NCBI GenBank assembly: GCA_902615805.1
Contig: CACMQH010000007.1
Coordinates: 1-42,072 of the forward strand
From: Rhodospirillaceae bacterium
GTDB lineage: Bacteria; Pseudomonadota; Alphaproteobacteria; TMED109
Length of the DNA stretch: 42,072 bases
Reading direction: 5' to 3'
Made by a program: the position numbers and the translations under genes. This document shows positions 1 to 42,072 of the stretch, in pieces. Position 1 is the stretch's first letter. Each line of letters opens with the position of its first letter. Below the pieces are notes generated by a model. The model did not search any database. It saw only the letters and a program-made list of their open reading frames with translations, and was not told the DNA's origin.

Positions 1-1174
1 CAAAGTTCTTTTTAAAATTAAAAAAACCTTTATTACAAAAGCTCCAAACTTCTTTATAGAAGTTATTTAAGAAAAAATTATAAGAAATATTGTGGTCTTT
101 TAAAGAAGTTACTAATCTTGTAACTATGTCTTTTTCAAGCCCTATAGTGATATAATCAGAGTAAATGTTAAATATATTTTCTTCTTTTAATACCTTCAAA
201 CATTGACTAAAACATTTTGATATATCAATTTTTTTTATGTTTATATTATGTTGCTTACATAAACTTATAAAATCAGAACTGCAGCTAGTTTGAAACTTTT
301 TAGATATTGGGCTTAAATTATTTTTAAAGTTATTTGTCTCAAGCAACAATACTATAAAAATATTATCTTTATTTTGTTTAATAAAATTTATATCTAAATT
401 ATTTTCAACTACAAGAAATGCATTTTTTTTATTTGGGTCTAAAATAAAATTATTATTATAATTAATTTCATTAAGAGTGTATTTTTTAAATGGAATATCT
501 TTTGAAATTAATTTAGGTAAATTAAAATTTTTAAATCTGGATAAAGAGAATTTCATAATATTATGGCTATTTGCTATGTATGTTTTTCCTTCAGTTTGTA
601 GGCCAGCTACCCATCTCCAAGAAAGTGTATTTGATGCAATATCCGCATCAAGTAAATGATCAAAAAATAATTTTGCACCTAATTGCCATGGCAAACCAAA
701 GTAATGTATCCATATACTAGCAAACCACATTCTTGCATGATTATGAAGGTAACCTGTATTTTTAAGTTGATTTATCCATTCGTTGTAAGGCTCTAACTTA
801 GTTTTACCATTTATAGCTTGATCATATTTTTCTGCTAATTCACTACGGTATATACTATCTAACTCAAGTTTTAAACTATCCTTGTAATCCAACCAAACTT
901 CCTTATGCCTTTCAAGCCATCCTTTCCAGTAAGTTCTCCATAAAACTTCTTGTATAAATTTATCTGAACTATTTTTACTATCATTGATTTTATTTAGGAT
1001 ATATTCTTCTTTAATAATGCCTTTACTAATATAAGGAGATAAACCTGATACTGCTTTATGAGGATAATTAGGACCATAATCAAAGTTTCTATATTGACTA
1101 TATTTTGAAACTTTTTCCTTTAGAAAATTTTCTAAAATATTTTTTGATTTTTTATATACATCAATATTGTTCAC
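1..1174 (-). CDS. Photolyase-like FAD-binding domain protein, partial (3' end outside window)
   Basis: Translating the minus strand gives an open frame that runs to the left edge without a stop. About 60–110 residues in, it holds the photolyase/cryptochrome FAD-domain signature: RNFDYGPNYPHKAVSGLSPY, then VLWRTYWKGWLERH, then HNHARMWFASIWIHYFGLPW and DADIASNTLSWRWVAGLQTE. The usual N-terminal antenna-cofactor domain is absent. The frame begins almost directly at the FAD domain and instead carries about 180 residues after it that look alpha/beta (alternating hydrophobic strands such as NAFLVVENN and IFIVLLLET), ending at the edge in a GFFNFKKNF stretch. I recognise this as the family labelled 'FAD-binding domain-containing protein' in proteobacteria; a DNA-repair or blue-light role is inferred. 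No in-frame ATG precedes the domain. GTG at 1172–1174 is the most reasonable start, but ATT or ATA codons further upstream are possible. It is divergent from the cytochrome gene. Confidence 0.85.
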   Translation of the reverse strand, partial: MNNIDVYKKSKNILENFLKEKVSKYSQYRNFDYGPNYPHKAVSGLSPYISKGIIKEEYILNKINDSKNSSDKFIQEVLWRTYWKGWLERHKEVWLDYKDSLKLELDSIYRSELAEKYDQAINGKTKLEPYNEWINQLKNTGYLHNHARMWFASIWIHYFGLPWQLGAKLFFDHLLDADIASNTLSWRWVAGLQTEGKTYIANSHNIMKFSLSRFKNFNLPKLISKDIPFKKYTLNEINYNNNFILDPNKKNAFLVVENNLDINFIKQNKDNIFIVLLLETNNFKNNLSPISKKFQTSCSSDFISLCKQHNINIKKIDISKCFSQCLKVLKEENIFNIYSDYITIGLEKDIVTRLVTSLKDHNISYNFFLNNFYKEVWSFCNKGFFNFKKNF

Positions 1175-1230
1175 ATCTATATTACGAATAATATAATTGA
1201 AAAGTTTATTAATGTTATTATTTTTAAATT

Positions 1231-1722
1231 ATGCAAATAAATAAAAATATTTCATCTTCATTATTTTTTTTAATTACTTCATTCATTTTTTGCACCAATA
1301 TCTTTGGAGTTAACTTAGAAGAACATAAATATGGACTTAATGTATATAAAAAAGGAAATTGTATGGGATGCCATTCTTGGCATGGCAAAGGTGGTGGAGG
1401 ATATGGTGCTGGAGTATCATTAAGAAATATAAATCTAACACTAAATGAAATAATAAATGTTATAAAATGTGGAAGACCTGGGACAGGAATGCCTTATTTT
1501 TTAAGAAAAGCCTATAAAGAGGAAAAATGTTATGATACCACTTTCGATGATTATGATGGATCTTACAGACCCGTGTCTTCAAAAAAATTTTTAAGTTCAA
1601 AACAAATAGAAGCAGTGTCTATCTTTGTTAGGGAAGTTTTACAAAATAAAACACTAGACAAGAATTATTGTGAATTCTTTTATGAAAAAGGATCTAAAGT
1701 ATGTCTAAATTTAAAGAATTAA
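1231..1722 (+). CDS. Small periplasmic c-type cytochrome
   Basis: The 163-residue protein has a hydrophobic N-terminal export signal (about residues 9–27) and one haem c attachment motif, CMGCH at 44–48. A likely axial methionine lies in GRPGTGMP (M87). The arrangement is that of a class I cytochrome c of the kind that accepts electrons from periplasmic dehydrogenases. Besides the haem cysteines it has four more in the mature part (C80, C100, C147, C158), enough for two disulfides. The glycine-rich GKGGGGYGAG after the haem site is also distinctive. The gene converges on the 2-hydroxyacid dehydrogenase with a 3 bp gap. That enzyme looks cytoplasmic, so a direct electron-transfer partnership is only a guess. 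A PQQ-dehydrogenase cytochrome is an alternative. The ATG start places the signal correctly. Confidence 0.85.
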   Translation: MQINKNISSSLFFLITSFIFCTNIFGVNLEEHKYGLNVYKKGNCMGCHSWHGKGGGGYGAGVSLRNINLTLNEIINVIKCGRPGTGMPYFLRKAYKEEKCYDTTFDDYDGSYRPVSSKKFLSSKQIEAVSIFVREVLQNKTLDKNYCEFFYEKGSKVCLNLKN

Positions 1723-1725
1723 ATT

Positions 1726-2880
1726 TTATCTAAAACGAATATTATTTCTTGAAAGGTCGCTAATTTTTTTACATCCCATTAGCTTCATATCTCTAATTAT
1801 TTCTGTATGCATGTTGTTCAGTGCTTTCTCAACGCCTTTTTGCCCCGCTGCTGCTAAGGCATACAAATAAAACCTTCCCCCAGAACATGCTTTTGCCCCT
1901 AAAGATAAGGCTTTTAATACATGCGTGCCTCTTCTTATTCCTCCATCGCAAATGATTTCTATTTTATCACCTACTGCATCTACAATTTCTTTTAACTGAT
2001 CAAATGGAGCTCTTGAACCATCTAACTGTCTTCCACCGTGATTAGAAATCATTATTGCAGATGCTCCAATGTCTACTGCCTTTTTAGCGTCATCAACGCT
2101 CATTATTCCTTTTAAACAAAAATGACCACCCCATTGGCTCCTTAATTTCTCAGCATCACTCCAATTCATATTTTGATCTAACATAGAGCTAAAGTAATCT
2201 CCTACTGAAATAGCTAGATTACTTCCTTCTTTAATGTAATCTTTGAGTTGAGATAATTCAAATTTTTCATGAGTAAAATAATTGAAAGCCCACATAGGAT
2301 GCGTTGCAAAACTAATTAAGCTTGCTAAGGTTAACCTAGGTGGGGAAGTAAAACCTGTTTTCAGATCCCTTTCTCTATTTCCACCAGTAATAGTATCAAC
2401 AGTTAAAGCAATAGCATCAAACTTTGCTTCTTTGCATTGTTCTACCATACTATTGTTGAGACCACGATCTTTATGAAAATAAAATTGGAATATTTTTGGA
2501 GTTGAAACGTGTTCTGCGATTTTTTTTAAACTATATGTACCCAATGAAGAGACACCAAAGAAAGTATTAAATTTTTGTGCTGCTTTTCCTACTGCTAGTT
2601 CGCCATCATGATGAAATAATCTTTGTAGTGCTGTAGGAGAACAAAAAATTGGCATGTCAATTTTCTTTCCCATTAGTTCTACAGAAATATCAACATCTTG
2701 AACTCCTGCCAAAACATTAGGCACTAAGTCACAATTTTCATAAGATTTTGTATTTTGTTTTATAGTAACTTCATCATCAGCTGCACCATCTATATAATGA
2801 TAGATAGGTGCCGGCAGTCTAGATTTTGCTAATAGCCTGAAATCCTCTGTATTATTACATTTTGATAAACTATTGAACAT
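1726..2880 (-). CDS. FMN-dependent alpha-hydroxyacid dehydrogenase/oxidase (LldD/glycolate oxidase family)
   Basis: The 384-residue length matches LldD and glycolate oxidase. The N-terminus has the family pattern YHYIDGAADDEVT (27–39). FMN-barrel segments follow: FQFYFHKDRG at 131–140 and ALTVDT at 158–163. The FMN lysine is K267 in CLKGI. The active-site signature SNHGGRQLDG (279–288) supplies the catalytic His281 and substrate-binding Arg284. The C-terminal CDGGIRRG and GRFYLYALAAAG segments bind the FMN phosphate. The family oxidises L-lactate, glycolate, mandelate or similar 2-hydroxyacids to 2-oxoacids. The exact substrate cannot be read from the sequence, so no symbol is given. The protein is cytoplasmic or peripheral to the membrane, with no signal peptide. 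A TATTAT box ends 6 nt before the ATG, which fits a leaderless mRNA. Confidence 0.9.
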   Translation of the reverse strand: MFNSLSKCNNTEDFRLLAKSRLPAPIYHYIDGAADDEVTIKQNTKSYENCDLVPNVLAGVQDVDISVELMGKKIDMPIFCSPTALQRLFHHDGELAVGKAAQKFNTFFGVSSLGTYSLKKIAEHVSTPKIFQFYFHKDRGLNNSMVEQCKEAKFDAIALTVDTITGGNRERDLKTGFTSPPRLTLASLISFATHPMWAFNYFTHEKFELSQLKDYIKEGSNLAISVGDYFSSMLDQNMNWSDAEKLRSQWGGHFCLKGIMSVDDAKKAVDIGASAIMISNHGGRQLDGSRAPFDQLKEIVDAVGDKIEIICDGGIRRGTHVLKALSLGAKACSGGRFYLYALAAAGQKGVEKALNNMHTEIIRDMKLMGCKKISDLSRNNIRFR

Positions 2881-2886
2881 AATATT

Positions 2887-2892
2887 ATAATA
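2887..2892 (-). promoter_or_regulatory. Candidate -10 box for the 2-hydroxyacid dehydrogenase gene
   Basis: The minus strand reads TATTAT followed by a 6 nt spacer and then the ATG at 2880. A transcript starting about 7 nt after the box would begin at the A of the start codon. No Shine-Dalgarno sequence is visible. The match is to a short motif in AT-rich DNA, so it is only suggestive taken alone. Confidence 0.35.
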
Positions 2893-2936
2893 ATTTTTTT
2901 ATTTAAAAAAACAATCGCTTTTATTATTTTTTGTGA

Positions 2937-2942
2937 TATAAA
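2937..2942 (+). promoter_or_regulatory. Candidate extended -10 (TGnTATAAA) of the bactofilin–kinase–enolase-like unit
   Basis: TGATATAAA at 2934–2942 is an extended -10 element. Its hexamer ends 6 nt before the bactofilin ATG at 2949, placing the likely transcription start on the start codon. There is no good -35 and no Shine-Dalgarno site between box and ATG. It probably drives all three overlapping downstream genes. Confidence 0.45.
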
Positions 2943-2948
2943 AAAATT

Positions 2949-3311
2949 ATGAAAAGCAATTTAAGTATTTCTAGCATTGCATATGAGACAAAACTAATAG
3001 TAGAGAAAGGCACTATTTTAAAGGCTGCCTGCATATTAGATGTACACGGTCATATCAAAGGGAATATTAAAGGGACTACTGTAAAAATAGGACCAAAAGG
3101 TAAAATAGATGGTAACCTTAATTGTAACTCTTTAGAAATCTATGGTGAGTTTACAGGAAATGGAGAAGTAGTTGAATTGAAAGTCTTCAAAGGTGGAAAA
3201 GTAAAAGGCTCATTATCATATAATACTATTGTTGTAGAAGTTGGAGCAACAATATCCGGTCCTATGAAGCCAATAGAAAAAGATCAGGTACTTTTAATTG
3301 AAAACAAGTAA
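2949..3311 (+). CDS. Bactofilin (polymer-forming cytoskeletal protein)
   Basis: The 120-residue protein has the bactofilin (DUF583) repeat pattern from about residue 15 to 108. Short hydrophobic beta strands alternate with glycine turns: HGHIKGNIKG, IGPKGKIDGNLN, GEFTGNGEV, GGKVKGSLS and GATISGPM. These fold into a right-handed beta-helix that polymerises end to end without nucleotide. In other bacteria bactofilins scaffold cell-wall enzymes at the membrane and affect cell shape or stalks. The usual partner, an M23 peptidase, is not next to it. Instead its last 14 nt overlap the start of the kinase gene, so it is translationally coupled to the kinase/enolase-like pair. Whether this link is functional or only shared transcription cannot be told. 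Confidence 0.88.
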   Translation: MKSNLSISSIAYETKLIVEKGTILKAACILDVHGHIKGNIKGTTVKIGPKGKIDGNLNCNSLEIYGEFTGNGEVVELKVFKGGKVKGSLSYNTIVVEVGATISGPMKPIEKDQVLLIENK

Positions 3312-4317
3312 ATTACCTGTAGAGGTTTTTAACGCAGCATGTAAATTTCAGCTTTTAAATAAATCTATTAATTATAATAGTAAAAAAATTACAGATGGCG
3401 TTTCTTCTGATATATGGTACGTAAAAACTGAACAAGATATCGAGTTTTGTATTAAGAGAGCATTAGCTAAGCTTACAGTAAAAGAAGATTGGTATGCACC
3501 AATAAGTAGAAGTAAATTTGAAGCTATGTACTTTCAAAACTGTTTTGAAGTTGCTCCTAATAATTTTCCCAAACTTCTAGGGTATGATAATAAAAACTAT
3601 ATATTAGCAATGAAATGGTACAGCCCTGATAGTTATTTAGTATGGAAAAAAAAATTACTTAACAAAAAAGTTGAAAAAGAAGATGTTATAAATGTGTCCA
3701 ATCTACTGATTAAAAAACATAAAAAATTTTTTAAAAGTAAAAATCTTGAAAAACAATTTGATAATGATGTTACTTTTCATTCTATACGTATAGAACCTTA
3801 TATTTTATTTACATCAAAAAAGTACCCAGACTTTAAGAATAAATTTGATAGTGTTGCAGAAAGTTTAGTTAGAAATAAAAAAACTTTAATTCATGGAGAT
3901 TTTAGCCCCAAGAATATTCTCATAAAAGATAATAGTCCTCTAATTTTAGATGCAGAAACTGCATGCTGGGGGGACCCTGTTTTTGATTTAGCATTTTGTA
4001 ATAATCACCTTTTGCTAAAGAGTCTATTACCAGATGGATTAGGAAAGAAGCTATTAGATTTAAGTTTTCATTTTGTTAAAAACTATATTGATAATATTTC
4101 CTGGGAGGACAAACATTTTTTCACAAAAAGATTGCTTGATATCACTCCTTTATTACTTCTTGCTCGAGTAGATGGCAAATCTCCAATAGAGTATTTCAAA
4201 GTTAAACAACAAGAATTAACAAGACAGTTAGGTACGCAAATATTAATAGATGAAGTTAAAACTCTAGAACAATTATATTTACTATTAGATAATTATGTCG
4301 TCAAAAAAAATTACTGA
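3298..4317 (+). CDS. APH/ChoK-fold small-molecule kinase, methylthioribose-kinase-like
   Basis: This 339-residue protein is a phosphotransferase of the aminoglycoside/choline/methylthioribose kinase superfamily. A glycine-containing loop ITDGVSSDIWYV (31–42) is followed by the ATP-contacting lysine in FCIKRAL (K53). The Brenner motif LIHGDFSPKN (187–196) gives catalytic Asp191 and Asn196, and the metal-binding LDAE (Asp208) precedes WGDPVFDLA (214–222). The DGVSSDIW...KRAL...DW..P..R segment resembles methylthioribose kinases more than antibiotic kinases, so a sugar or hydroxyacid substrate is more likely than an antibiotic. The start is TTG at 3298, inside the bactofilin reading frame; no upstream ATG fits. 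The 3' end overlaps the enolase-like gene by 23 nt, strong evidence for co-expression. Substrate unknown. Confidence 0.85.
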   Translation: MKTSKLPVEVFNAACKFQLLNKSINYNSKKITDGVSSDIWYVKTEQDIEFCIKRALAKLTVKEDWYAPISRSKFEAMYFQNCFEVAPNNFPKLLGYDNKNYILAMKWYSPDSYLVWKKKLLNKKVEKEDVINVSNLLIKKHKKFFKSKNLEKQFDNDVTFHSIRIEPYILFTSKKYPDFKNKFDSVAESLVRNKKTLIHGDFSPKNILIKDNSPLILDAETACWGDPVFDLAFCNNHLLLKSLLPDGLGKKLLDLSFHFVKNYIDNISWEDKHFFTKRLLDITPLLLLARVDGKSPIEYFKVKQQELTRQLGTQILIDEVKTLEQLYLLLDNYVVKKNY

Positions 4318-5575
4318 TATAAAAGGCAGAATGGTTTTTGATAGTAGAGGTTATCCTACAGTGGAATCAGAGGTACAGGTAGATAACAATTTTTATGGAA
4401 CTTCTATTTCACCTTCAGGGGCCTCTAAAGGAAAAAAAGAAGCTTTAGAAAAAAGAGATAATGATGAAAATATATTTTTGGGAAATAGCATTAATGAGAA
4501 TATATTTATTATTAATAATCAAATTAAAGATACTCTAGTAGGGGTTAATATAGAAGATCAAGTTTTAATAGACAAAAAACTAATAGAACTTGATGGAACG
4601 AATAATAAATCGAAAATTGGAGCTAATACTACGATTACAGTATCAATGGCAAGTTTAAAAGCAGCCGCAGCAGTAAATAAAACCTCAGTTTGGGAATATT
4701 TAAATAATTCCTCAGAAAAAAAACTTCCCTTACCAGAAATTCAAATAATTGGAGGAGGAGCTCATGCTAAAGGTAGTATACCAATACAAGATTTTATGAT
4801 TATACCTAATGGAGCACCTGATTTTAATACTGCTCTGCACTGGGTATTTAAAATTTATAAATTAGCTGGAGAAAAGCTCTACAGTCAAAATAAACTATAT
4901 GGTGTTGCCGATGAAGGAGGTTACTGGCCTCACTTTAATGATATTACTTCAGTTTTAGATTTTCTTGTTAAAGTTATTGAAGATGCTGGCTTTGAACCAT
5001 ATAGGCAAGTATCATTATCATTAGATATTGCCGCAAATAATTTTAAGTTTAATAAAAAATATAAAATGTCTAATAAAAAAAATATTCTGTTCAGCTCTAA
5101 TGATCTTTATGATTATTTACTAAAATTAATAAAATCTTATCCTATTATTTCTATTGAAGATCCTTTTGCAGAAGAAGATATAGATTATTTTAAAAAACTA
5201 AAAGAAAGCTCACCTTCTTACTTGCAAGTAGTTGGGGATGACCTAGTAGTAACAAATACAAAATTAATTAAAAATGCGTATAACAAAAATGCTATTAATA
5301 CAATTTTAGTCAAACCCAATCAAATAGGTACCGTTACAGAAACCTCAAATGCCTTAAAATTATCTAATGAGTTAAATCTTATGAGTATTTTGTCTGCAAG
5401 ATCAGGTGAGTCGGAAGATAACTTTATATCTGATTTAAGTGTTGGATGGAAAATGAAGCAACTCAAAGTTGGTTCTTTCTCTAGATCTGAAAGAATGAGT
5501 AAATGGAACCAATGTTTGAGAATAGGAGAAAAGTTTAAAGATAAATATGCTATGCATAAAATATGGAATTTTTAG
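4295..5575 (+). CDS. Divergent enolase paralogue (enolase-like protein)
   Basis: The 426-residue protein aligns end to end with enolase. The N-terminal domain has DSRGYPTVE (16–24) and the mobile serine loop PSGASKG (40–46). Metal ligands are present: Asp244 in SLDIA, Glu288 in SIEDP and Asp315 in VGDDL. The general base Lys340 (LVKPNQIGT), the acid Glu207 (ADEGGY), His157 (GGGAHAKG), Arg369/Ser370 and Lys391 (QLKVGS) are also kept. Two residues nearly invariant in true enolases differ: the Glu of QEFMI is Asp166 (QDFMI), and the His of SHRSGE is Ala368 (SARSGE). The INGG motif is IGGG. I infer enolase-type beta-elimination on a modified substrate, probably the product of the overlapping kinase. 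It could be an aberrant glycolytic enolase, but the specific replacements argue for a paralogue. Its stop overlaps that of the VOC gene by 4 nt. Confidence 0.85.
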   Translation: MSSKKITDIKGRMVFDSRGYPTVESEVQVDNNFYGTSISPSGASKGKKEALEKRDNDENIFLGNSINENIFIINNQIKDTLVGVNIEDQVLIDKKLIELDGTNNKSKIGANTTITVSMASLKAAAAVNKTSVWEYLNNSSEKKLPLPEIQIIGGGAHAKGSIPIQDFMIIPNGAPDFNTALHWVFKIYKLAGEKLYSQNKLYGVADEGGYWPHFNDITSVLDFLVKVIEDAGFEPYRQVSLSLDIAANNFKFNKKYKMSNKKNILFSSNDLYDYLLKLIKSYPIISIEDPFAEEDIDYFKKLKESSPSYLQVVGDDLVVTNTKLIKNAYNKNAINTILVKPNQIGTVTETSNALKLSNELNLMSILSARSGESEDNFISDLSVGWKMKQLKVGSFSRSERMSKWNQCLRIGEKFKDKYAMHKIWNF

Positions 5576-6054
5576 GGTATAAACTTTTGATCTTGCCAAC
5601 CCTTTAGAATCTTCATATTAGTTTCATATGAGTTAATATTTAATTTTTCTGTTGGATAGGTTAGTTCAATTACATACCCATTAGGGTCTCTAAAATAAAT
5701 AGATTTTATAAAACCATGATCAATTATACCTCTTGTTTCAATTTCAAAATTATTCCCTTTTTTAAACATTCTATGTAAATCTGATTCAGAAACTTCAAAT
5801 GCAATATGCAAATCAAAATCTCTTTGTTTTTTGAAATTGAACTCAGTCTCTGGTTCCTCAAAAAATGCTATACAAGATCCATCTTTTAATTGATAAAAGG
5901 TATGTAAGGCGTTAGTTTTTCTATCAGTTTTAGTGTTTTTAATTTCAAGTACCTTTACTAGTTTTAACTCTAGAAATTCTTCATAAAACTTTCTTGTTTC
6001 TTCGCTGTCTTTGCACCTGTAAGCACTGTGATGGAGTTTTAAAAGTTTGGTCAT
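5572..6054 (-). CDS. VOC (glyoxalase/bleomycin-resistance/dioxygenase) superfamily protein
   Basis: About 160 residues forming one VOC module pair. From the ATG at 6054 it starts MTKLLKLHHSAYRCKDSEET with the first metal-ligand histidine, and continues with HTFYQLKDGSCIAFFEEP. The second half has HIAFEVSESDLHRMF and ends in YFRDPNGYVIELTYPT, which supplies the usual C-terminal His/Glu metal ligands. Family members include glyoxalase I, ring-cleaving dioxygenases and epimerases; the reaction here is not assignable. A TTG 15 nt further upstream (6069) would add five residues, but the ATG gives the typical family start. It is convergent with the enolase-like gene, and its promoter region is shared back to back with rpmJ. 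Confidence 0.8.
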   Translation of the reverse strand: MTKLLKLHHSAYRCKDSEETRKFYEEFLELKLVKVLEIKNTKTDRKTNALHTFYQLKDGSCIAFFEEPETEFNFKKQRDFDLHIAFEVSESDLHRMFKKGNNFEIETRGIIDHGFIKSIYFRDPNGYVIELTYPTEKLNINSYETNMKILKGWQDQKFIP

Positions 6055-6062
6055 AGTTTTTT

Positions 6063-6091
6063 TTGACAAATAATCATTTTATATATATATA
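6063..6091 (+). promoter_or_regulatory. Strong sigma-70 promoter for rpmJ
   Basis: A perfect -35 TTGACA (6063–6068), a 17 nt spacer and a -10 TATATA (6086–6091) lie upstream of rpmJ. Transcription would start near 6098, giving a leader of about 13 nt that contains the GGAG ribosome site before the ATG at 6111. It is the best promoter match I found in the window. Confidence 0.6.
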
Positions 6092-6095
6092 TATA
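6080..6095. repeat. (TA)8 dinucleotide repeat in rpmJ promoter
   Basis: Sixteen consecutive alternating T and A bases sit across the -10 region of the rpmJ promoter. Slippage in such a tract would change the -35/-10 spacing. Confidence 0.8.
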
Positions 6096-6110
6096 AGTCG
6101 GAGAAATCAA

Positions 6111-6236
6111 ATGAAAGTTTTAGCATCACTAAAAAGTGCAAAAAAAAGAGATAAAGACTGCAGATTAATTAGAAGAAAGGGAAAGCTTATAGTTATTAAT
6201 AAGAAAAACCCAAGATTAAAAGCTAGGCAAGGTTAG
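6111..6236 (+). CDS. rpmJ: 50S ribosomal protein L36
   Basis: The 41-codon ORF starts [20 protein letters not shown] and ends [12 protein letters not shown], which is the long C+/- form of bacterial L36 typical of proteobacteria ([19 protein letters not shown]). Only one of the four zinc-binding cysteines of the canonical form is retained. The protein is a structural component of the large ribosomal subunit near the peptidyl-transferase region. A GGAG Shine-Dalgarno 7 nt upstream of the ATG and a near-consensus promoter support high expression. The DUF1244 gene follows after 3 nt. Confidence 0.95.
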
Positions 6237-6239
6237 CAG

Positions 6240-6485
6240 TTGAATACTGAAAATAAAGAAAAAATTGAAGCAGCAGTTTTTAGAAGATTACTCAATCATC
6301 TTCAGGAAAATACAGATTTGCAAAATATTGATTTAATGAACCTAGCTGGATTTTGTAGAAATTGTTTATCTAAGTGGTATGTAGAAGCATCAAAGGAAAA
6401 TGGTCAAGAAATTAACTATGATAAGGCCAAAGAAATAGTTTACTCGATGCCATATAATGAATGGAAGGAAAAATATCAAAAATAA
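6240..6485 (+). CDS. DUF1244 family protein
   Basis: The 81-residue protein matches the small DUF1244 family: RRLLNHLQENTDLQNIDLMN, then GFCRNCLSKWYVEAS, then YSMPYNEWKEKYQ. The CRNC pair and the invariant MPYxEWK segment are the hallmarks. The biochemical role is unknown; members are near-universal in Alphaproteobacteria and common in Gammaproteobacteria. The start is TTG at 6240, just 3 nt after the rpmJ stop, so it is probably transcribed from the rpmJ promoter. It faces the epimerase gene with a 2 bp gap between the stops. Confidence 0.88.
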   Translation: MNTENKEKIEAAVFRRLLNHLQENTDLQNIDLMNLAGFCRNCLSKWYVEASKENGQEINYDKAKEIVYSMPYNEWKEKYQK

Positions 6486-6487
6486 TC

Positions 6488-7453
6488 TTATATTTTATGA
6501 TATTCTTTATACCAATTCACAAACTTTGTAAGCCCTTGTCTCAAACTGGTTTTTGGTTGAAACTTTAGTTCTTTTTTACTTTTTTCAATATCAGCAAAAG
6601 TTTTTTTAACGTCTCCTGGTTGCATTGAGACAAGTTTCTTCTTAGCTTTTTTGCCAATAGTTTCTTCTAAAAGTTTAATCATTGTATTTAATAACACTGG
6701 TGAATTATTGCCCAAATTATATATTCGATGTTTGGTAAATTTTTTATTTTTGGATAGTTTAATAGCTTTTTGAACACCATCAATAATATCATCTATGTAA
6801 GTGAAATCTCTGCTGAGGTTTCCTCTATTAAATACTTCTATTGCTTTGTTGTTAATTATTGACTCTGTAAATTTCCATATAGCCATGTCGGGTCTTCCCA
6901 TTGGACCATAAACAGTAAAAAACCTTAAACCAATAGAATTTAGTTTATACAAATTAAAATAACTTTCAGCCATTAACTCATTAGATCTTTTTGTCACAGC
7001 ATATAAAGATACGGGATTAGAAACATCATCATTTACAGAAAATGGCACTTTTCTATTTGCACCATAAACCGAACTAGAAGATGCATAAACTAAATTAGTA
7101 TTATATTTTCTACAATATTCTAATATATTTAAAAATCCATCTATATTGTATTTAAGATAAATACTCGGGTTTGTAATTGAATACCTTACGCCAGCTTGAG
7201 CAGCTAAATGGCATATAACACTTAATTTTTTTTTTTTTATAATTTTTTCTAGATTTAATGCTTTGGATAAATCCGCTTTTATAAAAGTAAAGTTTTTAAA
7301 TTTATTCAACTGTTTTAGTCTATACTTTTTTAAGTTAACGCTATAATAATCATTTAAATTATCTATTCCAATAACATTGAAATTCTGAGACAACATTTTA
7401 GATGCCAAATGACTGCCTATAAATCCTGCTACTCCTGTAATTAATATTGTCAT
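6488..7453 (-). CDS. NAD-dependent nucleotide-sugar epimerase, UDP-glucuronate 4-epimerase type
   Basis: This 321-residue extended short-chain dehydrogenase has the NAD-binding GVAGFIGSHLASKML at 7–21, the IDNLNDYY segment typical of UDP-glucuronate 4-epimerases, CHLAAQAGVRYSI, SSSSVYG and the catalytic YAVTK (Tyr/Lys). The RFFTVYGPMGRPDMA motif is also diagnostic of that subfamily. Such enzymes interconvert UDP-glucuronate and UDP-galacturonate for capsule, LPS or exopolysaccharide. No other surface-polysaccharide genes are nearby, so the end product cannot be inferred. A related UDP-glucose epimerase activity is less likely. A TATAAA box ends 5 nt before the ATG. Confidence 0.87.
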   Translation of the reverse strand: MTILITGVAGFIGSHLASKMLSQNFNVIGIDNLNDYYSVNLKKYRLKQLNKFKNFTFIKADLSKALNLEKIIKKKKLSVICHLAAQAGVRYSITNPSIYLKYNIDGFLNILEYCRKYNTNLVYASSSSVYGANRKVPFSVNDDVSNPVSLYAVTKRSNELMAESYFNLYKLNSIGLRFFTVYGPMGRPDMAIWKFTESIINNKAIEVFNRGNLSRDFTYIDDIIDGVQKAIKLSKNKKFTKHRIYNLGNNSPVLLNTMIKLLEETIGKKAKKKLVSMQPGDVKKTFADIEKSKKELKFQPKTSLRQGLTKFVNWYKEYHKI

Positions 7454-7509
7454 ATTTATTTATATATTGATTTAAAATTTACTATATTTGTATAAAAAAA
7501 TTACTATGT

Positions 7510-7515
7510 TATAAA
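7510..7515 (+). promoter_or_regulatory. Candidate -10 box of the indolepyruvate oxidoreductase gene
   Basis: TATAAA ends 6 nt before the ATG at 7522, preceded by a weak -35 TTTGTA (7487–7492) at 17 nt spacing. Transcription would begin on or next to the start codon, and no Shine-Dalgarno sequence is present. Confidence 0.4.
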
Positions 7516-7521
7516 TATACA

Positions 7522-10500
7522 ATGCTTAATGTTAGTTTAGAAGATAAATATTTAATAAGAAAAGGAAGAATTTTTGTAAATGGCACACAAGTTCTTGTTA
7601 AATTACCTCTTATACAAAAAGCTCTAGATAAAAAAAGAAATCTAAATACATCGGGCTTTATATCTGGTTATAGAGGATCTCCTTTAGGAAATTATGATAG
7701 AGCATTATGGCAAGCAAATAATCATTTAGTTGAAAATGATATTAAGTTTTCTCCAGGTTTAAATGAAGACTTGGCTGCTACTGCAGTCTGGGGCACACAA
7801 CAACCCAACTTAATTTCTGATTCAATAAATGATGGTGTATTTTCTATTTGGTATGGTAAAGGACCTGGTGTTGACAGAAGTGGTGATGCCTTCAAACATG
7901 CTAATTCTGCAGGAACAAATAAGAATGGAGGGGTGTTAGCTTTACTGGGGGATGATCATACAGCTAAATCTTCTACTTTAGCGCATCAAAGTGAATTTGC
8001 TATGTTAGATGCTCAAATACCAGTTTTAAATCCCTCTAATATTTATGATTTATTAGAATATGGACTATTTGGTTGGGAATTATCTAGGTTTTCTGGATTG
8101 TGGGTCTCTATGAAATGTATAACAAGTATTGTTGATAGTACTGCTTCAATAGAGATTGATGAAGAAAGTTTTAATTTTATAAAACCAGATCTTACAAAAG
8201 AAAAGTTAGATGTGCATATAAGACCTTATGATAACATGCTAGAACAGGAAAAACGTATACCTTCATTAAAGCTACCATTGGCTGTAGAGTTTGCAAAAAA
8301 AAATAATATTAATAAAGTTATTTGGAATAATGGTTTTAAAAATATAGGAATTGTTGCTACTGGAAAAGCATACGCTGATACTTTAGAATGCTTTGACTCA
8401 CTTAATATTAACGAAAAAAAAGCAAAAGACTTGGGGATACACCTCCTAAAAGTAGGTATGAGTTGGCCAATAGAGAATGAGAAATTTAAAAAGTTTTCCA
8501 GTGGAATGCAAGAAGTTTTAGTAGTTGAGGAAAAAAGAAGCTTTTTAGAAGCAAATATTAAAAACTGCTTATATAATACTCCTAATGCTCCAAAAATAAT
8601 TGTTGGCAAATTAGATGAAGATAATAATCAGTTAATTAAAGATGATTTTGAAATTAAAAAATCAGATCTCAAAAGAGTTTTAATTTCAAGGATTGAAAAG
8701 AATTGCAGAGTAAATTTAGATAATCTGAGTAATCACTTAAAAATAAATATTAAAACTAATCGAGAAAAAAATAATATAGAAAGAACCCCTTATTTCTGCT
8801 CAGGTTGTCCACATAATACTTCTACAAAAGTTCCTGCAGGTAGTAAAGCTATGGCAGGAATTGGATGTCATTTTATGGCAGCTTGGATGAATAGAAATAC
8901 TTCATTGTATACCCATATGGGAGCTGAAGGTACGAACTGGATTGGTATGGCTCCTTTTGTTAAAGACAGTCATATTTTTCAAAATATTGGCGATGGAACC
9001 TTTAATCACTCAGGAACGTTAGCTATTAGAGCATCCGTCGCAGCAAAAGTTAATATTACTTATAAAATTCTTTACAATGATGCTGTAGCAATGACAGGAG
9101 GACAACCAGTAGATGGAGTACCAACCACTGCTCAAATAACACATCAATTATATGGAGAAGGTGTTAAGAAAATAGTAATAGTTACAGATGAAATAGAAAA
9201 ATATAAAGATGTTATGGAAGAACTCTCAAAAGGTACAACCGTCCATCATAGAAAAGAACTAGAACTTATACAAAATAATTTAAAAACTATTAAAGGTGTA
9301 ACCGTAATTATATATGATCAAACATGCGCCACCGAAAAAAGAAGAAGAAGAAAAAGAGGAAAATTAAAAGACCCTGATAAAAGAATATTTATTAATCATT
9401 ATGTTTGTGAAGGTTGTGGAGATTGCTCAGTAGAGTCTAACTGTATTTCTGTAGAACCTCTTAAAACTGAATATGGCACTAAAAGAGTTATTAATCAATC
9501 AACCTGTAATAAAGACTATAGTTGTGCTAATGGTTTTTGTCCCTCATTTTTGTCAATTGAAGGCGGTAATATTAAAAAAAGATCTATCCCTAAGTTAAAT
9601 AACCCTACCTCTAAAATTAATGAACTAAAAAAACCTAATACTATTCCTTTAGATAATAAAACTTATAGCATTATTGTTACTGGTATAGGAGGTACTGGCG
9701 TTGTAACAATTGGAGCTTTAATTGGAATGGCAGCACATATCGAAAAAAAAGGGATATCTATTTTAGATCAAGTTGGTATAGCTCAAAAAGGTGGCGCTGT
9801 TTTAAGTCATATTAAAATAGCTCAAAATCCAAAAAATATATATTCTACACAAATAGCAGAAAAATCTGCTAATCTATTACTAGGATGTGATATAGTTGTT
9901 TCAGCCAGCAAAGAAGTAAGAGATATGCTTAGCACTAGTAAAACGTATGCTGTCATTAATAATAATGAAACACCCTTATCTCAATTTGTTTTGGACTCTA
10001 ATTTTACTTATAATACTTCACTCACATCTAACTTAATTAAAAGTAATACCTTAGAAATCAATCAAATTAATGCCACTGAACTTTCTAAATACTTATTTGG
10101 AAATACAATACTTTCAAATATATTTTTAGTAGGATATGCAATACAAAAGGGTCTCATACCTATTTCTGTTGATGCCTTAGAAAAGGCAATACAAATAAAT
10201 AATGTTAGTGTGGAAGAAAATTTAAGCGCCTTTAATTGGGGAAGACTTGCGGCAGAAGATATCAAATATGTATTAAAAAAGTGTAATCTCATTACTACTA
10301 AATATGAAAAGGATGAAAGATTAGAAGTACTAATTAATAATAGATACGACGACTTAATAAAATATCATAATAAAACATATGCAATGAAATTTAAAAATAT
10401 AATTAGCAAAGTAGTTGAAAAAGATAAAAAGTTTAAATCTAAAAAATTTAAACTGTCTAGATTAATTATAAATACTTTGTTTAAAACTATGGCTTACAAA

Positions 10501-10980
10501 GATGAGTTTGAAGTTGCTAGACTATATACTGATGGTCGGTTTGAAAAATATCTTAATGAAAACTTTGAAGGTAATTTTAAATTAGGTATATATTTATCAC
10601 CTCCAATACTAAATTTAAAAGACTCAAAAACGAAGAAGCCAAAAAAAATCCTATTTACAAAAAATATTTTTTATCTTTTTAACATTTTAAAAAAGTTAAA
10701 ATTTTTAAGAAATACGCCACTCAATATTTTTGCTTATAGCCTAGAAAGAAAAAAAGAAAAACAGCTAATTAAAACCCTAGATGACTGCATAAATTTAATT
10801 TTAAAAAAACTTAATAATAATAACTATAAAAATAGTTTAGCTTTAATTGAAATATTTTCAGAAATTAAAGGCTTTGGGCACGTTAAATTAAGAAATTTTA
10901 GTAACTTTGAAAATCAATACGAGCAAAGGATTAAAGAGTTCAAACAATCTTCAAAAAAAATAGACCTAGCAGCAGAATAA
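7522..10980 (+). CDS. Indolepyruvate:ferredoxin oxidoreductase, fused alpha/beta-gamma form
   Basis: The 1152-residue protein is the long fused form found in aerobic proteobacteria. Residues about 1–400 are the pyrimidine-binding half (GYRGSPLGNYDRALW, LNEDLAATAVWGTQ, GKGPGVDRSGDA). The TPP-binding half follows, with a cysteine cluster CSGCPHN...GIGCH near 428–453 and NIGDGTFNHSG near 490. A ferredoxin-like cluster VCEGCGDCSVESNC near 628–641 precedes a second cysteine group (SCANGFCPS). From about 715 comes the gamma domain, VTGIGGTGVVTIGAL, and then a roughly 220-residue C-terminal extension. The family oxidatively decarboxylates aryl 2-oxoacids from aromatic amino-acid transamination, giving acyl-CoA and reduced ferredoxin. 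The exact 2-oxoacid is not certain. The UbiB-like gene starts 11 nt downstream. Confidence 0.92.
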   Translation: MLNVSLEDKYLIRKGRIFVNGTQVLVKLPLIQKALDKKRNLNTSGFISGYRGSPLGNYDRALWQANNHLVENDIKFSPGLNEDLAATAVWGTQQPNLISDSINDGVFSIWYGKGPGVDRSGDAFKHANSAGTNKNGGVLALLGDDHTAKSSTLAHQSEFAMLDAQIPVLNPSNIYDLLEYGLFGWELSRFSGLWVSMKCITSIVDSTASIEIDEESFNFIKPDLTKEKLDVHIRPYDNMLEQEKRIPSLKLPLAVEFAKKNNINKVIWNNGFKNIGIVATGKAYADTLECFDSLNINEKKAKDLGIHLLKVGMSWPIENEKFKKFSSGMQEVLVVEEKRSFLEANIKNCLYNTPNAPKIIVGKLDEDNNQLIKDDFEIKKSDLKRVLISRIEKNCRVNLDNLSNHLKINIKTNREKNNIERTPYFCSGCPHNTSTKVPAGSKAMAGIGCHFMAAWMNRNTSLYTHMGAEGTNWIGMAPFVKDSHIFQNIGDGTFNHSGTLAIRASVAAKVNITYKILYNDAVAMTGGQPVDGVPTTAQITHQLYGEGVKKIVIVTDEIEKYKDVMEELSKGTTVHHRKELELIQNNLKTIKGVTVIIYDQTCATEKRRRRKRGKLKDPDKRIFINHYVCEGCGDCSVESNCISVEPLKTEYGTKRVINQSTCNKDYSCANGFCPSFLSIEGGNIKKRSIPKLNNPTSKINELKKPNTIPLDNKTYSIIVTGIGGTGVVTIGALIGMAAHIEKKGISILDQVGIAQKGGAVLSHIKIAQNPKNIYSTQIAEKSANLLLGCDIVVSASKEVRDMLSTSKTYAVINNNETPLSQFVLDSNFTYNTSLTSNLIKSNTLEINQINATELSKYLFGNTILSNIFLVGYAIQKGLIPISVDALEKAIQINNVSVEENLSAFNWGRLAAEDIKYVLKKCNLITTKYEKDERLEVLINNRYDDLIKYHNKTYAMKFKNIISKVVEKDKKFKSKKFKLSRLIINTLFKTMAYKDEFEVARLYTDGRFEKYLNENFEGNFKLGIYLSPPILNLKDSKTKKPKKILFTKNIFYLFNILKKLKFLRNTPLNIFAYSLERKKEKQLIKTLDDCINLILKKLNNNNYKNSLALIEIFSEIKGFGHVKLRNFSNFENQYEQRIKEFKQSSKKIDLAAE

Positions 10981-10991
10981 TTAAAATATCA

Positions 10992-12317
10992 ATGCCTAAA
11001 ACTAATAAAACCTATTATGGTAAAGAAGCAAAAAGAATCATAAAAGTTGGAACTAATGTTGGAGGATTTGTGGCTAAAATTGCTGCTAAAAACATTCTAG
11101 GCATTACTCAAAAAGATAAAAATGCAGAAGAATTAACACAACTGTTAGGAAATTTAAAAGGACCCATTATGAAAGTAGCACAAATTCTGTCTACTATTCC
11201 TGATGCAATCCCTGAACAGTATGCAAAAAAACTATCTATGCTTCAAGCTGAAGCTCCTTCAATGGGCTGGTTATTTGTAAAGAGAAGGATGAGAACAGAA
11301 TTAGGTATAAATTGGCAAGATAAATTTAAATATTTTGATAAAGAAGCTATTAAAGCAGCGTCCCTAGGTCAAGTCCATAAAGCTATTGAAAAAAATAAAA
11401 GTAGTTTACTAGCATGTAAGTTGCAATACCCTGATATGCTTTCATCTATTAACGCAGACCTTAAACAACTTAAACTTATTCTTAAGATTTATAAGCAAAT
11501 AGAAAGTACTATTAACACTGAAGATATATACTATGAATTAAAAGAACGATTAATAGAAGAAGCTGATTACCATAATGAATTTAAAAACATCTTGATTTAT
11601 AAAAATATATTCAAAAAACATAAGAGTATAAACATACCTGTTCCTAATAAAAATTTATCTACTAGTAAGTTATTAACTATGGAATGGCTTGAAGGTGAAG
11701 CATTAAATAAATTTTATAATGCTAATAAAACAGTAAGAAATAAAATTGCAGAAAATTTATTTAACGCTTGGTACCTTCCTTTCTATAAATTTGGAATTAT
11801 TCACGGAGACCCACATCCTGGAAACTATACTATTACAAATAATGGAAACAGCTTAAATCTTTTGGATTTTGGATGTATAAGAATATTTAACCCTAGTTTC
11901 GTGGGAGGAGTAATAAAATTATACAAAGCTTTATTGCATGAAAATAAAGATGAAGCAGCTAAAGCTTATAAAAGCTGGGGGTTTAAAAACCTAAATACTA
12001 AATTAGTAGACGCATTAAATATTTGGGCTCTATACCTTTATGGACCTTTATTAGAGGATAGAATAAGAAAGATTCAAGATCATCAAGGTGCTTCTTATGC
12101 AAAAGAATTATTAGGAAAAGTAAGAAAAGATTTGAAAAAATATGGCGGAGTTAAGCCTCCTAGAGAGTTTGTATTGGTTGATAGAGCTGCTATAGGTCTT
12201 GGTTCTGTTTTTATGCATCTAAAAGCAGAATTAAATTGGCACGAAAAATTTGAAGAACTCATTAAAAATTTTAATGAAAAAAAAGTTATTACTTCTCAAA
12301 AAAAATTATTACTATAG
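10992..12317 (+). CDS. ABC1/UbiB (AarF/ADCK) family atypical kinase-like protein
   Basis: The 441-residue protein has the UbiB-family core. KGPIMKVAQILSTIPDAIPE is the position of the KxGQ motif (here KVAQ). KAASLGQVHKA is the alanine-rich loop, ACKLQYP carries the ATP lysine, IIHGDPHPGNY is the catalytic loop and LLDFGCIR the metal-binding DFG. Unlike E. coli UbiB it lacks an obvious C-terminal membrane anchor, so it belongs to the shorter AarF/ABC1 branch. These proteins support ubiquinone biosynthesis or lipid/isoprenoid handling through ATPase activity. Its place 11 nt after the indolepyruvate oxidoreductase suggests one transcript, but no functional link is obvious. The KxGQ glycine is replaced by alanine, which could alter ATPase behaviour. 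Confidence 0.87.
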   Translation: MPKTNKTYYGKEAKRIIKVGTNVGGFVAKIAAKNILGITQKDKNAEELTQLLGNLKGPIMKVAQILSTIPDAIPEQYAKKLSMLQAEAPSMGWLFVKRRMRTELGINWQDKFKYFDKEAIKAASLGQVHKAIEKNKSSLLACKLQYPDMLSSINADLKQLKLILKIYKQIESTINTEDIYYELKERLIEEADYHNEFKNILIYKNIFKKHKSINIPVPNKNLSTSKLLTMEWLEGEALNKFYNANKTVRNKIAENLFNAWYLPFYKFGIIHGDPHPGNYTITNNGNSLNLLDFGCIRIFNPSFVGGVIKLYKALLHENKDEAAKAYKSWGFKNLNTKLVDALNIWALYLYGPLLEDRIRKIQDHQGASYAKELLGKVRKDLKKYGGVKPPREFVLVDRAAIGLGSVFMHLKAELNWHEKFEELIKNFNEKKVITSQKKLLL

Positions 12318-12321
12318 ATGA

Positions 12322-12480
12322 GTGGATATATTTTTTGTTATAATAACTGCATTAATAGCATGGCATGGACTTACCTTTAGAGATGCTGATGGAAAAAAAG
12401 ATTTTGTAAGATTATTATTTGGAGCGATTTCTCTATTATTTTGTTTAAGAGTATTATTCTTTGATATTTTAGGGGGCTAA
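12322..12480 (+). CDS. Small (52 aa) two-helix membrane protein, unknown function
   Basis: A GTG-initiated ORF begins 4 nt after the UbiB-like stop and ends 3 nt before the stop of the convergent TPR gene. The translation has two hydrophobic segments (DIFFVIITALIAWHGL and LLFGAISLLFCLRVLFFDIL) separated by a charged loop, RDADGKKDFVR. The pattern looks like a real inner-membrane microprotein, and the ORF fills the gap almost exactly. I do not recognise the family. An ATG at 12318 opens a different frame that stops after 20 codons. Confidence 0.55.
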   Translation: MDIFFVIITALIAWHGLTFRDADGKKDFVRLLFGAISLLFCLRVLFFDILGG

Positions 12481-12483
12481 TAA

Positions 12484-13056
12484 TTACATTTGATAATCTG
12501 GTTGTAATTTGTCTATTTCTATATTTTTTAATATTCTTTCATTGCTTTCCAGATCTATTTGATTTTCGAGATAAAATAACCTTTCTTGAATTGTAGATGG
12601 TTTAAAATGTATATTCTTTATAAACCTTTTAAACCAACTCATTCTATTTAATAACCTTTGGTCTTGCTGAATAGCTTTTCTGTAGTAAATTATTGCTTTT
12701 TCATAATCTTCTATTGTATCATACAAAATAGCTATATTTGTAAGAGCAGGTACAAAATTTTTGTCTCTTTTTAATACTAATTTAAAAATTTCTAAAGCCT
12801 CATTATAATTTTGTAACCTCAAAAGACACCTAGCCTCTCCTTCTAATGCGTATAAATTATTTGGTTCTAATTCAGAGGCTTTTCTATATAAATCTAATGC
12901 TTTTAAATAGTTTTTTTTTAAAAAATTATTGTTAGCTTCTATATAATTTTGGTTAATTTTTCCAATACTATTTTGGTAATCATATATTAACCAAAAAAAA
13001 ATTATAAATCCTAAAATAAAAGCTATTGTTTTAAATATTTTATAATTTGAAATCAT
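12484..13056 (-). CDS. Membrane-anchored TPR protein
   Basis: From the ATG at 13056, about 190 residues: a single N-terminal transmembrane helix (FKTIAFILGFIIFFWLIYDY), then at least three tetratricopeptide repeats. These are NYLKALDLYRKASELEPNNL, NYNEALEIFKLVLKRDKNFV and DYEKAIIYYRKAIQQDQRLL. The C-terminal part is charged and less repetitive. TPRs are protein-interaction scaffolds; the specific partner is unknown. The ATG overlaps the stop of the upstream small ORF (TAATG), implying translational coupling. A TTG two codons further upstream is in frame but is less likely to be used. Confidence 0.75.
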   Translation of the reverse strand: MISNYKIFKTIAFILGFIIFFWLIYDYQNSIGKINQNYIEANNNFLKKNYLKALDLYRKASELEPNNLYALEGEARCLLRLQNYNEALEIFKLVLKRDKNFVPALTNIAILYDTIEDYEKAIIYYRKAIQQDQRLLNRMSWFKRFIKNIHFKPSTIQERLFYLENQIDLESNERILKNIEIDKLQPDYQM

Positions 13057-13232
13057 TACCAAATAACTTTTACAGAATAAACGTAAACAAATATAAAATT
13101 TATTATTACAGACATTAATAAAGATCTATTTCTTATATAGTTTTTTTTTACTTGGAAATCTTCTTGATCCAACTTTCTGATAGACAAGCTAAAAATTAGT
13201 TTAAAAACAGGATAAACTAAGCATATAAACAT
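13056..13232 (-). CDS. Small (58 aa) membrane protein downstream of the symporter
   Basis: This ORF lies between the sodium symporter and the TPR gene on the same strand, and its stop overlaps the TPR start (TAATG). The product has two hydrophobic helices, MFICLVYPVFKLIFSLSI and LLMSVIINFIFVYVYSV, joined by a basic/acidic loop (RKLDQEDFQVKKNYIRNR). The frame is the same as the symporter's and stays open back to the symporter stop at 13281. It could therefore begin at a non-ATG codon such as ATA at 13269–13271, with an AGGG-like site before it, giving about 71 residues. Family not recognised; an accessory subunit of the transporter is possible. Confidence 0.55.
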   Translation of the reverse strand: MFICLVYPVFKLIFSLSIRKLDQEDFQVKKNYIRNRSLLMSVIINFIFVYVYSVKVIW

Positions 13233-13280
13233 TAATACACTTAGTGTTATCCTGTAGACTAATAGATTTATTGTTTTCCC

Positions 13281-15194
13281 TTATAAGTCTTTTTTAGAAG
13301 GAGTTGAAAACTCCATTTTATAGGCTAGCATCCACATCATATATACTCCAATAATCCAAAATAATATTTGCCAAGCCCATATTGAGGGAATACCAAAAAT
13401 CCATGTATCTGGATTTGTAGGGTCACCAAAAATCCAATTACCTATGACCGCACCTGGTCCTATTCCAAAGAAGAACCATAATAAAGTTATTATCCAAGCA
13501 ATAGGAATTAAATTTCTCTTTTCGGATGGTAACCCTGCATATTCCTTAAGGAAATTATGAAACTTCATTTTATGTGCTAACTCATCACTGTTTTGAGTAA
13601 AAAATGAAACTAATATTGCTATTCCTAAATTAAAGAAAATACCCCATCCAGCAGAATGTATAGTTAAAGGCCACCTTCCCCAAGCTGTAATACCAAGTGC
13701 AGCTCCTATACTTTCAGTACAAGTTACAGCAACCAAACCAGCTATAAGTCCAAGAGTTATACCTAATCTAGTTAACCAAGGCCAAAAACATATAGCAATT
13801 AATGCTGGCCACATTTGAAAACCATAAGCGACAGCTAATCCTCCAAGTAGAACAAGAGCATCAGTAGCTGTAGCTGCAACTAATAAAGCCATTACCACAA
13901 TTAATATCACAAATATTCTACCTAATAACACTTGTGTTTTATCATTAGCATTTGGTAATACATATCTCTTAACTAAATCTCTTGTAATCATAGCTCCTGC
14001 AGTTGACATATAGGCTGCTCCTGTGGACTGCATAGCTGCAAGTGCACAAACAGATAATAGACCCACTAGCCAAGGAGCTGTTTCAGACATTAAATTAATT
14101 AATTGAGGAACTAAGTTACCTTGCTTACTTGCAGTTTCCATTAAGTCTTGATTGCCTATATTGGGTCCAATTACATTATTTACTACTTCTGGATTATTAG
14201 TAACCATTTCTAAATTAGCACCTAAAAAATGAGACCCCATACCTTGTATTGCAGTAAATAAAAATAGTATTGCACCAATTCCAAAAGCTGATGCCCAAAC
14301 TTGTTGTGGAGCAAAAGGTTTAGGGCTCTGATTCGAAAATGCCCACATAGTAAATGCGGGTGCTGATTGTATCCCCATCAAGGCAAACATATAAGTAAGT
14401 ATCATAATTCCTGTCCAAGGCCCACCTACAGCCTTAGATCCAGCATCAACAAATTGTATCATTCCTGGTATTGCTACATAGTGACTATATCCTTCTTTAG
14501 TCAATTTAGTATCAGTCTGGCTGAGAACAGCAATTCCTTCAATTAAATTATTAAATCCTCCTAAATAACTTAAAGTGATAATACCAAGAACAATTATTCC
14601 TCCAGCTAAGAGGATACACTGCATAGTATCTACATATGCTACTGCTCTTAAACCTCCAGAAGCAACATATAATATAACTACAAGCGATAATAAAACCATT
14701 CCAGTAGTAACATCAAACATTTGATCAGTCAGAACATTAAAAAGAAATCCAGATGCACGGAGTTGAATTCCCAAGTATGGAACAGAAAATACTAAAGCCA
14801 CTAATACAACTAATATTCTAATAGTATCTGACCTAAAGTAATTAGAAAACATTTCACCTGGTGTTAGAAAGCCAAACTTCTTACCTATCATCCACTGTCT
14901 CTTTAAAAATAGCACCCCAGTAAAAGGTATTGTAATAGCATAAAAAGAAGCATATGCATATGGAAAACCGTCTCTATAAATTAAACCTGGATGCCCCATA
15001 AAAGTCCAGCCAGAAAATGACGTCGCCGTAGCTGCTAGAACGAAAACCCAAATTGATATTGACCTTCCTGCGATAAAGTAATCTCCAGCTGTTTTTGATT
15101 GCCTTGCACCTTTAATGCCCCAATAAATGCAGTATGACCAGTAAAGTGCTACGAACACAAATAGCCATAATACTTTGGCTTCTAATCCAAACAT
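13281..15194 (-). CDS. Sodium:solute symporter (SSS) family transporter
   Basis: About 637 residues with at least 13 hydrophobic helices and the SSS-family core. AGDYFIAGRSISIW follows the first helix, then ATSFSGWTFMGHPGLIY, and a substrate/sodium-site region SGGLRAVAYVDTMQ with the conserved helix 5 GG/D pattern. The C-terminal extension (ending IPSIWAWQILFWIIGVYMMW plus a cytoplasmic tail) is longer than in PutP. The substrate (an organic acid, amino acid or similar) cannot be assigned. I place the start at ATG 15194 because a GGGAGG Shine-Dalgarno lies 5 nt upstream. An in-frame ATG eight codons earlier (15218) has no such site. It is followed by the small membrane ORF and the TPR gene on the same strand. 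Confidence 0.88.
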   Translation of the reverse strand: MFGLEAKVLWLFVFVALYWSYCIYWGIKGARQSKTAGDYFIAGRSISIWVFVLAATATSFSGWTFMGHPGLIYRDGFPYAYASFYAITIPFTGVLFLKRQWMIGKKFGFLTPGEMFSNYFRSDTIRILVVLVALVFSVPYLGIQLRASGFLFNVLTDQMFDVTTGMVLLSLVVILYVASGGLRAVAYVDTMQCILLAGGIIVLGIITLSYLGGFNNLIEGIAVLSQTDTKLTKEGYSHYVAIPGMIQFVDAGSKAVGGPWTGIMILTYMFALMGIQSAPAFTMWAFSNQSPKPFAPQQVWASAFGIGAILFLFTAIQGMGSHFLGANLEMVTNNPEVVNNVIGPNIGNQDLMETASKQGNLVPQLINLMSETAPWLVGLLSVCALAAMQSTGAAYMSTAGAMITRDLVKRYVLPNANDKTQVLLGRIFVILIVVMALLVAATATDALVLLGGLAVAYGFQMWPALIAICFWPWLTRLGITLGLIAGLVAVTCTESIGAALGITAWGRWPLTIHSAGWGIFFNLGIAILVSFFTQNSDELAHKMKFHNFLKEYAGLPSEKRNLIPIAWIITLLWFFFGIGPGAVIGNWIFGDPTNPDTWIFGIPSIWAWQILFWIIGVYMMWMLAYKMEFSTPSKKDL

Positions 15195-15199
15195 ATAAT

Positions 15200-15205
15200 C
15201 CTCCC
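15200..15205 (-). promoter_or_regulatory. Ribosome-binding site deciding the symporter start
   Basis: GGGAGG on the minus strand with a 5 nt spacer to the ATG at 15194. It excludes the longer reading from 15218. Confidence 0.7.
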
Positions 15206-15272
15206 TAAAATTAAACATAATACCATATTTAACCTTAATTAGTTAGTAATTTTTATCAAAAATTGTCCTTAA

Positions 15273-15349
15273 TGGTGGGCCCGGTAGGACTCGAACCTAC
15301 GACCAAACCGTTATGAGCGGTTTGCTCTAACCAACTGAGCTACAGGCCC
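15273..15349 (-). tRNA. tRNA with CAU anticodon, probably tRNA-Ile2 (lysidine-modified)
   Basis: The minus strand gives a 77-nt cloverleaf with encoded CCA: acceptor GGGCCTG pairing with CGGGCCC, D-arm GCTC...GAGC, anticodon stem AACCG/CGGTT around loop CTCATAA, and T-arm GTAGG TTCGAGT CCTAC. The anticodon CAT is at 15313–15315 (plus-strand ATG). CAU can be elongator Met or Ile2; initiator Met is excluded by the paired first base. The variable region TTGGTCG resembles E. coli ileX, so I favour Ile2, which needs TilS-made lysidine to read AUA. In this AT-rich genome AUA is a common codon. The gene begins 7 bp after the rpoD stop. Confidence 0.9.
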
Positions 15350-15356
15350 TTAATTG

Positions 15357-17423
15357 TTAATTGTCAAGAAAACTCTTTAACTTTTTTGACCTTGAAGGAT
15401 GTTTAAGTTTTCTTAACGCTTTAGCTTCTATTTGTCTTATTCTTTCTCTTGTTACTGAAAATTGTTGTCCTACTTCTTCAAGTGTGTGATCACTATTCAT
15501 ACCTATCCCGAACCTCATTCTAAGAACCCTTTCTTCTCTTGCAGTTAATGAAGATAAAATTTTTGTAGTTGCTTCTCTTAAATTAGTGTTTATAGCTGCA
15601 TCTAGAGGAATTATTGCATTTACATCCTGAATAAAGTCACCTAAATTAGTATCATCTTCATCACCTATTGGTGTTTCAAGACTCACTGGTTCCTTAGCAA
15701 TTTTCATTACCTTTCTAACTTTATCCAAAGGCATATCCAAAAACTTTCCTAGCTCTTCAGGTGAAGGTTCTCTTCCAGTTTCATGCAACATCTGTCTTGA
15801 CGTTCTAACAAGCTTGTTTATAGTTTCAATCATATGAACTGGAATTCTTATAGTTCTAGCCTGATCAGCAATCGACCTTGTAATAGCTTGTCTAATCCAC
15901 CAAGTGGCATAAGTAGAGAACTTATAACCTCTTCTATATTCGAACTTATCTACAGCTTTCATTAACCCAATATTACCCTCTTGAATTAAGTCAAGAAATT
16001 GAAGTCCTCTATTAGTATATTTTTTTGCAATAGATATAACTAAACGAAGGTTTGCTTCTATCATTTCCTGCTTAGCCCTATTACATTCTCTTTCTCCTCT
16101 TTGTATTCTGTCAGCAATAAGTTTGATTTCGGAAACTGGAATTCCCATTTCCTCAGATACTTTATGTAATTCCTTAATAATATTTTTAATACTCTCTTTA
16201 TCAGAAGATAAAAAGTTTTTCCATTTTTTATCTTTAATGTAAGAAACTTTTCTAAACCAGTTTTTTTCTATTTCTCTTCCTAAAAAAAGTTCTTTAAATA
16301 ATGAAATATCTACATTTTTTTTTCTAGCCATTTTCAGAAAGGCTGTTTCAATATTTAAAACTTTTTTATTTTTTCCGTAAACAACGTCAACCAAAAACTC
16401 TATTGCATTATTGTTAAGTATTATGTTATCAAAAATATCAGTTAGTTCTTTAATCAACTCTACTTCTTTTTTTTGTATACTTTCCTTTATCTGTTTTCCT
16501 GAGGTAGCAAAATCAAACTTTGCAGCATTTACTCTTAAAAAACTTTTCTTAATTTGTTTAATTCTTTTAAAAGCCTTACTAATTGAAGGCTTAATAATTT
16601 CTTCTATAGATGTAAGCGATAAAAATTCATCATCCTCATCTTCGTTGTCAGAGTCACCTTCTGTGTTTTCATAATTTGTGTTTTTATTTTCTTTATTACT
16701 AGTTTGATCTTTTTTATTAAAAACTTCAGGCTCTTTTTTAACCTCATCAGTAACTTCATCAAAATTGGAATTAACTAAATTTTTACTAAGCATAAACTTT
16801 CCAGAAGTAGCATCTAATGCATTATCAGCAGTTTTAACATTTGCCTTACCTTCAGGAGTTTTGTTGTACGTACTTTCACAGTCTATTATTTCTCTTAAAA
16901 GCATATCTCCCTTTGAAAGTTTTTTGTCCCAATCAGAAATTATATCCAAGGAGCTAGGACTGCCAAATATCCCTACCATCATAGTCGACCTACTAGCCTC
17001 TATTCTTTTAGCTATAGCTATTTCACCTTCTCTTGATAATAGTTCAACTCCCCCCATTTCTCTAAGGTACATTCGAACTGGATCATCTGTTTTACCCAAT
17101 ATATCTTCACCTTCTTCTAAATCATCACCTCCAGTTCCTAAACCTTTAGATGTTTTTTTATTAGTAGAGCCTTTTTTTCTGCCTCTTTTCTTTTTAACTA
17201 CTGGCATTAAAGCAGCTTGAGCTTCATCTATAACCTTAATATCTTCATTTTTGAATACTTCTAGTATTTCTTCGATTTTTTCTCTAGGTATATTTTTATT
17301 TTTAATTGTTTTCTCTATATATTCAGGAGATACATAACCTTTTCTTTTACCACGATTATATATTCTTCTAACTGTTTTATTAGTGAGTTCTTCTTGTGAA
17401 ATTTGTACTGCTTTTTTATTCAT
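15357..17423 (-). CDS. rpoD: RNA polymerase primary sigma factor (sigma-70)
   Basis: The 688-residue protein is full length. It has the N-terminal region 1.1, region 1.2 ([20 protein letters not shown]), and a long non-conserved acidic insert rich in Asn, Glu and Asp (about residues 230–280). Regions 2.1–2.4 contain [33 protein letters not shown] and [15 protein letters not shown]. Region 3 carries [13 protein letters not shown], and region 4.2 has the helix-turn-helix [20 protein letters not shown]. It directs RNA polymerase to housekeeping promoters. It sits 6 nt downstream of dnaG in the classic primase/sigma macro-operon order. The tRNA gene follows immediately. Confidence 0.97.
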
Positions 17424-17429
17424 AAATAT

Positions 17430-19172
17430 TTATAACTTCTGTATGGTATTTGACAAGTTTTTATTTTTTCTTTTATGCCATTCTTCTTGCAAATTAATTA
17501 TATCCAAAAAAGCTTTGTTTGCATTATTTATATTAGTTTTTTCATTTGCGTAATTTTCTATTAAAGAGAATTGTATGCAATCACGAGTATTAAAATGTCT
17601 TTTTATAATTTGTGATAATCCTTTATTTATCAAACTTTCTTTCAATTGCAAAGACTCATTGATATCCTTTTTGGATATTATTTCAATTATATTATCTCTC
17701 AATATAGAAAGTTCATTATTACTAATATGAACTTCAGCGAGTATTTCATCATTATTTTTTAATAAATTAAAATTATTAATCATAGCACCTAATATAGATC
17801 TTTCTCTTCTTAAAACAAACTGTTCTTCTTTTCTATCCTTATATTTTTTTATGAATTGATGGTCTTTATTAATTTTTACAGGGTTATAGTCTGTTTTTTT
17901 AATGCTTTCCTTTAAGCTTTCTTGTATTTTTTCATTAATTACATACTTATACAAATTTTTAATTTCTGTATTTTCTATCTTATTGATCTTATTTGATAAA
18001 TTTTTTTTAAATAATAATATTCTTTCAGGAGTATTCATATTTTCTATTAATTCAGATTTTATTAATGTTTCAATAGAACTAGATTTATTTTCTAGTAAGG
18101 ATTTAAGTATATCCTTACCATTTATTTTATTAAGTATAGTGTCAGGGTCTTCTGAGTTGTCTGGAAAAATAAAACTTAACGACCTTTCTACTCCTAGGTG
18201 TTGCAGAGCTATATCTAAAACTCTAAAAGAAGCATGTTTACCGGCTTTATCTCCATCAAAAAATATAATTGGTTCATTATTATATTGCCAAGCTAAGTTT
18301 AATTGTTCCTGAGAAACAGCTGTTCCAAGCGGGGCAACTGAATTAAAACCTGCTTTTTCCATTGCAATTACATCAGTATAACCTTCAACTAAAAATAATT
18401 TATCTAGTTTTGACTTAATATTTTTTAAATTATTCATATTGTAAAGAAGAGACCTTTTTTTAAAAAATTCATTTTCCGAGCTGTTAATATATTTTGGACC
18501 AATCCCTTCTAAAATCCTACCTCCAAAACCTATGGTATTATTAAGTTTATCTTTTATAGGAAAAATTATTCTCTTTGAATACAAATCATATATTTTATTA
18601 TTAGAGTTTTTTTTAAAAATATTTAAATCTGTTAATATTTTGTCATCAAAACCTTTTTTATTTAAAAATTTAATTACACTTAAAAAGTCTTCAGAATAAC
18701 CTAAATGAAATTTTTCAATTGTTGTGGTATCTATATTTTTTGTTTTAAGAAAAGTGCTAATGTGTTCGTTATTTAAATAGTTTTTTTTGAGATTTTCATT
18801 ATAAAAATTGCTTATTAAGTTCATAATGTGTAAATAATTAGCTTTATTTTCTGTAGATTTTTTTAAACTAGAATAACTAGTATTCTTTAAATTAACTCCT
18901 ACTTCATTTGCTAGAATTTTTAAAGCTTCTTTAAAGCCAATTTTATATTTTTCCATCACATAACTGAAAACATCTCCAGATACACCACATCCAAAGCAGT
19001 TAAAACTGTTTTTGTCTTGATTAATAGTAAAAGAGGGAGTTTTTTCGTTATGAAAAGGACATAATGCCTTATAATTAGAACCAGACTTAAAAAGTCTTAA
19101 ATCTTTACTTAAAAAATCTACTAAATTTATCTTTGCTTTTATAATTTTAGCATAATCTACATTATCTTTCAT
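17430..19172 (-). CDS. dnaG: DNA primase
   Basis: The 580-residue protein has the N-terminal CHC2 zinc finger (CPFHNEKTPSFTINQDKNSF continuing to CFGCGVSGDVFSYV), the primase core and a TOPRIM fold. The TOPRIM acidic residues are visible in LFLVEGYTDVIAMEKAGF and IIFFDGDKAGKHASFR. The C-terminal helicase-binding domain is short and divergent. The enzyme makes RNA primers at the replication fork. It is downstream of the GatB/YqeY-like gene with a 2 nt gap and upstream of rpoD by 6 nt, so all three are probably co-transcribed. Confidence 0.96.
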   Translation of the reverse strand: MKDNVDYAKIIKAKINLVDFLSKDLRLFKSGSNYKALCPFHNEKTPSFTINQDKNSFNCFGCGVSGDVFSYVMEKYKIGFKEALKILANEVGVNLKNTSYSSLKKSTENKANYLHIMNLISNFYNENLKKNYLNNEHISTFLKTKNIDTTTIEKFHLGYSEDFLSVIKFLNKKGFDDKILTDLNIFKKNSNNKIYDLYSKRIIFPIKDKLNNTIGFGGRILEGIGPKYINSSENEFFKKRSLLYNMNNLKNIKSKLDKLFLVEGYTDVIAMEKAGFNSVAPLGTAVSQEQLNLAWQYNNEPIIFFDGDKAGKHASFRVLDIALQHLGVERSLSFIFPDNSEDPDTILNKINGKDILKSLLENKSSSIETLIKSELIENMNTPERILLFKKNLSNKINKIENTEIKNLYKYVINEKIQESLKESIKKTDYNPVKINKDHQFIKKYKDRKEEQFVLRRERSILGAMINNFNLLKNNDEILAEVHISNNELSILRDNIIEIISKKDINESLQLKESLINKGLSQIIKRHFNTRDCIQFSLIENYANEKTNINNANKAFLDIINLQEEWHKRKNKNLSNTIQKL

Positions 19173-19174
19173 TG

Positions 19175-19636
19175 TTATCCAGGTAATTTTCTTTTAACTA
19201 AATTACTTGCCATCTGCATATCACATTTACCACTTAAATTTTCTTTAATTATTTTCATTACCTTACTCATATCTCTTAAAGACTTCGCATCAACTTCCTT
19301 TATTATTTCTTCAACTTTTGCATTAAGTTGATCTTCTGATAATTGCGAAGGAAGGTAATGGCTTAAAAGCTTAGCTTCTTGAAGTTCTTTTTCTGCTAAA
19401 TCAGATCTATTAGCCTTTTCGTATGTTTGAGCTGCAATTTTTCTTTGTTTAATCATTTTGTTAATAATTTCCATTACAATATTATCATTAATTAACTCAT
19501 CAAAATCTTGATTGTTTCTAAGGGAAATTTCTTTGTCTTTTAATGCAGCAATTAATAGTCTTGTAATTGATATTTTAATTTTATCACCAGACTTTATATG
19601 GCTAACTAGATCTTGTTTGATTTTCTGTATTAACAT
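19175..19636 (-). CDS. GatB/YqeY domain protein
   Basis: The 153-residue protein has the YqeY fold: a long helical N-terminus (LIQKIKQDLVSHIKSGDKIK), then VMEIINKMIKQRKIAAQTYE and RSDLAEKELQEAKLLSHYLP, ending NLSGKCDMQMASNLVKRKL. The C-terminal three-helix module matches the tail of GatB amidotransferase, which contacts tRNA. The stand-alone protein's role is uncertain (a tRNA amidotransferase-like or tRNA-binding activity is proposed for the family). It is the first gene of the dnaG–rpoD operon and is divergent from carA across 91 bp. Confidence 0.9.
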   Translation of the reverse strand: MLIQKIKQDLVSHIKSGDKIKISITRLLIAALKDKEISLRNNQDFDELINDNIVMEIINKMIKQRKIAAQTYEKANRSDLAEKELQEAKLLSHYLPSQLSEDQLNAKVEEIIKEVDAKSLRDMSKVMKIIKENLSGKCDMQMASNLVKRKLPG

Positions 19637-19727
19637 AATACTCTAAAAATTAATTACTTGATAAAAAAATTATAAAATTCTAATTTAACTATTGCATTAT
19701 AAACTTTGTTGTTTAATAGTCTAGAAA

Positions 19728-20855
19728 ATGTTTTTTAAAAGTAATATTTCTAATTTCTCAAAAGCTACTTTAATATTAGAAAATGGAGATATTTTTCCTT
19801 GTTTAGGAATAGGGTCAAAAGGCCAGATTACCGGGGAGCTTTGTTTTAATACTGCAATGACAGGCTATCAAGAGGCTATTTCCGACCCCTCTTATGCTTC
19901 ACAAATTTTAATGTTTACATTTCCACATATAGGAATCACCGGAGTTAATAATGAAGATATAGAAAATAAAAAAATATTTTTGAATGGTGTTATATTTAGG
20001 GAATTATCTAATCATTACTCAAATTGGAGATCTTTAAAGTCTCTAAATAAGTGGTTAATTCAAAATAATGTTATCGGAGTTACTAATTTAAATACTAGAA
20101 ACTTGACTATAAAAGTTAGAGAAAAAGGGGCCTTAAAAGCAACTCTAATAAATGGTGTTAAAAAAAACCTAAATATAAAATCTTTAGTTAAAAAGACAGC
20201 AGATTGGTCAGGTATACGTAATAATGACCTAGCCAAGCTTGTTTCTTGTAAAAAACCCTATGTTTATAAAAATATTACTAAATCTAAAAATAAAATAGAT
20301 ATAGTAGCAATAGATTTTGGCTGTAAAAAGAATATTTTAGACCTCTTTTTAGAAAACAACTTTAGAGTTACTGTGGTCCCTTACACACACAGTTATGACC
20401 AAATTATGAAATTTAAGCCCAGAGGTGTATTTCTATCTAATGGTCCAGGTGACCCTTTTGCTACTTCAAGGTTAGTTTTACAAACTATAAAAAAATTAGT
20501 TAAAAACAATATGCCCTTATTTGGAATTTGTTTAGGCCATCAAATTCTTGGCCTAGCCTTAGGAGCTAATACCATTAAAATGCACCATGGTCATCACGGA
20601 GTTAATCAACCTGTAAAAAATCTAAACAATAATAAAATTGAAATTACTAGCCAAAATCATGGCTTTATGATTGATCCTAAAACATTGGTACAAGACATCA
20701 AAGTAAGCCATATTTCATTATTTGATAAAACTATTCAGGGAATAGAACATAGATCAAAGCCTTTCTTTAGTGTCCAGTATCATCCAGAAGCTTCTCCAGG
20801 ACCCCATGATTCTAGGTATTTATTTAATAAATTTAAACAAAATATCTTAATCTAA
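19728..20855 (+). CDS. carA: Carbamoyl-phosphate synthase small (glutaminase) subunit
   Basis: The 375-residue protein has the CarA N-terminal domain (GEICFNTAMTGYQEAISDPS-like: here GELCFNTAMTGYQEA, ITGVNNEDIE) and a C-terminal class I glutamine amidotransferase. The catalytic Cys is in PLFGICLGHQILGLALG and the His/Glu pair in SVQYHPEASPGP. It hydrolyses glutamine and passes ammonia to CarB for carbamoyl phosphate, used in pyrimidine and arginine synthesis. carB starts 3 nt after its stop. Neither a Shine-Dalgarno nor a strong promoter is evident in the 91 bp divergent region. Confidence 0.96.
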   Translation: MFFKSNISNFSKATLILENGDIFPCLGIGSKGQITGELCFNTAMTGYQEAISDPSYASQILMFTFPHIGITGVNNEDIENKKIFLNGVIFRELSNHYSNWRSLKSLNKWLIQNNVIGVTNLNTRNLTIKVREKGALKATLINGVKKNLNIKSLVKKTADWSGIRNNDLAKLVSCKKPYVYKNITKSKNKIDIVAIDFGCKKNILDLFLENNFRVTVVPYTHSYDQIMKFKPRGVFLSNGPGDPFATSRLVLQTIKKLVKNNMPLFGICLGHQILGLALGANTIKMHHGHHGVNQPVKNLNNNKIEITSQNHGFMIDPKTLVQDIKVSHISLFDKTIQGIEHRSKPFFSVQYHPEASPGPHDSRYLFNKFKQNILI

Positions 20856-20858
20856 AAT

Positions 20859-23800
20859 ATGCCGAAAAGAACTGATATAAAGTCAATTTTAGTCATAGGA
20901 GCAGGTCCTATTGTAATAGGTCAGGCATGTGAATTTGATTATTCAGGGTCTCAAGCTTGCAAAGTTTTGATGGAAGAAGGATATAGAGTAATTCTTGTAA
21001 ATTCAAACCCCGCTACAATAATGACTGATCCAGAGTTTGCAGATGTTACCTACATTGAACCTTTAACCTTAGACTGTTTGGAAAAAATAATATCAAAAGA
21101 AAAACCTGATGCAGTTTTACCTACAATGGGAGGACAAACTGCACTCAACCTAGCTATAGAACTTTATAATTCAAATATTTTAAAAAAAAATAAAGTTGAA
21201 TTAATTGGTGCTTCTGTTGATGCTATAAACAAAGCTGAAGATAGAGAACTATTTTGTAAGGCAATGAGTAAAATTGGACTGAACACTCCAAAAAGTTATC
21301 AAGTATCTTCATTATCAGATGGGCTTAAAGTTTTAAAAAAATTATCTTTGCCTGTAATCATTAGACCATCCTTCACATTAGGAGGAACTGGGGGAGGTAT
21401 TGCCTATAACATAGAAGAGTTTAAAGACATAGTTTCTGCAGGAATTGATGCTTCTCCTGAGAGCACAGTTCTCGTAGAACAATCAGTTTTAGGATGGAAA
21501 GAATATGAAATGGAAGTTGTCAGAGATAAAAACGATAATGCAATAATTGTTTGTTCGATAGAAAATATTGATCCTATGGGTGTTCATACAGGAGATTCTA
21601 TTACAGTTGCTCCAGCCTTAACCTTAACGGATAAAGAATATCAAAAAATGAGAAATGCATCTATTGCTGTTTTAAGGGAAATAGGAGTTGAAACAGGAGG
21701 CTCTAATGTTCAATTCGCTGTTAATCCTAAAAATGGGAAAATGGTTGTAATAGAAATGAATCCCAGAGTATCAAGATCATCAGCCTTAGCATCTAAAGCT
21801 ACAGGATTTCCAATTGCAAAAGTTGCAGCAAGATTGGCAGTTGGATACACGCTTGATGAAATATCTAATGAAATTACCTCAGTTACACCTGCCTCCTTCG
21901 AACCTAGCATAGATTACGTAGTTACTAAAATACCTAGATTTGCATTTGAAAAGTTTTCAGGTGCAAGCAAAACACTTACTTCAGCTATGAAATCAGTTGG
22001 TGAAGTAATGTCAATAGCAAGAACTTTTGAACAAAGCTTTCAAAAAGCCTTAAGATCCTTGGAAACTGGATTGAATGGTTTTGATGAAATATATTTAGAT
22101 CAAGAAGATAGAAAAAATTTTATTTTATCCAAGTTATCTACACCCTCCCCAAAAAGGATTTTATATGTTGCTCAAGCGTTTAGAGAAAATATAGAACTCA
22201 ATCAAATTTATGAAAGTTGCAAAATAGACCATTGGTTTTTAAAAAAAATACAAGAAATAGTCAACTTTGAAACAGTGATAAAAAAAAATAAAAAAAATAT
22301 TACCAGTGATCTTCTTTATCAAAGTAAACTATTAGGTTTTTCAGATTTTAAAATAGCTGAATTAACAAAATCTAGTGAAAATCAAATCTATAAGTTAAGA
22401 AATAAGTTTAATATCTTCCCAAACTTTTTTAAAGTTGATACATGTGCCGGGGAATTTAAAACAAATACATCATATTTATACTCTTCATATGAAATTCCTT
22501 ATCAAAGTTTAAGTTATGAAATGGAAAATATAATATCAAAAAAGAAAAAAGTTATCATTTTGGGAGGTGGCCCAAATAGAATAGGGCAAGGTATAGAATT
22601 TGACTATTGTTGTGTTCATGCTTCGTATGCATTATCTAGCGAAAACATAGAATCTATAATGATTAATTGTAACCCTGAAACAGTTTCTACTGATTATGAT
22701 ACCTCAGATAAGTTATACTTCGAACCCTTAACCTTAGAAGATATTTTAGAAATTGTTAAATTAGAAAAATCTAAAGGGCAATTATTAGGGTTAATCATAC
22801 AATTCGGTGGGCAAACTCCCCTTAAATTATCAAAAGATTTAGAGAGGCTTAACATACCAGTAATTGGCACAAGTCCTGCTTCAATTGACCTAGCAGAAGA
22901 TAGAGAAAAATTCAAAAAATTTCTTATTAAAAATAACCTTAAACAGCCAGAAAATGGTATTGCTAAAACCTCTAATAAAGTAAAGTCTATAGCGAAAAAA
23001 ATCTCATATCCGGTAATCCTAAGGCCCTCCTATGTGCTTGGTGGTAGAGCTATGCAAATTATTTATAATGAAAATGATTTAGAAAAATATGTAAATAATA
23101 TTGTTGATGCCTTTGGAGATAAACCAATTCTAATTGATAAATTTTTAAATGATGCCGTAGAAGTAGACGTTGATGCTCTATCTGATGGAAAAAATGTTTT
23201 TATTGCTGGGATTATGGAACATATTGAAGAAGCTGGTATTCACTCTGGAGATTCTGCATGCTCTTTACCTCCTTATTCACTTAGTGAAAAAATAATAAAA
23301 AAAATTATAAGGCAAACTAAGTTAATTGCAAAAAAATTAAAAGTAGTAGGACTACTTAATATTCAATTTGCAGTCAAATATGAGAATAAAAATGAATTAT
23401 TGTATATATTGGAGGTTAATCCAAGAGCTAGCAGAACAGTTCCATTTGTGGCAAAAGCAACTGGTAATCAGATAGCTAAAATAGCAGCTAAGTGTATGAT
23501 AGGAAAAAAGATTAATATTAAAGCTTTATTACCCTGGTATTCTAAAAAGAAGTTTGCTGTAAAAGAAGCAGTATTTCCATTCAAAAAATTTAAAGGGGTA
23601 GACGTGCTTCTAGGGCCAGAGATGAAATCTACTGGAGAAGTTATGGGATTAGATGTTAACTTTGGAAGAGCTTTTGCAAAATCACAAATTGCCACAGGCA
23701 TTCACATACCTTCTAAAGGTAATATTTTCATTTCTGTTAAAGATAAAGATAAACCTTTTATTAAAGAAATTTGTAAAAAATTGGTAAAATTAGGGTATAA

Positions 23801-24104
23801 ACTTGTATGCACTAAAGGAACAGGTAATTTTTTAAAAGCTGAAAAAATTAATGTAAGCTTTGTGAATAAAGTAATAGAAGGAAGACCTCATATAGTAGAT
23901 ATGATAAAAAATAAAAATATAGCATTAATCTTTAATACCACAGAGGGTAATCAATCTATATCTGATAGCTTTTCATTAAGACAAGCAGCTCTTCATACAA
24001 ATGTGCCTTACTACACTACTATATCTGGTTGTAAATCCGTATTATTGGCACTTGAGAATTTGAATGAAAATAAATTGAATATAAAATCGTTGCAATCCTA
24101 TTAA
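20859..24104 (+). CDS. carB: Carbamoyl-phosphate synthase large subunit
   Basis: The 1081-residue protein has the full duplicated ATP-grasp architecture. The first half opens [20 protein letters not shown] and has [16 protein letters not shown]. The second synthetase half opens [19 protein letters not shown] near residue 570 and has [16 protein letters not shown]. An MGS-like allosteric domain follows from about residue 940 ([16 protein letters not shown]). Both halves carry the glutamate-rich ATP-grasp metal-binding segments ([14 protein letters not shown] and [14 protein letters not shown]). It forms carbamoyl phosphate from bicarbonate, ammonia from CarA and two ATP. Length and motifs are normal. 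Confidence 0.97.
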
Positions 24105-24156
24105 TATTTTCATATAAAAGTGATTTATTTAATTTAATTTATTATTAGAGAGAAAT

Positions 24157-24630
24157 ATGGATAAAATACCTATTACTAATATTGGATTTGAAAAATTAGA
24201 AGAAGAGCTAAAAATACTTAAATCTACAGAGAGACCAAGTGTAATAAAAGCTATTGCCGAAGCAAGAGAACATGGTGATCTATCAGAAAATGCCGAATAT
24301 CACGCTGCAAAAGAAAAACAAAGCTTTATAGAAGGAAGAATAGCAGATTTGGAAAATAAAATTAGTCGTGCAGAAATAATAATTACAAAAAAATTAAAAA
24401 GTAATAAAGTCATTTTTGGCGCAACAGTAACACTAGGTGAAGTAGGAAAGAAAAAACAAATAGTATACCAAATTGTTGGAACTGAAGAAGCTGATGTTGA
24501 AAGTGGTAAAATATCAATTTCTTCTCCACTTGCACGAGCTCTACTTGGTAAAAAAGTTGATGATACTGTAGAAGTATACTCGCCAGGTGGATCAAAAGAA
24601 TATGAAGTAGAAAATATTGAATTCTTATAA
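24157..24630 (+). CDS. greA: Transcription elongation factor GreA
   Basis: The 157-residue protein has the N-terminal coiled coil with the conserved [17 protein letters not shown] segment (about 45–61), whose acidic tip residues reach the RNA polymerase catalytic site, and a C-terminal FKBP-like domain ([36 protein letters not shown]). GreA stimulates cleavage of backtracked transcripts. The gene is 52 nt downstream of carB and has a purine-rich AGAGAGA ribosome site before the ATG. The next gene starts inside its 3' end. Confidence 0.96.
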
Positions 24631-25591
24631 AATTAAAAAAGAATTTCATATTTTAGCAATATTAGATAACCGCATTGGTAATAGAAATCAGATGTTTGCT
24701 ATTTTAGATGAATTACATCTACCCTATAAAATATTAGATATTAAATATAATTGGTTAGCAAATTTGCCAAATTTTGTTTTGCAAATATTTGGTGGTTTTT
24801 CACATATTAAAAACTTTGATATTAAAAAAATTAAAACTAAACCAAGCCTTATATTATCATGTGGTAGAAGAACGTTTCCTCTAGCTAGTAAATTAAAATC
24901 ATTATTTTCTGATACTACCTATTTTATTCACTTAATGTACCCTAAACTATCTTTAAACATAAGGAAGTGTAATTTAATATTTACTCCTTTTCACGATAAT
25001 GTAAAATCAAGTGACCGTGTAATAAAAACGTTAGGAAGTCCTGCTCCTTTTGATATTATTAGAATCAAAAAAAATCCCTACAAAACTAAGCCCATAATAT
25101 CAATTTTAATTGGTGGAAATCATGGTAGGTATAAATTAAAATCTCATACAATTAATTATATGTTTACAGAAACTTTAAATAAAATGAAGCAAGGTTCCAT
25201 TTTAATTTCTACAAGTAGAAGAACACCTGATAATATTATAAAATTAATAGATAAATGGGGTAAAAAAAATAAGTTTTTTAAAATTATATTTCACCCTAAA
25301 ATTAATAAAGTAAAAAATCCAATAAAAGAAATGATAGCCTACGCAGATGAATTTGTAGTAACCGGAGATTCTGTATCAATGGTAAGCCAATTATGTCAAT
25401 ATGAAAAGCCTGTAAGAATTATTTTTAATAAAAAGTTTTGTTCCACAAAACATATAAAATTTTGCAAAAAGTTAATTGATGAAGGGTATGCTTATCCATT
25501 TGAAAGTTTATTGAAAAAATGCGATAACATTAAAACTTTTAATACTACAAAAAAAATTAGCAAAGAAATATTAAGTATTATCAAACAATGA
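24617..25591 (+). CDS. Mitochondrial-fission ELM1-like family protein
   Basis: The 324-residue protein matches the ELM1-like family of Alphaproteobacteria and plants. It has an N-terminal [20 protein letters not shown], then [48 protein letters not shown] and [20 protein letters not shown]. The layout resembles a GT-B glycosyltransferase fold with an N-terminal GNxNQ motif. Plant ELM1 recruits the fission GTPase; the bacterial role is unknown. The start is TTG at 24617, overlapping greA by 14 nt, with no later ATG before the conserved N-terminal motif. Its 3' end overlaps trxB by 4 nt. Confidence 0.8.
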
Positions 25592-26523
25592 AAAAAATTA
25601 ATTCTAAATTAATCATATTAGGATCTGGTCCCGCTGGATGTACAGCAGCAATTTATGCTGCAAGATCTGGCCTTAACCCTATAATGATAAATGGTAGCCA
25701 ACCTGGAGGACAGTTAACCATAACCACAGATGTAGAAAATTACCCTGGTTTTGAAGACCCAGTATTGGGACCAGACTTAATGCAAAATATGATAAAACAA
25801 GCTGAGAATGTTGGTTGTCAAACTTACAATGAGCAGATTAGTGAAATTAATTTAGAACAATATCCTTATACTTTAACAAGTAATAATACCACATTTATTA
25901 CTGAATCAATCATAATAGCAACAGGTGCTAGTGCAAAATGGCTAGGCTTAAAAAATGAAGAAAAATTTAGAGGTCATGGTGTTTCAGCCTGTGCAACCTG
26001 TGATGCATTTTTCTTTAAAAACAAAAAAGTTGCTGTTATTGGAGGAGGTAATACTGCTGTCGAAGAAGCATTATTCTTAACCAAATTTGCCAAAGAAGTA
26101 ATATTAATTCATAGGAGAGATCAACTAAGAGCTGAAAAGATTCTTCAAAAAAGAGCTTTTTCGAATAAAAAGATTTCTTTTTTATGGAACTCAGTTGTAG
26201 TTGATATTAATGGTAATGAGAACCCTAAATTAGTAAAAAGTATTTCTATTAAATCCTCAAAGGACAATTCCTATTCTTTATTGGATGTAGATGGTATCTT
26301 TGTTGCAATTGGACACAAACCTAACACTGATTTATTTATAAATAAATTAGAATTAGACAATGAAGGGTATCTAAAAGTAAACAATCAAGTTTTTACTAAT
26401 AAAAAAGGAGTTTTTGCAGCTGGAGACGTACATGATAAAAATTTCAGACAAGCAGTGACTGCGGCAGGCTTTGGTTGTATGGCAGCTCTAGAAGCTGAAA
26501 AGTTTATTGAATCAAAAAAATAA
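25588..26523 (+). CDS. trxB: Thioredoxin reductase
   Basis: The 311-residue flavoprotein has an FAD-binding GSGPAGCTAAIYAARSGL (12–29), the redox-active CATC at 135–138 (SACATCDAFFF), the NADPH-binding VIGGGNTAVEEALFL and the C-terminal FAD segment GVFAAGDVHDKNFRQAVTAA. It reduces thioredoxin with NADPH, sustaining ribonucleotide reductase and disulfide repair. Its 3' end overlaps the msrP gene on the other strand by 12 nt. The adjacency to a methionine sulfoxide reductase is suggestive, but MsrP takes electrons from the quinone pool rather than from thioredoxin. Confidence 0.96.
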   Translation: MKKINSKLIILGSGPAGCTAAIYAARSGLNPIMINGSQPGGQLTITTDVENYPGFEDPVLGPDLMQNMIKQAENVGCQTYNEQISEINLEQYPYTLTSNNTTFITESIIIATGASAKWLGLKNEEKFRGHGVSACATCDAFFFKNKKVAVIGGGNTAVEEALFLTKFAKEVILIHRRDQLRAEKILQKRAFSNKKISFLWNSVVVDINGNENPKLVKSISIKSSKDNSYSLLDVDGIFVAIGHKPNTDLFINKLELDNEGYLKVNNQVFTNKKGVFAAGDVHDKNFRQAVTAAGFGCMAALEAEKFIESKK

Positions 26524-27432
26524 CGAATTACTATCAACACCTTTATAAAGATAGCTAACCCATTTTTCATAGCCATTAAAAATTTTTGTAGGATATTTTT
26601 TTCCAGTACCTATATCTTTTTCAAACTCTTGGCTCCATCTTCTGTGAGGAACTTTAGGATTTACATTTGCCCAAAAGCCATATTCCTTTGGAGCTATAGT
26701 TTCCCAAAAAGATTTCTCTCTCTCTTTTAAAAATTCTATTTTTACTATTGATTTTATTGATTTAAAGCCGTACTTCCAAGGCAATACTAATCTTATAGGC
26801 GCACCATTTTGATTTGGTAATTTTTTTCCATATAACCCTGTAGCTATAAAAGCTAGCGGGTTATTTGCTTCTTCTAAAGTTATTATCTCTTGATAAGGCC
26901 ACGGATACCAAGTTTGTTTTTGATTGAAAGCAACTTCTGGATCAAAAAAAGTTTTAAAGGAAATATATTTTGTATCTGTTTCTGGTTCTAAAAACTTCAA
27001 TAATTCTGATAGTTGAAAACCATACCAAGGAACTATCATAGACCATGCTTCAACACATCTAAATTTATATATTCTTTCTTCTAATTGAAAGTTTTTAATT
27101 ACAGAGTCTAGTGAAATTTCTTTGCCACTATATTTTCCTCCTGTAACACTTATTTTCCAGTTTTCAGTATTAAGTTTTTGTGATGCTTTCCATATTTCCT
27201 TACTAGTTCCAAATTCAAAATAATTATTATATTTTGTTAAAACCTCAAATTTAGTTGGCTCTCTAGATGTAATATCGTAATTAATATTCTTACTCAGAAT
27301 TGAAGGAGTAAAACTTGGAAAAATTAATAGGCTTCCCAAACCTTTTATTAATTTTCTTCTATTAAGGTAGTATTTTTCTTCTGTAACTAGACTTTCTTTA
27401 AAATTAAAGCTCTTTTTTTTTTTTATTAACAC
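26512..27432 (-). CDS. msrP: Periplasmic protein-methionine-sulfoxide reductase, molybdopterin catalytic subunit
   Basis: The 306-residue protein has a twin-arginine-type signal (LNRRKLIKGLGSLLIFP, residues 23–39) and a sulfite-oxidase-fold molybdopterin domain. The molybdenum ligand is Cys126 in FRCVEAWSMIVPWYGFQ. Family motifs QTWYPWPYQEIITLEEANNP, GLYGKKLPNQNGAPIRLVLP and PKVPHRRWSQ are intact. It repairs oxidised methionines on envelope proteins with electrons from the membrane haem protein MsrQ, which is not in the adjacent genes. The start is GTG at 27432, only 16 bp from the divergent M48 ATG. A perfect TATAAT lies 6 nt upstream, implying a leaderless mRNA. MoaD and MoaE, needed for its cofactor, are also encoded in this window. 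Confidence 0.92.
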   Translation of the reverse strand: MLIKKKKSFNFKESLVTEEKYYLNRRKLIKGLGSLLIFPSFTPSILSKNINYDITSREPTKFEVLTKYNNYFEFGTSKEIWKASQKLNTENWKISVTGGKYSGKEISLDSVIKNFQLEERIYKFRCVEAWSMIVPWYGFQLSELLKFLEPETDTKYISFKTFFDPEVAFNQKQTWYPWPYQEIITLEEANNPLAFIATGLYGKKLPNQNGAPIRLVLPWKYGFKSIKSIVKIEFLKEREKSFWETIAPKEYGFWANVNPKVPHRRWSQEFEKDIGTGKKYPTKIFNGYEKWVSYLYKGVDSNSLFF

Positions 27433-27435
27433 AAG

Positions 27436-27444
27436 TATATTATA
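27436..27444. promoter_or_regulatory. Overlapping divergent -10 boxes of msrP and the M48 protease gene
   Basis: On the minus strand TATAAT (27439–27444) ends 6 nt before the msrP GTG. On the plus strand TATATT (27436–27441) ends 7 nt before the M48 ATG. The two boxes overlap in a gap of only 16 bp, so the -35 regions must lie within the opposing genes. Both messages would be leaderless. Confidence 0.5.
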
Positions 27445-27448
27445 GTAG

Positions 27449-28231
27449 ATGAAAACAGTATTTGCATTAATTTATATAGTTTTTTTAACTGCTTGTACCT
27501 CAGTTTCTATTACTGATCGAAAACAACTTATGATATTAGGTGATGATGTAATTTACCCTGAAGCATTCAAAGCATATAAAGACTTTAAAAGTAAAACTAA
27601 ATTAATAGAAAGTGGTAAAGAAATTGATAAAATTAATAAAGTTACAAATAATATTAAAACTGCCATAAAAAATTTTTACAAATCAGAAGGCAAAAAAGAT
27701 CCTACCTCTAACTTTGCTTGGGAAGTCGTTTTAGTGGATAATAAAGAAGTTAAAAATGCATGGTGTATGCCAGGAGGAAAAATGGCTGTTTATTCTGGGA
27801 TATTAGAAATTGCTAATAATGAAGCTTCTATTGCTGCATTAATGGGACATGAAATTGCTCATGCTGTAGCTAGACATGGATCAGAAAGGGCTAGCCAAGG
27901 ACTAATACTTGATCTAGGAACTATGGCAGTTGAAAAACTTCTTATTGGAAGACCTTTAACTGGTGATAGTAGGAAACTTTATGATTATTTTACTACTTTT
28001 GGAGTTATGCTACCATTTAGTAGAAGTCATGAGGCAGAGGCTGATTATTTAGGGTTAGTTTTTATGCATTTTGCAGGATATGACCTTGATGAGTCATATA
28101 AAATGTGGGAAAGAATGGACAAACTTAATTCAGGGAACAGAACACCAGAGTTTTTAAGCACTCATCCCTCAAGTAAAACTAGAATTGAAAATATAAAAAA
28201 ATGGATACCTTTGGTGAAAGAAAATTATTAA
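27449..28231 (+). CDS. M48-family metalloprotease lipoprotein
   Basis: The 260-residue protein has a lipoprotein signal with lipobox FLTAC (Cys16). The M48 zinc motif HEIAH is at 134–138 (LMGHEIAHAVARHGSERASQ) and the third ligand region SRSHEAEADYLGL at 191–203. The C-terminus has the usual LSTHPSSKTRIENIKKW. It resembles E. coli LoiP/YcaL-type proteases that degrade misassembled outer-membrane proteins. A membrane-anchored periplasmic location is inferred from the lipobox. It is divergent from msrP, another envelope quality-control enzyme, across overlapping promoter boxes. Confidence 0.9.
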   Translation: MKTVFALIYIVFLTACTSVSITDRKQLMILGDDVIYPEAFKAYKDFKSKTKLIESGKEIDKINKVTNNIKTAIKNFYKSEGKKDPTSNFAWEVVLVDNKEVKNAWCMPGGKMAVYSGILEIANNEASIAALMGHEIAHAVARHGSERASQGLILDLGTMAVEKLLIGRPLTGDSRKLYDYFTTFGVMLPFSRSHEAEADYLGLVFMHFAGYDLDESYKMWERMDKLNSGNRTPEFLSTHPSSKTRIENIKKWIPLVKENY

Positions 28232-28239
28232 GCTTATTC

Positions 28240-29451
28240 TTAATTAAGTCGACTGCAAGCATCTTTTATTCTGGAGCCTGCTTCTTTTAATATTTCATCA
28301 GAAGTAGCATATGAAATTCTAAAAAAATTTTCCATTCCAAATGCTATACCTGGTACTACTGCAACCCCTACTTCTTCTAATAAATACTTACTAAAATCTG
28401 ATGAGTTATTAATAATTTTTCCTTCTTGCGTTCTAAGACCTATCAGTTTTTCACAAGATGGGAAAATATAAAATGCTCCATTAGGAACATTACACTCTAA
28501 ACCTTTTGACTTATTTATCAAATCTAATATTAAGTTTCTTCTTCTATAAAAAACAGCATTATTTTCACTTAAAAAACTATTAGAGCTTGTCAAAGCCTCT
28601 AATGCTGCATATTGACTTATAGATGTAGGGTTTGATGTTGATTGTGATTGTATCTTTGCCATTGATTTTATTAAGAACTCCGGACCTCCTGCATAACCTA
28701 TTCTCCATCCCGTCATTGAGTAAGCTTTTGATACTCCGTTTACAGTTAGTATTCTAGATTTTAATTCAGGCAATACTTCTGCCATAGTAGAAAAAATAAA
28801 ATTCTCATATGTTATTTTTTCATAAATATCATCTGTCAATATTAATACATTTTCATATTTCTTTAAAAATTCTCCTATTTCCTTTAGTTCCTCTCGGGAA
28901 TAGCAAGTTCCAGTGGGATTTGATGGTGAATTTAAAATTATCCATTTAGTCTTTTCATTTATAACTTTCTCCAACATATCTACAGTTAACTTAAAGTTAT
29001 TTTCTTTTTTTGTTGCTATAAAAACTGGATTACCTTGAGCCAATATAACCATATCAGGGTAAGAAACCCAGTAAGGTGCAGGAATTATTATTTCATCTCC
29101 TTTGTTTACTGTTGCTTGAAATGCATTGTATAAAACTTGTTTTCCTCCTGTTGCTACAGAAACTTCTGAGTTTTTATAAACAATATTATTTTCTTTATTA
29201 AATTTATTAATAATAGCTTTTTTTAGTTCAGGTATACCATCAACTGCAGTATATTTTGTTTGCCCCTCTTTTATAGCTTTAATTGCAGCTTCTTTGATAT
29301 GTAAAGGAGTATCAAAATCTGGTTCTCCTGCGCCTAGTCCAATAATATCTTTACCTGCTGCTTTTAGTTCTCTAGCTTTTGATGTTACCTCCATTGTTGG
29401 TGATGGTTTAATATTGTCTACTCTAGTAGATATAAAACTATTTTTAGGCAT
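28240..29451 (-). CDS. Aspartate aminotransferase family (class I, PLP-dependent)
   Basis: The 403-residue fold-type I aminotransferase has GLGAGEPDFDTP (38–49), SPSNPTG (175–181), a PLP-ring Asp in LTDDIYEKITY, the PLP lysine Lys242 in NGVSKAYSMTGWRIGY, and Arg250 for the PLP phosphate. The long, family Ib-like sequence and conserved GKQVLYNA support an aspartate (or aspartate/prephenate) aminotransferase, the common housekeeping enzyme of Alphaproteobacteria. A second, related aminotransferase lies head to head with it. TATAAC on the minus strand ends 6 nt upstream of the ATG, and no ribosome-binding site is visible. Confidence 0.9.
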   Translation of the reverse strand: MPKNSFISTRVDNIKPSPTMEVTSKARELKAAGKDIIGLGAGEPDFDTPLHIKEAAIKAIKEGQTKYTAVDGIPELKKAIINKFNKENNIVYKNSEVSVATGGKQVLYNAFQATVNKGDEIIIPAPYWVSYPDMVILAQGNPVFIATKKENNFKLTVDMLEKVINEKTKWIILNSPSNPTGTCYSREELKEIGEFLKKYENVLILTDDIYEKITYENFIFSTMAEVLPELKSRILTVNGVSKAYSMTGWRIGYAGGPEFLIKSMAKIQSQSTSNPTSISQYAALEALTSSNSFLSENNAVFYRRRNLILDLINKSKGLECNVPNGAFYIFPSCEKLIGLRTQEGKIINNSSDFSKYLLEEVGVAVVPGIAFGMENFFRISYATSDEILKEAGSRIKDACSRLN

Positions 29452-29457
29452 ATTTAT

Positions 29458-29463
29458 GTTATA
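29458..29463 (-). promoter_or_regulatory. Candidate -10 box of the aspartate aminotransferase gene
   Basis: TATAAC on the minus strand with a 6 nt spacer to the ATG at 29451. This fits a leaderless start. The -35 region is not convincing. Confidence 0.35.
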
Positions 29464-29505
29464 AACTATTTTAATATTTTATTGTTATTTTTTTTTAAAA
29501 AAATT

Positions 29506-29511
29506 AGGAGG
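29506..29511 (+). promoter_or_regulatory. Consensus Shine-Dalgarno selecting an ATT start
   Basis: AGGAGG, then a 6 nt spacer, then ATT at 29518. Spacing is ideal for initiation at the ATT. The alternative TTG at 29482 lies upstream of this site, and the codons between encode an unlikely stretch (LFFFKKIRRNT). Confidence 0.65.
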
Positions 29512-29517
29512 AATACT

Positions 29518-30702
29518 ATTAATCCAAATTTATTAAATTTAGGTACTGAAAATGCTTTTGTTATTCTAGGAAAAGCTGAAAAACTTAAAAATGAAGGGAA
29601 AAATATAATTAATTTAGGTATAGGGCAACCTGATTTTAGTACCCCTGATCACATTGTTGAAGCAGCTGTTAAGGCTTTAAATGATGGCAAACATGGTTAT
29701 ACACCTGCAAATGGTTTGTTGGAATTGAGAGAAGCAGTTTGCCACGATATACTTAAAAGAAGAAATACTAAAGTAGACCCTGATAATATTTTAATAGTAC
29801 CAGGTGGAAAAGTTACTATGTGGCATGCTATTTTAATGTTTGGAGGTAAAAATAATGAAATAATCTATCCCAACCCTGGGTTTCCAATCTATGAGAGTGT
29901 CATTAATTATACAGGTGCTAAAGCGGTGCCAATGATACTTGAAGATAAAACTGATTTCAATGTTGATATTGAAAAACTAAAGTCTTTGATAAATAAAAAT
30001 ACTAGTTTAATAATTTTGAATTCTCCTTCTAATCCAACAGGAGGATTAATTAGTAAAATAGATATGGATAAGATTGTTGAAATTTTAGATGATAATCCAC
30101 ATGTAAAAATACTTTCTGACGAAATTTATAGTAGAATTGTATATAAAGGCAATGAATTTATATCATTGCTATCCTACCCTCAAATTAGAGATAGATTAAT
30201 AGTCTTAGATGGATGGTCTAAAACCTTTGCTATGACTGGTTGGAGGATAGGTTATAGTGTATGGCCCACAAAATATGTAAAGATGTCTGAAAGATTAAAT
30301 ATAAATTCATTTTCCTGTACTAATACAGCAACACAATACGCGGCTATAGCAGCATTAAAAGGCCCACAAGATTGTGTGGATAATATGAACCAAATTTTTG
30401 AAAAAAGAGGAGAAATGATTAGCAAAGAACTTAACTCTATAGATGGTTTCAGCTGTAATTCTAGTAAAGGAGCATTCTATGTATTACCCTCTATAAAAAA
30501 AACTGGATTAACATCTGACCAATTGCAAGACTTTCTTTTATATCATTTAGGCATTACTACTGTATCTGGAAAAAGTTTTGGAGAATTTGGAGAAGGATAT
30601 TTAAGAATATCGTATGCTAATTCTGAGGAAAATATTAAAGAAGCTATATGCAGAATCAGAAACTTTTTAGAAGATAATAAATGGGAAAATGCTAAAAATT
30701 AA
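29518..30702 (+). CDS. Second PLP-dependent class I aminotransferase, apparent ATT start
   Basis: About 394 residues from the ATT. The mature start would be (M)NPNLLNLGTENAFVILGKAE, typical of this aminotransferase branch. Motifs are LGIGQPDFSTPDHI, SPSNPTGG, the PLP-binding ILSDEIYSRIVY and the Schiff-base lysine in LDGWSKTFAMTGWRIGYS. It differs from the neighbouring aspartate enzyme throughout, so it is a paralogue of different specificity, perhaps a branched or aromatic amino acid or an alanine-type substrate. No in-frame ATG occurs before the conserved domain. The AGGAGG box 6 nt upstream of ATT supports a rare non-NTG start. The 3' end overlaps uvrB by 14 nt. Confidence 0.85.
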   Translation: MNPNLLNLGTENAFVILGKAEKLKNEGKNIINLGIGQPDFSTPDHIVEAAVKALNDGKHGYTPANGLLELREAVCHDILKRRNTKVDPDNILIVPGGKVTMWHAILMFGGKNNEIIYPNPGFPIYESVINYTGAKAVPMILEDKTDFNVDIEKLKSLINKNTSLIILNSPSNPTGGLISKIDMDKIVEILDDNPHVKILSDEIYSRIVYKGNEFISLLSYPQIRDRLIVLDGWSKTFAMTGWRIGYSVWPTKYVKMSERLNINSFSCTNTATQYAAIAALKGPQDCVDNMNQIFEKRGEMISKELNSIDGFSCNSSKGAFYVLPSIKKTGLTSDQLQDFLLYHLGITTVSGKSFGEFGEGYLRISYANSEENIKEAICRIRNFLEDNKWENAKN

Positions 30703-32719
30703 CAAACAATCTGTTGATGGACTGTTTCCTAATAAAAAGGAGGGCTATTTTGAGCTTAAATCTGAATATTGTCCATCAGGAGATCAAAAACAAGCCATTT
30801 CTGAATTAATTAACGGAATAAATAAAAAAGAAAAAAATCAGGTGCTACTGGGTGTCACTGGATCTGGAAAAACATTTACTATGGCAAATGTAATACAATC
30901 TTCTCAAAGACCTGCATTAATTATGGCACCCAATAAAACCTTAGCAGCTCAACTATATGGTGAAATGAAGACTCTTTTTCCAAATAATGCTGTAGAATAC
31001 TTTGTGTCCTATTATGATTATTATCAACCTGAAGCTTATGTGCCTCGAACAGATACATTCATAGAAAAAGATTCTTCCATAAATGAGCATATTGATCGAT
31101 TAAGACACTCTGCAACCAGATCTATGTTTGAGAGAAAAGACGTCATTATAGTTGCATCTGTCTCGTGTATTTATGGATTGGGTCCTGTTGAAACCTATTC
31201 AAAAATGATTATAGACGTTGAGGTTAATGATCAAGTTTCTCGAGACAAATTAGTAAAAGATTTTATTAATATGCAATATAAAAGAAATAACTTATCTTTT
31301 AATAGAGGAAACATAAGAGTACAAGGCGATATATTAGAAATTTTTCCTGCACACTTAGAAGATAGATCTTGGAGAATAGAATTTTTTGGTGATACTGTTG
31401 AAAAAATAACTGAAATAGACCCTCTTACTGGAAAAAAAATTTCTAATTTAAATAAAGTAAGAATTTATGCTAATAGTCACTATATCACCGAAAAACCTAC
31501 ACTTAAGACAGCTATAGAAGAAATAAAAAAAGATTTAAAGATTAGATTAAAAGAGTTTGAAAAAGAAAAAAAACTTCTTGAAGCGCAAAGACTTGAGCAA
31601 AGAACTAAATATGATTTAGAGATGTTAATAACTACTGGTTCCTGCCAAGGAATAGAAAACTACTCTAGATATTTATCTGGTAGAAAGCCTGGAGAACCGC
31701 CTCCCACACTTTTTGAATATATACCTAATAATAGTTTACTATTTATTGATGAAAGTCATGTTACTGTTCCACAAATTGGAGGCATGTTCAAAGGAGATTT
31801 CAGCAGAAAAACTACACTATCTGAACATGGATTTAGACTTCCGTCTTGCAAAGATAATAGACCATTAAAATTTGAAGAATGGGAATATATGAGGCCTAAA
31901 ACAATATTTATATCGGCAACTCCGGGAGAATGGGAGTTAAATAAAACAGAAGGAGTGTTTGCTGAACAGGTCATAAGACCTACTGGACTGGTTGATCCTA
32001 TTTGTATAGTTAAACCTGCTAAAAATCAAATTGATGATCTCTTACATGAAATACAAAATGTTATAAAAAAAAATGAAAGAATTTTGGTAACTACACTTAC
32101 AAAAAAGATGGCTGAAAATATTACAGATTTTTTAAAAGATAACGGGGTTAAAGTTAAATATCTGCATTCCGATATTGATACTGTTGAAAGAATGGAAATT
32201 ATAAGAGACCTTAGGCTAGGTGAATTTGACGTATTAGTTGGAATAAATCTTCTAAGAGAAGGATTAGATATTCCTGAGTGCTCTATGGTCGCAATCTTAG
32301 ATGCTGACAGAGAAGGCTTTCTTAGATCTAGAACATCATTAATTCAAACCATTGGAAGAGCTGCAAGAAATATAAATGGTAAAGTTTTAATTTATGCTGA
32401 CACCATTACTAAGTCCATTAAAGAAGCGTTAGCAGAAACTGATAGAAGAAGGAAAAAACAAATAGCATGGAATGAGAAAAATAACATTACTCCAAAATCA
32501 ATTAATAAAAGAGTAGAAAACTTAGTTGATGAAATTACCCAAAAAGATAATAATCAATCTGAAGAAGTAACAAAAATTAAACCAGGACATAATTTAAAGA
32601 AGTATTTGAAACAACTTAAATTAGAAATGTATAAAGAAGCTGAAGAGCTAAACTTTGAAAGAGCAGCTGAAATTAGAGATGAAATTTCAAAACTAGAAAA
32701 GAGTGAGTTAAATATATAA
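30689..32719 (+). CDS. uvrB: UvrABC excinuclease subunit B
   Basis: The 676-residue DNA-damage helicase-like protein has Walker A LGVTGSGKTFTMANVI, the beta-hairpin region VEYFVSYYDYYQPEAYVPRT, Walker B-like LLFIDESHVT, helicase motifs (LVGINLLREGLDIPECSMVA, QTIGRAARN) and a C-terminal UVR domain (LKLEMYKEAEELNFERAAEI) that binds UvrC. It loads on lesions with UvrA and recruits UvrC, whose gene is only about 1.1 kb downstream. The ATG lies within the 3' end of the aminotransferase gene. Confidence 0.97.
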   Translation: MLKINKQSVDGLFPNKKEGYFELKSEYCPSGDQKQAISELINGINKKEKNQVLLGVTGSGKTFTMANVIQSSQRPALIMAPNKTLAAQLYGEMKTLFPNNAVEYFVSYYDYYQPEAYVPRTDTFIEKDSSINEHIDRLRHSATRSMFERKDVIIVASVSCIYGLGPVETYSKMIIDVEVNDQVSRDKLVKDFINMQYKRNNLSFNRGNIRVQGDILEIFPAHLEDRSWRIEFFGDTVEKITEIDPLTGKKISNLNKVRIYANSHYITEKPTLKTAIEEIKKDLKIRLKEFEKEKKLLEAQRLEQRTKYDLEMLITTGSCQGIENYSRYLSGRKPGEPPPTLFEYIPNNSLLFIDESHVTVPQIGGMFKGDFSRKTTLSEHGFRLPSCKDNRPLKFEEWEYMRPKTIFISATPGEWELNKTEGVFAEQVIRPTGLVDPICIVKPAKNQIDDLLHEIQNVIKKNERILVTTLTKKMAENITDFLKDNGVKVKYLHSDIDTVERMEIIRDLRLGEFDVLVGINLLREGLDIPECSMVAILDADREGFLRSRTSLIQTIGRAARNINGKVLIYADTITKSIKEALAETDRRRKKQIAWNEKNNITPKSINKRVENLVDEITQKDNNQSEEVTKIKPGHNLKKYLKQLKLEMYKEAEELNFERAAEIRDEISKLEKSELNI

Positions 32720-32721
32720 AT

Positions 32722-33486
32722 ATGCTAGCAAAAAAAAATGTTTTCATTACAGGCGCAGCTAAGAGAATTGGAGCTGAAATTAGTAAATCTCTATCAACTT
32801 TAGACTGTAATGTGGTAATTCATTATAATAAATCTTCTGCATCTGCAAAAAAACTTTGTAGAGAAATAAATAAAAAAAAAAAAGTAGCAATATGTGTAAA
32901 GGCAGATCTTTGTATAAAGGATGAACTAGAAAAGGCTTTCTATATAGCTAAAAAAGAATTTGGCTATATAGATTGCTTGATAAATAATGCTTCAATATTT
33001 GAGTATGATAACTTAAAAACTATTAAATCAAAAAAGTGGGATAAGCATATTTCTGCAAATTTAAATGGGCCTATGATTTTATCTAAACTCTTTTATGAAA
33101 ATTTACCTAAAAATAAAAACGGCGATATTATAAATATAATAGACCAGAGAGTTTTAAATTTAACTCCTCATTTTCTTAGTTATACAATCTCAAAATCTGC
33201 TTTGTGGACACTTACTAGAACCCTTGCATTAGAACTAGCCCCCAAAATTAAAGTAAATGCTATTGGCCCAGGCCCTGTTATCAAAAGCAAGTTTCAAACA
33301 GAGAAAGAATTCTTAAATCAATGTAAAAACATGCCGTTAAAAATAGGAAGTAATCCTAAAGAAATAGCAAAAACTGTAATCTATTTACTATCCATACCAT
33401 CAATTACAGGGCAAATAATTACTTTAGATGGGGGGCAGCATTTAGGCTGGGGGCAAGTAAGTAATACTTTAAAATTAAAAGATTAA
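32722..33486 (+). CDS. Short-chain dehydrogenase, pteridine-reductase-like
   Basis: The 254-residue SDR has an N-terminal FITGAAKRIGAEI, where Arg replaces a glycine of the usual TGxxxGxG as in pteridine reductases. It also has VVIHYNKS for NADPH, INNASIFEYD, a catalytic Tyr/Lys in SYTISKSALW and LAPKIKVNAIGPGPVIKSKF. The HYNKS and APxIxVNAIGPGP segments are characteristic of FolM/PTR1-type pteridine reductases. Immediate coupling to folB (1 nt gap) supports a tetrahydrofolate or tetrahydromonapterin role. A fatty-acid or sugar SDR remains possible. It starts 2 nt after the uvrB stop. Confidence 0.8.
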   Translation: MLAKKNVFITGAAKRIGAEISKSLSTLDCNVVIHYNKSSASAKKLCREINKKKKVAICVKADLCIKDELEKAFYIAKKEFGYIDCLINNASIFEYDNLKTIKSKKWDKHISANLNGPMILSKLFYENLPKNKNGDIINIIDQRVLNLTPHFLSYTISKSALWTLTRTLALELAPKIKVNAIGPGPVIKSKFQTEKEFLNQCKNMPLKIGSNPKEIAKTVIYLLSIPSITGQIITLDGGQHLGWGQVSNTLKLKD

Positions 33487-33487
33487 A

Positions 33488-33847
33488 ATGGAAAAAAATA
33501 TAATTTTTGTAAAAAATTTTATTACTTATTGCTTGATAGGTGTCTATCCAGAAGAAAAAAAAAATAAGCAAAAAATAAAAATATCAGTAAAATTAAACAT
33601 AAAAAGAAGAATAACGTCAGATAAACTATCTAGTACTGTGTGCTACCAAAATATTTTAAATTCTTTAGAAAATATTCATAAATATGGGCATATTAAATTA
33701 GTAGAAACGCTAGCTAACAAATTAGCAGAGGAGTTTCAAAAAATTAATGATGTTACTAAAATTAAAATTAAAATAGTTAAATGTGATATATCAAAAAAAA
33801 ATACAGATGTAGGTTTTATATTAAAAAAAAATATAAAAAAATTATGA
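33488..33847 (+). CDS. folB: Dihydroneopterin aldolase
   Basis: The 119-residue protein has the FolB pattern: FITYCLIGVYPEEKKNKQKI (the conserved G-E/D-R/K-region strand), then CYQNILNSLENIHKYGHIKL and VETLANKLAEEFQ with the catalytic-site glutamate, and a C-terminal IKIVKCDISKKNTDVGFIL. It cleaves dihydroneopterin to the folate precursor hydroxymethyl-dihydropterin. Sequence similarity is modest in this AT-rich genome, but length, motif order and the SDR partner support it. It overlaps uvrC by 4 nt. Confidence 0.85.
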   Translation: MEKNIIFVKNFITYCLIGVYPEEKKNKQKIKISVKLNIKRRITSDKLSSTVCYQNILNSLENIHKYGHIKLVETLANKLAEEFQKINDVTKIKIKIVKCDISKKNTDVGFILKKNIKKL

Positions 33848-35676
33848 CATTATTAAATCTAAAAAACGGCATAAATAATATTAAAAAAATATCTTTAAAA
33901 CTTCCTTCTAAAAGTGGAGTTTACAAGATGATTTCAGTTAGAAATGAAATATTATACATAGGAAAAGCAAAAAATTTAAATAAAAGAGTAAGGTCCTATG
34001 CTAATCCTATGAAATTTAACTATAGATTGCAAAAAATGGTATCATTAGTAAATAAAGTAGACTTTATAATTACTAAAAATGAAGCATATGCTCTGCTATT
34101 AGAAGCAAGTCTAATAAAAGAAATTAAACCTAAATTTAATATTTTATTAAAGGATGATAAAACATATCCTTATATTACACTTAGAAAAAGTCATGAATGG
34201 TGCCAAATAAAAAAACATAGAGGAAAAAAAATAGACGGCGATAAATATTATGGACCATTTGCTTCTGTTTATCACGTAAATAATACCTTAGATACCTTAC
34301 AGAAAGTTTTTCCAATTAGAACCTGTACTGACTATGAACTGGAAAACAGGAAAAGACCTTGTATACAGTATGAAATAAAAAGATGTTCTGCCCCATGTAC
34401 AAAATTAATATCAAAAAGTGATTACAATAAAATAGTAGATAATCTTGAAAGTTTTCTGCTAGGGAAAGAAAGTAAAGTTTTAAAAAATCTTATCAAAGAA
34501 ATGCATAGACTATCAGAAAGTTTAAATTATGAAAAAGCTGCATTTTATAGAGACAAAATTAGATCATTAGAAAAAATTAATAAATCCAACGATAAAGAAT
34601 CTAAATATTTAGCATCAGCTGATTTTTTCTGTCTAACTAAAATAAATAATATGTATGCTGTAGAAATAGTTTTTTTTAGAAACGGTAGGAACTTTGGTTC
34701 TAATACTCATTACCCGTATGTTTATAAAGAAGAAGATAATAAATCACTATTAGGAAAGTTTATTATTCAATTTTATAATAATAATAAAAATATCCCCACT
34801 AAAATTTTCACATCTATTGAAATAAATGAAAAAAATTTATTACAAAAAGCACTAGAAATACAGAATAAAAATAAGGTTATTATTAGAGTACCTAACACTA
34901 CTTCTGATATTAAAATAATCGAAGAAGGATTAGCTACAGCGAAAAAAAATCTTGCTGATAAAATATCTAGGAATTCTAACATTAACGAGTTACATGCTCA
35001 AATTAAGAAAACATTTAATTTGTCAAATAATATTAATAAAATTGAAGTATACGATAATTCTCATTATGCTGGAAAAGAAGCAGTTGGTAGTTATATAGTT
35101 GCTGATAAAAATGGTTTTCTTAAAAAAGAATATAGAAAGTTTAATATCAAAGAAGCTGCTACCAACGATGATTATGGTATGATGAAAGAAGTACTAAAAA
35201 GAAGATTTAAATCTGAAGAATTAAAAGCTTTTCCAGATTTAGTAATAATTGATGGGGGATTAGGACAGTTATCTGTAGCCAAATTAATTTTTGAAGAATT
35301 GAAAATTCACTCTGTTGAACTAATTGCTGTTAGTAAAGGAAAGTTAAGAAATTCTGAAAATGAAATATTTTATAATATTTCAGGTAAAAAAATATATATC
35401 AAAAAGAGTGAACCAATATTTTATTACATATTAAGACTGCGTGATGAAGCCCACCGCTATGCTATTACAAACCATAGAATTAAGAGAAACAAAAATATTT
35501 TTAGATCAGAAATAGATAATATTGAAAATATTGGACCTAAAAGAAAAAAAAATTTAATTTTATATTTTGGTTCGTTACAGGAGGTTAAAAAAGCAGATTT
35601 AAAGCAATTACAAGAAGTTCCTGGTATAAATAAAAATATGGCAAAAGCAATCTATAATTATTTTAGGGTTAATTAA
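33844..35676 (+). CDS. uvrC: UvrABC excinuclease subunit C
   Basis: The 610-residue protein has an N-terminal GIY-YIG nuclease (SGVYKMISVRNEILYIGKAKNL, residues about 20–41), a cysteine-containing segment (RPCIQYEIKRCSAPC), a UVR domain near 205–240 (NLIKEMHRLSESLNYEKAAF), a C-terminal RNase H-like endonuclease domain (IEVYDNSHYAGKEAVGSYIV, LVIIDGGLGQL) and a tandem helix-hairpin-helix end (IENIGPKRKKN, LQEVPGINKNMAKAIYNYF). It makes both incisions around lesions presented by UvrB. Confidence 0.97.
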   Translation: MTLLNLKNGINNIKKISLKLPSKSGVYKMISVRNEILYIGKAKNLNKRVRSYANPMKFNYRLQKMVSLVNKVDFIITKNEAYALLLEASLIKEIKPKFNILLKDDKTYPYITLRKSHEWCQIKKHRGKKIDGDKYYGPFASVYHVNNTLDTLQKVFPIRTCTDYELENRKRPCIQYEIKRCSAPCTKLISKSDYNKIVDNLESFLLGKESKVLKNLIKEMHRLSESLNYEKAAFYRDKIRSLEKINKSNDKESKYLASADFFCLTKINNMYAVEIVFFRNGRNFGSNTHYPYVYKEEDNKSLLGKFIIQFYNNNKNIPTKIFTSIEINEKNLLQKALEIQNKNKVIIRVPNTTSDIKIIEEGLATAKKNLADKISRNSNINELHAQIKKTFNLSNNINKIEVYDNSHYAGKEAVGSYIVADKNGFLKKEYRKFNIKEAATNDDYGMMKEVLKRRFKSEELKAFPDLVIIDGGLGQLSVAKLIFEELKIHSVELIAVSKGKLRNSENEIFYNISGKKIYIKKSEPIFYYILRLRDEAHRYAITNHRIKRNKNIFRSEIDNIENIGPKRKKNLILYFGSLQEVKKADLKQLQEVPGINKNMAKAIYNYFRVN

Positions 35677-36231
35677 ATGAATATTCCTAATTTTTTAACA
35701 ATTCTAAGACTTTTTTTTCCTATATTTATAGGTATTGTGTGCTATCTAAAATTAGATATTAATTTTGAAAAACTTATAATTTTAGTTCTATTCATTTTAT
35801 TTAGCTTAACTGACTATCTTGATGGTTTTTTAGCAAGAAAACTTAATCAAGAGTCAGTTTTTGGTAAAATTTTTGACCCTATATCAGATAAAATATTAAC
35901 TTCTACTAGCTTAATTTATATCTTAACTTTTGAGAATATAATATTGATACCTTCGTTATTAATTATTACTAGAGAATTTATAGTTTCAGGAACTAGAGAA
36001 TACATGCTCAAAAAAAATGGGAAAGCTATTGACGTAACCTTCCTATCAAAAATAAAAACAACTTTACAATTCATATCAATATCCCTTTTTTTAGCTCAAG
36101 ATTTTTTAATTAATTATTTAAATATATTCAATATTGCCTATATTAGTTTATGGATTGCTACTATATTAACAATTTATACGGGCTTAAAATACTCTTATAT
36201 GACTTATATATTTAATCAAAAAAGGAAATAA
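35677..36231 (+). CDS. pgsA: CDP-diacylglycerol–glycerol-3-phosphate 3-phosphatidyltransferase
   Basis: The 184-residue integral membrane protein has several hydrophobic helices. The CDP-alcohol phosphatidyltransferase motif D-x2-D-G-x2-A-R-x8-G-x3-D-x3-D is present as TDYLDGFLARKL followed by GKIFDPISDK, with all aspartates intact. The N-terminus NIPNFLTILRLFFPIFIG is typical of PgsA. It makes phosphatidylglycerophosphate, the first committed step to phosphatidylglycerol and cardiolipin. It starts directly after the uvrC stop, as in many Alphaproteobacteria. Confidence 0.95.
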   Translation: MNIPNFLTILRLFFPIFIGIVCYLKLDINFEKLIILVLFILFSLTDYLDGFLARKLNQESVFGKIFDPISDKILTSTSLIYILTFENIILIPSLLIITREFIVSGTREYMLKKNGKAIDVTFLSKIKTTLQFISISLFLAQDFLINYLNIFNIAYISLWIATILTIYTGLKYSYMTYIFNQKRK

Positions 36232-36232
36232 T

Positions 36233-36484
36233 ATGAAAGTTTTATATTTTTCATGGATAAAAGACAAACTTGGGAAAAGCCATGAGGAAATTCAAGTAAG
36301 TGATAATATTAAAACAATTAATGATTTGATAACATTGTTAAAACAAAATAATGAAAACTATAAAGATGTTTTTAAAGATACTTCTTCTATAAAAGTTTCA
36401 ATAAATATGGAAACTGCAAGGTTTGAAGACTCCATAAATGAAAATGACGAGGTAGCTTTTTTTCCACCAATGACAGGAGGATAA
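36233..36484 (+). CDS. moaD: Molybdopterin synthase sulfur carrier subunit
   Basis: The 83-residue ubiquitin-fold protein opens MKVLYFSWIKDKLGKSHEEI and ends VAFFPPMTGG. The C-terminal Gly-Gly is thiocarboxylated and donates sulfur to precursor Z in the MoaE active site. The two terminal glycine codons, GGA GGA, form part of an AGGAGG Shine-Dalgarno for moaE (36475–36480). The molybdopterin made here can serve MsrP in this window. Confidence 0.94.
   Translation: MKVLYFSWIKDKLGKSHEEIQVSDNIKTINDLITLLKQNNENYKDVFKDTSSIKVSINMETARFEDSINENDEVAFFPPMTGG
36475..36480 (+). promoter_or_regulatory. Ribosome-binding site of moaE inside moaD
   Basis: AGGAGG is built from the last codons of moaD (Thr-Gly-Gly), 5 nt before the GTG start of moaE. 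It couples equimolar production of the two synthase subunits. Confidence 0.75.
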
Positions 36485-36485
36485 A

Positions 36486-36935
36486 GTGATAAAAGTTCAG
36501 GAAGAGGACTTCTCTTTAACCGATGAAATAACATTTCTAAAAAAAAGATGCAACAATATTGGAGCTTTAAGCACATTTATTGGCATAGTAAGAGATAAAA
36601 GAGAAGATGAAAAGCTTGTATCTATGACTTTAGAACATTACCCAGGTATGACTGAAAAAATGTTAAATAAAATCAACAGTGAAGCACTAAGTAGATGGGA
36701 CCTTTTAGATACAACAATAATTCACAGATATGGAAAATTATTACCAGGTGAACAAATTGTTCTAGTTATAACTGCCTCTAAACATAGAAAGGAAGCTATT
36801 GAATCTTGCCATTTTATTATTGATTGGTTAAAAACAAAGGGACCTTTTTGGAAATATGAGAAAACAGTTGATAAAGGCTTTTGGGTTGATGCCAAAAGTC
36901 AAGATTTAGATGAAGAGTTAAAGTGGAATAATTAA
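36486..36935 (+). CDS. moaE: Molybdopterin synthase catalytic subunit
   Basis: The 149-residue protein has MoaE motifs: IGALSTFIGIVRDKREDEKL, a MTLEHYPGMTEKM segment, IHRYGKLLPGEQIVLVITAS, ESCHFIIDWLKTKGPFWKYE and a C-terminal WVDAK. Lysines in the KTKGPFWKYE segment are the catalytic ones. It combines with MoaD to convert cyclic pyranopterin to molybdopterin. Start is GTG at 36486 with an AGGAGG site. Its stop overlaps that of the convergent branched-chain aminotransferase by 4 bp. Confidence 0.95.
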   Translation: MIKVQEEDFSLTDEITFLKKRCNNIGALSTFIGIVRDKREDEKLVSMTLEHYPGMTEKMLNKINSEALSRWDLLDTTIIHRYGKLLPGEQIVLVITASKHRKEAIESCHFIIDWLKTKGPFWKYEKTVDKGFWVDAKSQDLDEELKWNN

Positions 36936-37795
36936 CTTAAAGTTAATTTTGTATATTTTTCAATTAATAATCTACAAACATTACCAGGATTAAACTGTAC
37001 CTCATTAATTGATTTAACTGGTGTTACTTCTGCCGCAGTACCTGTTACAAAACACTCACTATACTGTGATAAATCTTCAACTTTTAATCTAGTTTCAGTT
37101 ACTTTAAAATTCTCTTTTTTAGCTATTTCAATTACCGTTTGTCTAGTAATTCCATCTAAAAAACAGTCTGCTATAGGTGTATAAATTTCATCATTTTTAA
37201 CGAAGAAAATATTTGCTCCTGTAGCCTCAGCTATATAACCTCTGTAATCTAACATTAAACTGTCATCAAAACCTTGGTTTTCTGCTTCATGTTTAGAAAG
37301 TGTGCATATCATATATAATCCAGCAGCTTTTGTATTAACCGGAGCAGTAGTAGGATCTGGCCTTCTCCATTTGGATATATTCAGTTTAATCCCTTTTAAT
37401 TTTGCCTCTGGTGAAAAATATGAAGGCCATTTCCAAGCAGCAACTGCAAAATGAATAGTATTATCCTGTGCTGATATTCCCATCATTTCACTACCTCTCC
37501 AAGCAACAGGCCTAATATAACCATCAGTAATATTATTAGCCTCTAAAACATCTTTTCTAATTTTGCAAATTTCTTCTATGCCATAGGGAATATTGAACCC
37601 AAGTGTATTAGCAGACCTAATTAATCTTTCAGTATGTTCTAATTCTTTAAATATCTTTCCTCCATATGCTCTTTCACCCTCAAATACAGAGCTAGCATAG
37701 TGAAGCCCATGACTTAACACATGTAGTTTAGCATCAGTCCACTTAAGAAGTTTTCCATCAAGGAATATAAAACCCTCTAAATTACTGTAATCCAA
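36932..37795 (-). CDS. ilvE: Branched-chain-amino-acid aminotransferase
   Basis: The 287-residue class IV PLP aminotransferase has GFIFLDGKLLKWTDAKLHVL, HGLHYASSVFEGERAYGG, a PLP-site lysine in PVNTKAAGLYMICTLSKHEA, DSLMLDYRGYIAEATGANIF, DGITRQTVIEIA and a C-terminal GTAAEVTPVKSI. It transaminates leucine, isoleucine and valine. I place the start at TTG 37795, because a GGAGG site (37801–37805) lies 5 nt upstream. A TTG at 37807 would make the site part of the coding sequence. It is divergent from the response-regulator gene. Confidence 0.92.
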   Translation of the reverse strand: MDYSNLEGFIFLDGKLLKWTDAKLHVLSHGLHYASSVFEGERAYGGKIFKELEHTERLIRSANTLGFNIPYGIEEICKIRKDVLEANNITDGYIRPVAWRGSEMMGISAQDNTIHFAVAAWKWPSYFSPEAKLKGIKLNISKWRRPDPTTAPVNTKAAGLYMICTLSKHEAENQGFDDSLMLDYRGYIAEATGANIFFVKNDEIYTPIADCFLDGITRQTVIEIAKKENFKVTETRLKVEDLSQYSECFVTGTAAEVTPVKSINEVQFNPGNVCRLLIEKYTKLTLS

Positions 37796-37800
37796 TATCT

Positions 37801-37805
37801 CCTCC
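37801..37805 (-). promoter_or_regulatory. Shine-Dalgarno selecting the ilvE TTG start
   Basis: GGAGG on the minus strand with 5 nt to TTG at 37795. It decides between two in-frame TTG codons. Confidence 0.6.
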
Positions 37806-37888
37806 AAAGTTTAGTAATAATCTATATTTTAAATTATGAAAAGAAAATAATTATTTATTAATATAAATAATTTTTGTTATTGTAAATT

Positions 37889-38560
37889 ATGTATAAACAA
37901 AAACATATATTAGTAATAGATGACGATAAAAAGCTTGGTAATCTTTTAAAAAGCTTTTTAACAGAAAAAGGATATTTAGTTGATTTTGTTGAAAATACTT
38001 TAATAGCTAAAGAAAAGCTACTTAATATTATATTTGATTTACTCATTTTAGATGTAATGCTTCCAAAAGAAAGCGGTTTATCTTTTGCATCTAAATTAAG
38101 AGCTAGTAATAATACGCCTATATTAATGTTGTCGGCAATGAGTGCGCCTAGGGATAGAATAAAAGGATTGAAAACTGGAGTAGATGAATATCTAGCAAAA
38201 CCATTTGAACCAGAAGAACTTTTGTTAAGAATTGAAAATGTAATTAGAAGAAGTCAATCTATACAACAAGAAATTAACATAATTAAAATAGGCTTTTTTA
38301 GCTTTGATGTTAATAAAAATATTTTAAGTAAAAAAAATGCATCTATTAAATTAACTGTAAAAGAGGCAAAAGTGCTGTTACACTTATATAAATACTTAGG
38401 AAATGACGTGAAACGGGAAAAACTAGCCAGTGATATAAATGTTTCGACAAGAACAATTGATGTTTTAGTAAAAAGAATAAGAGAGAAAATTAGTTGTTTA
38501 CCAAACTCAAAAAATTTTTTACTAACCTCTAGAGGTATAGGATATAAATTAGAGCCTTAA
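37889..38560 (+). CDS. OmpR/PhoB-family response regulator
   Basis: The 223-residue regulator has an N-terminal receiver domain with acidic pocket Asp11–Asp13 (VIDDDKKL), phosphoacceptor Asp55 (LILDVMLPKESGL) and switch Lys104 (YLAKPFEPEEL). The DNA-binding winged helix lies from about residue 127 to the end (LTVKEAKVLLHLYKYLGND, RTIDVLVKRIREKI, TSRGIGYKLEP). It is paired with the histidine kinase 5 nt downstream. The location next to ilvE and the PKESGL/KPFEPEEL sequence resemble alphaproteobacterial PetR/OmpR-type regulators; the regulon is unknown. TATTGT preceded by TG, ending 5 nt before the ATG, is a possible extended -10. Confidence 0.93.
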   Translation: MYKQKHILVIDDDKKLGNLLKSFLTEKGYLVDFVENTLIAKEKLLNIIFDLLILDVMLPKESGLSFASKLRASNNTPILMLSAMSAPRDRIKGLKTGVDEYLAKPFEPEELLLRIENVIRRSQSIQQEINIIKIGFFSFDVNKNILSKKNASIKLTVKEAKVLLHLYKYLGNDVKREKLASDINVSTRTIDVLVKRIREKISCLPNSKNFLLTSRGIGYKLEP

Positions 38561-38565
38561 TAAAA

Positions 38566-39888
38566 ATGAATACTAGAAAATTTTTTCCAAAAACATTTTT
38601 TGGCAGATCACTAGTAATTATATTGATACCAGTATTATTATTACAGTTAGTTTTAATATACTTTTTTTATGAAAGACATTGGGATGATGTTGGCAGAAGA
38701 TTAGCCTTAGCACTAGGTGGTCAAATCTCATATATAATTAAAACATTGGAAGAAAAAGACTTTTCTCCTAGTGATATAAAAACTCAATTCAAAAAAGCCG
38801 AAAGTAATTTTTTAATCAGTTCAAGTTGGTATCCTGAAGAAAACTTGAAAAACTTTGGCCAAAAAGAAGTGACCTCTCTTTTAGATAAAACTTTGGAAAA
38901 ATCATTAGCAGAAAGAATAAATTATCCTTATTCATTTGATACTAAATTAATTAAAAATAAAGTAATGATATATGTGAGTGTTAATGATGGAGTATTAAAG
39001 TTTTCTGTGGCAAGGAAAAATTTATACAGTTCTACTATAGAAGTCTTCATATTATGGATGCTATTTACAGCAATTTTCTTATTAACTTTAGCTCTATATT
39101 TTATGAAGCAACAAATCAAACCATTAAGAAATATTATATTAGCTGCAGAAGAGTTTGGTAAAGGTAATAACTACGACCTTAAACCCCGCGGGGCATACGA
39201 ATTAAGACAATTGTCTAGAGTTTTTATTAAAATGAGAGCTAGGATAAATAATCAAATTAATAATAGAACTTTAATGCTAGCCGGTATTAGTCATGACTTA
39301 AGAACCCCTTTAACTAGAATGAATTTACAAATAGCTTTACTAGGTGATAAAAATGCTAGTAAAAACCTAGGAGATGATGTCTCTGAAATGAAGCAAATGA
39401 TAGACAACTATTTAGCCTTTGCTAGAGGAGAAAAAGAGGAGAAAATTAAAAATATAAATATCTACAAGTTAATTAAAACATTATGTGAAAAAGATATAAT
39501 ATACGACTCAAAAACTATTAAGAACAAAGTTTCTAAAGACATATACATTAATGTTAAACCATTAGCAATGAAAAGGGCATTATTAAATATAATATCAAAT
39601 GCTATATCTTATTCTAAAAATATAGTAGAGATAATAACTATTAAAAATGATAACTTCCTGAATATTTTTATTGAAGATGATGGTAAGGGAATTCCTAAAA
39701 ATAAACGAGAAAAAGTTTTTAAAGCTTTTTATAGAATAGATGAATCCAGACAATCAGAATCTGCTAACACTGGCCTTGGATTAACTATTGCAAAAGACAT
39801 AATACAAGGTCATGGAGGTAGGATTATACTAAATGCCTCTAACCTTGGTGGTTTAAAGGTAAAAATTATACTTCCAATAAAAACATAA
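38566..39888 (+). CDS. Sensor histidine kinase, EnvZ-like
   Basis: The 440-residue kinase has TM1 at about 15–34, a short periplasmic sensor region (35–157) and TM2 at about 158–180 (IEVFILWMLFTAIFLLTLAL). A HAMP linker follows, then the phosphorylated histidine H243 in AGISHDLRTPLTRMN. The ATPase boxes are N (MKRALLNIISNAISYSKNIV), G1 (IEDDGKGIPKNKR), F (VFKAFYRID) and G2 (TGLGLTIAKDIIQGHGGRI). The layout (H-box AGxSHDLRTPLTR) matches EnvZ-type kinases that partner OmpR. The periplasmic domain has no recognisable ligand signature. It is co-transcribed with its regulator. Confidence 0.94.
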   Translation: MNTRKFFPKTFFGRSLVIILIPVLLLQLVLIYFFYERHWDDVGRRLALALGGQISYIIKTLEEKDFSPSDIKTQFKKAESNFLISSSWYPEENLKNFGQKEVTSLLDKTLEKSLAERINYPYSFDTKLIKNKVMIYVSVNDGVLKFSVARKNLYSSTIEVFILWMLFTAIFLLTLALYFMKQQIKPLRNIILAAEEFGKGNNYDLKPRGAYELRQLSRVFIKMRARINNQINNRTLMLAGISHDLRTPLTRMNLQIALLGDKNASKNLGDDVSEMKQMIDNYLAFARGEKEEKIKNINIYKLIKTLCEKDIIYDSKTIKNKVSKDIYINVKPLAMKRALLNIISNAISYSKNIVEIITIKNDNFLNIFIEDDGKGIPKNKREKVFKAFYRIDESRQSESANTGLGLTIAKDIIQGHGGRIILNASNLGGLKVKIILPIKT

Positions 39889-39904
39889 TAAGTTAATCTT
39901 TTGA

Positions 39905-40474
39905 TTATTTTTTAATTAAATCTTCAAAAAAGTTTGTAGATTTTTCTATTCTTTTTATTCCTTTATCTATTAGTGCAAAAGCTCCATTATTTGTATCATC
40001 TTCATATAACCATTTTTTAAAGCCTAATAAATAAATAACTAAAATGGCTTTTTCAAGTAGCTTTTTTCTAATGATATTATTAGAATATGAAAAGCAATTT
40101 AGGAATATTTGAGCACTTAATTTACTACTTTTTAAACTAATCAAATAAAAATTTGGATTGTTAAAATAAAAATTTATTATATTAGATATCCCTAATTTAT
40201 TCTCATTCATATAATCTAATTTATTCATTAAATACTCTTGAACTATATCAGAAGGATTATTTTCACTAATGTCCTGAGCTGAGACTGAACCTATGACCAA
40301 CTTATCAATATATCTATCATAATGTTCTAGAAAATATATCTTATCAGCAAATAATTTTTTTATACTGTTTTTTTTTAAATTTAGCTTTTTTTCTACATCA
40401 GAATATTTTATTTTATCCCAATTACCAGTTTCAGCTTGTTTTAAAAAATAATCTATTATTTTATTTTTTGACAT
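39905..40474 (-). CDS. TetR/COQ9-like helical protein
   Basis: The 189-residue, mostly helical protein has an N-terminal helix-turn-helix-like segment (WDKIKYSDVEKKLNLKKNSI then LFADKIYFLEHYDRYID) and a C-terminal all-helical domain. The overall layout and the closing ALIDKGIKRIEK helix match the TetR/COQ9-like proteins found next to proC in Alphaproteobacteria. It may be a repressor or a ubiquinone-related COQ9-type lipid-binding protein. Its start overlaps the proC stop by 1 nt (translational coupling). Similarity is weak and the specific role is unclear. Confidence 0.65.
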   Translation of the reverse strand: MSKNKIIDYFLKQAETGNWDKIKYSDVEKKLNLKKNSIKKLFADKIYFLEHYDRYIDKLVIGSVSAQDISENNPSDIVQEYLMNKLDYMNENKLGISNIINFYFNNPNFYLISLKSSKLSAQIFLNCFSYSNNIIRKKLLEKAILVIYLLGFKKWLYEDDTNNGAFALIDKGIKRIEKSTNFFEDLIKK

Positions 40475-41286
40475 TAATTAAGTTTAGATAAACTATTAGC
40501 TCTTTTTTTTGCTGCATATACAGCATCTTTCATTATTTTATATAATCCTGTATTTTTTTTTTCAAGAATTTTTAATGCTGCTTCAGTTGTTCCCTTTTTA
40601 CTAGAGACAGACTCTATAAGCTTCCTAGTATTATTTTCCATTTTCACCAATTCTAAAGCTCCCTCAACTGTACCATATGTCAACCCTCTAGCAACTTTTT
40701 TAGAAAAACCTAAATCTTGAGCAATTTTTTCAAATACATTTAAAAACAAAAAGAAATATGCTGGTCCACTACCTGAGATAGCAGTTACACTCTCTAGTAA
40801 CTTCTCATCTTTTATCTCATAATTATTTCCTAATATGCCAAATAAGCTATTAATATTTTTTTTAAATAAGTTCTTTGAGTTACTAGAATGAAATATACAA
40901 TTTACTCCTAGATTAACTTCTACTGCTAGATTAGGCATTACTCTTGTAACACTAGTTTGAGTTTTCAAATGGCTTCTTATTTTACTAGTTGTTATGCCTG
41001 CCATAATTGATACTATATTCTTAAATAATACATTATTTAAGTTTATTTCTTGAGCTACTTTTTTAAAATCTTGAGGTTTTACTGCAAAAAATATAACGTC
41101 ACCTTTCCACTTTTTAGGTATTTTTTTATAAAAATTAACCTTTATATTTTCTTTTTTAATTTTATTTATGTTAGCTTCTAGTTTTTCTACTAAATGTATA
41201 TCAATTGATTTGTGTCTACTTCCTTTTTTCCAAGAAGATATTATAGGAAGTCCCATTTTACCTGCTCCTATAAATAATATTCTCAT
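40474..41286 (-). CDS. proC: Pyrroline-5-carboxylate reductase
   Basis: The 270-residue protein has the NADP-binding FIGAGKMGLPIISSW at the N-terminus, then FAVKPQDFKKV, SIMAGITTSKI, TRVMPNLAVEVNLGV, TAISGSGPAYFFLFLN and the C-terminal proline-site region GALELVKMENNTRKLIESVS followed by KKGTTEAALKIL. It catalyses the last step of proline synthesis. The gene lies between ybjN (upstream, 9 nt gap) and the TetR/COQ9-like gene in the order seen across Alphaproteobacteria. Confidence 0.95.
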   Translation of the reverse strand: MRILFIGAGKMGLPIISSWKKGSRHKSIDIHLVEKLEANINKIKKENIKVNFYKKIPKKWKGDVIFFAVKPQDFKKVAQEINLNNVLFKNIVSIMAGITTSKIRSHLKTQTSVTRVMPNLAVEVNLGVNCIFHSSNSKNLFKKNINSLFGILGNNYEIKDEKLLESVTAISGSGPAYFFLFLNVFEKIAQDLGFSKKVARGLTYGTVEGALELVKMENNTRKLIESVSSKKGTTEAALKILEKKNTGLYKIMKDAVYAAKKRANSLSKLN

Positions 41287-41295
41287 ATTTTAGTT

Positions 41296-41799
41296 TTAAG
41301 CTTCCCCATAAGTTTCCAGCATTAAATGCTGAAGAGTACTCTTTACATCTTTATTATCCCATGCAAATATTTGAAAAGCTGGATAAAATTTTTCACATTC
41401 TCTTAAAGCTAATAAACTAGCCTGTTCTAATTGGTTTTTACATAAGCTTTGATTGGTTGGTATAGGAAATGACTGTTTTAGTATTGGCCAACTTTGATCA
41501 GACCAAATCTCAAAATGTCCTACTAAAAGTCTCTCATTTAAGCTAAATAAAAAAGAATAAACGTCCTTAAACCTATTATCAGGTATATTAATATCCAAAA
41601 CACATGAAATGTATAAAAGGTTATGATCTTCATTAATTCCGTAAGATAATTGATAATCACACCACTCACCTGCAACTTCTACGTGTATGTTATTGTTATT
41701 ATCTCTCTCATATTCCCAGTTATTAGCTATAATTATATCTTCTACTAAATCTAGGGGATTATAATTAGTATTAACACTTTTTAATTTATAAACTTTCAT
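41296..41799 (-). CDS. YbjN domain protein
   Basis: The 167-residue protein has an N-terminal NYNPLDLVEDIIIANNWEYE, then HVEVAGEWCDYQLSYGINED, LYISCVLDINIPDNRF, LNERLLVGHFEIWSDQSWPI and a C-terminal FQIFAWDNKDVKSTLQHLML. This is the YbjN/type III secretion chaperone-like fold that alphaproteobacterial genomes place between ubiK and proC. The function is unknown; E. coli YbjN affects motility and stress phenotypes. It probably heads a proC–TetR/COQ9-like operon on this strand. Confidence 0.88.
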   Translation of the reverse strand: MKVYKLKSVNTNYNPLDLVEDIIIANNWEYERDNNNNIHVEVAGEWCDYQLSYGINEDHNLLYISCVLDINIPDNRFKDVYSFLFSLNERLLVGHFEIWSDQSWPILKQSFPIPTNQSLCKNQLEQASLLALRECEKFYPAFQIFAWDNKDVKSTLQHLMLETYGEA

Positions 41800-41860
41800 A
41801 ATAATACCTTATATTGTATATACTAATTTATTTAACGCAATATAAAGTATTTGACTAGTA

Positions 41861-42072
41861 CTATTTACGGTTTTTTAATTTTTTTTCTAAGGTCTTTATT
41901 TTTTTTTCTAAAATTGCGTTTTGTTCTCTAGCCTTTATTATCATAGATTTTATTTCTTCAAACTCTTCCCTATTTACTAGGTCTAAATTCTTCAAATTTG
42001 CCTCTACCTTTGACTTAATAATTTGTTTAGAATGATTTCTTACTCCCTCTAAACTACTAAATACCCCACTAG
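41861..42072 (-). CDS. ubiK: Ubiquinone biosynthesis accessory factor UbiK (BMFP domain), partial
   Basis: The minus-strand reading frame ending at 41861 runs off the right edge, so the start is missing. It contains about 70 codons. The visible sequence has SKVEANLKNLDLVNREEFEE, then MIIKAREQNAILEKKIKTLE and a lysine-rich end (KKLKNRK). This is the C-terminal BMFP coiled coil of UbiK/YqiC (the NREEFE...REQN pattern), the membrane-associated accessory factor of the ubiquinone-synthesis complex. The neighbouring ybjN–proC order agrees. There are 61 bp between it and the ybjN start. Confidence 0.85.
   Translation of the reverse strand, partial: SGVFSSLEGVRNHSKQIIKSKVEANLKNLDLVNREEFEEIKSMIIKAREQNAILEKKIKTLEKKLKNRK

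Follow-up and report, generated by a model that had tools for sequence, protein, structure and literature searches.

A widespread enolase paralogue with two fixed active-site replacements and its kinase partner: a candidate module of hydroxy acid metabolism

The stretch of DNA analysed here (42,072 nucleotides, in the following 'the window') encodes a member of an enolase subgroup that is paired with a distinct subfamily of APH-type kinases; the combination is widespread, and its enolase component is usually annotated as an ordinary enolase. Within this subgroup two replacements in the active site, Glu-to-Asp and His-to-Ala, are fixed, and none of the 46 ordinary enolases in the comparison carries either of them. 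With a probability of roughly one half, we propose that the pair operates as a two-step module, in which a glycerate-like 2,3-dihydroxy acid would first receive a phosphate on its C2 hydroxyl from the kinase and would then lose its C3 hydroxyl through the enolase paralogue. No description of the pair, of its neighbours, of an L-glycerate kinase associated with an enolase or of a new enolase function was found in open-licence papers.

According to the open reading frame list and the translations, the kinase gene (339 aa) begins with a TTG start codon, which is conserved in relatives, and the enolase-like gene (426 aa) begins with ATG (table 1). Both lie on the same strand and overlap exactly as had been claimed in a preliminary description of this DNA. 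At its 5' end the kinase gene itself shares 14 nt (3298..3311) with the 3' end of a bactofilin gene. Five relatives (G003, G004, G006, G007 and G020) show this overlap too, and the order of these two genes is the same in small-genome relatives. Here, bactofilin is probably co-transcribed with the pair; elsewhere it does not belong to the kinase–enolase module. Both genes of the pair are under purifying selection, with dN/dS of about 0.11 to 0.18 against same-genus relatives (0.076/0.70 for the enolase-like gene of the window and G018, 0.055/0.30 for the kinase gene of the window and G020). An assembly artefact, a pseudogene or recent drift as the origin of the paralogue is ruled out by this selection, by the phylogenetic tree and by its recurrence in relatives and in distant phyla.

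Table 1. Positions, in the window, of the kinase–enolase pair, its key residues and its flanking genes.
Feature	Position	Strand	Remark
Bactofilin (PF04519)	2949..3311	+	upstream of kinase
APH/MTRK-fold small-molecule kinase	3298..4317	+	own subfamily
Kinase catalytic loop His199-Gly-Asp201-Phe-Ser-Pro-Lys205-Asn206	3892..3915	+	
Kinase metal-binding motif Asp218-x-Glu220	3949..3957	+	invariant
Overlap between the kinase and enolase-like genes	4295..4317	+	23 nt
Enolase paralogue (D/A type)	4295..5575	+	from profile, alignment, tree and fold
Gly153 of paralogue	4751..4753	+	canonical enolases have Asn, the paralogue group Gly or Ser
Asp166 of paralogue	4790..4792	+	aligns with canonical Glu (E. 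coli Glu167)
Ala205 of paralogue	4907..4909	+	Gly in canonical enolases (96% vs 100%); two residues before acid Glu207
Glu207 of paralogue	4913..4915	+	catalytic acid position, retained
Lys340 of paralogue	5312..5314	+	catalytic base position, retained
Ala368 of paralogue	5396..5398	+	aligns with canonical His (E. coli His369)
VOC/glyoxalase-fold gene	5572..6069	-	convergent to pair; locus marker, adjoins glycerate 2-kinase in sister genera
F3 gene, 81 aa	6240..6485	+	syntenic block marker
NAD epimerase	6488..7453	-	syntenic block marker

In its overall make-up the paralogue closely resembles enolase (EC 4.2.1.11, TIGR01060, PF00113/PF03952). It contains the Pfam domains Enolase_N (E 2e-42) and Enolase_C (E 4e-79), it scores 437.5 bits on the TIGR01060 enolase equivalog, i.e. 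above the cut-off of 300, and its predicted structure matches that of E. coli enolase with a TM score of 0.95 at an identity of about 40%. The metal ligands D244, E288 and D315, the base K340 and the acid E207 are retained, and H157, R369, S370 and K391 are likewise unchanged. Unlike in enolase, however, Asp and Ala occupy the positions of E. coli Glu167 and His369 in all members among the matches listed, and in the window's protein the canonical INGG motif reads IGGG. All residues that the preliminary description had listed as kept or changed could thus be read directly in the translation and the alignment.

How far this residue pattern extends was followed in 84,980 species genomes, which were scanned with a DNA pattern encoding K-x-N-Q, a 23-residue gap and A-R-S/T-G-E-x-E-D after a Ser/Thr-type codon; this pattern fixes the His-to-Ala replacement and says nothing on the Glu-to-Asp site. 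At least 115 DNA stretches matched, 80 loci were fetched, and Asp was present in every fetched locus (80 of the at least 115 stretches) whose reading frame covers the site. In the combined alignment Asp and Ala occur together in 80/80 paralogues (among the matches listed) and Glu and His in 46/46 ordinary enolases, with the Ala being the criterion by which the 80 paralogues were grouped, so that the information lies in the other columns. Two of these, Gly206-to-Ala (mostly) and Asn154-to-Gly/Ser (E. coli numbering), also separate paralogues from ordinary enolases. By contrast, the metal ligands, the Lys base, the Glu acid, the phosphate-binding Arg and Ser and the carboxylate-binding Lys are invariant across the 80 paralogues (among the matches listed) and the 46 canonical enolases. 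Even when the four signature columns were left out, the paralogues fell on one side of a single branch (SH-aLRT 97) in an enolase tree, which was built by a quick method and for which the program flagged composition bias. The Glu-to-Asp and His-to-Ala replacements are fully coupled and not a product of local drift.

An important question is whether this protein stands beside an ordinary enolase or in place of one, since the preliminary description had named, as a refutation of its hypothesis, that this is the only enolase of the genome and active with 2-phosphoglycerate. In the window's own assembly, which is 75.5% complete, the paralogue is the sole enolase found. Ten relatives (G003, G005, G006, G007, G019, G022, G023, G024, G026 and G027), however, possess both an ordinary enolase and the D/A-type protein, which is therefore a true paralogue. 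In one of them, G019, which belongs to the same genus, the ordinary eno gene is located in a block consisting of the end of pyrG, kdsA, eno, an open reading frame for a 100-aa FtsB-like protein and pdhA (names read from translations). As kdsA, which adjoins eno in this block, was also not found in the 75.5% complete assembly, the ordinary eno gene of the window's lineage most likely lies in an assembly gap.

The partner kinase is a member of the APH superfamily by its match to PF01636 (E 7e-11, 42.7 bits against a gathering threshold of 23.2), its HxD and DxE/D motifs and its fold; it also matches Fructosamin_kin weakly. By profile, PDB sequence and predicted fold, its closest kinase relatives are methylthioribose kinases (MTRK), and the earlier assertion that it resembles these and not antibiotic kinases has therefore stood up. 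Among predicted-fold matches MTRK and PsiK rank ahead and APH entries reach a TM score of about 0.5, and with APH(3') and APH(2'') not being the closest relatives a function as an aminoglycoside kinase was rejected. Nor is the protein itself an MTRK, because its 49.6 bits on the MTRK equivalog TIGR01767 are far below the cut-off of 275. Although MTRK provides the nearest solved fold and the nearest profile, the module kinase differs from it by an identity of about 17%, a length shorter by about 60 residues, invariant motifs of its own (SPKN and ARVDGKSP) and a partner that is an enolase homologue. H199, D201, S203, P204, K205 and N206 are invariant in 36 sequences, and the invariants of the subfamily comprise HGD..SPKN, DxE, Arg164, Arg290 and Tyr299. 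The invariant Arg164, Arg290 and Lys205 would suit an anionic substrate.

The two genes are not only adjacent in the window but travel together. Of 80 named loci (among the matches listed), 58 have the kinase gene directly upstream of the paralogue gene and in the same orientation; of the others, 13 leave no room to tell, three have the kinase nearby in another arrangement and six have none within reach. Adjacency was counted by profile search; a simple gene caller, which misses genes, labelled a kinase in 87 of 118 loci. Conversely, all 18 fetched plasmid records with the kinase contain an enolase homologue within 9 kb. Within the window's family the kinase occurs in 14/14 genomes with the paralogue, and the other 14 genomes have neither; in a further 20 genomes of the same class that carry the paralogue, the kinase is present in every one. 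Pairwise distances between kinases correlate with those between enolases (r = 0.86 for 75 pairs, with 0 of 2000 permutations as high), a value to which shared host ancestry contributes. Both genes are kept even in genomes of 1.0 to 1.7 Mb. The paralogue was found in 23 of 289 genomes of the same class, and the pair occurs in Pseudomonadota, Actinomycetota, Acidobacteriota, Planctomycetota, Verrucomicrobiota, Chloroflexota and Bacteroidota as well as on haloarchaeal plasmids. Since pair and residue pattern recur in such distant phyla, their association is not due to chance. The kinase is a near-constant partner of the paralogue, and the preliminary description, which had proposed a survey of other alphaproteobacterial genomes, underestimated the scope of the pair.

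What, then, may this pair do? As all residues that bear the chemistry are kept, an enolase-type reaction is the natural reading, and a kinase that supplies a 2-phosphorylated substrate would explain the strict pairing. In the scheme that we favour, which infers the chemistry, the order of steps and the substrate, the starting acid would come either from the reduction of a 2-keto acid or from a hydrolase reaction, according to the pathway that the module serves. The kinase with its APH/MTRK fold would use ATP to phosphorylate this glycerate-like 2,3-dihydroxy acid at C2. The paralogue, with two Mg ions, would then use its Lys base to take the C2 proton and its Glu acid to expel the C3 hydroxyl, and the product would be an enol phosphate, i.e. 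phosphoenolpyruvate (PEP) or a C3-substituted PEP, the equivalent of a 3-deoxy-2-keto acid. Through Asp166, the lost His and the Gly-to-Ala replacement next to the acid, the pocket is most likely adapted to a substrate that differs from D-2-phosphoglycerate and probably carries an extra group at C3. A different substrate is also favoured, at about even odds, by the presence of an ordinary enolase and usually of a glycerate kinase in the same cells and by the retention of both genes of the pair in streamlined genomes; the pair thus probably does something that ordinary enolase and glycerate kinase do not. The score of the paralogue above the enolase equivalog cut-off counts against this scheme. 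L-2-phosphoglycerate was judged an unlikely substrate, since phosphate grips and base are kept and an inverted C2 would point the proton away. Recruitment of an enolase homologue to another phospho-substrate has a precedent in a natural-product pathway, phosphinothricin biosynthesis, which uses such a protein at the carboxyphosphonoenolpyruvate step.

The genes that surround the pair elsewhere give this scheme a possible physiological setting. In 118 loci, a sample that is not phylogenetically balanced, D-2-hydroxyacid dehydrogenases (26), SDR proteins (22) and FAH hydrolases (19) are the most frequent neighbours; sugar ABC ATPases (10) and UxuA-, MR- and dihydroxyacid-dehydratase-type genes are also found near the pair. 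Several layouts recur: LacI regulator, kinase, enolase, FAH, SDR and sugar ABC transporter in Paracoccus and Roseibium; 2-hydroxyacid dehydrogenase, kinase and enolase in Sphingobium and several genomes of the class; and, in Rhizobium, Cupriavidus and Rhodococcus, a cluster with a VOC dioxygenase-like gene, an alcohol dehydrogenase, a cupin and an FMN reductase. What these layouts have in common seems to be the breakdown of small hydroxy or keto acids that probably stem from sugars or rings. FAH and SDR proteins are reminiscent of diketo-hydrolase sugar-acid pathways such as that of 2,4-didehydro-3-deoxy-L-rhamnonate hydrolase (NF053535), on which FAH proteins beside the pair score 355 and 265, i.e. 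below the cut-off of 500; a kinase–enolase step is not known from pathways of this kind. A tentative extension of our scheme, which we hold to be somewhat less probable than its core, is an ATP-driven dehydroxylation in sugar-acid, ring-cleavage and biosynthetic clusters: a D-2-hydroxyacid dehydrogenase would reduce a 3-hydroxy-2-keto acid, the kinase would phosphorylate the new C2 hydroxyl and the paralogue would remove the C3 hydroxyl to give an enol phosphate, and with it a 3-deoxy-2-keto acid or a PEP analogue.

The strongest competing explanation, though less probable than our scheme, is that the pair simply converts D-glycerate to PEP. The kinase would then be a D-glycerate 2-kinase of a new, non-homologous type and the paralogue a dedicated 2-phosphoglycerate enolase, and together they would be a self-contained replacement for glycerate kinase and glycolytic enolase. 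The F3 and NAD epimerase genes together with the region 7522–10980 form a syntenic block common to the window and to sister genera without the pair; in the latter, a glycerate 2-kinase (PF13660) lies between F3 and VOC (F9–epimerase–F3–[PF13660]–VOC), whereas the window's version of the block lacks a glycerate kinase, and the pair adjoins VOC on its opposite flank. PF13660 is missing from 9/9 small genomes that carry the pair, whereas 9/10 small genomes of the genera without the pair contain it; PF02595 is absent throughout. This suggests that in the window's lineage the pair took over glycerate phosphorylation or made it dispensable. The window's kinase may share its role with glycerate 2-kinases, although it matches neither PF13660 nor PF02595, and neither was found in the window's assembly. 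In addition, on two Rhizobium plasmids a PEP carboxylase gene is in line with the kinase gene, next to a 2-hydroxyacid dehydrogenase, an arrangement that recalls the serine cycle (hydroxypyruvate to glycerate to PEP to oxaloacetate) and, like the glycerate kinase at the matching locus, fits a plain route from glycerate to PEP. For the window's lineage a serine-cycle role was rejected, as PEP carboxylase is missing throughout the family. Moreover, the mutual exclusion of glycerate kinase and pair may represent a single evolutionary event. It breaks down outside the small-genome clade, where glycerate kinase is found in 16/20 genomes with the pair and 18/20 without it, and five genomes of the larger-genome genus g8 with the pair also retain PF13660, so that a general replacement of glycerate kinase is unsupported. 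A need for glycerate kinase alone would not call for a second enolase, yet streamlined genomes retain the paralogue with its coupled changes. Finally, in Mycobacterium tuberculosis enolase the Glu at the position in question contacts the substrate carboxylate, and a Glu-to-Ala mutant was reported to be non-functional (PMC10619443), although Asp is a milder replacement.

Two further readings fare worse. A C3 leaving group other than hydroxyl, such as a sulfonate, amine, ether or glycosyl group that is eliminated to release PEP, could account for the location of D166, A205 and A368, which coincide with or adjoin the acid and the positions that bind the substrate, and for neighbouring pathways that differ widely, but is improbable, with the Glu207 acid needed to expel a hydroxyl being invariant and no sulfonate- or amine-specific genes being recognized among the recurring neighbours in the 118 loci. 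That the paralogue serves the kinase as a regulator or scaffold instead of being a catalyst, as strict pairing, gene overlap and the frequent moonlighting of enolases might suggest, is very improbable, as a non-catalytic protein would not need the metal ligands, base, acid and phosphate and carboxylate grips that are invariant in the 80 sequences (among the matches listed).

The active site of enolase is a textbook example of strict conservation. With a natural lineage in which changes at this site are fixed and a kinase is dedicated to the enzyme, it becomes directly testable how enolase specificity is set. As the paralogue exceeds the enolase cut-off and is labelled 'phosphopyruvate hydratase' in public annotation, another reaction would probably be masked, with metabolic models counting it as glycolysis, and judging by the numbers of matching DNA stretches and same-class genomes given above it is probably hidden in many genomes. 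If the dehydroxylation module proves true, it would represent a new catabolic function for close homologues of glycolytic enolase.

Within the window's family, the small-genome clade to which the window belongs and the larger-genome genus g8 take separate positions among the paralogues of the tree, which suggests two acquisitions within the family, each with its own kinase.

The gene for the enolase paralogue is preceded by that of its APH-fold kinase partner, which in turn overlaps an upstream bactofilin gene by 14 nt, an overlap kept in several relatives; a cytoskeletal gene is apparently co-expressed with a metabolic kinase–enolase pair. The neighbouring FMN-dependent dehydrogenase, 87% identical to its counterpart in the relative's genome G003, could act as supplier or consumer of a 2-keto acid; the surrounding region is syntenic throughout, however, and therefore nothing can be inferred from the position of this gene. 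In sister genera (loci L182–L186 and L188), the site matching that of the pair, i.e. between F3, the gene for an 81-aa protein, and the VOC-fold gene, is occupied by a glycerate 2-kinase.

Features and their coordinates
Feature	Sequence	Positions	Remarks
FMN-dependent alpha-hydroxyacid dehydrogenase family protein	window	1726-2880	divergent from bactofilin-kinase-enolase genes
Bactofilin gene and kinase	window	2949-4317	overlapping
Candidate cluster (L165)	NZ_CP097174.1, Enterobacter chuandaensis plasmid	7247-18921	

On two Rhizobium plasmids (L160 and L167), the kinase stands in line with PEP carboxylase and a C-terminal-binding-protein-like dehydrogenase, facing an operon in which the enolase paralogue is accompanied by a dioxygenase-like gene. 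On two haloarchaeal plasmids (L166 and L176), the pair is surrounded by several mandelate-racemase-family genes and SDRs, as well as a ketol-acid reductoisomerase (annotated ilvC) and TCP-1 chaperonin genes, neighbours that hint at a sugar-acid pathway.

In the Enterobacter cluster, a kinase of the pair's subfamily adjoins, in divergent orientation, a more derived enolase homologue, with Lys in place of the acid Glu and AGRSID in place of SARSGE. Together with genes for a 2-hydroxyacid dehydrogenase, an aminotransferase, a haem-oxygenase-like enzyme, U32 and M14 peptidases, an MFS transporter and a nucleotidyltransferase, they form a biosynthetic-looking cluster, possibly a natural-product use of the kinase–enolase module. 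A kinase similar to that of this cluster is also found on an E. hormaechei plasmid.
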